A stretch of 46,762 bases of DNA from Oscillospiraceae bacterium Zagget6 (GTDB lineage: Bacteria; Bacillota; Clostridia; Oscillospirales; Oscillospiraceae): contig MSHH01000001.1 in NCBI GenBank assembly GCA_001941075.1, positions 1 to 46,762 on the forward strand, given 5' to 3'. Shown piece after piece: positions 1 through 46,762 of the stretch. The position numbers were made by a program, and so were the translations under genes. Each line of letters opens with the position of its first letter. The first letter of the stretch is position 1. A model generated the notes under the pieces. The model was given only the letters and a program-made list of their open reading frames with translations, did no database searches and was not told the origin of the DNA.

Positions 1-32
1 TGAAGGTGTTGCACTTCGTATTGTAACCTACT

Positions 33-66
33 GTGGCGCGGCGTAAGCCGCGACGGAGGGGTTCCT
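33..66. repeat. Family M repeat, solo right end
   Basis: A fragment reading GTGG, then the hairpin CGCGGC-GTAA-GCCGCG, then GACGGAGGGGTTCC. The same right-end layout (hairpin followed by GACGGAGGGGTTT) recurs near 30785-30812 and 32037-32070. It is a truncated or solo end of the dispersed family M element and has no coding content. Confidence 0.75.
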
Positions 67-78
67 GATGCATGGCTG

Positions 79-132
79 AGTAAAAGGGATAACCAGATGT
101 GCAATGTACAATTATGGAAAATTCAGGTGGGC
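79..132. repeat. Short dispersed repeat (AAAGGGATAACC type)
   Basis: This stretch contains AAAGGGATAACCA, ATGTGC and GAAAATTCA in the same order as 3347-3399, upstream of cdaA. Related TTCAAAGGGA strings lie beside family M copies (about 1634, 24080 in reverse, 37505). It looks like a flank of the family M repeat, not a gene. The rest of 1-346 has no supportable ORF. Confidence 0.5.
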
Positions 133-174
133 AGCGCACCCGGAAGGCAGCGGCTTCTCTGGATGAAATTCCCT

Positions 175-270
175 GTTAGGGCAGGTTAGGGCTAAATACA
201 AGCCTTTCCTTAAAGAAAAACCATTTTTGATTTTTTTCATTTATAGCATCTTACCCTAACCTACCCTAAC
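175..270. repeat. Long inverted repeat upstream of ispD
   Basis: GTTAGGGCAGGTTAGGGCTAA at 175-195 is nearly the reverse complement of TTACCCTAACCTACCCTAAC at 251-270 (about 18 of 20 positions). The loop is about 56 nt and AT-rich, with a run of T around 228-237. The structure lies 77 nt before the ispD start and could be a leader hairpin or a degenerate mobile element. Confidence 0.7.
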
Positions 271-346
271 ATCCTATAAAAATAACAGCCTGTTTTTTCA
301 ACCACACGGCACACCCCCGCAAAACGGGTTTATGAGGAGAATGGCA

Positions 347-1081
347 ATGGCCGGTTTGTTTTCAAAACTGTTTCACCGGGGGCCGGAGGGCCACCCCTAC
401 TGCGCGGCGGTGGTCCCGGCGGCGGGAAACGCCAGCCGGATGCAGGGCATCGACAAGATTTTGACCGACCTGGGCGGGATGCCTGTCCTGGCCCGGACGC
501 TGCTGGCGTTACAGGAGTGTCCGCTCATTGACGAAATCGTGGTCGTCACCCGGGAGGATTTGATTGTCCCCATCAGCGACCTGTGCGCCCAATACGCCAT
601 CGACAAGGTGACGAAGGTGGTCAAAGGCGGGCGTGACCGGGCGGAATCGGTGAGCCTGGGCCTGCGGGAGGTTTCCCGCCAGGCGGAGCTGGCCGCCATC
701 CACGACGGGGCCAGACCCTTCGTCTCCCAGGAGATTTTGCGGGAGGTGCTGGAGACCGCCGCCAAGACCGGCGCTGCCGCCCCCGCCGTCCCGGTGAAGG
801 ACACCATCAAGCAGGCCGCCGACGGCAAGGTGCAGCGGACGCTGGACCGCAGCACCCTCTTTGCCGTCCAGACGCCTCAGGTATTTCAGGCGGACTTTAT
901 CGCCGGGGTGCTCCAGCGCTGCCGGGAGCAGGGAATCCCCCTGACCGACGACTGCTCGGCGGCGGAGGCCCTGGGCATGACCGTTACATTGACAACAGGC
1001 TCCTACGAGAACCTGAAAATCACCACGCCAATCGACTTGGCGATGGGGGAGGCGATTTTGCAATGTCAGGCACAGGTTTGA
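347..1081 (+). CDS. ispD: 2-C-methyl-D-erythritol 4-phosphate cytidylyltransferase IspD
   Basis: IspD joins CTP to methylerythritol phosphate, the third step of the cytosolic MEP isoprenoid pathway. The protein (244 aa; family about 230) shows the nucleotide-binding loop PAAGNASRM (residues 24-32), [17 protein letters not shown], a VKDTIK segment, FAVQTPQVF and [11 protein letters not shown]. Of three in-frame ATGs (332, 341, 347) I chose 347 because AGGAG at 335-339 sits 7 nt before it; for 341 the gap is only 1-2 nt. The residues up to about 16 are an unusual extension. The 3' end overlaps ispF by 19 nt, so the two are probably translationally coupled and act in consecutive parts of one pathway. 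Confidence 0.95.
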
Positions 1082-1551
1082 GAATTGGGCAGGGCTACGA
1101 CGTACACCGCCTGGTGTCCGGGCGAAAGCTGATTTTGGGTGGCGTAGACATCCCCTGGGTGATGGGGCTGTTGGGCCACTCCGACGCGGACGTGCTGACC
1201 CACGCCGTCATGGACGCGCTGCTGGGCGCGGCAGGTTTGGGGGACATCGGCAAAGCCTTCCCCGACAGTGACCCCGCCCTGGAGGGCATCGACAGTCTGC
1301 TCCTGCTGGACCGGACCATGGAACAGCTGCGGGCGGCGGGCTATGAGCCGGTGAACGTGGACGCCACCGTCATCGCCCAAAAACCCAAGCTGGCCCCCTA
1401 CATCCCCCAAATGCGGGAGAATCTGGCGGCCCACATGGGCATCCCGGCGGACCGGGTCAACGTCAAGGCCACCACCGAGGAAAAGCTGGGCTTCACCGGG
1501 GACTCCTCCGGCATGGCGGCGCAGGCCGTGGCATTGATTGAGAAGGTTTGA
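1063..1551 (+). CDS. ispF: 2-C-methyl-D-erythritol 2,4-cyclodiphosphate synthase IspF
   Basis: IspF cyclises CDP-methylerythritol 2-phosphate to MEcPP, releasing CMP. The length of 162 aa is standard. The metal ligands are visible as DVH (Asp13, His15) and [12 protein letters not shown] (His47), and the C-terminal half carries the [10 protein letters not shown] motif that contacts CDP. It starts inside the end of ispD. IspE, the enzyme acting between them, is not in the window. The operon appears to end at the hairpin at 1669-1699, after a family M repeat. Confidence 0.96.
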
Positions 1552-1554
1552 GGT

Positions 1555-1610
1555 GAAACCCCTCCGCCACCGCCTAAAGGCGGCATATGCGAAGCATGGT
1601 GGAGGGGTTT
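1555..1610. repeat. Family M repeat, fused-end copy
   Basis: The left end AAACCCCTCC with hairpin CCGCC-TAAA-GGCGG is joined directly to a right end with hairpin ATGC-GAA-GCAT and GGTGGAGGGGTTT. The result is a roughly 56-bp palindrome-like unit with no core. It is followed by the typical flank GCTGAAATTTCCGACAAGGCC and TTCAAAG. Confidence 0.75.
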
Positions 1611-1668
1611 GCGCTGAAATTTCCGACAAGGCCGATTCAAAGAGATACCCGGCAAATTGAATGTTAAG

Positions 1669-1699
1669 AGGCTCCGAGGGCGGTCCCCCGGAGCCTTTT
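1669..1699 (+). terminator. Rho-independent-like terminator after ispDF
   Basis: AGGCTCCG pairs with CGGAGCCT across a 13-nt loop and is followed by TTTTCC. It lies between ispF and the DUF3343 gene and would end the ispDF transcript. Confidence 0.6.
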
Positions 1700-1779
1700 C
1701 CACACCCTCCTTTCGACAGCACACAACCGTTTCTCCTTTGCATATGATAGGATAAGCGGCTTTGAAAGGAGATGGTGTT

Positions 1780-2034
1780 TTGATTTATTATCTGATCGTC
1801 TGTAAGAGCCTGACCTACGCCCAGCGGACGGAGGCGGCGCTGGAGCGCTCCGGCATCGGGGCGCACATCCTGCGCTCCCCCCAGCAGCTCTCCGACTCCG
1901 GGTGCAGCCACTGCGTCAAAATCGCCCAGCGGAGCCTGACCACAGCGCTGACCGTCCTCAAGCGGGCGGGGCTGACCCCCACGCGGGTGTTCATCACCGA
2001 GAGCGACGGCAGCTACCGGGAGGTGGCCCTGTGA
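1780..2034 (+). CDS. DUF3343 family protein (putative Se/S carrier-like)
   Basis: A small cytosolic protein of 84 aa. The start is TTG at 1780, with AAAGGAGA (1765-1772) about 7 nt upstream; there is no in-frame ATG at the N-terminus. It begins MIYYLIVCKSLTYAQR and has a central GCSHC motif (Cys-x2-Cys), the typical arrangement of DUF3343, whose members are predicted to hand persulfide sulfur or selenium to partners. The following gene, a cysteine-desulfurase-family PLP enzyme, starts at a GTG overlapping this stop codon (GTGA), so the pair is translationally coupled. A donor-carrier pair is plausible. The carried element and the acceptor are unknown. Confidence 0.8.
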   Translation: MIYYLIVCKSLTYAQRTEAALERSGIGAHILRSPQQLSDSGCSHCVKIAQRSLTTALTVLKRAGLTPTRVFITESDGSYREVAL

Positions 2035-3167
2035 TTTTTCTGGACAGCGCCGCCACCACTCTGCAAAAGCCCCCGGCGGTTGCCAGAGCGGTAGCTCAGG
2101 CCATGGGGACGCTGGCCAGCCCCGGACGGGGCGGCTACCCCGCTGCGGCGCAGGCGGCGGAGACAGTGTTTCGCTGCCGGGAGACGGCGGCCCGGCTCTT
2201 TGGCGCGGCGGGGCCGGAGCAGGTGGTGTTGACCACCAGCGCCACCCACGGGCTGAACATCGCCATCCGCTCTCTGGCGAAAAACGGCGGGCGGGCGGTG
2301 ATCTCCGGCTACGAGCACAACGCCGTCACCCGCACCCTGTCCAGTCTGCCGGAGGTGCAGGTGGACGTGGCCCGGGGCCGCCTGTTCCACCCGGAGGAGC
2401 TGATTGCAGAGTTTGCGCGGCTGCTGCCGGGGGCGGACTTCGCGGTGTGTTGCCATGTGTCCAACGTGTTCGGCTACATCCTCCCGTTGGAGGAAATTGC
2501 CGGTCTGTGCAAAACCTACGGCGTACCGCTGGTGGTGGACGCGGCCCAGTCCGCCGGGACGGTGCCGCTAAATATGGAGGCGCTGGGGGCGGCGTACCTC
2601 GCCATGCCCGGCCATAAGGGGCTTTACGGCCCCCAGGGGACGGGGCTGCTGCTCTGCGCCCTGGGGGTGGAGCCGCTGCCCCTCCTGACCGGGGGGACGG
2701 GCAGCAATTCCAAGCTCCAGGAAATGCCGGACTTCCTGCCGGACCGACTGGAGGCCGGCACCCACAACGTCCCCGGCGCGGCGGGGCTGACCGCAGGGAT
2801 GGAGTTTGTCCAGTCGCTGGGGATGGAGCGCATCGGGGCGCGGGAACAGGCCCTGCGGCGGCAGCTGGTCCGGGCGCTGCGGGAAATCCCCGACCTCTAC
2901 CCCATCGAATCTCCCCGCCCGGAGCTGCAAAGCGGGGTGGTGTCGCTGGTCTCCAAGACCCACGACGTGGAGGCGCTGGGGAACGCTCTGGGCAGCCGGG
3001 GCATCTGCGTCCGGGCAGGCTACCACTGTGCGCCTCTGGCCCACGAGAGCGGCGGCACCCTGACTACCGGGACGGTGCGGGTCAGCTTTTCCGCCTTCAA
3101 CCGGGGGTGGGAGGCGCGCCGCCTGGCGGAGGCGCTGGCGGACGTGACCGGCCGCAGTAATAGCTGA
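2031..3167 (+). CDS. Cysteine desulfurase family protein (class V aminotransferase)
   Basis: A PLP enzyme of 378 aa expected to take sulfur or selenium from cysteine or selenocysteine. It starts at GTG 2031 with GGGAGG 7 nt upstream, giving MIFLDSAATTLQKP, the hallmark N-terminus of the family. PLP ligands are seen in TTSATHGLN, VVDAAQSAG and the Schiff-base lysine in MPGHKGLYGPQG. The C-terminal RAGYHCAPL carries the likely persulfide cysteine. It resembles the stand-alone subgroup without IscU and is coupled to the DUF3343 protein. The last codons and stop run into the TTAGCTN repeat that follows, so the repeat appears to supply the 3' end. Confidence 0.88.
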   Translation: MIFLDSAATTLQKPPAVARAVAQAMGTLASPGRGGYPAAAQAAETVFRCRETAARLFGAAGPEQVVLTTSATHGLNIAIRSLAKNGGRAVISGYEHNAVTRTLSSLPEVQVDVARGRLFHPEELIAEFARLLPGADFAVCCHVSNVFGYILPLEEIAGLCKTYGVPLVVDAAQSAGTVPLNMEALGAAYLAMPGHKGLYGPQGTGLLLCALGVEPLPLLTGGTGSNSKLQEMPDFLPDRLEAGTHNVPGAAGLTAGMEFVQSLGMERIGAREQALRRQLVRALREIPDLYPIESPRPELQSGVVSLVSKTHDVEALGNALGSRGICVRAGYHCAPLAHESGGTLTTGTVRVSFSAFNRGWEARRLAEALADVTGRSNS

Positions 3168-3334
3168 TAGCTCTTAGCTTTTAGCTATTAGCTTTGTGGT
3201 TCCTGGCATTACGTGCTGCGAGTACCGTTTGCATGACTTTACGAACAGGTGGTTTTGCTCTCAGCGTCCTTTTTGGCCGTTCGCTTTAGACCGGCGGTAC
3301 CTGACTAACAGCTAACAGCTAACGACTAATAGCT
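3161..3334. repeat. Family A repeat (TTAGCTN ends), full copy
   Basis: The left end (TAGCTGATAGCTCTTAGC onward) and right end (GACTAACAGCTAACAGC onward) are built from degenerate TTAGCTN heptamers and are inverted relative to each other. The roughly 110-bp core differs from the other copies except for the junction GTACCTGACTAACAGC. It covers most of the gap between the desulfurase gene and cdaA. No ORF is seen in it. Confidence 0.75.
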
Positions 3335-3419
3335 TGTCACAATGCGGCTGATTCAAAGGGATAACCAATTAAATGTGCCCTGTCACAGAAAATTCAAGGA
3401 TATTCTCTTGCCATTTCAC

Positions 3420-3458
3420 GGCTATTCGTCTATACTGATTCTGTATAGACGAATAGCC
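3420..3458 (+). promoter_or_regulatory. Perfect 16-bp hairpin upstream of cdaA
   Basis: GGCTATTCGTCTATAC (3420-3435) and GTATAGACGAATAGCC (3443-3458) are exact reverse complements around the 7-nt loop TGATTCT. No T-tract follows, so it is not a standard terminator. It lies 78 nt before the cdaA start and is AT-richer than its surroundings. It could be an operator, an mRNA-stability element or a repeat remnant. Confidence 0.7.
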
Positions 3459-3536
3459 ATGGCCTCTGTCTCCGCTGGTGCAGGGCGCAGGGCAGGGCCA
3501 AATTGCGGAACATTGAGAGACAGGGATGGTGAACCT

Positions 3537-4460
3537 ATGACAGCGATTTTAACCGTGGCCCAGCAGTGCCTGGGCTACATCAAGACCATCCAAATCACAG
3601 ACCTGATCGACATCGGTATCCTGGCCTATGTCATCTATCGCGTACTGCTGCTGGCCCGCAACTCCAACACCGGACAGGTGCTGAGAGGCATCGCCATTTT
3701 GGTGGGCATCATGTGGGTGTCCAGCCTGCTGAACCTCCATGTGGTCAGCTTTCTTTTGAGCAACGCCCTGGAGCTGGGCTTCTTGGCGCTGATCGTGGTG
3801 TTTCAGCCGGAAATTCGCCATTTTTTGGAGCAAATGGGGACAAGGGGCTTTTCCTCCATGTTCGGCAGGAGCGACACCCGGCTGGACCACGCCGATGAGA
3901 CCGAGGCGGCCATCAACGAGCTGGTGGACGCCTATACCACCATGTCCAAAAACAAGGTGGGCGCTCTGACCGTCTTTGAGCGGGACAGCATCCTGGACGA
4001 CTGCATCAAGAGCGGCACCGCCTTGGACGCGAAGGTCGATTCCGAGCTGCTGAAAAACATCTTCTGGCCCAAGGCTCCCCTCCACGACGGAGCGGTCATC
4101 ATCCGCAGCGGGCGCATCGTGGGGGGCGGCTGTGTGCTGCCCCTGTCCAGCAACACCAGCATCAGCCGGGAGCTGGGCACCCGCCACCGGGCGGGCATCG
4201 GCGTCACCGAGCACACCGACGCGGTGGTAGCCATCGTCTCCGAGGAGACAGGCTCTATCTCCGTGGCCGTGGGCGGCTCCCTTAAGCGCCATCTGGCCCC
4301 GGAGACCCTGCGGCGGCTGCTGCGCAACGAGCTGCTGCCCCAGGCCCTGGAGGACGAGGAAAGCTCCCTCAACTGGAAGAGCCTGCTCCGCAGCCTGAAC
4401 GCTTTGCGCCTGACCGACCTGGTGCGGCATAGGAAGGAGGACTCCGACCATGCTGAATAA
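3537..4460 (+). CDS. cdaA: Diadenylate cyclase CdaA
   Basis: CdaA condenses two ATP into the second messenger c-di-AMP, which controls potassium and osmolyte balance and cell-wall stress. The protein (307 aa) has three N-terminal membrane helices (about 22-42, 50-67, 70-90), then a DAC domain with the signature DGA (184-186) and RHR (216-218), the ATP/metal-binding motifs of the family. I chose ATG 3537 (AGGGA 10 nt upstream); the open frame extends upstream to 3342, but that stretch covers the hairpin and repeat and matches nothing in CdaA. The end overlaps cdaR by 11 nt. glmM, which usually follows, is not here. Confidence 0.95.
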   Translation: MTAILTVAQQCLGYIKTIQITDLIDIGILAYVIYRVLLLARNSNTGQVLRGIAILVGIMWVSSLLNLHVVSFLLSNALELGFLALIVVFQPEIRHFLEQMGTRGFSSMFGRSDTRLDHADETEAAINELVDAYTTMSKNKVGALTVFERDSILDDCIKSGTALDAKVDSELLKNIFWPKAPLHDGAVIIRSGRIVGGGCVLPLSSNTSISRELGTRHRAGIGVTEHTDAVVAIVSEETGSISVAVGGSLKRHLAPETLRRLLRNELLPQALEDEESSLNWKSLLRSLNALRLTDLVRHRKEDSDHAE

Positions 4461-5694
4461 ACTCCGGCACATCAACCTTCCTTACGTCCTGCTGGCCATC
4501 GTCTGCGCCATCCTCTGCTGGCTCTATGTGGACGTGACGGTGGAACCCGACACCAGAGTTACCATCCGCAACATCCCCGTCACCTTCGTGGGGGAGGAGG
4601 CGTTGCAGGAAGAGGGGCTGATGATCACCGACGGCCAGGACGCCACCGTCTCCCTGACGCTGGTGGGCACCCGCGCGGTGGTCTCCCAGCTCAAGCGCAC
4701 CAATATCACCATCACGGTGGACCTGACCACCCAGGTCACCGAGGCGGGGACCCAGTCCCTGAACTACACCGTCTCCTATCCCAACACCATCAATCTGTCC
4801 AGCGTGAAGATCCGCTCCCGCAGCGTCTCCTCTGTGGAGGTGACGGTGGTGCAGATGGGCAACAAGACCGTCAGCGTGGCGGGCAGCTTCACCGGCTCGG
4901 TGGCGGAGGGCTATTTGTACGACAGCAATGCCTTCTCCTTCGACGTGACGGAGATCACCGTCACCGGGGAGGAGCCGCAGGTGGAGCAGGTGGACCATGC
5001 GGTAGCTACCCTGACCGAACAGAACCTCTCCGAGACCTGGATCGGCACCCTGGCCCTGACTCTGGTGGACGCCGACGGCAACGAGGTGGACCAGGAGGGG
5101 CTGACCCTGAGCCAGAGCGAAGTGCAGGCCACCTTCCCGGTGTCGCTGGTGAAGGAGATTTCGCTGGCCGTGACCATCGTGGAGGGCGGCGGCGCAACGG
5201 AGGACGACGTGACCTGCACCATCTCCCCGGAGACGCTGAAGGTCTCCGGCACCCAGGAGGCGCTGGACGGGCTGGACACCTTTAGCGTGGGCACCATCGA
5301 CCTGTCTCAGGTGGTCACGTCGGAGCGGCAGAGCTTCTCCATCGACCTGCCGGACGGCATCACCAACGTCAGCGGCACCACCGTTGCCACGGTGACGCTG
5401 TCCATCGACAGCAGCCTGACCACCACCAAAGTGACCACCACCAACATCCAGTTGGTCAACCAGGCGGAGGACGTCACCGCCACGCTGGTGACCGAGAGCC
5501 TGGACGTGCGCATCCGGGGCGACAAGGACACCATGTCCCTGCTGGTGGAGGATGACGTAGTGGTGGAGGTGGACATGAGCGACGTCTCCTCCGAGGTGAC
5601 AGGGACTGTCACCCTCCCCGCCACGGTCAAGGTGACGGGCATGTCCGACGTGGGCGCGGTAGGCGACTACGAAGTGACGGTGGAGCTGGGCTGA
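4450..5694 (+). CDS. cdaR: YbbR-domain regulator of CdaA (CdaR)
   Basis: CdaR is the membrane-anchored, extracytoplasmic partner that modulates CdaA. The protein has 414 aa, with one N-terminal membrane anchor (about residues 9-26, YVLLAIVCAILCWLYV). After it come about four beta-rich YbbR repeats very rich in Thr, Val and Ser; recurrent IPVTFVG / TFPVSLV / VSGTQEAL-like segments mark the repeats. Its start lies inside cdaA, so the two are coupled. In the mRNA it is followed without a gap by the DUF5685 gene (stop and start share one base). Confidence 0.93.
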   Translation: MLNKLRHINLPYVLLAIVCAILCWLYVDVTVEPDTRVTIRNIPVTFVGEEALQEEGLMITDGQDATVSLTLVGTRAVVSQLKRTNITITVDLTTQVTEAGTQSLNYTVSYPNTINLSSVKIRSRSVSSVEVTVVQMGNKTVSVAGSFTGSVAEGYLYDSNAFSFDVTEITVTGEEPQVEQVDHAVATLTEQNLSETWIGTLALTLVDADGNEVDQEGLTLSQSEVQATFPVSLVKEISLAVTIVEGGGATEDDVTCTISPETLKVSGTQEALDGLDTFSVGTIDLSQVVTSERQSFSIDLPDGITNVSGTTVATVTLSIDSSLTTTKVTTTNIQLVNQAEDVTATLVTESLDVRIRGDKDTMSLLVEDDVVVEVDMSDVSSEVTGTVTLPATVKVTGMSDVGAVGDYEVTVELG

Positions 5695-6578
5695 TGTTTG
5701 GTTATGTGCTGCCCCTCCGGGAAGAATTAAAGGTGAAGGATTGGGAGCGCTACCGGGCGGTCTACTGCGGCCTGTGCCACACCATGGGCAAACAGTGCGG
5801 CCAGCTGTCCCGGCTGCTGCTGAGCTACGACTTCACCTTTCTGGCCCTGCTGCTGGGAGCGGGCGGCGACCAGCACAAATGCCGCTGCCCGGTGGCCCCC
5901 TGCCGGGGGCGCAGCTGCTGCGCCAATAGTTCTGCGCTGGAGCTGGCGGCAGACGAGTGCATGATTTTGACCTGGTGGAAGCTCCAGGACCAGATTCAGG
6001 ACGAGCCCTTTTTCAAGGGACTGGGCGCAAGGCTGCTCTCGCGGGTGTTCTGGCGGGCCTACCGCCGCGCCCAGCGCCGCAGACCGGACTTTGACCGGCT
6101 GACTTCCACGCAGCTGGAGCATCTGCACTGGCTGGAGGCGGAGCGCTGCCCCTCTCTGGACCGCCCGGCGGACGCCTTCGCCAAGATTTTGGCCGGAGCC
6201 GTGCCGTCCACCGGCGATACAGGCCGGGACCGGGCCACAGAGCAGCTGCTCTACCACGTGGGGCGGTGGATCTACCTGACCGACGCCTGGGACGACCTGG
6301 CGGAGGATCTGGAACAGGGCAGCTACAACCCCATCCTGCTCCGCTACGGGCTGGACAAGGCCCCGGACCCGGACGGGCCGGAGGGCCAGCAGATACAGGT
6401 GACGCTGACCCACTCGGTCAACCTGGCCCTGTCCGCCCTCCCGCTGCTGGAGGAGACGGAAAACACCCCCGTTCTGGAAAATATTTTATGGGGCGGATTG
6501 CCCCTGGTACAGCGGCTTGTCCTCAGCGGCAAGTGGAAGCAGCAAAAACGATTACTACGGGAGAGACAAAAGAGATGA
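5694..6578 (+). CDS. DUF5685 family protein
   Basis: A 294-aa protein of unknown function recognised by its N-terminus [20 protein letters not shown] and the following Cys-rich part. [12 protein letters not shown] (about residues 26-37) and [14 protein letters not shown] (about 63-76) suggest metal or Fe-S binding, or a disulfide cluster. The C-terminal half is helical with a conserved-looking [20 protein letters not shown] segment. There is no signal peptide or membrane helix. Its ATG overlaps the cdaR stop (TGATG), and its end overlaps the J-domain gene (ATGA). This gene is therefore locked into the c-di-AMP transcript, although no direct link to that pathway is known. Confidence 0.85.
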
Positions 6579-7192
6579 ACGATCCTTACAGCGTGTTAGG
6601 CATTGAACCCACCGCCACCGACAGCGAGGTCAAGCAGGCGTACCGCCAGCTGGCCCGGAAGTATCACCCGGACAACTACCAGAACAACCCTCTGGCGGAT
6701 TTGGCCGAGGAAAAGATGAAGGAGATCAACGAGGCTTACGACCAGATCACCAAAATGCGGGCCGGGACCTACCAGCCGAACAGCGGTAGCGGCGGTCAGA
6801 GTTACCAACAGAGCTATCAGCAGACCTACCAGCAGGGCTATCAGCAAAATTACGGCTACAGCGGCGGCGCCCTCTACAACGACGTGCGCACCGCCATCAA
6901 CGCCAACGACCTGGACCGGGCCGCTCAGATGCTGAACCAGAAGCCCCAGACCGCCGAGTGGTACTTCTGCCAGGGCAGCATCGCTTACCGGCGGGGCTGG
7001 CTGGACGAGGCTCGGAACGATTACCAGCAGGCGGTGTCCATGGACCCCAACAACGGCGAATACCGGCAGGCCCTGAACATGATGCAGAACGCAGGCCCCA
7101 TGTACCGCAACACCGGCGCGGGTATGGGCATGGACATGATGGACTGCTGCACCGCCCTGATGTGCCTGAACTGTATGTGCGGGGGGCGCTGA
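6575..7192 (+). CDS. J-domain protein with tetratricopeptide-like tail
   Basis: A 205-aa co-chaperone-like protein. Residues 1-62 form a J domain ([11 protein letters not shown]..., helix [15 protein letters not shown] containing the HPD that stimulates DnaK, NEAYDQI). A Gln/Tyr-rich spacer with repeated YQQ units follows (about 75-93). Then comes a TPR-like segment (DLDRAAQML..., [22 protein letters not shown]) and a Met/Cys-rich tail ([19 protein letters not shown]) that might bind metal or lipid. It lacks the Gly/Phe and zinc regions of true DnaJ. It starts in a 4-nt ATGA overlap with DUF5685. The client is unknown. Confidence 0.88.
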
Positions 7193-7193
7193 G

Positions 7194-7730
7194 ATGGAGG
7201 AACGTCGCCGCCGACTGCGGCAGGTGGCGCTGTGCGCCATGCTCAGCGCTGTCACCCTGGCGCTGCTGCTCATCGCCAGCTTTCTTCCCTCCGGGCGGAT
7301 GGGCCTCTCCGCCGTCAGCGGCCTGGCCGTCGCCGTGGCGGTGTGCGCCGTGGGCTACGGCGGCGGGCTGAGTTGCTATGTGGTCAGCGGCGTGCTGGGC
7401 TTGCTGCTGCTCCCAAGCAAAGAGGTGGCGATCTACTACTGCCTGTGCTTCGGCATTTACCCGGTGGTCAAGGCGTGGATCGAGGCCCGGAAAAACCTGA
7501 TTTTGGAGTGGGTCATGAAGCTGGCCGTGGGCAATGTGCTGATGCTGGCGGTCTACTGGGTGCTGCAAAAGCTGCTGCAAATCACCCTGACCTTCCGGGG
7601 CGTCGGCTCCTGGGCGCTGTTGGCGGTGGGGAACGTGGTGTTTGTGTGCTACGACATCGCCTTTTCCCAAATTATGACCTACGTGCAGCAGCGGCTGCTG
7701 CTGGTGCTGCGCCGGGCGAAATTCGTTTGA
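7194..7730 (+). CDS. Integral membrane protein, function unknown
   Basis: A 178-aa protein starting 1 nt after the J-domain gene. It has a short basic N-terminus (MEERRRRLRQ), then about five hydrophobic helices (roughly 10-30, 36-55, 58-77, 100-120, 135-160). Its size and Ala/Val/Leu/Gly-rich helices resemble ECF-transporter S components or DUF2232-like proteins, but I see no diagnostic motif, so I leave it unnamed. It is the last gene of the cdaA-cdaR-DUF5685-dnaJ-like run. A new promoter lies just past its stop. Confidence 0.75.
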   Translation: MEERRRRLRQVALCAMLSAVTLALLLIASFLPSGRMGLSAVSGLAVAVAVCAVGYGGGLSCYVVSGVLGLLLLPSKEVAIYYCLCFGIYPVVKAWIEARKNLILEWVMKLAVGNVLMLAVYWVLQKLLQITLTFRGVGSWALLAVGNVVFVCYDIAFSQIMTYVQQRLLLVLRRAKFV

Positions 7731-7735
7731 ATCCC

Positions 7736-7764
7736 TTTACAGTCCGCCGGAATTTTGGTATAAT
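7736..7764 (+). promoter_or_regulatory. SigmaA promoter of the yicC-remA-gmk-rpoZ unit
   Basis: TTTACA (7736-7741), a 17-nt spacer and a perfect TATAAT (7759-7764). It would transcribe through a family A repeat (a leader of about 180 nt) into yicC. Confidence 0.8.
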
Positions 7765-7802
7765 AAACACTAGCTGTCCACTGGAATCAGCCTCCTTTGA
7801 TA

Positions 7803-7913
7803 AGCTGTTAGTTGTTAGCTGTTAGCCGCTAGTCAGGCACAACAAACCATAGGCGTAGCGCTTAAAGGACAGCACTGCCAAGCTAAGAGCTAATGGCTAA
7901 GAGCTAAGAGCTG
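7803..7913. repeat. Family A repeat, full copy
   Basis: The left end AGCTGTTAGTTGTTAGC and right end GCTAAGAGCTAAGAGCTG are inverted TTAGCTN-type arrays. The core begins GTCAGGCAC, as in the copy at 8830, and ends CACTGCCAAGC, as in the reverse complement of the copy at 12839. It sits in the 5' leader of yicC. Confidence 0.75.
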
Positions 7914-7949
7914 TAAATGTGAACGTCTGAACAACAAGGAGTGACCCTT

Positions 7950-8828
7950 TTGCTGAAAAGTATGACCGGCTATGGCCGGGGAGAGACGCTGGGGAACGGC
8001 AGGTCTTACCTGGTAGAGGTGCGCAGCGTCAACAACCGCTATCTGGACTGCACCGTTCGCATCCCCCGCGTTTACACCTGCGCCGAGGACGGCATCACCC
8101 AGCGGGTGAAGCGCACCATCACCCGGGGCAAGGTGGATGTGTTCGTCACCATCGAGACCACCACCGCCGAGGCCGTCTCCGTCACCCTGAACGAGGCTGT
8201 GGCGGCGGGCTACCTGCGGGCGCTGGAGACCATGTCGGCCAAATTCGGTCTGAACGACGCCGTCTCCACCGAGCTGCTGTCCCGGTTCCCCGATGTGTTC
8301 CGGGTGGAAAAGGTGCCGGAGGATTTGGACGAGCTGACAAAAGAAGTCCACCACGCGGCGGATTTGGCGCTGGCTGACTTCGACGCCATGCGGTCCCGGG
8401 AGGGCCAGAAGCTGCTGGACGACCTTTCCAGCCGACTGGACACGCTGGAGCAGTACACCCTCCAGGTGGAGGCCCGCGGCCCCGAACGGGTGGCCGAGTA
8501 CCGGGCCGAGCTCACCGCACGCATCCAGGAGGTGCTGGAGGACCGGCAGCTGGACGAGAGCCGTATTCTCACCGAGGCCGCCGTCTTTGCCGACAAAGTC
8601 GCCGTGGACGAGGAGACTGTCCGGCTCCACAGCCACATCGCCCAGTTCCGGGCCATGCTGGAAGGGGGCAGCCCCATCGGGCGCAAGCTGGACTTTTTGG
8701 TGCAGGAGATGAACCGGGAGACCAACACCATCGGCTCCAAGGCCAACGATTTGGAGATGTCCACCCTGGTGGTGGATATGAAGGCCGAATTGGAGAAGAT
8801 TCGGGAACAAATTCAGAACGTGGAATAA
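7950..8828 (+). CDS. yicC: YicC family endoribonuclease-like protein
   Basis: A 292-aa protein of the YicC/YloC family. The E. coli member is reported to act as an endoribonuclease on small RNAs; in Firmicutes the role is less clear. It begins LKSMTGYGRGE, the family signature, has the internal VRSVNNRYLDC segment, and ends with the conserved C-terminal stretch GRKLDFLVQEMNRETNTIGSKAND. I chose the TTG at 7950 because AAGGAG (7936-7941) lies 8 nt upstream; GTG 7941 is inside that site. It is the first gene of a unit with remA, gmk and rpoZ, a conserved Firmicute order. Confidence 0.93.
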   Translation: MLKSMTGYGRGETLGNGRSYLVEVRSVNNRYLDCTVRIPRVYTCAEDGITQRVKRTITRGKVDVFVTIETTTAEAVSVTLNEAVAAGYLRALETMSAKFGLNDAVSTELLSRFPDVFRVEKVPEDLDELTKEVHHAADLALADFDAMRSREGQKLLDDLSSRLDTLEQYTLQVEARGPERVAEYRAELTARIQEVLEDRQLDESRILTEAAVFADKVAVDEETVRLHSHIAQFRAMLEGGSPIGRKLDFLVQEMNRETNTIGSKANDLEMSTLVVDMKAELEKIREQIQNVE

Positions 8829-8829
8829 A

Positions 8830-8936
8830 TAGCTGTTAGTGATTAGCCGTTAGCTGTTAGTCAGGCACTACTGGCCACTAGCCACTTATCACTAACCACT
8901 CGTTCGGCACTACCAAGCGAAAAGCTAAGAGCTAAA
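8830..8936. repeat. Family A repeat, full copy
   Basis: The repeat begins 2 nt after the yicC stop and ends just before the remA Shine-Dalgarno. Its core (GTCAGGCACTACTGGCC ... CACTCGTTCGGCACTACC) is about 90% identical to the reverse complement of the copy at 12839-12959, so the element occurs in both orientations. Confidence 0.8.
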
Positions 8937-8952
8937 AAATGGGGGGATACGC

Positions 8953-9222
8953 TTGCAGCTGTTAAACATCGGGTTCGGCAGCATGGTCTCCGCCGAGCGG
9001 CTGCTGGCGGTGGTCAGCCCGGACTCCGCCCCCATCAAGCGCATTGTGCAGGAGGGCAAGGAGCGGGGGACCGCCATCGACGCCACCTATGGCCGCAAGA
9101 CCAAGGCGGTGCTGATCATGGACTCCGACCACATCGTCCTCTCCGCCCTGACGCCGGAGGTGCTGGCCGCCCGGCTGACCGGAGAGGAACCTGCTGCCGG
9201 GAAGGAAGAGAGAGATGGATAA
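8953..9222 (+). CDS. remA: RemA-like DNA-binding regulator (DUF370)
   Basis: An 89-aa member of the RemA/DUF370 family; in Bacillus, RemA is a ring-forming DNA-binding activator of matrix and osmoprotection genes. The start is TTG 8953 behind GGGGGG (8941-8946). Visible conserved parts are [26 protein letters not shown], the [15 protein letters not shown] core and [10 protein letters not shown] short acidic tail ([13 protein letters not shown]) overlaps the start of gmk by 8 nt. The yicC-remA-gmk-rpoZ order is the usual one in Firmicutes. Confidence 0.92.
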
Positions 9223-9844
9223 AGCCAAACAGGGACGGGTCGTCGTTATCGCCGGTCCCTCCGGGGTGGGCAAGGGTACCGTCATCGGCGCCCTGAAGAA
9301 GTTGCGGGACTTCCGCGTCTCCGTTTCCCACACCACCCGTGGGATCCGCCCCAGCGAAACGAAAGACGTCAGCTACCACTTCGTCACCCGGGAGCAGTTC
9401 CGGGCGCTGGTGGATGAGGGGCTGATGCTGGAAACCACCTGCTATCAGGGGAACTACTACGGCACCTCCCGTACCGCCGTGGAGGACGCGCTGGCCCTGG
9501 GAGAGGACGTTTTTCTGGACATCGAGGTGGAGGGCGCGAAAAACGTCCGCCGGGCCTTCCCTGACGCCGTTGAGTTTTTCCTGCTGCCGCCGTCCATGGA
9601 AGAGCTGGAGCGCCGCCTCCGGGACCGCAACAGCGGCGAGGACGAGCCGACGATCCAGGGCCGTCTGGCCCAGGCCCGGGCGGAGATCGCCTGTGCTCCC
9701 GGCTTTGACTACATCGTGGTCAACGGCACGGTTGCGCAAACGGCGGCGGAAATCGACGCCTGCCTCAAGGCTCACGCCCTTCGCGCCGGGGAGCGCGCCC
9801 CTCTGGTGGAGCGCCTGCTGGCCGGGGAAAACATAACTTTGTAA
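9215..9844 (+). CDS. gmk: Guanylate kinase
   Basis: Phosphorylates GMP to GDP. At 209 aa it is the standard length. The Walker A loop [11 protein letters not shown] is at about residues 13-23. The GMP-binding region shows [13 protein letters not shown] and a tyrosine pair, QGNYYGTSR, followed by [32 protein letters not shown] belongs to the lid. The ATG at 9215 lies inside the end of remA, so it is translationally coupled. Confidence 0.97.
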
Positions 9845-9883
9845 GCAATATCAGCTATTATCTGGAAGGATGGTCTGTTCGAT

Positions 9884-10087
9884 ATGATTCTTTATCCCAT
9901 GAACGAGCTGCTGACCAACGTGGAAAGCCGTTACGAGCTGGTGAACCTGGTGGCTCACCGGGCGCGGGAGCTTTCCGAGGAGGCGGAGGAGTCCGAAGAA
10001 CCCATGGAGGAAAAGCCGGTCACTGTCGCCCTGAACGAGGCCCGCGCCGGGACACTGGTCCCCAAAGAAAAGGAAAAGGAAGAATAA
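9884..10087 (+). CDS. rpoZ: RNA polymerase omega subunit
   Basis: A 67-aa protein matching bacterial omega: NELLTNVESRYELVNLVAHRARELSE is the conserved helical part that clamps the beta-prime C-terminus, and PVTVALNEARAGTL is the usual second element. A highly acidic linker (EEAEESEEPMEEK) separates them. AAGGA at 9866-9870 is 13 nt from ATG 9884. The in-frame ATG at 9899 is a possible alternative start. It is the last gene of the yicC unit and is followed by a strong terminator. Confidence 0.93.
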   Translation: MILYPMNELLTNVESRYELVNLVAHRARELSEEAEESEEPMEEKPVTVALNEARAGTLVPKEKEKEE

Positions 10088-10111
10088 CCGTTTTCTACAC
10101 TCTTACCCCGT

Positions 10112-10147
10112 AGGCAAGCGGCGGCGTGCGCCGCCGCTTGCCTTTGT
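10112..10147 (+). terminator. Strong rho-independent terminator after rpoZ
   Basis: AGGCAAGCGGCGGC pairs perfectly with GCCGCCGCTTGCCT (about 14 bp, 4-nt loop) and is followed by TTGTTTA. It ends the yicC-remA-gmk-rpoZ transcript. Confidence 0.85.
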
Positions 10148-10174
10148 TTATCCCTTTTGCCCGGCCTTGCGCCC

Positions 10175-10242
10175 CAACCCCCTCCGCCACCGCCTAAAGG
10201 CGGCGGCCCTCCTCCCCTTTCAGGGGAGGCAAGAGGGGTGGT
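10175..10242. repeat. Family M repeat, left end
   Basis: AACCCCCTCCGCCACC, hairpin CCGCC-TAAA-GGCGG, then CCTCCCCTTTCAGGGGAGG (a second hairpin) and CAAGAGGGGTGGTTG. Part of the core follows (GGAAAACTTCTTC near 10268-10280) before a partial family A end at 10318. Confidence 0.75.
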
Positions 10243-10317
10243 TGGTTGTCGAACAGTGGTTCTCCGAGGAAAACTTCTTCTATGCTGGGTACAAATCACT
10301 ACAAAACAGCAAGTGCT

Positions 10318-10355
10318 ATCCTGGCTAACAGCTAAAAGCTAAGAGCTAACAGCTC
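10318..10355. repeat. Family A repeat, right end only
   Basis: GGCTAACAGCTAAAAGC followed by TAAGAGCTAACAGCT. Only one end is present, directly before the priA ribosome-binding site. It joins the family M fragment at 10175. Confidence 0.65.
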
Positions 10356-10371
10356 ACATGGAGGGACCCAT

Positions 10372-12837
10372 TTGGAGTCGGTTTACTATGGGAGGGTAGC
10401 GGTCTCCGCCGCCACCTACGCCATTGACAAGCCCTATACCTACCTGTTTCCCCGCGAAATGGCCCAACGCGCCGCGCCGGGGATGCGGGTGCTGGTCCCC
10501 TTTTCTCAGGGCAACCGGCTCACCGAGGGAGTCATCCTCTCCCTGTGGGAGGGGGAGCGCATTCCCAACATCAAGCCGGTGCGGGTGCTGCTGGACGAGC
10601 AGCCCGTCCTCAGCCCGGAGGCCCTCAAGCTGGCTATGTGGATGCGGGACCGGTATTTCTGCACCGTCTACACGGCGGCGAAGGCCATGCTCCCCGCCGG
10701 GCTGTACTACGCCGCAAGGGATACGTTCTCTCTGGCGGAAGGGGTTTCCCCGGAGGACGCGGCAGAACAGACGAAACACGCGCCGTTGCAATCCCTGGCG
10801 CTGGAGACCATCCGCCGTCAGGGAGGACAGGCCACCCGGGAGCAGCTTTACCGGGCCTTTGGGGACAAAAGCCCCGCCGGGACGCTGAAAGCCCTGACGG
10901 ACAAGGGCCTGATTACCGTCTCCTCCAACATCTCCCGCAACGTGGGGGACAAGACCGAGCAGGTGGCGTACCTGGCCGTCCCTCTGGAGGAGGCCCTGTC
11001 CCAAATCAGCAAGGGGGCCAAGGCCCAGCGCTCCGTCCTGGAGCTGTTGGGGCAGGTGGGCAGCGCCTCTTTGAAGGACATCCACTATTTCACCGGCACC
11101 GCTACCCAGACCGTCCGCGCCCTGGAAAAGAAGGGGCTTGTGTCCCTCTACAAGCGGGAGGTTTACCGCCGCCCCGAATCTGCCGAAGCGCCGCAGGCAG
11201 AGCCGCCGGTGCTGAACGACGAGCAGCAGGCCGCCTATGAGGGTGTCTCCGCCCTGCTGGACGGGGGCAAGCCCGCCTGCGCCCTGCTCTATGGTGTCAC
11301 CGGCAGCGGCAAGACTCAGGTGTATATCCAGCTCATCCACAAGGTCATTGGGGAGGGGCGCACCGCTCTGGTTCTGGTGCCGGAGATTGCCCTGACCCCC
11401 CAGCTGCTCCACCACTTCGAGGCCCAGTTTGGCAGCCAGGTGGCGATTTTGCACAGTTCCCTTTCCGCCGGGGCCAGGTATGACGAGTGGAAGCGGGCCA
11501 AAAACGGCGACGCCAAAGTGGTGGTCGGCACCCGCTCTGCGGTGTTTGCCCCACTGGAGAATCTGGGCCTCATCGTGCTGGACGAGGAGCAGGAGAGCAG
11601 CTACCAGTCCGGGCAAAGCCCCCGTTACCACGCCAGAGACGTGGCAAAGTACCGCAGCGCCCAATCCGGCGCGGTGCTGGTGCTTGGCTCCGCCACCCCC
11701 AGCGTGGAGAGCATGTATCAGGCCCAAAAGGGTGTGTATCACCTGTTCCGGCTGAAAAACCGGTTCAACGCCCAGTCCATGCCCCGGGTGGACATCGTAG
11801 ATATGCGCCAGGAGCTGCGGGGCGGCAACCTGAGCTGTCTCAGCGGCCCCCTTCGGGCCGAACTGCGGGAGAATTTGGCGCGGGGCGAGCAGACGGTGCT
11901 GTTCCTGAACCGCCGGGGCACCAGCCGGATGGTGGTCTGCGGCGAGTGCGGCGCCACGCCGGAGTGTCCCCACTGCTCAGTGAAGCTGACCTATCACAAG
12001 GACAACCACCGGCTGATGTGCCACTACTGCGGCTACTCCCAGGAGATGGTTCCCGTCTGCCCCGACTGCGGCGGCGAGCTGTACTTCGTGGACGCAGGCG
12101 TTCAGATGGTGCAGGAACAGCTGGAGGCGGCGTTTCCCGGCACGGAGGTGCTACGGATGGATGCGGATTCCGTCTCCGCCGCCCACAACCACGCGGACAT
12201 TTTGAGCCGCTTCCAGAAAAAGAAAATCCCCATCCTGCTTGGCACCCAGATGGTTGCCAAGGGGCTGGATTTTGAAAACGTCACCCTGGTGGGGGTGGTG
12301 GACGCGGACCAGGGCCTTTACGTCAGCAGCTACCGGGCGGGGGAGCGCACCTTCTCCCTGCTGACCCAGGTGGTGGGCCGAGCTGGGCGGGGCAGTCGGG
12401 CCGGACGCGCCATTATCCAGACCTTCACCCCCAAAAACGACATCATCACCTGCGCCGCCCGGCAGGACTACGATGCGTTTTACGAGAGCGAAATTTTGCT
12501 GCGGGAGAGCCGCCAGACCCCGCCGGTGCGGGACCTGTACCAGCTGACGGTCAGCGGACCCCAGGAGCATCACGTTTTGCAGAGCGCCCATCGGCTGCGG
12601 ACTGCCCTCCAGTCCTGGCAGAGCAGCGAGACGATGGCGGAACACCCCTTCTCCCTCTACGGCCCGGCAGAGGCTCCGGTGCTGCGGGTGATGGGCCGCT
12701 ACCGCTACCGGCTGACGGTGGTGTGCAGGGACCACAAAAAAATACGGGAGATGCTGGCCGTCCTGCTGAAAGCGTTCCAACAGGACAAATTTAACCGGGG
12801 CATCGGCGTCTCTGTGGAACGCAATCCAATGGATTGA
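10372..12837 (+). CDS. priA: Primosomal protein N' (replication-restart helicase PriA)
   Basis: PriA reloads the replicative helicase at collapsed forks. The length of 821 aa is typical. It starts at TTG 10372, with GGAGGG 6 nt upstream. The N-terminal 3'-DNA-binding domain (about 1-110) is followed by a winged-helix region. The helicase core has Walker A GVTGSGKTQVY, motif III GSATPS, GTQMVAKGLDFENV and QVVGRAGRG. Eight zinc cysteines lie in CGECGATPECPHC ... CHYCGYSQEMVPVCPDCGG. Motif II reads LDEEQESSYQ where most PriA have DEEH, a noteworthy substitution. It precedes def-fmt, as in many Firmicutes. Confidence 0.96.
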   Translation: MESVYYGRVAVSAATYAIDKPYTYLFPREMAQRAAPGMRVLVPFSQGNRLTEGVILSLWEGERIPNIKPVRVLLDEQPVLSPEALKLAMWMRDRYFCTVYTAAKAMLPAGLYYAARDTFSLAEGVSPEDAAEQTKHAPLQSLALETIRRQGGQATREQLYRAFGDKSPAGTLKALTDKGLITVSSNISRNVGDKTEQVAYLAVPLEEALSQISKGAKAQRSVLELLGQVGSASLKDIHYFTGTATQTVRALEKKGLVSLYKREVYRRPESAEAPQAEPPVLNDEQQAAYEGVSALLDGGKPACALLYGVTGSGKTQVYIQLIHKVIGEGRTALVLVPEIALTPQLLHHFEAQFGSQVAILHSSLSAGARYDEWKRAKNGDAKVVVGTRSAVFAPLENLGLIVLDEEQESSYQSGQSPRYHARDVAKYRSAQSGAVLVLGSATPSVESMYQAQKGVYHLFRLKNRFNAQSMPRVDIVDMRQELRGGNLSCLSGPLRAELRENLARGEQTVLFLNRRGTSRMVVCGECGATPECPHCSVKLTYHKDNHRLMCHYCGYSQEMVPVCPDCGGELYFVDAGVQMVQEQLEAAFPGTEVLRMDADSVSAAHNHADILSRFQKKKIPILLGTQMVAKGLDFENVTLVGVVDADQGLYVSSYRAGERTFSLLTQVVGRAGRGSRAGRAIIQTFTPKNDIITCAARQDYDAFYESEILLRESRQTPPVRDLYQLTVSGPQEHHVLQSAHRLRTALQSWQSSETMAEHPFSLYGPAEAPVLRVMGRYRYRLTVVCRDHKKIREMLAVLLKAFQQDKFNRGIGVSVERNPMD

Positions 12838-12838
12838 G

Positions 12839-12959
12839 TTTAGCTGTTGGCTTTTAGCTCTTAGCTCCTAGCTTGGCAGTGCTGAACGAGTGGTTAGTGA
12901 TGAGTGGCTAGCGGCCAGTAGTGCCTGACTAACAGCTAACGGCTAATAGCTAACAGCTT
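12839..12959. repeat. Family A repeat, full copy, inverted
   Basis: The reverse complement of this stretch aligns over its length with 8830-8936 at roughly 90% identity, including GGCACTACTGGCC and CACTAACCACTCGTTC. Its own ends (TAGCTGTTGGCTTTTAGC and GGCTAATAGCTAACAGC) form imperfect terminal inverted repeats of about 31 bp. It fills the priA-def gap. Confidence 0.8.
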
Positions 12960-12982
12960 AACAATGGAAAGGATAAAGTGCC

Positions 12983-13489
12983 ATGATTCGTGATATTGTA
13001 GAAAAAGGCGACCCCATTTTGAGCAAAAAGTGCCACCCCGTCACCCGGTTCGACAAAAAACTGGGCCGGATGCTGGACGACCTGACCGAGACACTCAAGG
13101 AGTCCGGCGGGGTGGGCCTGGCCGCGCCGCAGATCGGCATTTGCCGCCGGATGGTGGTGGTGATGAACGCCAACGAGGAGATCATCGAGCTGGTGAACCC
13201 GGAGATCGTCTCCACCTCCGGGGAGCAGACCGGCTATGAGGGCTGTCTCTCTCTGCCCGGCATGTACGGGGCCGTCACCCGCCCCATGACGGTGCGGGTC
13301 AAAGCCCAGGACCGCAACGGCGAGTGGTTCGAGGTGGAGGACACCGAGCTGACCGCCCGGTGCTTCTGCCACGAAATTGACCACCTGGACGGCCATATGT
13401 TCGACGAGCTGTGTGACCGGCTCTATACCAGCGAGGAGCTGGACGAGATGGAGGCCGAAAAAGAGGCTGAGGAGCAGAAAGAGCAATGA
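12983..13489 (+). CDS. def: Peptide deformylase
   Basis: Removes the formyl group from nascent proteins; a metalloenzyme of 168 aa. The three signatures are present: GGVGLAAPQIG (about residues 44-54), EGCLSLPG and CHEIDHLDG. The Cys of the second and the two His of the third are the metal ligands. The C-terminus is very acidic (MEAEKEAEEQKEQ). It starts at ATG 12983 with AAAGGA upstream, and its stop overlaps the fmt start (ATGA). This couples the enzyme that removes formyl groups to the one that adds them. Confidence 0.97.
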   Translation: MIRDIVEKGDPILSKKCHPVTRFDKKLGRMLDDLTETLKESGGVGLAAPQIGICRRMVVVMNANEEIIELVNPEIVSTSGEQTGYEGCLSLPGMYGAVTRPMTVRVKAQDRNGEWFEVEDTELTARCFCHEIDHLDGHMFDELCDRLYTSEELDEMEAEKEAEEQKEQ

Positions 13490-14397
13490 AAATCGTCTTT
13501 ATGGGTACCCCGGACTTCGCTGTGCCGTCGCTGAACCGGCTGCTGGCCGACGGCCATCAGCTGGCCGCCGTCTACACCAACCCGGACAAGCCCAAAAACC
13601 GGGGCATGAAGCTGACCCCCAGCCCGGTCAAAGTGGCGGCGCTGGCGGCGAACGTGCCGGTCATCCAGCCTCGCTCCCTCCGGGACGAGGGCGTTTTGGA
13701 GGAGCTGGCCGCGCTGGAGCCGGACCTCATCGTGGTGGCCGCCTACGGCAAGCTGCTGCCCGATGACGTGCTGGCGCTGCCCAAATACGGCTGCATCAAC
13801 GTCCACTCCTCTCTGCTGCCCAAGTACCGGGGGGCGGCCCCCATCAACTGGGCCATCCTCAACGGGGAGAAGGAGACCGGCGTCACCATCATGTATATGG
13901 CCCACGCCCTGGACGCGGGGGACATCATCGCCCAAGCTGCCACCCCCATCGGGCCGGAGGAGGACGCCGCTGCCCTCTACACCCGTCTGGCGGACTTGGG
14001 GGCGGAGCTGCTGTCCCAAACCGTGGCGGACATCGCCGCTGGCACCGCCGGGCGCGTCCCCCAGGACGAGGCTCAGCACACCTACGCCCCCATGCTCAGC
14101 CGGGAGCTAAGTCCCATCGACTGGAGCCGGACGGCGGAGGAAATTCACGACCAGATCCGGGGCCTGGTCCCCTGGCCTGCCGCCACCTTCGAGCTGGAGG
14201 GCAAGACCTTCAAGGCTTACGCCTCCGTCGTTGCGGCAGAGACCACCCAGGCCGACCCCGGCGCGCTGCTGGGCGGCGACAAAGGCGGTATCCGGTTCGC
14301 CTGCGGCGGCGGAACGGTGCTGTGTATCACCGAATTGCAGGCCCCCGGCAAAAAACGGATGAAGGCCGCCGATTTTCTGAGAGGACACAAGCTGTGA
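13486..14397 (+). CDS. fmt: Methionyl-tRNA formyltransferase
   Basis: Formylates initiator Met-tRNA using 10-formyl-THF. Length 303 aa. It begins MKIVFMGTPDFAVPSL. The formyl-folate-binding and catalytic region has NVHSSLLPKYRGAAPINWAI (Asn-His ... ) and HALDAGDII. The C-terminal OB-like tRNA-binding domain starts near residue 205 and ends KRMKAADFLRGH. It overlaps def by 4 nt. A 40-nt gap with GAGGG leads to rsmB. Confidence 0.97.
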   Translation: MKIVFMGTPDFAVPSLNRLLADGHQLAAVYTNPDKPKNRGMKLTPSPVKVAALAANVPVIQPRSLRDEGVLEELAALEPDLIVVAAYGKLLPDDVLALPKYGCINVHSSLLPKYRGAAPINWAILNGEKETGVTIMYMAHALDAGDIIAQAATPIGPEEDAAALYTRLADLGAELLSQTVADIAAGTAGRVPQDEAQHTYAPMLSRELSPIDWSRTAEEIHDQIRGLVPWPAATFELEGKTFKAYASVVAAETTQADPGALLGGDKGGIRFACGGGTVLCITELQAPGKKRMKAADFLRGHKL

Positions 14398-14437
14398 ACC
14401 ATTCTTCTGATTTCTCCGGCGGAGAGGGCCTCCGCCC

Positions 14438-15764
14438 ATGAGCAGCCAGCCGAAAACCGCCCGGGAGACCGCCTTTTACGTGCTGGAGCGGGCCAAGAGC
14501 GGCGCCTGGTCGGACAGCGCCCTGAAAAGCGCCATCCGCTCCAACGACCTGTCCCCACGGGACAGCGCCCTTTGCAGCCGCATCTGCTACGGCGTGCAGC
14601 AAAACCAGCTGCTGCTGGACTATTGGATCTCCTGCTTCTCCCGGGTGCCGGTGGAGAAGCTGGAGAGCGCCGTCCTCACGGCGCTGCGGATGGGTCTGTA
14701 CCAAATCGCCCTGATGGACCGGGTGCCGGAGCGGGCGGCGGTCAACGAGTCGGTGGAGCTGGTGAAGCGGAGCAGCCGCAACCCCAACTCCCCCCGCCTG
14801 ACCAATGGGATTCTGCGGGCCTTTTGCCGCCGGGAGGGAGACTGGCCCCAGGCCCCCTCTCTCTCCGTTCAATACAGCCATCCCCAGTGGCTGGTGAACG
14901 CCTTCGCCGCGGAGCTGCCGGGCGGGGACGTGGAACCCCTGCTGGCGGCGGACAACAGCCAGCCGCCCACCACCGTCCAGGTGAACACCCTGCGCACCAC
15001 CACAGAGGAGCTGGCAAACGCCCTGGCGGAGCGGGGTGTGGGGGTGCGGCTGCACCCCTGGCTGCCGGACTGTCTGGAGCTGACCGGCACCGGTGACCTG
15101 GAGGAGCTGCCCCAGTTCCGGGCGGGAGACTTCACTGTGCAGGACGCCGCCGCAAAGCTGGCGGTGCTGGCGGCGGACCCCCAGCCGGGGGACCGGGTGC
15201 TGGATGCCTGCGCCGCGCCGGGGGGGCAAGAGCTTCGCCGCCGCCGTGCAGATGCAGAACCGGGGGGAGCTGTTCTCCTGCGACATCCAGCCCAAAAAGG
15301 TGCAGCTCATCCGGGACGGGGCCAAACGGCTGGGCATCTCCATCCTGACGGCGGAGGTGCGCAACGGCAAGGCGTTCTATGAGGACTGCGGGTCGGGGTA
15401 CGACCTGGTGATGGCCGATGTGCCCTGCTCCGGGCTGGGCATCATCCGCAAAAAGCCCGACATCCGGTACAAAAACCCCAACTCTCTGGGAGATTTGCCC
15501 GACGTGCAGCGGGCCATTCTGGACAACGTCTCCCGGTACGTACGCCCTGGCGGGACGCTGCTCTACGCCACCTGCACCGTCCTGCGCCGGGAGAACCGGG
15601 ACGTGGTGGAAGGTTTTTTGGTAGACCACCCGGCGTTCCGGCTGGAGCCGTTCCGTCTCCCCGGCCCGGTGGGGGATGTGCCGGAGGGCATGACCACCCT
15701 CTGGACCCACATCCACGGCACAGACGGGTTCTTTATGGCAAAGCTGAGGAAAGAACATGACTGA
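14438..15764 (+). pseudogene. rsmB: 16S rRNA (cytosine-967-C5)-methyltransferase RsmB, frameshifted at a G7 tract
   Basis: RsmB methylates C967 of 16S rRNA with SAM. Here the frame breaks. The 5' part (from ATG 14438) has the NusB-like RNA-binding domain (about residues 5-140) and the start of the methyltransferase domain, reading to DACAAPGG at about 15225 before going out of frame and stopping at 15382. The 3' part continues in the +1 frame with GGKSFAAAVQM, DVPCSGLGIIRKKPDIRY (catalytic Cys) and YATCTVLRRENRDVV (second Cys), ending at 15764. One G too many in the run at 15220-15226 explains the break; with six G the protein would be a normal 441 aa. A sequencing error, phase-variable tract or true mutation are all possible. 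The end overlaps rlmN by 8 nt. Confidence 0.88.
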
Positions 15765-16794
15765 CATCAAATCCATGAGCCGCCCGGAGCTGGCCGCCTT
15801 TCTCGCGGAGTTGGGACAGCCCCGGTTCCGGGAAAAGCAGGTGTTCCAGTGGCTCCACCGGGGGGTGGAGAGCTTCGACGAGATGAGCAACCTCCCCAAG
15901 TCCCTCCGGGAGCAGCTAAAGGAGACCTGCACGCTGACCGTCCCCCAGGTGGCCCGGAAGCAGGTCTCAAAGCTGGACGGGACAATCAAATATTTGTGGG
16001 AGCTTTCCGACGGAAACTGTGTGGAATCGGTATTGATGCGCTACAAACATGGCAATACTATCTGTGTGTCCTCCGAGGTGGGGTGTCTGATGGGCTGCGC
16101 CTTCTGCGCCTCCACCCTGGGCGGGCTGGTGCGGCGGCTCACTCCGGCGGAGATTCTCGACCAGGTGATTTTTACACAGAAGGATTCCGGTCTGCCCATC
16201 TCCAACATCGTCATGATGGGCATTGGGGAGCCGCTGGACAACTACGACAACGTCATGCGGTTCCTCACGCTGGTCAACGACCCGGATGGGATGAACATCG
16301 GGATGCGGCACATCTCCCTCTCCACCTGCGGGCTGGTGGAGAAAATCGACCGGCTGGCAGACGAGGGATTGCAGCTGACCCTCTCCGTCTCCCTCCACGC
16401 CCCCGACGACGCCACCCGCTCCCGGCTGATGCCGGTGAACCGGGCCGTGGGCGTGGACCGGCTGATGGAGAGCTGCCGCCGGTACTTCGACAAGACCGGG
16501 CGGCGCATTTCCTACGAGTACGCCATGGTGGACGGCGTCAACGACAGCGACTGGCAGGCGGACCGGCTGGCCGCGCTGCTCAAGGGGCAGGGCGCACATG
16601 TGAACCTGATACCGCTCAACAACGTGGACGAAAGCCCCCTGAAACCCAGCCGCCGGGTGGCCGCTTTCCAGAAGCGGCTGGAGGGCCACGGCGTCACCTG
16701 CACCGTCCGGCGGAAACTGGGCGGGGACATCGACGCCTCCTGCGGCCAGTTGCGCCGCAAGGCGATGGGCGCGGCAGAGCAGAATCATCACTGA
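15757..16794 (+). CDS. rlmN: Dual-specificity RNA methyltransferase RlmN
   Basis: A radical-SAM enzyme that makes m2A2503 in 23S rRNA and m2A37 in some tRNAs. Length 345 aa. The iron-sulfur motif is CLMGCAFC (C-x3-C-x2-C) following SSEVG. MMGIGEPLDNYDNV is the GGEP-type SAM-binding motif. HISLSTCGLV and SLHAPDD are conserved family blocks. The C-terminal cysteine used for methyl transfer is probably in GVTCTVRRKLGGDIDASCGQL. It is coupled to the end of rsmB. Confidence 0.96.
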   Translation: MTDIKSMSRPELAAFLAELGQPRFREKQVFQWLHRGVESFDEMSNLPKSLREQLKETCTLTVPQVARKQVSKLDGTIKYLWELSDGNCVESVLMRYKHGNTICVSSEVGCLMGCAFCASTLGGLVRRLTPAEILDQVIFTQKDSGLPISNIVMMGIGEPLDNYDNVMRFLTLVNDPDGMNIGMRHISLSTCGLVEKIDRLADEGLQLTLSVSLHAPDDATRSRLMPVNRAVGVDRLMESCRRYFDKTGRRISYEYAMVDGVNDSDWQADRLAALLKGQGAHVNLIPLNNVDESPLKPSRRVAAFQKRLEGHGVTCTVRRKLGGDIDASCGQLRRKAMGAAEQNHH

Positions 16795-16819
16795 AAACAC
16801 ATCAGAGAGGGTGAGTGTT

Positions 16820-17533
16820 ATGGACATATGGGGCATCACTGACCGGGGCAAGGTGCGCCGGCAGAACCAGGACGCCTTTTATAAGTGGACCAACGGGACG
16901 CTGGCGTTTGCCGTGGTCTGCGACGGCATGGGCGGCGCGCTCTCCGGCAACATAGCCAGCGCGATGGCGGCCCAGCGCTTCGTACAGGCGCTCAGCGCCG
17001 GAGTGGGAACGCCGGAGGAGCGGCTGACCCTGGCGGCGGCGGTGGCCAACGATGCGGTCTATCACCGGGCCACGCAGGACATCAACTGCCGGGGCATGGG
17101 CACTACGTTGGTGGCGGCATTTGCAAAATCGGATGAGGCTCACATCCTCAACATCGGGGACAGCCGGTGTTACCACCTCTCCGCCGGCGAGATCTGGCAG
17201 GTGACCCGGGACCACTCTCTGGTGGCCCAGCTGGTGGCCGCAGGCCAGATCACCGAGGAGGAGGCCCAAAACCACCCCAACCGCAACATCATCACCCGCG
17301 CCCTGGGCACCGAATCCCAGGTGCGGGGCGACCTCTACCGGGAGGAACTCCAGCCGGGGGACCGGCTGCTGCTGTGCTCCGACGGGCTGAGCAACGAGGT
17401 CACGAAGGAAGAACTGGCCCAAATCGCGGGCAGCGGCGACCTGCGGGACTGCTGTGAAAAACTGTTGCAGCTGGCGCTGGAGCGGGGCGCGCCGGACAAC
17501 GTCACTGCCGTGATTCTGGCCGCAGACGGCTGA
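16820..17533 (+). CDS. prpC: PP2C-family Ser/Thr protein phosphatase (PrpC/Stp)
   Basis: A cytosolic Mn/Mg-dependent phosphatase (237 aa) that reverses PrkC phosphorylation. ATG 16820 is preferred (AGAGGG 8 nt upstream); GTG 16811 overlaps that site. The metal-binding PP2C motifs are visible: DRGKVRRQNQD, VVCDGMGG near residues 34-41, GMGTTLVAA, NIGDSRCYHL, LLLCSDGLSNEV, and the terminal APDNVTAVIL. The kinase gene follows after 19 nt, the standard phosphatase-kinase pair of Firmicutes. Confidence 0.95.
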   Translation: MDIWGITDRGKVRRQNQDAFYKWTNGTLAFAVVCDGMGGALSGNIASAMAAQRFVQALSAGVGTPEERLTLAAAVANDAVYHRATQDINCRGMGTTLVAAFAKSDEAHILNIGDSRCYHLSAGEIWQVTRDHSLVAQLVAAGQITEEEAQNHPNRNIITRALGTESQVRGDLYREELQPGDRLLLCSDGLSNEVTKEELAQIAGSGDLRDCCEKLLQLALERGAPDNVTAVILAADG

Positions 17534-17552
17534 ACAAAGGGGAGCTTGTACG

Positions 17553-19643
17553 ATGGATCAGTACATAGGAAAAATGCTGAACGACCGATACGAAATACTG
17601 GACGTGCTGGGCGTGGGCGGCATGGCGGTGGTCTACAAGGCCAAATGCCACCGGCTCAACCGGCTGGTGGCCGTCAAGATCCTCAAGCCGGAGCTGGCCG
17701 CCGACCCGGAAATCCGTAGTCGTTTCCACGACGAGAGCAAGGCCGTGGGCATGATGAACCACCCCAACATCGTCAACGTCTTTGACGTGAACCAGGACGG
17801 GGACATCGACTATTTCGTCATGGAGCTGGTGGAGGGCATCACCCTCAAGCAGTATATCAAAAAGCGGGGCGGCGTGCTGAACTGGCGGGAGGCCCTGCAT
17901 TTCAGCACCCAGATCTTGCAGGCCCTGGGCCATGCCCACAGCCGGGGTATCGTCCACCGGGACATCAAGCCCCAGAACATCATGGTCCTCCGGGACGGCA
18001 GCGTCAAGGTGGCGGACTTCGGCATCGCCCGTATCGCGGACTCTCAGCGCACCATGACCCGCGAGACCCTGGGCAGCGTCCACTATATCTCGCCGGAGCA
18101 GGCCAAGGGCAGCGAGGTAGACGCCCGCAGCGACCTCTATTCCGCCGGTGTGGTGCTCTACGAAATGCTCACAGGCCGCCTGCCCTACGAGGGGGATACC
18201 CCCGTGGCGGTGGCGGTCCAGCACATCAACTCCATCCCCCTGGCCCCCAGGGAGCTGAACCCGGAAATTCCCAGGGGCATGGAGCAGATCATCATGAAGG
18301 CCATGGCCCAGGACCGGGAGCTGCGCTACCCGAACGCGGAGGCCATGCTCAGCGACCTGGAGGCGTTCCGCAAAAATCCCGACATCGTTTTTGACTACCA
18401 GGACCTCTGGATGCTCACCGAGGTCCCGGTCGTCACGCCCTACCAGCCGGAAGAAGTGGAGGTCAAGAACGACTCCACAGAGGAGGACGAGGAAGAGGAC
18501 GAGGAGGAGACCGGCAGCGGAAAACGCACCGCCCTTATCATCGGCGGGGTGATTTTGGCCATTTTGCTGGTGATTTTCCTGATTTTCCGTATGCTGTGGG
18601 CCACCCTCTTTGCCGGTATCTTCGATTCCGGCGAGGTCTACACCGTACCCGACCTGCGGGGCATGACCTACACCGAGGCCGAGGAGTATATCTTCACCAC
18701 CGACGACCTGAACGGCCACTTCACCGTCACCATCAGCGAGGAGACAGTCTACGACGCCACCTATGACGTGGGGGAGATCGTCTCCCAGGACCCGGAGAGC
18801 GGCACCTCCACCAAGGGGGACGTGACCGAGATCACCGTGGTACTCTGCGCCGAGCCGGAGGAGGAGACCGAGCTGATCATGCCCAACATCGTGGGCCAGG
18901 AGTATTCCGAATGGGCGTCCACCCTCAGCGAGGATTACCACGTCACCGTGAAGTACAACCCCCAGTATTCTTCGGATTACGACGAGGGCCTCATCATCTC
19001 CACCGACCCGGTGGCGGGGACCACCCTGACCGAGGGCCAGACCGTCACCCTGACCTACAGCCGGGGGGAGAAGATCACCACCGTCACCATGGTCTCCCTC
19101 TACGGCATGACGGAGAACAAAGCCAAGGAGACCATCGAGGAGCTGGGCCTGACCACCGGCAGCGTCACCACCGTTACCAGCAGTGAGACGGCGGGGACTG
19201 TGGTGTTCCAGAGCGTCAAATCCGGCGCGGAGGTGGAGCTGGGAACTGCGGTGAACCTGCAAATCAGCTCCGGCCCCCAGCCGGAGGATGAGGAGCAGCC
19301 GGAGGAGGAAGAAGTGGAAACCGAAACCGGCGGCCAGCAGACGGAGACCGGCGACAACAATAGCAACAATAGCAATAATAGCAACAACAGCAACAACAGC
19401 AACACGAATCACACCGACGACGAGGAAGAAGAGGAAGAGGACGAGATCCACACCATTGTGGTGACCATGCCCTCTGGCCGGACGACGACCTCCACCATTT
19501 CCGTCCGGGTGAACGGCATCAACTACTACTCCGCCACCATCCCCGCCGACCAGAGCCAGGTCTCCGTGGAGTACAAGGGCACCATCGAATCCCTGGAGGT
19601 GCTGGTGGACGGCAGCAGCTATTCGGAGTACACGGTCCAATGA
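17553..19643 (+). CDS. prkC: PASTA-domain Ser/Thr protein kinase (PrkC/PknB family)
   Basis: A membrane kinase of 696 aa that senses muropeptides and controls division, germination and wall stress. The kinase domain (about 10-272) has VAVKIL with Lys42, HRDIKPQN (Asp137), DFG (155-157) and an activation loop TMTRETLGSVHYISPEQ. An acidic juxtamembrane stretch (about 308-320) precedes one membrane helix (about 326-348). Three extracellular PASTA repeats follow (about 361-432, 438-505, 506-573; note VPDLRGMTYTEAEEYI). The tail is unusual: a Glu-rich then Asn/Ser repeat linker (about 575-630) leads to a final beta-rich domain of about 70 aa, which I do not recognise. The stop overlaps rsgA (ATGA). 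Confidence 0.95.
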   Translation: MDQYIGKMLNDRYEILDVLGVGGMAVVYKAKCHRLNRLVAVKILKPELAADPEIRSRFHDESKAVGMMNHPNIVNVFDVNQDGDIDYFVMELVEGITLKQYIKKRGGVLNWREALHFSTQILQALGHAHSRGIVHRDIKPQNIMVLRDGSVKVADFGIARIADSQRTMTRETLGSVHYISPEQAKGSEVDARSDLYSAGVVLYEMLTGRLPYEGDTPVAVAVQHINSIPLAPRELNPEIPRGMEQIIMKAMAQDRELRYPNAEAMLSDLEAFRKNPDIVFDYQDLWMLTEVPVVTPYQPEEVEVKNDSTEEDEEEDEEETGSGKRTALIIGGVILAILLVIFLIFRMLWATLFAGIFDSGEVYTVPDLRGMTYTEAEEYIFTTDDLNGHFTVTISEETVYDATYDVGEIVSQDPESGTSTKGDVTEITVVLCAEPEEETELIMPNIVGQEYSEWASTLSEDYHVTVKYNPQYSSDYDEGLIISTDPVAGTTLTEGQTVTLTYSRGEKITTVTMVSLYGMTENKAKETIEELGLTTGSVTTVTSSETAGTVVFQSVKSGAEVELGTAVNLQISSGPQPEDEEQPEEEEVETETGGQQTETGDNNSNNSNNSNNSNNSNTNHTDDEEEEEEDEIHTIVVTMPSGRTTTSTISVRVNGINYYSATIPADQSQVSVEYKGTIESLEVLVDGSSYSEYTVQ

Positions 19644-20518
19644 CGGGCATCATCATTCGCGCCCTCAGCGGCTTTTACGATGTGGACTGCGGCGGTGAAG
19701 TGATCCGCTGCCGCGCCCGGGGCAAGTTCCGTTATACGAAGGAGTCCCCCCTGGTGGGGGACCGGGTGTCCGTCACCCCCACAGAGGCGGGAGCGGGCCG
19801 CCTGGATGAGATTTTGCCCCGGAAGAACGCCTTTCAGCGGCCCGCCGTGGCCAATATGGACCAAATCATTCTCATCGCGTCAGAGGCCATCCCCGTCACC
19901 GACCCCTTTTTGGTGGACCGGGTGGCGGCGCTGGCGGAGGGAAAGCACTGTGAGCCGGTGGTGGTGGTCAACAAGTGCGACCTGGCCGACGGCAACGCGC
20001 TGGCGGACATCTACCGGGCGGTGGGCTATCCCACCTTCCAGGTCAGCGCCGCCACCGGCCAGGGCATCGAGGAGCTGCGGGAGATTCTGACCGGCAAGGT
20101 CAGCGTGTTCACCGGCAACTCCGGCGTGGGCAAGTCCAGCCTGCTCAACGCCCTGGACCCCACCGCGCAGATCCCCACCGGGGAGGTCAGCGAAAAGCTG
20201 GGCCGGGGCCGCCACACCACCCGCCATGTGGAGCTGTTCCGCCTGGGAGAAGGGGCCATCGTCGCGGACACGCCGGGGTTCTCCTCCTTCGACACCGAGA
20301 CCCCGGAGCTGCTGGACAAGGAGCAGCTGGCGGACGCCTTTCGGGAATTCCGCCCCTACCTGGGCCAGTGCCGCTATGTGGGCTGCTCCCACACCAAGGA
20401 AAAGGGCTGCGCCGTCCGGCAGGCCCTGAAAGAGGGAAAAATCTGCCGGAGCCGCTATGACAGCTACCTCCGGCTGTATCAGGTGGCGAAGGAGTATAAG
20501 CCGTGGGAGAAAAAGTGA
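19640..20518 (+). CDS. rsgA: Ribosome small-subunit GTPase RsgA
   Basis: A late 30S-assembly GTPase, 292 aa. An N-terminal OB-fold (about 1-65) precedes a circularly permuted GTPase domain, shown by motif order: VVVNKCDLAD (G4) comes before TGNSGVGKSSLLN (G1), then DTPGFSSFD (G3). The C-terminal zinc knuckle is in GQCRYVGCSHTKEKGC. The gene lies in the conserved prpC-prkC-rsgA order. The usual next gene, rpe, is missing here; a family A / family M repeat block follows instead. Confidence 0.96.
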   Translation: MTGIIIRALSGFYDVDCGGEVIRCRARGKFRYTKESPLVGDRVSVTPTEAGAGRLDEILPRKNAFQRPAVANMDQIILIASEAIPVTDPFLVDRVAALAEGKHCEPVVVVNKCDLADGNALADIYRAVGYPTFQVSAATGQGIEELREILTGKVSVFTGNSGVGKSSLLNALDPTAQIPTGEVSEKLGRGRHTTRHVELFRLGEGAIVADTPGFSSFDTETPELLDKEQLADAFREFRPYLGQCRYVGCSHTKEKGCAVRQALKEGKICRSRYDSYLRLYQVAKEYKPWEKK

Positions 20519-20610
20519 GCTGTTAGCTATTAGCTGCTAGCTGTTAGTCAGGTACTGCATACCATAAGCGTAGAGCTTATAGGTATGGCTTTAATGACGT
20601 TCAGCCGTGT
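20517..20610. repeat. Family A repeat, left half
   Basis: The stretch starts inside the rsgA stop codon with AGCTGTTAGCTATTAGC and GCTAGCTGTTAGTCAGG. A core part follows with its own hairpin (CATACCATAAGC-GTAGA-GCTTATAGGTATG, 20557-20587). No right end is seen; a family M element begins at 20614. Confidence 0.7.
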
Positions 20611-20613
20611 GCT

Positions 20614-20876
20614 GGAAACCCCTCCGTCACGGCTTACGCCGTGACACCTCCCCTTTCAGGGCAGGGAGCGTAGCGGAAGTGCCGCTTGACGGCGGAGGCG
20701 AGAGGTGTGGTCTATTACGGAACGACGCTTCTTTATAGGAGAAGTTGTACTATTGAATAAATTACATTCCAAATCTCTTGTATTTTGAGTAAAAAATAGA
20801 CCAAACGACAAGCACTAGCCCCCTTGCCTCCCCTGAAAGGGGAGGGGAACCATGCGAAGCATGGTGGAGGGGTTTC
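20614..20876. mobile_element. Family M element, complete copy (263 bp, MITE-like)
   Basis: Left end: GGAAACCCCTCCG, hairpin TCACGG-CTTA-CGCCGTGA, CACCTCCCCTTTCAGGG, then an extra hairpin module (GGAAGTGCCGCTTGACGG). The right end (20817-20876) is the inverted counterpart, CCTTGCCTCCCCTGAAAGG onward, with hairpin ACCATGC-GAA-GCATGGT and GGAGGGGTTTC. The roughly 107-bp AT-rich core shares GTGGTCTATT, AAGTTGTAC and ACAAGCACTA with the copy at 30524. There is no ORF. The inverted ends suggest a non-autonomous element mobilised in trans; I cannot see a target-site duplication. Confidence 0.75.
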
Positions 20877-20942
20877 TCGCTGAAATTACCAACAAGACTG
20901 GTTCAAGGGGACCACCGAAGAACCCAAGAAGGAGAACAAACC

Positions 20943-21587
20943 GTGGGAGAAAAACAGGCCATCATCATCGGCGCGGCCCCCTGCGCCAGCTGGGACTACT
21001 TAGCCCCTTACCGGGGGGAGGACGACTTTGTCATCTGCGCCGACGGCGGGCGCAACAGCGCGGCGCTGGCCGGGCTGGAGCCAAACTGGTACGTGGGGGA
21101 CGGGGATTCCGGCGGCAGGCCGGAGGGCCTGCCCTCCATCATGCTACCCATCGAGAAGGACTTCACCGACCTGGAGGTGGCGGTCCACCAGGCCCTGCGC
21201 ATGGGCTACCGGCGGCTGCTGCTGTGCGGCTGCTCCGGGGGCCGGGCCGACCACTACCTGGCCAACTGTTTCCTGCTGGAGCAAATTCACGAGGCCGGGG
21301 CGGAGGGCCTGCTGCTGGACGAGCGCAACGAGATTCGCTATCTGTCACCGGGAAGCATTTCCATTGCAAATACGCCACCTTTTTGCTATATTGGTATCAT
21401 CCCCCTTGACCGGACGCTGCGGGGAGTGACCCTGCGGGGCGTCAAGTACCAGATCACTGACACCACCCTCCGCCGGGACGCGACCCTGGCCGTCAGCAAC
21501 GAGATTTTGCCGGGCCAAACGGCGGAGATCACCGTCAAAGAGGGCTGCGCCCTGCTGGTGCGCAGCGACCCACAGCGCCAACCGTGA
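20943..21587 (+). CDS. thiN: Thiamine pyrophosphokinase
   Basis: Converts thiamine plus ATP to thiamine diphosphate. Length 214 aa. The start is GTG 20943 with AAGGAG 8 nt upstream. Motifs of the TPK catalytic domain are ADGGRNSA (about 30-37), VGDGDS (about 50-55), KDFTDLEVAV and LLCGCSGGRADHYLAN. The C-terminal beta domain contains the product-binding SPGSISIAN-type stretch and RGVTLRGVKYQI. It is preceded by the repeat block and followed after 37 nt by the GH25 gene. No TPP riboswitch is visible upstream. Confidence 0.92.
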   Translation: MGEKQAIIIGAAPCASWDYLAPYRGEDDFVICADGGRNSAALAGLEPNWYVGDGDSGGRPEGLPSIMLPIEKDFTDLEVAVHQALRMGYRRLLLCGCSGGRADHYLANCFLLEQIHEAGAEGLLLDERNEIRYLSPGSISIANTPPFCYIGIIPLDRTLRGVTLRGVKYQITDTTLRRDATLAVSNEILPGQTAEITVKEGCALLVRSDPQRQP

Positions 21588-21624
21588 AAAGAGAGAACCA
21601 GACCCCAATAAAAGGAGCAACCCC

Positions 21625-24018
21625 ATGAAGCGACCCCATATCCTCCGCAAACTGCTGTCCCTGGTCCTGACCGCCGCCCTGCTGGTGGGGACAGCCTCGC
21701 CGCTGGCGGAAGCCTACACCCACGCCAGCGAGTACAGCAGCGGCTACACCATCTACGATGGCATCGACGTTTCCAAGTGGCAGGGGACCATCAACTGGTC
21801 CAAGGTGGCGGCGGCGGGCATCGACTTTGTGTTCATCCGTTGCGGTTACACCTCCTCCAGCAGCTTCACGCTGAACGAGGACCCGCAGTTTGAAACCAAT
21901 CTGAAAAACGCCCAGAAGTACGGCATCAAAGTGGGCGTTTACTACTTCTCTCAGGCCAAATCCACCTCCGAGGCCAAGAAGGAGGCCGCTTATGTGCTGA
22001 AGCTGCTCAGCGGCTACAGTCTGGACCTGCCGGTGGCCTTCGATGAGGAGAACGCAGGGGGACGCTTCAAGTTCTCCAGCTTTACCAAGACCCAGTGTAC
22101 CAACATCGCCCTGGCCTTCTGCGCCGCCATCGAAGCCGGAGGCTACGACGCCTGCGTCTACAACAGCGTCTCCACGTTCAGCGGTAGCGGGGCCAAGTAC
22201 AACCCCACCACTATCCTCAACAAGGGGTACAAGCTGTGGGTGGCCCGGTACAACAAGACGGCCAGCGACTCCAGCTACAGCGTCAGCGGGTATACATACT
22301 GGCAGTATTCCTCCACCGGCTCCGTCAAGGGGATTTCCGGCAACGTGGACCTGGATTTCTGGTACTCCGAGCTGGAGCTTTGCGTGGAGGTGGACGACGA
22401 CACCGCCATCACCGCCCTGTCCCTGAACAAGAGCAAAGCGTCCCTCTCTCCGGGGGATACCCTCTCCCTGACCGCTACGACGACGCCCTCCGGCACGTCT
22501 GACCCCGTCTGCTGGTCCTCCAGCGACAGCAGCGTGGCCTATGTGGACGACAGCGGCACCGTCACCGCCGTCCAGAGCGGCACGGCCACTATCACCGCAT
22601 CTTCCTCCAGAGGCGACGTGACGGCCACCTGCAAGGTGACGGTGTCGGGCGCCGACCCGGACGAGGTCATCGTTGTCACCTACGGCGACGACGCCTTCGA
22701 TTTGGACAACAAGACCGCCCTCAGCCCCACCAGTTACCAGGCGCTGAGCGATTCTGTGCTCACCGTCACCCGGGACGGCGCGACGGCCATCAACGGCGCA
22801 GGCGTCACCGATGTAACGGCGGTGGTCTCCACCGTCTCCGCCAGTGCCGTCCAGGAGGACGCGGCGGCGGATTCCAGTGCCGCTGAAACAGAGGAAAACG
22901 AAGAAGCTGCCGAGACGGAGGAAGAAATGGAACCGGACGCCGCCACTGACCCCGCCGACGAAGCCGAGGGCGACAGCTCCGCCGCCGAAACGGTGGACGC
23001 AGAAGCGGCGGAAGAAGCCAAGACGGAGGCCGAAGCAACCGCAGCGGCGGAGGCCGAGGACACGGATGCTGACGCGGAGGATGCTCTACAGGCGGCAGCC
23101 GAAGCCGGGGAAACGGTAACGGCCCAGGCCGCAGAAGCGGACGCGGAGACCGAAGCCCAGGAGGAAACCACCTCCGACGCTTCTGACGAGGCGGAAACCA
23201 CGGTCACGGCCCTCAGCACCACCGAGACAAAGACCATCCGGGTGGTGGTAGAGCGGCTGAGCCTGACAAACGCCACTCTCACGCTGAAAAGCACCTCCCT
23301 GACCTACACCGGTTCAGCGGTGACGCCCACCGTGTCCTCCCTCAAGGTGGGCAGCCTCAGCGTCCCCTCCAGCGGCTACACGCTCTACGCCAACAACAAC
23401 ATCAACCGGGGCCAGGCCACCGCCACCGCCGCGGGAGTAGGCAACTACAGCGGGGCGGTCACCACTACTTTCTACATCCGCTCCAGCCAGACCATCTCTG
23501 TCAGCAAGACCAGCTACAGCGTGGCCCTGGGCAGCAGCGCCATCTACCTACAGGCGGCGAACGTCTCCCAGTACGGCGGCAAGCTGACCTATTCCAGCAG
23601 CAAGACCTCCGTGGCCACCGTGTCCAGTTCGGGGAAAGTCACCATTAAGGGGCTGGGCGTCACCTACATCACCGTCACCGCCGCCAAGAACGCCCGCTAT
23701 GCCAAGACCACCAAGAAAATCAAAATCAAAGTGGTCCCCAAAAAGGTGACGCTTTCCTCCGTCTCGGCGGGGAAGAAGAAGTTTACCGTCAAGTGGAAAA
23801 CCACCACCGGCTCCGGCTATCAAATTCAATACTCCACCTCCAGCAGCTTTAAGACCTACAAGACCGTTACCGTCTCCGGCAAGAGCAAAAGCTCCAAGAC
23901 CATCAGCGGCCTGAAATCCAAGAAAAAGTATTATGTCCGGGTCCGGGCCTACTACAAAACCAGCGCGGGCACCACCTACGGCGCCTGGAGCAGCAAAAAA
24001 TCCGTGAAAACGAAGTGA
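21625..24018 (+). CDS. Secreted GH25 lysozyme-like protein with Ig-like and Fn3-like domains
   Basis: A 797-aa exported protein. The signal peptide is about residues 1-30 (LLSLVLTAALLVGTASPLAEA). The GH25 muramidase domain (about 41-245) has DGIDVSKWQG (catalytic Asp about 48) and LPVAFDEEN (Asp140/Glu141-142). A Big_2-type Ig domain (about 252-345) is followed by a low-complexity Ala/Glu/Asp stalk (about 395-535). Then come a tandem beta domain beginning LTNATLTLKSTSLTYTGSAV, a second Big_2-like domain (SKTSYSVALGSS...) and a Lys/Ser-rich Fn3-like C-terminus. There is no sortase or anchor motif, so it is probably released or bound to the wall by charge. AAAGGAG lies 7 nt before ATG. A peptidoglycan-remodelling role is inferred. 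Confidence 0.9.
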   Translation: MKRPHILRKLLSLVLTAALLVGTASPLAEAYTHASEYSSGYTIYDGIDVSKWQGTINWSKVAAAGIDFVFIRCGYTSSSSFTLNEDPQFETNLKNAQKYGIKVGVYYFSQAKSTSEAKKEAAYVLKLLSGYSLDLPVAFDEENAGGRFKFSSFTKTQCTNIALAFCAAIEAGGYDACVYNSVSTFSGSGAKYNPTTILNKGYKLWVARYNKTASDSSYSVSGYTYWQYSSTGSVKGISGNVDLDFWYSELELCVEVDDDTAITALSLNKSKASLSPGDTLSLTATTTPSGTSDPVCWSSSDSSVAYVDDSGTVTAVQSGTATITASSSRGDVTATCKVTVSGADPDEVIVVTYGDDAFDLDNKTALSPTSYQALSDSVLTVTRDGATAINGAGVTDVTAVVSTVSASAVQEDAAADSSAAETEENEEAAETEEEMEPDAATDPADEAEGDSSAAETVDAEAAEEAKTEAEATAAAEAEDTDADAEDALQAAAEAGETVTAQAAEADAETEAQEETTSDASDEAETTVTALSTTETKTIRVVVERLSLTNATLTLKSTSLTYTGSAVTPTVSSLKVGSLSVPSSGYTLYANNNINRGQATATAAGVGNYSGAVTTTFYIRSSQTISVSKTSYSVALGSSAIYLQAANVSQYGGKLTYSSSKTSVATVSSSGKVTIKGLGVTYITVTAAKNARYAKTTKKIKIKVVPKKVTLSSVSAGKKKFTVKWKTTTGSGYQIQYSTSSSFKTYKTVTVSGKSKSSKTISGLKSKKKYYVRVRAYYKTSAGTTYGAWSSKKSVKTK

Positions 24019-24062
24019 TAGAGCTATTAGCCGTTAGCTTTTAGCTGTTAGCCAGAGACTGC
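24018..24062. repeat. Family A repeat, left end only
   Basis: AGCTATTAGCCGTTAGC then TTTTAGCTGTTAGCC, starting at the GH25 stop codon. No matching right end is seen. Confidence 0.65.
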
Positions 24063-24111
24063 TAACTTTTGTGGCTGTCCCTTTGAATCAACCTTGTCTG
24101 TTATCGTAGTT

Positions 24112-24164
24112 GGAAACCCCTCCACCATGCTTCGCATGGCGGCGCAAGCCGCGACGGAAGGGTT
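24112..24164. repeat. Family M repeat, fused-end copy
   Basis: GAAACCCCTCC, hairpin ACCATGC-TTC-GCATGG, second hairpin GCGGC-GCAA-GCCGC, then GACGGAAGGGTTTC. Two different hairpins are enclosed by the inverted ends without a core, as at 1555. The flank TCCCTTTGAATCAACCTTG on the left is the reverse of the usual right flank. Confidence 0.75.
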
Positions 24165-24221
24165 TCTCGCTGGAAGCATCGACACAGATGAGCCAACGAA
24201 ATAACCAACCAAAAACCACAG

Positions 24222-24250
24222 GCACATTTCGCCGCCTCCCAACGTATACT
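24222..24250 (+). promoter_or_regulatory. Possible SigmaE-like promoter of the spore-coat cluster
   Basis: GCACATT (24222-24228) resembles the SigmaE -35 GCATATT, and TATACT (24245-24250) resembles the CATACA-type -10, 16 nt apart. The match is partial and the spacing slightly long. It is supported mainly by its position before mother-cell coat genes. Confidence 0.3.
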
Positions 24251-24303
24251 GAGCCATAGAGGAACCACTCTAAACCTGCTCAGCGCGAAGGGAGGCGGTC
24301 TTT

Positions 24304-24453
24304 TTGGGCCATTTTCGCTGTAGAAGCGGCGGCATCTGCCTGATTTCCGTGGGCATTGGCATTTGGCTGGCCATGGTGCTGCCGGTGGGGGTCATCCTGT
24401 TCGTCTCCGGGCTGACGCTGATTTTGCTGGGCTGCACCTTTTTGAAGGGGTAA
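24304..24453 (+). CDS. Small membrane peptide upstream of spoVM (49 aa)
   Basis: TTG start at 24304 behind a strong GGGAGG (24290-24295, 8 nt spacing). The product begins MGHFRCRSGG, followed by hydrophobic segments ICLISVGIGIWLAMVLPVG and VILFVSGLTLILLGC, and ends TFLKG: one hairpin of two short membrane helices. I recognise no family. It lies 14 nt before spoVM, in the same orientation and with equally good translation signals, so co-expression in the sporangium is likely. A role at the forespore outer membrane is inference only. Confidence 0.7.
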   Translation: MGHFRCRSGGICLISVGIGIWLAMVLPVGVILFVSGLTLILLGCTFLKG

Positions 24454-24467
24454 AGGGGGGAATCGCC

Positions 24468-24539
24468 GTGAAAATCGTCATTGTCCGCGCACCCAAGGCG
24501 CTGGCCGGGCTGCTCAAGGCCATCTTTCACATTCGATAA
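24468..24539 (+). CDS. spoVM: SpoVM-like spore-coat anchoring peptide (23 aa)
   Basis: GTG start at 24468 behind AAAGGGGGG (7 nt spacing). The product begins MKIVIVRAPKALAGLLK and ends in FHIR. It fits SpoVM, the 26-aa amphipathic helix that marks the convex forespore membrane and recruits SpoIVA. B. subtilis SpoVM starts MKFYTIKLPKFLGGIVRA, and the shared pattern is Met-Lys-x4-basic-x-Pro-Lys-x-Leu-x-Gly-x2-basic-Ala. The functionally important Pro9 is kept. The neighbours SipL-like and SpoIVA, its known partners, strengthen the call. It is too short for routine gene finders. Confidence 0.85.
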   Translation: MKIVIVRAPKALAGLLKAIFHIR

Positions 24540-24627
24540 GGCATAGAACCGGGCCTCGCCTCATACTCTGTCACAGAACCATGTCCGGCTGCGATTTTCT
24601 CCGCCGGGCAGGAAGGAGAGGTCGCTT

Positions 24628-26139
24628 TTGAACGTAACGCTCATTCAGGACGAGATACCCTGCTTCGCGCTGGCGCTGCACACCGCCCTGACGCGGGAGG
24701 AGACGCTGGAGATGATCGTGCCGGACGCCTGCCCGGACATTGTGGAGATCGTGGACACCGACGCCGCCGTACAGCTCCGGGGGAAGGAGTGCGCCGAGGG
24801 CTGCGTCACCCTCCACGGCGCGGTGCCGTGCAGCGTGCTCTACCGGCCGGAGGGAGAGACAGGGCTGCGGCAGCTCCGGGCGGAGCTGCCCATTCAGTTC
24901 ACCGCAGATTTGGAGGGCGTCACCGGACAGAGCCGGTGCGTCCTGCTGCCCCGGGTCACGCTGGCAGAGACCCGGGCCGTCAACCCCCGAAAAATCCTCA
25001 TCCGGGTGGGACTGTCCTTTGACCTGACCGCCTACGAACCCACCCTCCTGCGCTGCTGCACCGGCGTGGAGGACCGGGAGACGTTGGGCATCGAGGCCCG
25101 GACGGAATCCTACAGCGGAACTTTCGCCGTCCACGTGGGGGAAAAGGTGTTTCCTTACGCCGATGAGGTGCAAATTCCCGGCAGCAAGCCCCCCATGGAG
25201 GAGCTGTTGCGGGCGCGGTGCCGCCCCTTCTGCACCGAGAGCCGTCTGCTGGGCGGCAAGCTGGTGTTCAAAGGGGGGACAGCCATTCAACTGCTCTACC
25301 TCAGCCCGGAGGGACAGCTTTGCACGGCGGACTTTGAACTGCCCTTCTCCCAAATCGCGGACGTGGGGCCGGTGGCGGAGGACGCGGACTTTCAGGTGGA
25401 CTGTGTGGTCACAGGCAGCGAAATCTACCCCCTGGACGGGGAAGGCCGGGGCCTCTCGGTGGAGCTGGAGCTGCTGGCCCAAATCGTGGTGCGGGAAAAC
25501 CGCAAGCTGTCCGTCGTCACCGACGCCTACAGCATCCGCCACGCAGGAGCGCCGGAGTTTGAGACGTATTCCCTCCCCCAGCTGGTGGAGCGGGGCCTTC
25601 GGCGGCAGACGGTGCGGGAGGTCATCGAGACGGCGGCCCTGCCTCAGGGCATCTGCGATGTGCGGGCCTATGTCAGCCAGGTCATTGCCAGTGGAAAGGA
25701 ACTGACCGCCGAGCTGCGGCTGGCGGTGCTGTACCAGACGGAGGAGGGAGGCTTCGCCCAGGCCCTCCGGCAGGCGGCGGTGAAGTGTCCGGTGGAGCGG
25801 GAGGCGGATACCCTCTGTGTGGCGGGCTGCACCGTGCCGGAGGTGGACGCCTCCGCCGCGCCCGGCGGCGTGGAGGTGCGGCTGGGGGTGGACTTCCAGC
25901 TGCTCCTGCTGCGGCAGAGCCGGGTGTTTGGCCTGGCAGCCTTCGCCCTGAACACCGACCAGCCTCTGGAGCAGGAGGGCCAGCCCTCTATCGTGCTTCG
26001 GCAGATGGCGGAGGGAGAGTCTCTGTGGGAGATCGCCAAAACGTACCTGACCACCCAGGCGGAGATCGAGCAGGCCAACGGCCTGGAGGGGGGACCGGCT
26101 GCGCCGGGGCAGATGCTGCTCATCCCCCGGAAACGGTGA
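24628..26139 (+). CDS. sipL: DUF3794 (SPOCS) and LysM protein, SipL-like spore-coat morphogenetic factor
   Basis: 503 aa, with TTG start 24628 behind GGAAGGAG (9 nt). Most of the protein consists of three SPOCS/DUF3794 repeats (about 20-150, 165-290, 310-430; note ETLEMIVPDACPDIVEIVDT at the start). The C-terminal 45 residues are a LysM domain (MAEGESLWEIAKTYL ... EIEQANGL ... PGQMLLIPRK). This architecture is that of C. difficile SipL, which binds SpoIVA through its LysM domain to build the coat basement layer. Location 14 nt upstream of spoIVA and just after spoVM fits that role. There is no signal peptide, so it acts in the mother-cell cytosol. Confidence 0.88.
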   Translation: MNVTLIQDEIPCFALALHTALTREETLEMIVPDACPDIVEIVDTDAAVQLRGKECAEGCVTLHGAVPCSVLYRPEGETGLRQLRAELPIQFTADLEGVTGQSRCVLLPRVTLAETRAVNPRKILIRVGLSFDLTAYEPTLLRCCTGVEDRETLGIEARTESYSGTFAVHVGEKVFPYADEVQIPGSKPPMEELLRARCRPFCTESRLLGGKLVFKGGTAIQLLYLSPEGQLCTADFELPFSQIADVGPVAEDADFQVDCVVTGSEIYPLDGEGRGLSVELELLAQIVVRENRKLSVVTDAYSIRHAGAPEFETYSLPQLVERGLRRQTVREVIETAALPQGICDVRAYVSQVIASGKELTAELRLAVLYQTEEGGFAQALRQAAVKCPVEREADTLCVAGCTVPEVDASAAPGGVEVRLGVDFQLLLLRQSRVFGLAAFALNTDQPLEQEGQPSIVLRQMAEGESLWEIAKTYLTTQAEIEQANGLEGGPAAPGQMLLIPRKR

Positions 26140-26153
26140 GAGGAGGAACGGCA

Positions 26154-27629
26154 GTGGAGAGGCAGCTTTACGAGGACATCGCCCAGCGGACAAACGGGGA
26201 CATCTACATTGGGGTGGTGGGGCCGGTCCGCACCGGCAAATCCACCTTTATCAAGCGGTTTATGGAGACGCTGGTCATCCCCAACATCGACAACGTGTAC
26301 CGCCGGGAGCGGGCCAGGGACGAACTGCCCCAGAGCGGCTCCGGCAGGACCATCATGACCGCCGAACCCAAGTTCGTGCCGGAGGAGGCGGTGCAGGTGG
26401 AGCTGGAGGGGGGCGCCAGCTTCTCCGTCCGGCTTATCGACAGCGTGGGCTATCTGGTGAACGGGGCGGTGGGCCAGACCGAGGACGACGCGCCGCGAAT
26501 GGTCACCACCCCCTGGTTCGACCACGAAATTCCCATGACCGAGGCGGCGGAGGTGGGGACCCGAAAGGTCATCGCGGAACACTCCACCATCGGCATCGTG
26601 GTGACCACCGACGGCACCGTGGCGGGTATCCCACGGGAGGACTACCAGGAGCCGGAGGAGCGGGTCATTCGGGAATTACAGGCCCTGGGCAAGCCCTTTC
26701 TGGTGCTGCTCAACGCCGACGACCCCGCAGACCCCCAGACGGTGGCCCTGGGCCGGGACATCGCCGCCCGGTACGGCGTCACCTGTCTCCCGGTGAACTG
26801 CCTGACCCTGGACGAGGAGGATGTCAGCGGCATCATTCGTGCGGTGCTGTACGAGTTCCCGCTGAAAGAGATGGACCTGTACCTGCCCAGCTGGGTGGAC
26901 GCCCTGCCCTACGGCCACCCCATCAAGGAGGAGCTGTACGCCGTCATCCGGGAAACCGCCGGGCAGCTCCACCGCATTCGGGAGGCCCGGGACGTGACCG
27001 CCGCCATGGGTCAGTGCGCTTCCATCAGCCGGGCGGAGCTGACCGCCATCAGCCTGGGGACCGGCGTGGCACAGGCCACGCTGGAAATTCCACGGAGCCT
27101 GTTCTACGCCACCCTCAGCGAGCAGTCGGGCTTTCAGGTGAAGGACGACGGGGACCTGCTGGCGCTGCTGACCTCCCTGGCCCACGTCAAGGGGGAATAC
27201 GACAAGGTGGCTCAGGCCCTGACCGACGTGCGGGAGGAGGGCTACGGCATCGTCATCCCCTCCATCGACGAGCTGACGTTGGAGGAGCCGGAGATCGTCA
27301 AGCAGGGGGGCCGCTACGGGGTGCGCCTCCGGGCCAGCGCTCCCTCCATCCACATGCTCCGGGCGGACATCGAGACGGTGATCTCCCCCATCGTGGGCAG
27401 CGAGAAGCAGTCGGAGGAGATGATCAACTACCTGCTCCAGGAGTTCGAGGGGGACACGAGGAAGATTTGGGAGTCCAACATCTTCGGCAAGTCCTTCCAC
27501 GAGCTGGTCAACGAGGACTTGCAGGGCAAGCTGACCCGTATGCCGGAGGACGCCCGGAAAAAGCTGCGGGAGACGCTGGAGCGCATCATCAACGAGGGCA
27601 GCGGCGGGCTGATCTGTATTATTTTGTGA
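26154..27629 (+). CDS. spoIVA: Stage IV sporulation protein A (coat ATPase)
   Basis: SpoIVA polymerises with ATP hydrolysis over the forespore surface to form the coat basement layer. Length 491 aa (B. subtilis 492). I chose GTG 26154 with AGGAGG 7 nt upstream, giving MERQLYEDIAQRTNGDIYIG. The Walker A loop is GPVRTGKST (23-31, Lys29). The TRAFAC-type ATPase domain continues to about residue 240, with TTDGTVAGIPREDY and LLNADDP. The C-terminal region that contacts SpoVM ends GGLICIIL. It is the last gene of the small-peptide, spoVM, sipL, spoIVA group and is followed by a hairpin at 27639. Confidence 0.97.
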   Translation: MERQLYEDIAQRTNGDIYIGVVGPVRTGKSTFIKRFMETLVIPNIDNVYRRERARDELPQSGSGRTIMTAEPKFVPEEAVQVELEGGASFSVRLIDSVGYLVNGAVGQTEDDAPRMVTTPWFDHEIPMTEAAEVGTRKVIAEHSTIGIVVTTDGTVAGIPREDYQEPEERVIRELQALGKPFLVLLNADDPADPQTVALGRDIAARYGVTCLPVNCLTLDEEDVSGIIRAVLYEFPLKEMDLYLPSWVDALPYGHPIKEELYAVIRETAGQLHRIREARDVTAAMGQCASISRAELTAISLGTGVAQATLEIPRSLFYATLSEQSGFQVKDDGDLLALLTSLAHVKGEYDKVAQALTDVREEGYGIVIPSIDELTLEEPEIVKQGGRYGVRLRASAPSIHMLRADIETVISPIVGSEKQSEEMINYLLQEFEGDTRKIWESNIFGKSFHELVNEDLQGKLTRMPEDARKKLRETLERIINEGSGGLICIIL

Positions 27630-27638
27630 CGGGGGACG

Positions 27639-27680
27639 GGCCGGGAATTGCGTGAAAAGCGCGGTTCCCGGCCTGCGGTT
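27639..27680 (+). terminator. Probable terminator after spoIVA
   Basis: GGCCGGGAA (27639-27647) pairs with TTCCCGGCC (27665-27673) and is followed by TGCGGTTTTC. The loop is 17 nt and the T-run short, so this is a moderate candidate. Confidence 0.5.
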
Positions 27681-27744
27681 TTCAGTGCATATTGTTCGGT
27701 ACAGTAGAAGTTTTCCGCAAAAAACAACCGTCCCGTAATCTCCT

Positions 27745-27887
27745 GCCCCCCTTGCCGCCCCTGTGAAGCGCTGGCCGAATGGCCAATTCCTCTTTAGCGC
27801 AAATGCGGGGAGCTATGGCCTTTAGGCCATGCGAGTCGCAAAGGGGAGGGGGGCCGCCGCCTTTAGGCGGTGGCGGAGGGGTTTTCA
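27745..27887. repeat. Family M repeat, right end with extra hairpins
   Basis: CCCCCCTTGCCGCCCC, then two added hairpins (CTGGCC-GAAT-GGCCA and ATGGCC-TTT-AGGCCAT), then AAAGGGGAGG, hairpin CCGCC-TTTA-GGCGG and TGGCGGAGGGGTTTT. Core-like sequence (GTACAGTAGAAGTTTTCCGC) precedes it at 27699-27718. Apart from a terminator and a promoter, the 27630-28013 gap holds nothing else. Confidence 0.7.
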
Positions 27888-27922
27888 CCTCCCCATTCCC
27901 CCCACTTTTCCATCAAAAGGAC

Positions 27923-27953
27923 TTGACGCGCCCCCGCCCCAATGTGCTACACT
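27923..27953 (+). promoter_or_regulatory. SigmaA promoter with extended -10 for the aldo/keto reductase
   Basis: TTGACG at 27923-27928 and TGCTACACT (extended -10, hexamer 27948-27953) with a 19-nt spacer. The start codon lies 60 nt downstream. Confidence 0.65.
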
Positions 27954-28013
27954 ATAAAAAGGAACAAGCGCGCAACCCACACTATGGCTGGATACGCAAA
28001 AGGAGAATATGTT

Positions 28014-29132
28014 ATGAAAAAATTAGGCTTTGGCGCCATGCGCCTCCCCCTGACCGACGCCGCCGACCAGACGGCGGTGGACATGGAACAGGTCTGCCGG
28101 ATGGTGGACTCCTTCCTGGAGCAGGGCTTTACTTATGTTGACACCGCTTATATGTACCACAACTACGCCAGCGAGAAAATTCTCCGCAAGGCGTTGGTGG
28201 AGCGGCACCCCCGGGACAGCTACACCATCGCCACCAAGCTGCCCACCATGATGCTCAAGGAGCCAGAGGACCAGCCCCGTATCTTCAACGAGCAGATGGA
28301 CAAGCTGGGAGTGGATTACTTCGACTACTACCTGCTCCATTGCCTGAACCAGGAGAACTACGCCATCGCTCAGCGGCTGGACAGCTTCGGCTTTGTCTCC
28401 CAGATGAAAAAAGAGGGCAAGGTCCGCAAAATGGGCTTCTCCTTCCACGACAGCGCCGAGCTGCTGGACCAGATCCTCACGGAGCACCCGGAGGTGGAGT
28501 TCGTGCAGCTCCAGCTCAACTATCTGGACTGGGACAGCGTCAGCGTGCAGTCCCGGCGGTGCCAGGAGGTCTGCGTACGCCACGGCAAGCCCATCGTGGT
28601 CATGGAGCCAGTGAAGGGCGGCACCCTGGCCAAGGTCCCCGCCGCGGCGGAGGCCCTGATGAAGGCCGCGGAGCCGGACATGAGCGTGGCGTCCTGGGCG
28701 GTGCGTTACGCCGCCAGCCAGGAGAACGTGTTTATGGTGCTCTCCGGAATGTCCGACCTGGGCCAGATGATGGACAACACCAGCTATATGCGGGACTTCC
28801 AGCCCCTGACCGCCGATGAGACCGCCATGCTCCGCCAGGTGACGAAAATCATTCAGGAGGACATGCAGGTGCCCTGCACCGCCTGCCGCTACTGCACAGA
28901 GGGCTGCCCCAAGCAAATCCCCATCCCCGACTACTTCGCCCTCTACAACCAGAGCCTGAAAGAGGGCCGTCCCAGCGACGACACCCTGGCCCAGTACCGC
29001 AGCTTCCAGCAGGAGCAGGGCAAGGGCAAGGCGTCGGACTGCATCGCCTGCCGCCAGTGCGAGCGGCACTGCCCCCAGCACATCCACATTGTGGACCAGC
29101 TCAAGGCTGTGGCAAAGCAGCTGGAGGGGTAA
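28014..29132 (+). CDS. Aldo/keto reductase with C-terminal 4Fe-4S ferredoxin domain
   Basis: 372 aa. ATG 28014 has AGGAG 8 nt upstream; the frame stays open further upstream, but no translation signal supports it. The AKR barrel starts KKLGFGAMRLPLT, with YVDTAYMYHNYASE (Asp43, catalytic Tyr48) and IATKLP (Lys). The last 80 residues hold two cysteine sets, CTACRYCTEGCPKQIPIP and CIACRQCERHCPQHI, each C-x2-C-x2-C-x3-C, as in dicluster ferredoxins. Such anaerobe AKRs are thought to couple carbonyl reduction to ferredoxin rather than only NAD(P)H. The substrate is unknown. larC follows after 9 nt with no clear functional link. Confidence 0.92.
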   Translation: MKKLGFGAMRLPLTDAADQTAVDMEQVCRMVDSFLEQGFTYVDTAYMYHNYASEKILRKALVERHPRDSYTIATKLPTMMLKEPEDQPRIFNEQMDKLGVDYFDYYLLHCLNQENYAIAQRLDSFGFVSQMKKEGKVRKMGFSFHDSAELLDQILTEHPEVEFVQLQLNYLDWDSVSVQSRRCQEVCVRHGKPIVVMEPVKGGTLAKVPAAAEALMKAAEPDMSVASWAVRYAASQENVFMVLSGMSDLGQMMDNTSYMRDFQPLTADETAMLRQVTKIIQEDMQVPCTACRYCTEGCPKQIPIPDYFALYNQSLKEGRPSDDTLAQYRSFQQEQGKGKASDCIACRQCERHCPQHIHIVDQLKAVAKQLEG

Positions 29133-29141
29133 GAGACCACT

Positions 29142-30485
29142 ATGGGAAAAACGCTTTATCTGGACTGTTCCACCGGCATCAGCGGCGATATGACCGTGGC
29201 CGCCCTACTGGACCTGGGGGCAGACGTGACGGTGCTGTACCAGGCCCTGAACAGCCTGCCGCTGACGGGTTACCAGCTGCGCATCAGCCGGGTACACAAA
29301 TCCGGGCTGGCCGCCTGCGATTTCGCCGTGCTGCTGGACGAGGCCCACGAGAACCACGACCACGACATGGAATACCTCTACGGCCACGGGGAGCATCACC
29401 ACGACCGTGACCACCCCCACGCCCCCGCCGCCGACCATGGGGATGTTGCCCATTCCCATGAAACCCATCATCTCCATGACGGCGGGGAACACCACCACGA
29501 GCATGACCACCATCACGGCCACGCCCACCGGAACCTGCCGGAGATTTTGCACATCATCCGCCACGGAGACCTGACGCCCCGGGCTATGGCGCTGGCGGAG
29601 CGCATCTTCACCATTCTGGCTCAGGCCGAGGCCAAGGCCCACGGCGTACCGGTGGAAGAGGTCCACTTCCATGAGGTGGGCGCGGTGGACTCCATTGTGG
29701 ACATCGTGGCGGCGGCGGTGTGCTTCGACAATCTGGACATCGAGCGGGTCATCCTGCCCCGGCTGAACGAGGGGCGGGGGTCCATCCGCTGCCAGCACGG
29801 GGTCATTCCCGTGCCGGTGCCGGCGACGCTGGCCATCGTCCAGGCTTACGGTCTGCCCCTCCACATCGGGGAAACGGAGGGGGAGCTTGTCACCCCCACC
29901 GGCGCGGCCATTGCCGCCGCAGTCGCTACGGAGTTTCAGCTGCCCGACCGGTTCCAAGTGGAGAAAACCGGCATTGGCGCGGGAAAACGGGCCTATGAGC
30001 GGCCCAGTCTGCTCCGGGCCATGTTCATCACCGAGGACGTGCATCAGGAGACGGTGTGGAAGCTGGAGACCAACGTGGACGACTGCACCGGCGAGGCCCT
30101 GGGCTACGTTATGGAGCGGCTGCAAGCCGCCGGAGCCAGAGAGGTCCACTTCTTCCCGGTGTATATGAAGAAAAACCGCCCGGCCTACCAGTTGGACGTG
30201 CTGTGTGACGAGGGGGACATCCCCACTCTGGAAAATATTCTCTTTGCGGAGACCACCACCATCGGCATCCGCCGGATGAAGATGGAGCGGACCGTCCTCC
30301 CCAGGGAGAACCGGACCGTCTCTACCCCCCTGGGGGAGGCCCAGGTAAAAATCTGCACCCTGCCCGACGGCACCCGGCGGGCCTACCCGGAGTATGACAG
30401 CGTGGCGGCCCTCTGCCGCCAGACCGGGCGGGCTTACCCGGAGGTGTACCAGATGGTGCAGAATAGCGTGGATTTGGGGCGGTAA
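29142..30485 (+). CDS. larC: Nickel-pincer cofactor biosynthesis protein LarC
   Basis: LarC inserts nickel into the pyridinium pincer cofactor used by lactate racemase-type (LarA) enzymes, in a CTP-dependent step. Length 447 aa. It starts KTLYLDCSTGISGDMTVAALLDLGA, the DUF111 signature, and carries VHFHEVGAVDSIVDIVAAAVC and ETNVDDCTGEALGYVMERL. Between residues about 70 and 130 lies a long His/Asp insert (many HxH, HHEHDHHH), probably a nickel store. In Lactobacillus LarC needs a programmed frameshift between two halves; here it is one continuous frame. LarA, LarB and LarE are not in the window. Confidence 0.94.
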   Translation: MGKTLYLDCSTGISGDMTVAALLDLGADVTVLYQALNSLPLTGYQLRISRVHKSGLAACDFAVLLDEAHENHDHDMEYLYGHGEHHHDRDHPHAPAADHGDVAHSHETHHLHDGGEHHHEHDHHHGHAHRNLPEILHIIRHGDLTPRAMALAERIFTILAQAEAKAHGVPVEEVHFHEVGAVDSIVDIVAAAVCFDNLDIERVILPRLNEGRGSIRCQHGVIPVPVPATLAIVQAYGLPLHIGETEGELVTPTGAAIAAAVATEFQLPDRFQVEKTGIGAGKRAYERPSLLRAMFITEDVHQETVWKLETNVDDCTGEALGYVMERLQAAGAREVHFFPVYMKKNRPAYQLDVLCDEGDIPTLENILFAETTTIGIRRMKMERTVLPRENRTVSTPLGEAQVKICTLPDGTRRAYPEYDSVAALCRQTGRAYPEVYQMVQNSVDLGR

Positions 30486-30523
30486 AGAATGAAATAACAA
30501 TTTCCTTGCTTGGGCCTTGTGCT

Positions 30524-30812
30524 GGAAACCCCTCCGCCACCGCCTAAAGGCGGCGGCCTCCTCCCCTTTCAGAGGAGGCAAGAGGGGTGGTCTATTGCAG
30601 GATGATAGACCTTCGCGGAAAAGTTGTACAGAATTGAACGAACATTTCCCTTGCATATCGTTAAAAAGGAGAGAAAGTAGAACTCATTAGCCATTTTTCG
30701 ATAAGCTTGTCATATATTAGGTAAAAACGTAGAACAGCCAACAAGCACTATCCCCCCTCGCCTCCCCTGAAAGGGGAGGTGGCACGGCGTAAGCCGTGAC
30801 GGAGGGGTTTCC
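30524..30812. mobile_element. Family M element, complete copy (289 bp, MITE-like)
   Basis: Left end GGAAACCCCTCCGCC, hairpin CCGCC-TAAA-GGCGG, then CTCCTCCCCTTTCAGAGG and GGCAAGAGGGGTGG. The right end is its inverted partner: CCTCGCCTCCCCTGAAAGG, hairpin CACGGC-GTAA-GCCGTG, GACGGAGGGGTTTCC. The AT-rich core of about 160 bp shares GTGGTCTATT, AAAAGTTGTAC, AACATT and AACAAGCACTA with the copy at 20614. Both are preceded by TGCTGGAAACC. It occupies the gap between the convergent larC and tsf genes. Confidence 0.75.
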
Positions 30813-30846
30813 CGCCGGAATGATTGACAAGGCGGAGCAAAAACCG

Positions 30847-30882
30847 CAAAAAAGCGCCTGCCCCTTTGTGGGACAGGCGCTG
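30847..30882 (-). terminator. Rho-independent terminator after tsf
   Basis: On the minus strand, AGCGCCTG(T)CCC pairs with GGG(G)CAGGCGCT around ACAAA and is followed by TTTTTTGCGG. It lies 32 nt past the tsf stop and ends the rpsB-tsf transcript. Confidence 0.85.
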
Positions 30883-30913
30883 AATCTTTTACTGCGAACC
30901 GCTGGGGTTCAAA

Positions 30914-31852
30914 TTACTTAATCATAGAGGCGACTTCGTCCGCGAAGTTCTCCTCTTTCTTCTCAATGCCCTCGCCGGTGACGAAGCGGGTGAACTTGAC
31001 GACCTGGATCTTGCCGCCCAGCTGCTTGGCGACAGCCTTGACGTGCTGCTCCACGGTGGTCTTGTTCTCCTTGACGTACTGCTGGTTCAGCAGGCAGACC
31101 TCGGCGTAGAAGTTGTTCATACGGCCCTTGACCTTGTTCTCGGCGATCATCTTGCGCTTGGCCTCGGGGACCTTGGTGTTGCCCTTGCCCTCTTCGATGG
31201 CTTTCGCCAGCTGAACGGCCTTCTCCTTCTCCACTTCCTCGGCGGGGATCTCGTCGGAGGAGACATAGGAGGGGCTCATGGCGGCGATCTGCATCGCCAG
31301 GTCCTTGCCCAGCTCAGCGACAGCGGCGGTGTCCTCGATGCCCTCGGCCTTCAGGTTGACCAGCACGCCGATCTTGCCGCCCATGTGGACATAGGCCACG
31401 TTGACGCCGTCGGCTTCATAGCGGACGAAGCGGCGGATCTGGATGTTCTCGCCGATGGAGAGAACGCGGTCAGCGGTGACGGCGTCCACGCTGCGGTCCT
31501 CGCCGGGATAGTTGGCGGCTTTCAGGGCCTCCACGTCGGCGGGGTTCTCGGCGGCCACGACGGTAGCCACGTCGTCCACGAAAGCCTGGAAGGTGGCGTT
31601 CTTGGAGACAAAGTCGGTCTGGGAGTTGACCTCGATGACGACGCCCACGCCGTCGATGACATACGCCTTGGAAACGCCCTCAGAGGCGACCTTGGAAGCC
31701 TTCTTCGCCTGAGCAGCCAGGCCCTTTTCCCGCAGCCAGTCAACGGCCTTGTCCATGTCGCCGTCGCAGGCGACCAGGGCCTCTTTGCACTTCATCATGC
31801 CCACGCCGGTCATTTCCCGGAGCTCTTTTACAGTCTTAGCGGAAATTGCCAT
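30914..31852 (-). CDS. tsf: Translation elongation factor Ts
   Basis: The nucleotide-exchange factor for EF-Tu. Length 312 aa, near the usual 290-310. The N-terminal UBA-like domain reads KELREMTGVGMMKCKEALV, then NSQTDFVSKN and a coiled dimerisation region near VPEAKRKMIAENKVKGRM. The C-terminal core ends EENFADEVASMIK. It is second in the rpsB-tsf operon on the minus strand, behind a 223-nt gap that holds a repeat and a terminator-like hairpin, and its Shine-Dalgarno (GGAGG) is just before the ATG. Its level may thus be set separately from S2. Confidence 0.97.
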   Translation of the reverse strand: MAISAKTVKELREMTGVGMMKCKEALVACDGDMDKAVDWLREKGLAAQAKKASKVASEGVSKAYVIDGVGVVIEVNSQTDFVSKNATFQAFVDDVATVVAAENPADVEALKAANYPGEDRSVDAVTADRVLSIGENIQIRRFVRYEADGVNVAYVHMGGKIGVLVNLKAEGIEDTAAVAELGKDLAMQIAAMSPSYVSSDEIPAEEVEKEKAVQLAKAIEEGKGNTKVPEAKRKMIAENKVKGRMNNFYAEVCLLNQQYVKENKTTVEQHVKAVAKQLGGKIQVVKFTRFVTGEGIEKKEENFADEVASMIK

Positions 31853-31876
31853 TGTTATAACCTCCTGTATCGGTTG

Positions 31877-31902
31877 TAAAATGCCCGCCCGTAGGCGGGC
31901 AT
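31877..31902 (-). terminator. Intercistronic terminator/attenuator between rpsB and tsf
   Basis: On the minus strand ATGCCCGCC-TACG-GGCGGGCAT is a perfect 9-bp stem, then TTTTAC. It lies about 25 nt before the tsf start, so partial read-through would set the S2 to EF-Ts ratio. Confidence 0.7.
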
Positions 31903-31999
31903 GGAACTTATTTCGTATTCCAGTGGATGGCCTTGTTTTCAGTTGCTGAATCTCTCACAGAGTGAAACACTCGTTTTTCTCGAAGCAAAAACCAAAAGA

Positions 32000-32070
32000 C
32001 AAGCACTCCCCCCTCTTGCCTCCCCTGAAAGGGGAGGTGGCGCGGCACAAGCCGCGACGGAGGGGTTTTC
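32000..32070. repeat. Family M repeat, right end, inside the rpsB-tsf operon
   Basis: AGCACTCCCCCCTCTTGCC, CTCCCCTGAAAGGGGAGG, hairpin GCGGC-ACAA-GCCGC, GACGGAGGGGTTTTCC. It ends 6 nt from the rpsB stop codon, so it is transcribed with the operon. Confidence 0.75.
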
Positions 32071-32075
32071 CTCTA

Positions 32076-32777
<702 letters not shown>

Positions 32778-32893
32778 GGATAAATTCCTCCTTGTTTTGT
32801 TGTTACCTCCACCCGGTTCATCTCCCGCGTCCACCGCCCCTTTGGGACGGCACAGGGCGCAAAATCCCCCTGGTGTGCGTAATCACGGTTGCT

Positions 32894-32922
32894 ATCATAC
32901 TACATTTTCCCATCAAACGCAA
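32894..32922 (-). promoter_or_regulatory. SigmaA promoter of rpsB-tsf
   Basis: On the minus strand: TTGCGT (32922-32917), a 17-nt spacer, TATGAT (32899-32894). This leaves a 5' leader of about 110 nt before rpsB, room for S2 autoregulation, though I see no defined structure. Confidence 0.75.
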
Positions 32923-32937
32923 GACTTTTTTCGATTT

Positions 32938-33216
32938 TCAGAAAAATTTTTTCCTCTCCCGCCCGGCGGTCCGCACCTCCGGCGCGCCCTCCACCAGGAT
33001 GATGTCCTCCCCGAACCGGCGCACGTCCTCCCAGCGGACCAGCCGCTCCTCCCGCCGCCCGAACAGGCCGAAGAACCTGGCCCGCCCCGGCACCACCAGC
33101 GTCCGTATCTGGCCGGTGTCCAGGTCGAAGGAACAGTCGTCCACATAGCCGTACCGGGTCCCGTCGGTGACGCAGATCACCTCTTTCCAGCGCAGGTCGT
33201 TCAGCGTGGTCTCCAT
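32938..33216 (-). CDS. YlmC/YmxH family sporulation-associated PRC-barrel protein
   Basis: A 92-aa protein of the YlmC/YmxH family found in spore formers. The N-terminal METTLNDLRWKEVICVTDGTRYGYVDDCSFDLDTGQI is a PRC-barrel-like fold, and GQIRTLVVPG, followed by FGLFGRREERLVRWEDV and FGEDIILVE, is the diagnostic pattern. There are no membrane helices. It is a single gene just upstream of the rpsB promoter on the same strand, with AGGGGG before its ATG. Members are linked to sporulation by genetics and expression; the biochemical role is unknown. Confidence 0.88.
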   Translation of the reverse strand: METTLNDLRWKEVICVTDGTRYGYVDDCSFDLDTGQIRTLVVPGRARFFGLFGRREERLVRWEDVRRFGEDIILVEGAPEVRTAGRERKKFF

Positions 33217-33329
33217 CGTCAGCCCCCTTGTTCCTTTTAGGATACGCAGGGGAGGGATTGTCCTATGTATGCTTCCACGCTTTTCCTTTCCATGACCGTA
33301 ATTTAATCAGATTTTTAAAAAATCCCCCC

Positions 33330-33357
33330 TTGCGGGAATCCCTGTTTATAGTATAAT
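33330..33357 (+). promoter_or_regulatory. SigmaA promoter of the XpaC-like gene
   Basis: TTGCGG (33330-33335), a 16-nt spacer and a perfect TATAAT (33352-33357), 66 nt upstream of the ATG. Confidence 0.7.
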
Positions 33358-33422
33358 AGAAACCAGAGTACAGAGAGCGAGGCGCGGGGCCTTTCCCGCG
33401 TTTGGAAATAGAGGAGGACGCA

Positions 33423-34913
33423 ATGAACGATTTCCGCAACAGCAGCCACAAGCCCCTGCACATTCCCTGGGGGATTATTGTCGTTGGCTTTGTTATTACG
33501 CCTCCGCTGGGACTTGGTCTGTTGGTTTATAAGCTGGTCACGGAAGGCGATACCAACAAACAGCGCCCCAACTGGGAGGAGGCCCTGGACGACTTCGCCG
33601 ACGATGTCCACGTCATTGGCGACAACTTCAAAGAGGACTTCCAGCGGGAATTTAACCGCACCCGGGACGCCGCCCGGCAGAGCCGCTCCTCCGCCCAGCG
33701 GACATCGTTCTCTTTCCAGCGGGAGACTTCCTCTTACCAGCGGAGCTATGGCGGAACGGATGACCAGCAGGGCCAAAAGGCCCAGAAGAAACCCGCCAAA
33801 ATCAAAGACGGCAAGCTGATGACTGTGCTGGGGGCCATCGTCGGACTGGGCGGTCTGGCCGCCTGCCTGAACGCGCTGGCCTTCTGGCTGCCCAATTACC
33901 CCCTTTACGCCCTCCGGGACGCAGACGTGATAACGTCCTTCTTCTGCGCCGGGGTGGGCGCGGGGATGTGCGTGTGGGGCCAGTTCAAGCACCGGAAGGC
34001 CCGCCTGTTCCGCAAGCTGCTGAACCTCATCGGCGACCACAAGCAGATCGACATCCGCACCCTGGCCGAGGCCATGCCGTGCAGTTACAACCGGGCCTGC
34101 GACCTGGTGCAGGACATGGTGGACGACGGTCTGTTGGGGCCGAAAGCCTACATTGATATGTCCACCGGCTACCTGGTGCTGGACGGCAAGGGCGTGACCC
34201 CCAAGCCCAAGCCGGAACCCCAGACCCCGGAGGAGGAGCGTTCCAGCGATGAATCCGTGCTGGAGCAAATTCGCAAAATCAACCAGGCCATTCCCGACCC
34301 GGTCCTCAGCCGGAAAATTGACCGCATCGAGGAGATCACCGGCCACATCCTGGACTACCAGAAGCGCCACCCGGAGAAGGCCAGCGAGCTGCACCGGTTC
34401 CTGAACTACTACCTGCCCACCACGCTGAAAATCCTCAACGCCTATGCCGAGCTGGACAGCCAGGGGGTGGAGGGGGCCAACATCACCGCCACCAAGGAGC
34501 GCATCGAGAACATGATGGACCTGGTGGTGGAGGGCTTCGAGAAGCAGCTGGATAAGCTGTTTGAGGGGGATATGATGGACATCTCCTCCGACATCTCCGT
34601 CATGGAGAGAATGCTCAGCCGGGACGGTCTGGCCGGAGGCATCAAGGTCCCCAAAGAGGAAGAGGCGGAACAGTCCGCTGACCCCGGCATCCGCCTGACT
34701 CTGGACCCGGAGGGGACCGTCTCTCAGAGCAAGGCCAGCGCCGCCCAGACGGAACCGGCCCCGTCCACCGGGCAGGACGCCACCCAGCCCTTCCCCTCGT
34801 CTTTTTCCCAGTACGCTGAGGATCCCTTCCCCGCCCGGCGGGACACCACCGCCGAGGCTTCCTGGGCGGACGGATTTTACCGCCGCACCAAGGACGATTT
34901 GGACAGCGAGTAA
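33423..34913 (+). CDS. XpaC-like membrane protein (BCIP hydrolysis family)
   Basis: 496 aa. ATG 33423 follows GAGGAGG; an upstream in-frame TTG (33402) has no ribosome site. One membrane helix lies at about 11-36 (IPWGIIVVGFVITPPLGLGLLVYKL), a basic/Gln-rich stretch follows, and two more helices lie at about 137-160 and 173-190. Residues about 198-255 look like a winged helix (QIDIRTLAEAMPCSYNRACDLVQDMVDDGLLG). A helical XpaC domain (about 285-410) contains DRIEEITGHILDYQKRHPEKASELHRF in its first half. The tail is disordered and acidic. The family is named after 5-bromo-4-chloroindolyl phosphate hydrolysis, but its true function is unclear; membrane stress sensing is a guess. A terminator follows. 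Confidence 0.82.
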   Translation: MNDFRNSSHKPLHIPWGIIVVGFVITPPLGLGLLVYKLVTEGDTNKQRPNWEEALDDFADDVHVIGDNFKEDFQREFNRTRDAARQSRSSAQRTSFSFQRETSSYQRSYGGTDDQQGQKAQKKPAKIKDGKLMTVLGAIVGLGGLAACLNALAFWLPNYPLYALRDADVITSFFCAGVGAGMCVWGQFKHRKARLFRKLLNLIGDHKQIDIRTLAEAMPCSYNRACDLVQDMVDDGLLGPKAYIDMSTGYLVLDGKGVTPKPKPEPQTPEEERSSDESVLEQIRKINQAIPDPVLSRKIDRIEEITGHILDYQKRHPEKASELHRFLNYYLPTTLKILNAYAELDSQGVEGANITATKERIENMMDLVVEGFEKQLDKLFEGDMMDISSDISVMERMLSRDGLAGGIKVPKEEEAEQSADPGIRLTLDPEGTVSQSKASAAQTEPAPSTGQDATQPFPSSFSQYAEDPFPARRDTTAEASWADGFYRRTKDDLDSE

Positions 34914-34928
34914 ATTTTCACTCATCTG

Positions 34929-34959
34929 CCGCGCCTGCGCATCGCGGGCGCGGTTTTTT
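34929..34959 (+). terminator. Rho-independent terminator after the XpaC-like gene
   Basis: CCGCGCCTGCG pairs with CGCGGGCGCGG (CAT loop) and is followed by six T. Confidence 0.85.
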
Positions 34960-35120
34960 GTCCCCGGTCAGGTATAGAACGCCGCGCTCAGGCATATCCT
35001 GGGGCTGTTGGAGCCGCATTCAGCGCAAATTTCAGTCGAAACCGCATCGTTTCCACAAAAGCAACAGAATTTGTGTATCTTTCGCTTTGGAACTTCATAA
35101 AAAATTCAAAAAAAAAGGGC

Positions 35121-35149
35121 TTGCAAAATGCCGCGAGGTGGGCTATTAT
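35121..35149 (+). promoter_or_regulatory. SigmaA promoter of groESL
   Basis: TTGCAA (35121-35126), 17-nt spacer, TATTAT (35144-35149). A CIRCE operator begins 10 nt further on, so HrcA would block transcription start or early elongation. Confidence 0.75.
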
Positions 35150-35154
35150 AATAG

Positions 35155-35523
<369 letters not shown>

Positions 35524-35574
35524 TGCTGCTAAAAAAATCGCCCAAATTTTTCTCTCTCACTTACTTGGAGGTAA

Positions 35575-37203
<1,629 letters not shown>

Positions 37204-37231
37204 TTCGCAAACTTCTGTTTCCCCTTTCTAT

Positions 37232-37266
37232 GGGGCCGCTCCTGCGGGAGCGGCCCCGCTTTTTTT
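37232..37266 (+). terminator. Rho-independent terminator after groEL
   Basis: GGGGCCGCTCC pairs perfectly with GGAGCGGCCCC (loop TGCG) and is followed by GC and seven T. Confidence 0.92.
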
Positions 37267-37279
37267 CTGCGCTACGCGC

Positions 37280-37460
37280 TCAACCAAAATGCAAAGCATT
37301 TTGGTTGAATGTGCGGCCCCGGTAGCGCACGCGCAAGCGCGCACGTTTGGGGCCTCCGCCGTCAAGCGGCACTTCCGGGGCGTTGCCCCTCCCTGCCTGT
37401 GTGCTTTTGCCGGTACATGCCCGGCTAAAAGCACGGATTGCATTTTATTTTGCCGCAAGC
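37280..37460. repeat. Array of consecutive hairpins downstream of groEL
   Basis: Three clear stems in a row: TCAACCAAAATGC-AAA-GCATTTTGGTTGA (37280-37308), GTGCTTTTGCCGG-TACATG-CCCGGCTAAAAGCAC (about 37400-37433), and TTTTGCCGC-AA-GCGGCAAAA (about 37447-37466). Between them are GC-rich strings shared with family M modules (CTCCGCCGTCAAGCGGCACTT). Open frames across the stretch have no ribosome sites and read through the stems; I do not call them genes. Confidence 0.6.
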
Positions 37461-37535
37461 GGCAAAACTCCTGCGGAGGGCTTTTCTGTTATAATCACCG
37501 ACAGGTTCGGTTCAAAGGGACAACTGCAAAATCTG

Positions 37536-37572
37536 GCACTATCCAAGCTAACAGCTAAGAGCTAAAAGCTAT
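37536..37572. repeat. Family A repeat, right end only
   Basis: CACTATCCAAGCTAACAGC followed by TAAGAGCTAAAAGCT, running into the stop of the minus-strand PucR-type gene. The string GGTTCAAAGGGACAAC just before it is the family M flank. Confidence 0.6.
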
Positions 37573-38744
37573 TCATAATCCTCGCACAGCTTCAAGATGA
37601 CCCCCACGTGGTAGGCCAGCAGATAGGGCATCCGCTGCTGCTGGCTGTCCAAATCCTGGCCCAGCAGCTCCCGGATTTTTCCCATCCGGTAGCCCACGGT
37701 GTTCCGGTGGGTGTACATGGCGGCGGCCACCGCCTGGAGGCTGCCGTCGGTCAGCAGATAGCGAAACAGCGTCTCGGTGTAAACGCTCCCGGTCTGCCGG
37801 TCGTGCTCCAGCAGGGGGTCCATCATCTCGTGGTAGTAGCTCTCCAGAAGGCTGTCGTCCGGCACGGAGTACAGCAGCTTGTAGAATCCCATGTCCTGAA
37901 ACTGCACAATTTCCAGCCCCTGGAGGGAGGCCCGCCGCTGGGCGGAGACGGCGGCGTGGAAGGTGTCCGCCAGCTGCTCCAGGGTGTCCACCGGTTCCCC
38001 CACGCCGATCTGCACCGACAGGTCGGGGAGGTTCTGATGGATGGTGTCCAAAATCCGGCGGCAGACCAGGAGCGACACCTGCCGGTCCCGCTGGTTCATC
38101 AGGATGAGGAACCGCTTCTGATACCGGAAAATCAGATAGGAGAAGTCGAAGGGCCGCAGGGCGGTGTGGAGCCGCAGGGTGCTGCGCTGGTCCAGCACGT
38201 TGCGCAGCGGCGCGGGCAGTTCCGCCCACAGCGCCAGCATGGTGAACCCCCGTTCCACGTGGAAGTAGTCGGCCAGCCGTTCCTTTTGCCGCCCCGCCCC
38301 CATGGGGGAAAGAATAGTGGACACCACTGCGTCGGCCAGGGCCTCTTCGTTTTGGCTGCTCTTGTCGATGAGGGAGCAACACTCCCGGACGAACTCAGTG
38401 ATGGACATGTCCCAGGGCATGGTCAGCAGGGGCAGGTGGCGCTCCTCGCAGAAGTCCAGCACCCGGGACGGTACCTCGTTGATGTACTTGCCCACGTTGA
38501 TGACCACTCCGGCGCAGCGTTTTTCCTCCAGCACGTCGATGAACCGGAGCAGCCCCTCCTCGTTCTGGGCGGTGTAGCCGCTGGTGACCACCATCTCGTT
38601 GCCCCAGAAGAACTCCGTCACGCTGGTGTCCTCGGTCATGTGGACCCAGGTGACCACAAAGTCCAGGGAATCCGCACCCGCCAGCAGTTTGAGGCGGTAT
38701 TTGCTCCGGGTCTGCTCGATCAGCTCCCGTATGGTCAGCGCCAT
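37569..38744 (-). CDS. PucR-family transcriptional regulator
   Basis: 391 aa. The N-terminal PucR domain (about 1-125) reads MALTIRELIEQTRSKYRLKLLAG, then HMTEDTSVTEFFWGNEMVVTSGY and CAGVVINVGKYINEVP. The middle is a GGDEF-like degenerate region (about 165-285). The C-terminal helix-turn-helix (about 325-385) has LQAVAAAMYTHRNTVGYRMGKIRELLG. Such proteins control purine, amino-acid or glutamine/GABA metabolism in response to ligands. No metabolic gene is adjacent, so its target is unknown. A dyad within its own promoter (38789-38805) suggests autoregulation. Its 3' end abuts a family A repeat. Confidence 0.9.
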   Translation of the reverse strand: MALTIRELIEQTRSKYRLKLLAGADSLDFVVTWVHMTEDTSVTEFFWGNEMVVTSGYTAQNEEGLLRFIDVLEEKRCAGVVINVGKYINEVPSRVLDFCEERHLPLLTMPWDMSITEFVRECCSLIDKSSQNEEALADAVVSTILSPMGAGRQKERLADYFHVERGFTMLALWAELPAPLRNVLDQRSTLRLHTALRPFDFSYLIFRYQKRFLILMNQRDRQVSLLVCRRILDTIHQNLPDLSVQIGVGEPVDTLEQLADTFHAAVSAQRRASLQGLEIVQFQDMGFYKLLYSVPDDSLLESYYHEMMDPLLEHDRQTGSVYTETLFRYLLTDGSLQAVAAAMYTHRNTVGYRMGKIRELLGQDLDSQQQRMPYLLAYHVGVILKLCEDYE

Positions 38745-38784
38745 AAGAACGCCTCCTTTATCTGACTAAAGTTTTTCTAAAAGT

Positions 38785-38805
38785 AGTATAGCACAGTTTG
38801 TGCTA
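38785..38805 (-). promoter_or_regulatory. Promoter and operator-like dyad of the PucR-type gene
   Basis: On the minus strand the extended -10 TGCTATACT (hexamer 38790-38785) is overlapped by a perfect dyad TAGCACA-GTT-TGTGCTA (38789-38805). A regulator bound there would cover the RNA polymerase site. Confidence 0.5.
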
Positions 38806-38845
38806 ATAACACAAGAGAAAACTGAAAATTTAGGGTGAACACACA

Positions 38846-38873
38846 TTGCAAAGAACGGGAAAAGTGCTATTCT
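38846..38873 (+). promoter_or_regulatory. Promoter of the orphan 50-aa gene
   Basis: TTGCAA (38846-38851), 16-nt spacer, TGCTATTCT extended -10 (hexamer 38868-38873). The string AGTGCTA over the -10 resembles half of the PucR-gene dyad. Confidence 0.55.
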
Positions 38874-38945
38874 ATAGTCACAGAAAGAAATGACCGGTCA
38901 AACAAAACATCCGCTCTAAAACATCAAAAAATGGAGGTATTGACG

Positions 38946-39098
38946 ATGATTATGATCTCTGATTTGACGCTGAACAACTACACCGCTCCGGCGACACTCT
39001 CCTGGATGTCGATGGATAACTTCGGCGAGCTGTTGAGCCAGCAGCACCAGCGCACCACGCTGTCAGAGCGTCTGACCCGGCTGTTTCGCACCCGGTAA
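38946..39098 (+). CDS. Orphan small protein (50 aa), unknown function
   Basis: ATG 38946 is 8 nt past GGAGG (38933-38937). The product starts MIMISDLTLNNYTAPATLS, has SWMSMDNFGELLSQQHQR in the middle, and ends in a basic helix SERLTRLFRTR. There is no signal peptide, membrane helix or cysteine. The gene has its own promoter (38846-38873) and a strong terminator 35 nt after the stop, and stands alone between two minus-strand regulators. I recognise no family; a small regulatory or partner peptide is possible. The frame extends upstream to 38835 without a ribosome site. Confidence 0.6.
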   Translation: MIMISDLTLNNYTAPATLSWMSMDNFGELLSQQHQRTTLSERLTRLFRTR

Positions 39099-39132
39099 CT
39101 TGATTTCCTCTCCTTTATTGGTTTCTCTCTCC

Positions 39133-39175
39133 GGCCCCGGAGCGATGTCAGGCATCGCTCCGGGGCCTCTTTTTG
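39133..39175. terminator. Bidirectional terminator between the orphan gene and lysR
   Basis: GGCCCCGGAGCGATG (39133-39147) pairs perfectly with CATCGCTCCGGGGCC (39153-39167), followed by TCTTTTTG on the plus strand. It sits between convergent genes; on the minus strand the T-tract is weaker. Confidence 0.88.
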
Positions 39176-40063
39176 TCACAAATCGCCGCCCTGGGTGCGC
39201 CGCAGCGCAAAATCCCGAAACGCCGCCACCGCCGGGGAGAGATACCGGCCCTTCGGCACCGCCAGGTAAATATACCGCTCCACGTCCGCCTCGTCCAAAG
39301 CAACCACCTTTACCGGCAGGGTGTTTAAGAGGTACATCCACGGCAGCACCGCCACCCCGAAGCCGTGGGCTACCAGCCCGGCGATGTCCTGGTCCTCCTG
39401 AATCTCGTAGGCGATGGCGGGCATCCGGGGGAGCCGGGCATAGAGCCGGTCAATTTCCGCCCGGATCCCGGCGGTTTTGGTGAAGATGATGTGGGGGTAG
39501 TCCAGAGTGTCCGCCAGTTTCAGGCGGTCATACCGGGCCAGCGGGTGGCCCTCCGGCACCACCAGACTCAACGGGCGGTGGGAGACGGGGAAGAAGTCCG
39601 TCTCCGGCGCGTGGGCCTTGGAGCAGAACGCCAGGTCGCACCGCCCGGCGGCGAGGCTGTCCAGCAACCCTTGAGTGGTGTCGGTCAGCAGGCGAAACTC
39701 CGCCTGCTGGCCCGCCGGTGTGGTCTGAAAGCCGGAGATCAGCTCCGGCACCAGATTGGTGCCCATGCCCCGGAGGAACCCCAGGTCGATGACCTCCCGC
39801 CCGGAGCGCACCCGCTGGAGCCGGTCCACCCCCTGGTCCAGCGCGGCCAGCGCCTGCTCCACGTCCCGGAGGAACAGCTTGCCGTATTTGGTCAGGGTCA
39901 CGTTGCGGCCCGTCCGCTCGAAGAGGGGGACCCCCAGTTCCTCCTCCAGGGAGGAGATGGCGTGGCTCAGGCTGGGCTGGGTGATGTTCAGTTCCGCCGC
40001 CGCACGGGTGTAATGCTCCAGCCGGGCCAGAACGGTGAAGTAACGGAGATGGTAGAGGTTCAT
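39176..40063 (-). CDS. LysR-family transcriptional regulator
   Basis: 295 aa. The N-terminal winged helix (1-60) reads MNLYHLRYFTVLARLEHYTRAAAELNITQPSLSHAISSLEEELG in continuous blocks typical of LysR, followed by a dimerisation helix and a periplasmic-binding-like effector domain (about 90-290). It is divergent from the DUF6198 membrane-protein gene at 40371, which is its likely target by the usual LysR layout, although a family M repeat of about 100 bp lies between them. The effector is unknown. Confidence 0.93.
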   Translation of the reverse strand: MNLYHLRYFTVLARLEHYTRAAAELNITQPSLSHAISSLEEELGVPLFERTGRNVTLTKYGKLFLRDVEQALAALDQGVDRLQRVRSGREVIDLGFLRGMGTNLVPELISGFQTTPAGQQAEFRLLTDTTQGLLDSLAAGRCDLAFCSKAHAPETDFFPVSHRPLSLVVPEGHPLARYDRLKLADTLDYPHIIFTKTAGIRAEIDRLYARLPRMPAIAYEIQEDQDIAGLVAHGFGVAVLPWMYLLNTLPVKVVALDEADVERYIYLAVPKGRYLSPAVAAFRDFALRRTQGGDL

Positions 40064-40154
40064 AATTTGCGTCTCCTGAAAAGTTCGTTTTACTGGTTAA
40101 TTCTAAATCAGCCTCATTTTTCCCGCGAAGAACGGCCTTTTTGCAACCGATCAC

Positions 40155-40250
40155 CCCACTTGCCTCCGCCGTCAAGCGGCACTTCCGCTTCGCTCCCTGC
40201 CCTGAAAGGGGAGGAGGGTCGCCGCCTTTAGGCGGTGGCGGAGGGGTTTC
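40155..40250. repeat. Family M repeat, right end with extra module
   Basis: CCCCACTTGCCTCC, the extra hairpin module GCCGTCAAGCGGC-ACTTCC, CCCTGAAAGGGGAGGAGG, hairpin CCGCC-TTTA-GGCGG and TGGCGGAGGGGTTTC. The module GCCGTCAAGCGGCACTTCCGC is the reverse of the one inside the copy at 20614. It lies in the lysR-DUF6198 divergent promoter region. Confidence 0.75.
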
Positions 40251-40308
40251 AAAATTTCGTATTACCGTTATTATAGATGTTTTCTATGAAAAATGCAAGA
40301 ATGATTCA

Positions 40309-40338
40309 TTGGACACCGGGCCAAAACCGCGCTATGAT
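40309..40338 (+). promoter_or_regulatory. SigmaA promoter of the DUF6198 gene
   Basis: TTGGAC (40309-40314), 18-nt spacer, TATGAT (40333-40338), 33 nt before the ATG. Confidence 0.6.
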
Positions 40339-40370
40339 AGGGGCACCTGAAAGGGAAGAAGGCTTTTGTA

Positions 40371-41048
40371 ATGAAACATTCTTTGAATCAACATAGAAAA
40401 ACGTTCTCCGGCGAATACGCGCTGGTGGTGGCCCTGCTGCTGGACAGTCTGGGCGTAGAGCTACAGGTGAAAAGCGGCCTGGGCATTTCCTGCATTTCCT
40501 CCGTCTCCTATGTGCTGAGCCAAATCTTCACCGGCCTGTCCTTCGGCACCTGGAACTATCTGGTGCAAATCTTCGTGCTGGCGCTGCTGGTGGTGGTGAC
40601 CCGCCAGTGGAAGCTGGGCTATCTGGTCTCGCTGGTGCTGTCCGTGGTCTTTGGCAGTCTGCTGGACGTGTTCGCCGCCGTCCTCACCGCCCCCGTCACG
40701 CTGGCGGGGCAAGTGGTGTGCTACGCCGTGGGGTTCTGCGTCACCTGTTTCAGCATGTGGATGCTCCAGCGGTGCCTGATGCCCGTTATGCCCTTCGACA
40801 CCTTCAACCGGGACATGACCAGCTTCTTCCACTGGAATTACCGCACCTTCAACACCAGCTTCAATGTGATCTGCCTGAGCCTCAGCGTCAGCCTGGCGCT
40901 GCTTTTCGCCGGCCACATCGTTGGCATCGGCCCGGGGACCGTCGTCTCCGCCCTTTGCACCGGCACGCTGGTCTCCGCCATCGGCGGAGTGATGGATCGT
41001 GAAGTGGCGTTTCAAATCAAGTACCGGCCCATGCGGGTGTTTGCGTAA
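40371..41048 (+). CDS. DUF6198 / YczE-YitT-like membrane protein
   Basis: 225 aa with about five to six membrane helices and the family's N-terminal pattern FSGEYALVVALLLDSLGVELQVKSGLGISCISS (a conserved loop after helix 1), then SFGTWNYLVQ. The C-terminal part has HIVGIGPGTVVSALCTG. Related YczE/YitT proteins are uncharacterised transporters or regulators in the cytoplasmic membrane. It is transcribed divergently from the LysR gene and ends with a terminator about 140 nt downstream, so it is a single-gene unit. Confidence 0.85.
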   Translation: MKHSLNQHRKTFSGEYALVVALLLDSLGVELQVKSGLGISCISSVSYVLSQIFTGLSFGTWNYLVQIFVLALLVVVTRQWKLGYLVSLVLSVVFGSLLDVFAAVLTAPVTLAGQVVCYAVGFCVTCFSMWMLQRCLMPVMPFDTFNRDMTSFFHWNYRTFNTSFNVICLSLSVSLALLFAGHIVGIGPGTVVSALCTGTLVSAIGGVMDREVAFQIKYRPMRVFA

Positions 41049-41085
41049 ATTTGCAATTAGCAATTAGCAATGTGCAATTCGTCTG
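41048..41085. repeat. Short repeat B (TTAGCAA/TGTGCAA type)
   Basis: AATTTGCAATTAGCAATTAGC followed by AATGTGCAATTCG. The same units occur at 45754-45784 and as ATGTGCAATGTACAATTA near 97-114. It begins at the stop codon of the DUF6198 gene. Confidence 0.6.
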
Positions 41086-41190
41086 ACACCTGGCCTCCAT
41101 CGTCGCCTGCGGCGAGGGTGCGCGGGCGGATGCGCCAATTTTCTCTCCAACAGCACCTGAACTGGTGTTTGCATATTCCTCTTTCTCAAA

Positions 41191-41232
41191 GAAGTCCCCT
41201 CTCATGCCAGGAGAGGGGACTTCGCCTTTTTG
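41191..41232 (+). terminator. Rho-independent terminator after the DUF6198 gene
   Basis: GAAGTCCCCTCTC and GAGAGGGGACTTC form a perfect 13-bp stem with a 7-nt loop, followed by GCCTTTTTG. Confidence 0.9.
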
Positions 41233-41296
41233 TGTATAACTCTGCGAGAATCCGTCCATACTGGTGATAAATACGGAAAAAAGGACGGCTTTTTCT

Positions 41297-43612
41297 ATGA
41301 AAGCGATCATTCTCGCCGGGGGCAGCGGCACCCGCCTGCGTCCCCTGTCCGCAGAACTGCCCAAACCCATGGTCCCCTTCCTGGGACGGCCTCTGCTGGA
41401 ACATATTCTGCTGCTGCTGCGGCGCAGCGGCATCGGGGAGGCGGCCATCACCCTCCACTATCTGCCGGAGGCGGTGGAGGACTACTTTGGCGACGGCAGC
41501 GCCTACGGCATGGCGCTGACCTACCTCCGGGAGGAGGAGCCTCTCGGCACCGCCGGGGCGGTGCGGGCCTGCATGGACTTCTGGGGGGACGACCCGGATA
41601 TTCTGGTACTCAGCGGGGACGCCCTGTGTGACTTCGACCTGAACGGGGCCATGGACTTCCACCGGCAGCACAAGGCCGCCGCCACCCTGCTGCTCCACCG
41701 CTCCGCCACACCGCTGGAATACGGTCTGGTGCGCACCGACGAGGACGGCCGGGTGGTGCAGTTCGTAGAGAAACCCAGCTGGGGCCAGGTGTTCACCAAC
41801 CAGGTGAATACGGGCATTTACGTCCTCTCCCGGGCCGCCATAGAGCAGGTGGAGCCGGGAACGCCCTGCGACTTTGGCCGGGACCTGTTTCCCCGGCTGC
41901 TGGAGCAGGGAGAGAAGCTCTGCGGCTTTTTGCCCTACGGCTACTGGCGGGACATCGGAGACTGCGCCTCCTACCTCCAGGCGGCAAAGGATACGCTGGA
42001 CGGCAAAATCAAGCTGGACATGAACCTGCCTCAAATTCGGGGTGGCGTGTGGTCGGCGGTTCCCCTGCCGGAGACCGCCACCATTATCCCGCCCTGCGCC
42101 ATCGGCCAGCGGGTGACCATCGGCGACCACGCCCTCGTCGGTCCCCATGTGGTGCTGGCGGACGGGACCACGCTGGGGGCGCGGGCTGTGGTCCAGGGCA
42201 GCGTAGTCCTGGGGGCTGACCTGGGGCCGGGTGCGGCGCTGAACGGCTCCATTCTCTGCCCCGGGGCCACCGTTCAGTCCGGCGCGGTACTCAACGAGGG
42301 GACCGTGGTGGGAGCCGGGGCCGCCGTGGAGCAGAACGCCATTTTGCGGCCCGGCGTGAAGGTCTGGCCCGGTCTGCGGGTCCCCGCCGGAGCGCGGCTC
42401 AACGCCTCAATGCTCTCCGGCCACGACCAGGGCCGGTTGACCTTTGGCGACGGCGGCACCATCAGCGGAACGGTGGGACTGGAAATCACCCCGGAGCTGC
42501 TGGTGGCGGTAGGCAGTATCCTGGCCGAGGAGGGCAAGGTGGGGCTGGGCTGTCACGGCGGCACCGCCGCCCATTCCCTGGCCCTGGCCGCCGCTGCGGG
42601 CATTTCCGCCGCCGGTGGGACGGTGGCCTGGCAGGACAGTTCCACCCCTGCCGCTGCCGCCTGGGTGGGCGGGTTCTACGGCCTGCCCGTCTCCCTGTTC
42701 CTGCGGCAGGACGGGGAGCAGCTGACATTGCACTTCTCCGACCGGTGCGGCCTGCCCCTCAGCCGCCCCCGCCAGCGGAAGCTGGAGAGCGCCCTGCTCC
42801 GGGGGACCCTCCACCGCGCCCCCGCCGGGCAGATGGGCCAGCGGGAGGAACTGACCGGCGTGGACCGGGCCTATCTCCACGAGGCGGTGCGCGCCTCCGG
42901 TAGCGGAGCGGTGCGCCCATTAGAGGTGCGGGTGCCCGGCCACGGCCAGTGCAACCAGATGCTCCGCACCGCGCTGACCACCCTGGGGATGCAGGTCACG
43001 GAGGCGGACGGCCCACTGCTCTTTTCCGCCTCCGCCGACGGGCGGAGGCTCTTCGCCCGGGACGAGCGGGGCAGCGCCGTCTCCTCGGAACAAATGCTGC
43101 TGCTGACGGCGCTGCTGCTGCTGGAGAGCGGCGAAAAGGAGCTGGCCCTCTCTCCCACCGCGCCGGTAGCGGCGGAGCGGCTGGCGGAGGGCTACGGCGG
43201 CGCCGTTCTCCGACTGGGCCGGGACGGTTCCCGGGCCTGGGAGCTGGCTCCCAAGCAGACCGCCCTCCACGACAGCGCGTTTGCCGCCTGTCTGCTGTGC
43301 CGCCGGTTGGGGCAGACCGGGGAGCGGTTCTCCGCCCTGGTGGAGCGGCTGCCTGCCTGCGTACTGCGCAGTGCGGAGGTGGAGCTGACCCAGGGCCGGG
43401 GGGAGATCATGCGCCGCTTCACCGAAAGTTACCCCCAGGCGGAGAGCACCGGCGAGGGCCTCCGGGTCTCTCTGGGCAGCGGAACGGTGTTCCTTTCCCC
43501 CCGAAACCGGCTCTCCGCCCTGAAAATCTCCGCCGAGGCCGCCAATGCCGAAATCGCACTGGAATTGTGCGACTTTATCAGTAACCGGGTCAAAGAACTG
43601 GACACTTTGTAA
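41297..43612 (+). CDS. Sugar nucleotidyltransferase fused to a phosphomannomutase-like domain
   Basis: 771 aa. ATG 41297 (AAGGA 11 nt upstream). Residues 1-235 are a nucleotidyltransferase: KAIILAGGSGTRLRPLS, PKPMVPFLGRPLLEH, LVLSGDALCDFDL and FVEKPS. A left-handed beta-helix follows (about 245-375; many GAxV/VGAGA hexapeptides). The C-terminal half (about 375-771) resembles phosphohexomutases, but I find no TASHNP-type catalytic serine loop; the region SLFLRQDGEQLTLHFSDRCGLPL matches a non-catalytic family variant. This is the Mpg1-like fusion of many Firmicutes and cyanobacteria, predicted to make NDP-mannose or NDP-glucose; the actual substrate is uncertain. Confidence 0.88.
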   Translation: MKAIILAGGSGTRLRPLSAELPKPMVPFLGRPLLEHILLLLRRSGIGEAAITLHYLPEAVEDYFGDGSAYGMALTYLREEEPLGTAGAVRACMDFWGDDPDILVLSGDALCDFDLNGAMDFHRQHKAAATLLLHRSATPLEYGLVRTDEDGRVVQFVEKPSWGQVFTNQVNTGIYVLSRAAIEQVEPGTPCDFGRDLFPRLLEQGEKLCGFLPYGYWRDIGDCASYLQAAKDTLDGKIKLDMNLPQIRGGVWSAVPLPETATIIPPCAIGQRVTIGDHALVGPHVVLADGTTLGARAVVQGSVVLGADLGPGAALNGSILCPGATVQSGAVLNEGTVVGAGAAVEQNAILRPGVKVWPGLRVPAGARLNASMLSGHDQGRLTFGDGGTISGTVGLEITPELLVAVGSILAEEGKVGLGCHGGTAAHSLALAAAAGISAAGGTVAWQDSSTPAAAAWVGGFYGLPVSLFLRQDGEQLTLHFSDRCGLPLSRPRQRKLESALLRGTLHRAPAGQMGQREELTGVDRAYLHEAVRASGSGAVRPLEVRVPGHGQCNQMLRTALTTLGMQVTEADGPLLFSASADGRRLFARDERGSAVSSEQMLLLTALLLLESGEKELALSPTAPVAAERLAEGYGGAVLRLGRDGSRAWELAPKQTALHDSAFAACLLCRRLGQTGERFSALVERLPACVLRSAEVELTQGRGEIMRRFTESYPQAESTGEGLRVSLGSGTVFLSPRNRLSALKISAEAANAEIALELCDFISNRVKELDTL

Positions 43613-43619
43613 AAAAAGT

Positions 43620-43651
43620 TGGTATACTTTCCGGTTTTCCCGTGATATACT
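43620..43651 (+). promoter_or_regulatory. Two tandem extended -10 promoters upstream of rnj
   Basis: TGGTATACT (hexamer 43623-43628) and TGATATACT (hexamer 43646-43651), 23 nt apart, both with the TG extension. Neither has a good -35. They lie directly after the preceding stop codon and start a leader of more than 400 nt. Confidence 0.6.
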
Positions 43652-43654
43652 AAT

Positions 43655-44080
43655 CACAACAGAAGTTCGCGGCGGGGCCGCGGACGGAGACGTGATCGGT
43701 AAAACAAGGCGGCTCTCATTATGCGGGGGTGCCTAAACAAAAGATTGACACTCCCACTGTCCCAACCGGGCGGGCGGGGCGGTACAGCCGGGCGAGACGG
43801 GGCCTGGCTGACCGCTCCGGCGTCCACCTCTGGCAGGACCCAGGGAGGGGTCAATACATACGAATCTGTTTCCCCTGTGTCCTTCGGAATGCGGGAGTAA
43901 AGCATCATTTGATAAGGGTACGACAGCTCAAACCGTTTATTTCGCTTTCGTAATTTCTGGAAGCACAGGTTTTGCACCTACCAAAGTCGTTTTTACAGCG
44001 CCGCACCATTCGCACTGTATCGTTCAAACCCTGTCGGTTTGCGTGGCGCTGGGTTCATAACATCATCGAAAGGAGCATTT
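43655..44080 (+). ncRNA. Long structured leader or independent small RNA upstream of RNase J
   Basis: About 425 nt without a credible gene. Visible pairings are CGCGGC-GGG-GCCGCG (43668-43682), GGGGGTG with CACTCCC (about 43724-43755), ATTGACACTCCC with GGGAGGGGTCAAT (43744-43855, enclosing a GC-rich region), and CAGCGCC with GGCGCTG (43996-44051) around CAAACC-CTGT-CGGTTTG. No intrinsic terminator is clear. It does not show tmRNA, RNase P or SRP RNA hallmarks. A 6S-like RNA or a cis-acting leader for RNase J are the options. Confidence 0.4.
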
Positions 44081-44089
44081 TTATTTCAT

Positions 44090-45748
44090 ATGGCTGAAAA
44101 ACTGAAAATCATCTCTCTGGGCGGTTTGGACGAGATCGGAAAAAACCTGACCGTCTATGAGTACGGCAACGACATCATCGTGGTGGACTGCGGCATGGGG
44201 TTCCCGGACAATGACATGTATGGCATCGACGTGGTCATCCCCGACGTCAGCTACCTCATCCGCAATCAGAGCAAAATCCGCGGCATTTTCCTGACCCACG
44301 GCCACGAGGATCACATCGGCGCGCTGCCCTACGTGTTGCGGGACATCGACGCACCCCTCTACTGCACCCGCATGACCGCGGGCCTCATTGAATTGAAGCT
44401 GGAAGAGCACGGTCTGCGCTCCACCACCGACATCTACACCTGCAAGGCCGGGGATGTGGTGCAGGCGGGCCGCTTCTCGGTGGAGTTCATCCACGTGAAC
44501 CACTCCATCTCCGACGCGGTGGCCTTCGCCATCAAGTGTCCGGTGGGCGTGTGTGTTCATACCGGCGACTGGAAGATCGACCCCACCCCCATCTCCGGCG
44601 GCATGATCGACCTGGCCCGCTTCGGGGAGCTGGGCAAGCAGGGGGTGCTGGCGCTGCTCTGTGACTCCACCAACGTGGAGCGCAGCGGTTTCACCAAGAG
44701 CGAGCGCAACGTGGGCGACAGCTTCGACTCCCTGTTCAACGGCTGTACCGAGCGCATCATCATCACCACCTTCTCCTCCAACATCGACCGCATCCAGCAG
44801 ATCATCAACGTGGCCGCCCGCTACGGGCGGAAGGTGGCGGTCTCTGGACGCAGCATGGAGAACGCCCTCCGGGTCTCCCGGGAGCTGGGGTATATGAACG
44901 TCCCCGACGGGGTGCTGGTGGACCTGTCCCAGCTGAAAACCCTGCCCAAAAACAAGATCTGCATCATCACCACCGGCAGCCAGGGCGAGACCATGTCCGC
45001 CATGACCCGCATCGCCTTCTCTACCCACCGTCAAATCGAAATTCAGCCCGGTGACCGGGTCATCATGTCCGCCAGCGCCATCCCCGGCAACGAGAACGCC
45101 ATCGGCGCCGTCATCAACGAGCTGTACCGCAAGGGGGCCGAGGTGGTCAACGAGCGCAAGCTGGACCTCCATGTCTCCGGCCACGCCTGCCAGCAGGAGT
45201 TATCCATCATGCACGCCCTGGTGCAGCCCAAGTTCTTCATCCCCGTCCACGGCGAACAGCGGATGATGAAGCTCCACGCGAAGTTGGCCCAGCGGATGGG
45301 GATGTCACCCAACAACATCATCATCAGCGAGGTGGGCAAGGTCATCGAGCTGACGAAGGACTCCGCCCGCATCAACGGCACCGTCCCCAGCGGCAAGGTA
45401 CTGGTGGACGGCTACGGCGTGGGCGACGTGGGCAGCGTGGTGCTTCGGGACCGGAAGCACCTGGCCGAGGACGGCGTCATCGTCGTGGTCATGACCCTCT
45501 CCGCCGAGAGCGGCGAGCTGCTCTCCGGGCCGGACATCGTCACCCGGGGTTTCGTCTACGTCAAGGAGTCGGAGGCGCTGCTGTCCGACCTGCAATCTCT
45601 GGCCAGCCAGGTCCTCTACGACTGCGAGAGCCGCCACATCACCGACTGGGCCACCATCAAGAGTTCCGTCAAAGGCGAGCTGTCCAGTTTCCTCTATAAA
45701 AAGACCAAGCGCAACCCCATGATCCTGCCCATTATCATGGACGTGTGA
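44090..45748 (+). CDS. rnj: Ribonuclease J
   Basis: A metallo-beta-lactamase/beta-CASP nuclease (552 aa) with endo- and 5'-exonuclease activity, central to mRNA decay in Firmicutes. The zinc motif is LTHGHEDHIGALPYV, with further ligands in HTGDWKIDPTP. CDSTNVERSGFT leads to the beta-CASP part, containing TGSQGE and SASAIPGNE. VHGEQRMMKLHAKLA precedes the C-terminal dimer domain (about 455-552). AGGAG (44071-44075) is 14 nt from ATG 44090, unusually far, and no nearer in-frame start exists. It follows the long structured leader, which may carry autoregulation. Confidence 0.97.
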   Translation: MAEKLKIISLGGLDEIGKNLTVYEYGNDIIVVDCGMGFPDNDMYGIDVVIPDVSYLIRNQSKIRGIFLTHGHEDHIGALPYVLRDIDAPLYCTRMTAGLIELKLEEHGLRSTTDIYTCKAGDVVQAGRFSVEFIHVNHSISDAVAFAIKCPVGVCVHTGDWKIDPTPISGGMIDLARFGELGKQGVLALLCDSTNVERSGFTKSERNVGDSFDSLFNGCTERIIITTFSSNIDRIQQIINVAARYGRKVAVSGRSMENALRVSRELGYMNVPDGVLVDLSQLKTLPKNKICIITTGSQGETMSAMTRIAFSTHRQIEIQPGDRVIMSASAIPGNENAIGAVINELYRKGAEVVNERKLDLHVSGHACQQELSIMHALVQPKFFIPVHGEQRMMKLHAKLAQRMGMSPNNIIISEVGKVIELTKDSARINGTVPSGKVLVDGYGVGDVGSVVLRDRKHLAEDGVIVVVMTLSAESGELLSGPDIVTRGFVYVKESEALLSDLQSLASQVLYDCESRHITDWATIKSSVKGELSSFLYKKTKRNPMILPIIMDV

Positions 45749-45753
45749 TTCCA

Positions 45754-45784
45754 ATTAGCAATTTGCAATGAGCAATGTGCAATG
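45754..45784. repeat. Short repeat B (TTAGCAA/TGTGCAA type)
   Basis: AATTAGCAATTTGCAATGAGC followed by AATGTGCAAT, just after the rnj stop, similar to 41048-41085. Confidence 0.55.
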
Positions 45785-45810
45785 ACGGGGAATCCCGCAC
45801 GTTGCGCATA

Positions 45811-45860
45811 AAACCCACCCGAACCCGGCGAAAACGCGCTGGATTCGGGTGGGTTTGGTT
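45811..45860 (+). terminator. Terminator after rnj
   Basis: AAACCCACCCGAA (45811-45823) and TTCGGGTGGGTTT (45844-45856) form a perfect 13-bp stem, followed by GGTT. The inner 20 nt are GC-rich. Confidence 0.75.
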
Positions 45861-45892
45861 CTATATCAGAAATGAGGGCGACCTGCGCAAAA

Positions 45893-45939
45893 AACAGAAG
45901 TGACCCGGCGATTCAACCTCTCGCCAGGTCACTTCTGTT
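45893..45939. repeat. Perfect 13-bp inverted repeat with inner stem
   Basis: AACAGAAGTGACC (45893-45905) and GGTCACTTCTGTT (45927-45939) are exact reverse complements; inside, GGCGA pairs with TCGCC. There is no T-run after it. It could be a back-up terminator or the end of a repeat element. Confidence 0.7.
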
Positions 45940-46000
45940 CTGATTTGAAATCGAGTACCATTGGTCTGTACCTCACTTACTTCAGTTTTGGGGGCTTAAT

Positions 46001-46212
46001 TGTACATTGGACCGTACCTCCTGCGTTATTTGATGGGCGCCTTGTACGCGACTCTCATAACACATCATCCTTTCGGGACGCGGGGGTGGAAGGGACGAAG
46101 ATTAACTGTACATTGGACCGTACCTCCTGTGTTATTTGATGGGGGACTTGAAGTTCAGCCTCATAACACATCATCCTTTTTCAGGTCATGGGATGGGGTG
46201 GAAGGAACCCAC
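46001..46212. repeat. Tandem direct repeat, about 106-bp unit
   Basis: Unit 1 starts at 46001 and unit 2 at 46107. Both begin TGTACATTGGACCGTACCTC and share GTTATTTGATGGG and CTCATAACACATCATCCTTT. A degenerate partial copy (CATTGGTCTGTACCTCA) lies at about 45959. There is no ORF with a ribosome site. Together with short AT-rich sequence it fills 45940-46540 upstream of the putative rRNA promoters. Confidence 0.8.
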
Positions 46213-46546
46213 TGCTTTGCCGGTACAGCTGCCGTTTTCAACTGTTCTTTGGAATCAACTCCTTCTGAAGAACTGCTGTTCTTTTTGATGTCATTACTAT
46301 ACTACAAGAACGGGTAAATGTCAAGCACTTTTTTAAAGATTTTTTTCTTTCACCGAGAAAAAGCAGAGAAATCAGTCAAATGAATAAAAGAGGGAACATT
46401 CCTGCAAATATAACGCGTTATAGTCCTGTTTTCGGGACTATGCTAGAAAACGGAGAAGGAAAACGCTGCAAGATGCCCGTCATAAAGCGCGAAAATAACA
46501 CACACGGCTCAGTGTACACAAACCTCAAAAAACCTCAAAAAAGCAG

Positions 46547-46576
46547 TTGACAAAGGGCGGTTTGCCGTGGCATATT
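46547..46576 (+). promoter_or_regulatory. Promoter P1, probable rRNA operon
   Basis: A perfect -35 TTGACA (46547-46552), an 18-nt spacer and CATATT (46571-46576), then AACCAAG. The preceding CAAAAAAGCAG is A-rich, like an UP element. Confidence 0.65.
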
Positions 46577-46724
46577 AACCAAGCGCTCAAGAGAGCGGGC
46601 CAAAACCCAGCAAAACCCTGGATAGCGGACTGGAAAAGTTCCGGCTTTGGGGAGCAGGTTTGCAAGAGACGAAAGAAGTCCCGGATGGACGGTTCGCCTC
46701 TCGAAAAAAATCTGAAAAAGGGGG

Positions 46725-46753
46725 TTGACAATCGCTCGAAAGCGTGGTAAGAT
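46725..46753 (+). promoter_or_regulatory. Promoter P2, probable rRNA operon
   Basis: A perfect TTGACA (46725-46730), 17-nt spacer, TAAGAT (46748-46753), followed again by AACCAAG as after P1. An A-rich run precedes it. Tandem strong promoters with the same start region and no ORF are typical of rrn operons; the rRNA itself would lie beyond the right edge. Confidence 0.65.
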
Positions 46754-46762
46754 AACCAAGTT

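Follow-up and report, generated by a model that had tools for sequence, protein, structure and literature searches.

A probable mother-cell sporulation operon joins a candidate membrane micropeptide to spoVM, sipL and spoIVA behind a promoter embedded within a terminator-like hairpin

The window, a 46,762-nucleotide stretch of DNA from Oscillospiraceae bacterium Zagget6, carries a closely spaced run of four genes encoding a small hydrophobic peptide (here p49), SpoVM, SipL and SpoIVA (Table 1). Gaps of 14, 88 and 14 nt separate them, and all four lie where a first-pass annotation had placed a compact spore-coat base cluster. SpoVM, SipL and SpoIVA are known proteins; p49 is the novel part of the locus. 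The last gene is firmly assigned, with 693 bits on TIGR02836 (cut-off 459.9) and the ATPase, middle and C-terminal SpoIVA domains all found in Pfam (PF09547, PF20438, PF20439). The earlier reading of its neighbour as a SipL-like DUF3794-LysM protein agrees with Pfam, which places two PF12673 stretches before a C-terminal LysM domain at residues 462-500. Upstream lies a housekeeping neighbourhood, two genes of which, thiN and rsgA, recur ahead of p49 in many of the loci retrieved from the class. Because the source genome is a fragmented assembly, 76% complete, sporulation of the organism is presumed. An Rfam search of window positions 20400-31200 returned nothing beyond one weak chance match.

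Table 1. Features of the locus, in window coordinates
Feature	Position	Strand	Remarks
Upstream housekeeping neighbourhood	12983-21587	+	def, fmt, rsmB-like, rlmN, PP2C phosphatase (prpC-like), prkC-like kinase, rsgA, thiN
thiN	20943-21587	+	Last gene of the housekeeping neighbourhood
Putative -35 element, AC type, GGCACATT	24221-24228	+	AC at 24224-24225
Hairpin left arm, GCCGCCTCCC	24231-24240	+	Inside the promoter spacer
Putative -10 element, CGTATACTG	24243-24251	+	Block matching ATATACTG
Hairpin right arm, GGGAGGCGGT	24290-24299	+	Doubles as p49 Shine-Dalgarno
T-run after hairpin	24301-24305	+	Extends into the TTG start codon
p49 gene	24304-24453	+	TTG start, 49 aa; predicted hydrophobic membrane micropeptide
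spoVM	24468-24539	+	GTG start, 23 aa; NF033436 30.9 bits, conservation
sipL	24628-26139	+	TTG start, 503 aa; Pfam SipL/SPOCS (two stretches) and LysM
spoIVA	26154-27629	+	GTG start, 491 aa; TIGR02836 693 bits, three Pfam SpoIVA domains

Recognition of a 23-residue frame as SpoVM depends on several lines of evidence. The frame scores 30.9 bits (E 2e-7) on the NCBIfam model NF033436 (SpoVM_broad), whose cut-off is 31, and many SpoVM genes likewise fall just below that curated value: of 300 genomes of the family, no more than 19 reach it, and 173 have matches at E<=1, some of them by chance. Pfam gives no match to the frame, and PF08183 finds no SpoVM in the source genome. Pro9, the sole residue invariant across SpoVM homologues according to the available part of PMC5607322, is present here and invariant across our 28-sequence alignment (A2). 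The pN/pS ratio is 0.23 in frame versus 1.27 and 2.90 in the other two frames; by this substitution pattern spoVM is under purifying selection, and the frame is thus conserved in relatives. Nor does a better SpoVM stand elsewhere in the 76%-complete genome, where the sole other match is noise (11.8 against 22.7 bits). Loss of the frame in relatives and a better SpoVM elsewhere, the two outcomes that the first-pass annotation had listed as refuting its proposal, were thus both looked for and not observed. The peptide resembles SpoVM of Bacillus subtilis and Clostridioides difficile in being short and basic, with Lys2 and Pro9, and in its place after thiN (in the window, p49 and a further large gene intervene) and close to rpmB in other class families. 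It differs in length (23 aa against 26 aa in B. subtilis), at residues 6 and 15, which are Val and Leu here but both Ile in B. subtilis (PMC5607322, available part), and in being followed by sipL-spoIVA. Of 51 class loci, 14 have a convergent rpmB-like ORF, recognized by sequence pattern, downstream of p49, and two of these 14 (L284 and L289) lack spoVM; in the window, sipL takes the place of rpmB. The first-pass annotation also gave spoVM its own Shine-Dalgarno sequence. AGGGGGG does stand there, but it is a mere G-run, and translational coupling to p49, which ends 14 nt upstream, is as likely.

The apparent start of the operon, a promoter enclosed by a hairpin of terminator type ahead of p49, had gone unnoticed in the first-pass annotation. 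The leader of p49 holds what appears to be a mother-cell-type promoter, of the sigma-K/sigma-E kind. Its -10 block (ATATACTG, at least 6 of 8 positions) occurs in 96 of 109 non-redundant p49 leaders, with about 44 expected in simple base shuffles, and in these 96 the AC of the -35 element lies 20 nt (48 leaders) or 19 nt (16 leaders) before it. Within the family of the window, the -35 element is of the AC type in 51 of 61 leaders and of the ATA type in 4. Upstream of spoIIIAA in the same genus, 5 of 13 regions combine this -10 form and spacing with CATA at -35; the AC type occurs in 0 of 13, the other 8 having neither form. YabG, sought as a sigma-K comparison gene, was undetected in 32 genomes of the genus.

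By folding prediction, the hairpin of the surrounding inverted repeat is expected only in transcripts begun upstream of the embedded promoter. For read-through RNA (24221-24315) the predicted fold reaches -45.3 kcal/mol (z -6.46, with 0 of 200 shuffles as good), and the z-score of RNA starting at 24257, where the left arm is absent, is -0.48. A hairpin enclosing the -10 element occurs in 34 of 60 p49 leaders of the family, against 1.4 expected from shuffles, and a stricter count retains 29 of 60. Under strict counting, control leaders are almost devoid of it: sipL 1/82, spoIVA 1/71, rsgA 0/30, prkC 0/20, thiN 0/15 and spoVM behind p49 0/28. Among 27 cases in which p49 is undetected, the element precedes spoVM in 8. 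Across both strands of the whole window, the p49 leader is the one place where such a hairpin encloses an AC-type promoter whose -10 matches at 7 or more of 8 positions; outside the family, nested hairpins are rare (2 of 49 leaders, 0.5 expected). A sigma-70/terminator scanner, whose loop limit is 8, does not report this hairpin. The case for it rests on shuffles and control genes, a 15-leader DNA alignment being too gapped for a fair covariation count.

In models of 52 leaders, the mean openness of the Shine-Dalgarno goes from 0.23 to 0.51 when the left arm is removed. Shuffling the arm instead raises it only to 0.33, and in the window removal opens the site only from 0.00 to 0.27; release of the Shine-Dalgarno in transcripts without the left arm is therefore weakly supported by the modelling. 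This partial opening, together with a position flanking the -10 element and start site, as is normal for an operator, and the terminator-like T-run behind it, leaves an appreciable minority chance that the inverted repeat is the operator of a dimeric regulator, or a terminator only, with no gating of translation. Unlike a fixed operator, the arms vary in sequence among genomes yet stay complementary, and in many genomes the right arm is the Shine-Dalgarno itself. Were the element purely a terminator with a promoter embedded in it, the operon would be shielded all the same, and only part of the mechanism would change. It is rather improbable that the promoter is instead a vegetative sigma-A promoter and the operon hence not specific to sporulation: its TATACT/TATAAT-like -10 and ACA-ending -35 partly recall sigma-A boxes (GTGACA/TATAAT for C. 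difficile, quoted in PMC3789822), but a sigma-70 scan finds no site there, its -10 form and spacing recur in 5 of 13 spoIIIAA regions, as expected of mother-cell promoters, and spoVM, sipL and spoIVA of C. difficile depend on sigma-E (PMC3789822; PMC5607322, available part).

Turning to the micropeptide, we find no Pfam, NCBIfam or PDB family that fits p49; with a threshold of E<=0.01, no Pfam family is matched by more than 3 of the 71 members and no NCBIfam family by more than 1. The p49 sequences (alignments A1 and A3) appear to form a new family of hydrophobic membrane micropeptides. Pro27 and Gly43 are invariant in all 71, and the pN/pS ratio of p49 is 0.27 in frame, compared, as is that of spoVM, with 0.94-2.90 in other frames. 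The predicted structure consists of two helices (residues 8-25 and 29-48) at modest confidence (mean pLDDT 69, pTM 0.36), and the peptide is basic at both ends.

Conservation of gene order extends these observations across relatives. The most widespread link is that of p49 with spoVM, followed by that of spoVM with sipL. Among 80 named relatives, sipL was found in 72, with a SpoVM ORF directly upstream in 69 (L087 counted on a weak match); two of the three exceptions are cut by contig ends. The proposal of a single module, whose proteins may assemble jointly, thus holds, spoVM and sipL being linked in nearly all sipL loci and the spacing fitting an operon; spoIVA lies at least 1 kb from sipL in 12 of 72 loci. 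In three families (f21, f42 and f23), linkage of spoIVA to p49/spoVM over a few kb was judged from ORF listings. A p49 profile built solely from sequences of the window's family yields 62 matches in the class outside the window's genome, 41 of them in genomes with a SpoVM match; 40 of these 41, from 14 families, lie directly upstream of SpoVM. The wider profile (A3) finds p49 in 143 of 341 sampled class genomes, about as often as SpoVM is detectable (146 of 341, both at E<=0.01), although some of the weakest p49 matches sit inside long frames and are probably due to chance. Where both are present, p49 is directly upstream of spoVM in 79 of 84 genomes from 30 families, the window's own included. 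Guilt by association, invoked for the small peptide in the first-pass annotation, becomes much stronger because p49-like genes adjoin spoVM in so many families. The association has exceptions: of the 146 SpoVM genomes in the class sample, 67 have no p49 detected directly upstream, and none was found in one clade of the window's genus (L075, L080, L082, L083, L085 and L088). Conversely, 25 genomes keep p49 without a detectable SpoVM, a count that leaves out L205, whose contig ends 70 nt after p49, and L214 and L220, whose SpoVM-like ORFs fall just under threshold. In such genomes p49 stands before sipL or after thiN. It is improbable that p49 is a mere leader ORF that couples translation to spoVM and has no function as a peptide: the gap between it and spoVM is indeed short (11-241 nt for 54 cases from the family, 21-115 nt for 40 from the class) and a Flavonifractor-like group has a diverged ORF overlapping the spoVM start codon, but the strong constraint on p49 as a protein, its two invariant residues and its retention where SpoVM is undetected argue for a product with a role of its own.

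Taken as a whole, positions 24221-27629 probably constitute a hairpin-shielded mother-cell sporulation operon, p49-spoVM-sipL-spoIVA, in which p49 would aid or replace SpoVM in the coat base. Its single transcript, started by the sigma-K/sigma-E-type promoter within the intrinsic-terminator-like hairpin, would make the membrane-facing base of the spore coat. Read-through RNA from the upstream genes would fold the hairpin, which would either stop transcription or hide the p49 Shine-Dalgarno and so leave the operon unexpressed in growing cells. RNA begun at the embedded promoter would lack the left arm and form no terminator, allowing p49, SpoVM, SipL and SpoIVA to be made. Such a compact promoter-inside-terminator design could silence a developmental operon during growth. 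The two-helix peptide would most likely insert into the outer forespore membrane, where it would help SpoVM, or replace a lost SpoVM, in seating the SpoIVA-SipL layer. We regard as possible, though doubtful, the more specific proposal that p49 is a previously unrecognised core part of the clostridial coat base, a helical hairpin in that membrane that partners SpoVM and is able to replace it as the SpoIVA-SipL anchor. If true, it would explain both the loss of SpoVM where p49 and sipL are kept and the near-dispensability of SpoVM in C. difficile, where the available part of PMC5607322 describes it as largely dispensable. PMC3533761 asks if SpoVM plays the same part in clostridia and if distant versions of it exist; p49 offers a concrete candidate for how the clostridial coat base attaches to the forespore membrane where SpoVM is weak or missing. 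With no named family and a place beside the same coat gene in many relatives, p49 is likely a missing part of spore building.

Several known systems bear comparison (PMC5607322, PMC5942855 and PMC8265636 as far as their text was available). The C. difficile coat base uses the same kinds of protein, SipL and SpoIVA; there the locus tags of spoIVA (CD2629) and sipL (CD3567) are distant (PMC3789822), and spoVM lies beside CD25622 near rpmB (PMC5607322), whereas here spoVM is clustered with sipL and spoIVA. CD25622 is the nearest precedent found for p49, likened to it in size and position: 50 aa against 49 aa, each directly upstream of spoVM (14 nt for p49). In the literature searched, a small gene upstream of spoVM is mentioned only in the available part of PMC5607322, which reports CD25622 to be cotranscribed with spoVM and unique to Peptostreptococcaceae, unlike p49, which occurs in 30 families of the class. 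Disruption of CD25622 (polar on spoVM) or of spoVM costs approximately 3- to 5-fold in heat resistance (PMC5607322); CD25622 being a possible relative, p49 therefore need not be essential. For the B. subtilis sigG leader, a hairpin exceeding 20 bp has been proposed to keep read-through mRNA from being translated, and mRNA from the gene's own promoter cannot form it (PMC5942855), as is predicted for the p49 leader; the latter differs in the T-run behind its hairpin, in the coat operon downstream, and in enclosing the -10 element, as in 34 of 60 family leaders. SpoVQ (CD3457) resembles the proposed p49 in being a membrane protein of the mother cell with ties to SipL and SpoIVA; unlike p49, it is bitopic, with an N-terminal transmembrane segment and a soluble part, and it is reported to be specific to Peptostreptococcaceae (PMC8265636).

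The 49-aa hydrophobic membrane micropeptide encoded upstream of spoVM (p49) is, by comparative sequence analysis, a new conserved family. A profile of 22 sequences from the window's family only (A1) matched 94 of 300 Oscillospiraceae genomes. Its 98 matches comprise 54 directly 5' of a listed SpoVM match (11-241 nt away), 39 from genomes where no SpoVM match was listed, and 5 at other places. In the class sample (Clostridia), A1 matched 61/341 genomes; outside the window's genome, 40 of 62 matches immediately precede SpoVM, drawn from 14 other families, with 21 in genomes without a SpoVM match and 1 elsewhere. A wider profile of 71 sequences (A3) reached 143/341 class genomes, 84 of them also with SpoVM. 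The two genes are adjacent in 79 of these 84, across 30 families including the window's own, a count that is partly by construction, since 28 class-sample genomes and the window's own gave rows to A3; the A1 class count is free of this effect.

The A3 members span 46-54 aa with two hydrophobic stretches and invariant Pro27 and Gly43, and 57/71 carry net positive charge at both ends. The pN/pS of p49 is 0.27 in frame versus 0.94 and 2.45 out of frame, and AlphaFold2 predicts helices at 8-25 and 29-48 (mean pLDDT 69). At E<=0.01, the best Pfam family matched no more than 3/71 members and no NCBIfam family more than 1/71; no PDB chain matched p49 at E<=1. Paired p49-like A3 matches in two genomes (G481 C144:7900-8277; G435 C38:10811-11182) represent a possible tandem duplication.

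The first-pass annotation had described a compact cluster of a small membrane peptide, SpoVM, SipL, and SpoIVA, and all four are present in that order on the plus strand, separated by 14, 88, and 14 nt. Its reading of the 23-aa frame as SpoVM also holds: the peptide scores 30.9 bits against NF033436 (SpoVM_broad; cut-off 31) and has the Pro9 pattern common to relatives, Pro9 being invariant among the 28 same-pattern sequences aligned (A2). A search for a better SpoVM elsewhere in the available, 76%-complete assembly returned this peptide on top, with only noise as runner-up. The frame was likewise checked for decay and is conserved, with pN/pS 0.23 in frame versus 1.27 and 2.90 out of frame (pairs at 70-90% DNA identity). 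By these measures, the frame is a real gene. Across the window's family, 173/300 genomes match NF033436 at E<=1 and 19/300 pass its cut-off; annotation by cut-off will therefore miss many SpoVM, and for this family the threshold seems to be set too high.

Features of the p49-spoVM-sipL-spoIVA locus in window coordinates
Feature	Position	Strand	Remarks
hairpin left arm	24231-24240	+	
hairpin right arm	24290-24299	+	doubles as the p49 Shine-Dalgarno
T-run	24301-24305	+	reaches into p49 TTG start codon
p49	24304-24453	+	49 aa, TTG start
spoVM	24468-24539	+	23 aa, GTG start; NF033436 30.9 bits (cut-off 31)
sipL	24628-26139	+	503 aa; identity unambiguous
spoIVA	26154-27629	+	491 aa; identity unambiguous

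Gene order among relatives indicates that the spoVM-sipL-spoIVA cluster is conserved. In 80 named loci fetched through SpoIVA (the best 80 of 233, including Oscillibacter, Flavonifractor, Pseudoflavonifractor, Intestinimonas, and Lawsonibacter), sipL is present in 72, and a SpoVM ORF adjoins its start in 69 of these, with a weak match in L087 (E 4.5e-4) and matches of 1.5e-9 or better in the remaining loci. The exceptions are L099, L100, and L121, the last two cut by contig ends. In the other 8/80 loci sipL was not seen; some are short, but L079, L110, L130, and L136 have 4.7-6 kb upstream. The sipL-spoIVA gap is <200 nt in 53 of the 72 loci, 200-1000 nt in 7, and >=1 kb in 12. Among 60 class loci, sipL stands beside p49/spoVM in same-order families only: f2 (L324), f3 (L320), and f5 (L291, L292, L303, L305). 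It was not found there in same-order loci L310 (f5) and L319 (f4), by a profile built mainly from the window's family that remote sipL genes may escape.

The two small genes also occur apart. We examined 36 family loci, comprising 34 of the 39 p49 matches without a listed SpoVM plus L224 and L242 (listed SpoVM elsewhere); a SpoVM-like ORF lies beside p49 at E<0.01 in 14 and in none of the other 22. Among class loci with p49, 7/51 have no adjoining SpoVM-like ORF, six of them from family f25, where p49 comes after thiN. Whole-genome A2 searches of 28 genomes (22 family, six f25) gave no credible SpoVM, the best match (E 0.063) falling inside a long frame. L205 was discarded because its contig breaks off shortly past p49; L214 and L220 were dropped because they hold SpoVM-like ORFs slightly below threshold. 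After this recheck, 25 genomes (19 of the window's family, 6 f25) have p49 without detectable SpoVM, several of the assemblies being incomplete; 17 of the 19 family genomes have the sipL start 2-115 nt past p49. As judged from gene content, p49 outlives SpoVM in some genomes. Conversely, in one clade of the window's genus SpoVM and sipL are present and p49 is undetectable; in a Flavonifractor-like group, the p49 position is taken by a hydrophobic, diverged ORF of unproven homology.

C. difficile spoVM is cotranscribed with CD25622, which encodes 50 aa and is described as unique to Peptostreptococcaceae (PMC5607322); no other paper in the literature searched names it. Should CD25622 prove to be a p49, that claim would have to be revised, and the mild effect of disrupting CD25622 would argue that p49 is non-essential in C. 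difficile.

The leaders of p49 share promoter-like features. A ATATACTG-like block (>=6 of 8) occurs in 96/109 non-redundant leaders (~44 in simple base shuffles), with AC 20 or 19 nt upstream in 64 of the 96. Leaders of the window's family are of AC type in 51/61 and ATA type in 4/61; the 48 from other families have AC in 42, ATA in 19, and both in 14. Upstream regions of spoIIIAA in the genus (n=13) give ATA type 5, AC type 0, and neither 8. C. difficile sigma-E and sigma-K promoters have a common -10 and differ at -35, ATA versus AC respectively (PMC3789822). Because AC prevails before p49 and distinguishes sigma-K in C. difficile, a sigma-K-like mother-cell promoter is the best reading, despite the sigma-E dependence of C. 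difficile spoVM expression (PMC5607322).

In the window's family, this putative promoter often lies within a terminator-like hairpin. A T-run follows a GC-rich hairpin in 45/60 family leaders (2.8 expected by dinucleotide shuffling); in 34/60 the hairpin encloses the best -10 candidate and its left arm precedes the expected start site (1.4 expected). The 49 leaders from outside the family give 4 and 2 (1.0 and 0.5 expected). With a stricter -10, the enclosed promoter precedes p49 in 29/60 family leaders, sipL in 1/82, and spoIVA in 1/71; before spoVM it occurs in 0/28 cases behind p49 and 8/27 where p49 is undetected. Hairpins that enclose no -10 are more frequent (all hairpins: 10/82 before sipL, 13/71 before spoIVA). 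Being frequent before p49 or p49-less spoVM and rare before sipL and spoIVA, the putative element tends to be placed before the operon's first gene.

In the window, folding is predicted at z -6.46 for read-through RNA and at z -0.48 for RNA from 24257. Over 52 leaders, mean folding energy is -29.3 kcal/mol with the true left arm versus -21.6 with shuffled arms, and 31/52 fold better than every one of 30 shuffles. In the models, the Shine-Dalgarno has a mean openness of 0.23 when the left arm is intact, rising to 0.33 when the arm is shuffled and to 0.51 when it is removed. Since the arm's effect on openness is limited (window, 0.00 to 0.27 on its removal), the models suggest that a termination block may be more important here than Shine-Dalgarno release. 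The principle of blocking read-through is already known from B. subtilis sigG, where translation of read-through mRNA is proposed to be blocked by a hairpin of >20 bp that own-promoter mRNA cannot form (PMC5942855); the predicted window RNAs resemble it, upstream read-through folding where own-promoter RNA would not. The literature searched held no instance of the p49-leader hairpin, its T-run, or its place before a coat operon.

Upstream of the cluster lie def, fmt, an rsmB-like gene, rlmN, a PP2C phosphatase, a prkC-like kinase, rsgA, and thiN, a gene set that also neighbors spoVM in B. subtilis. Between thiN and p49, 21625-24018 encodes a GH25-Big_2-fn3 protein of 797 aa whose middle part is rich in Ala and Glu; the gene is absent in several relatives (e.g., L068, L072, L096), where ~200-240 nt separate the thiN end from the p49 stop. 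The rsgA end and thiN start are marked by an imperfect direct repeat of 27 nt (20488-20514 and 20928-20954), and these genes overlap in L204; it therefore seems that ~440 bp with palindromic repeats was inserted between them, duplicating the junction. Intergenic dispersed repeat families occur at 20604/30514 and 20819/27747/30753.
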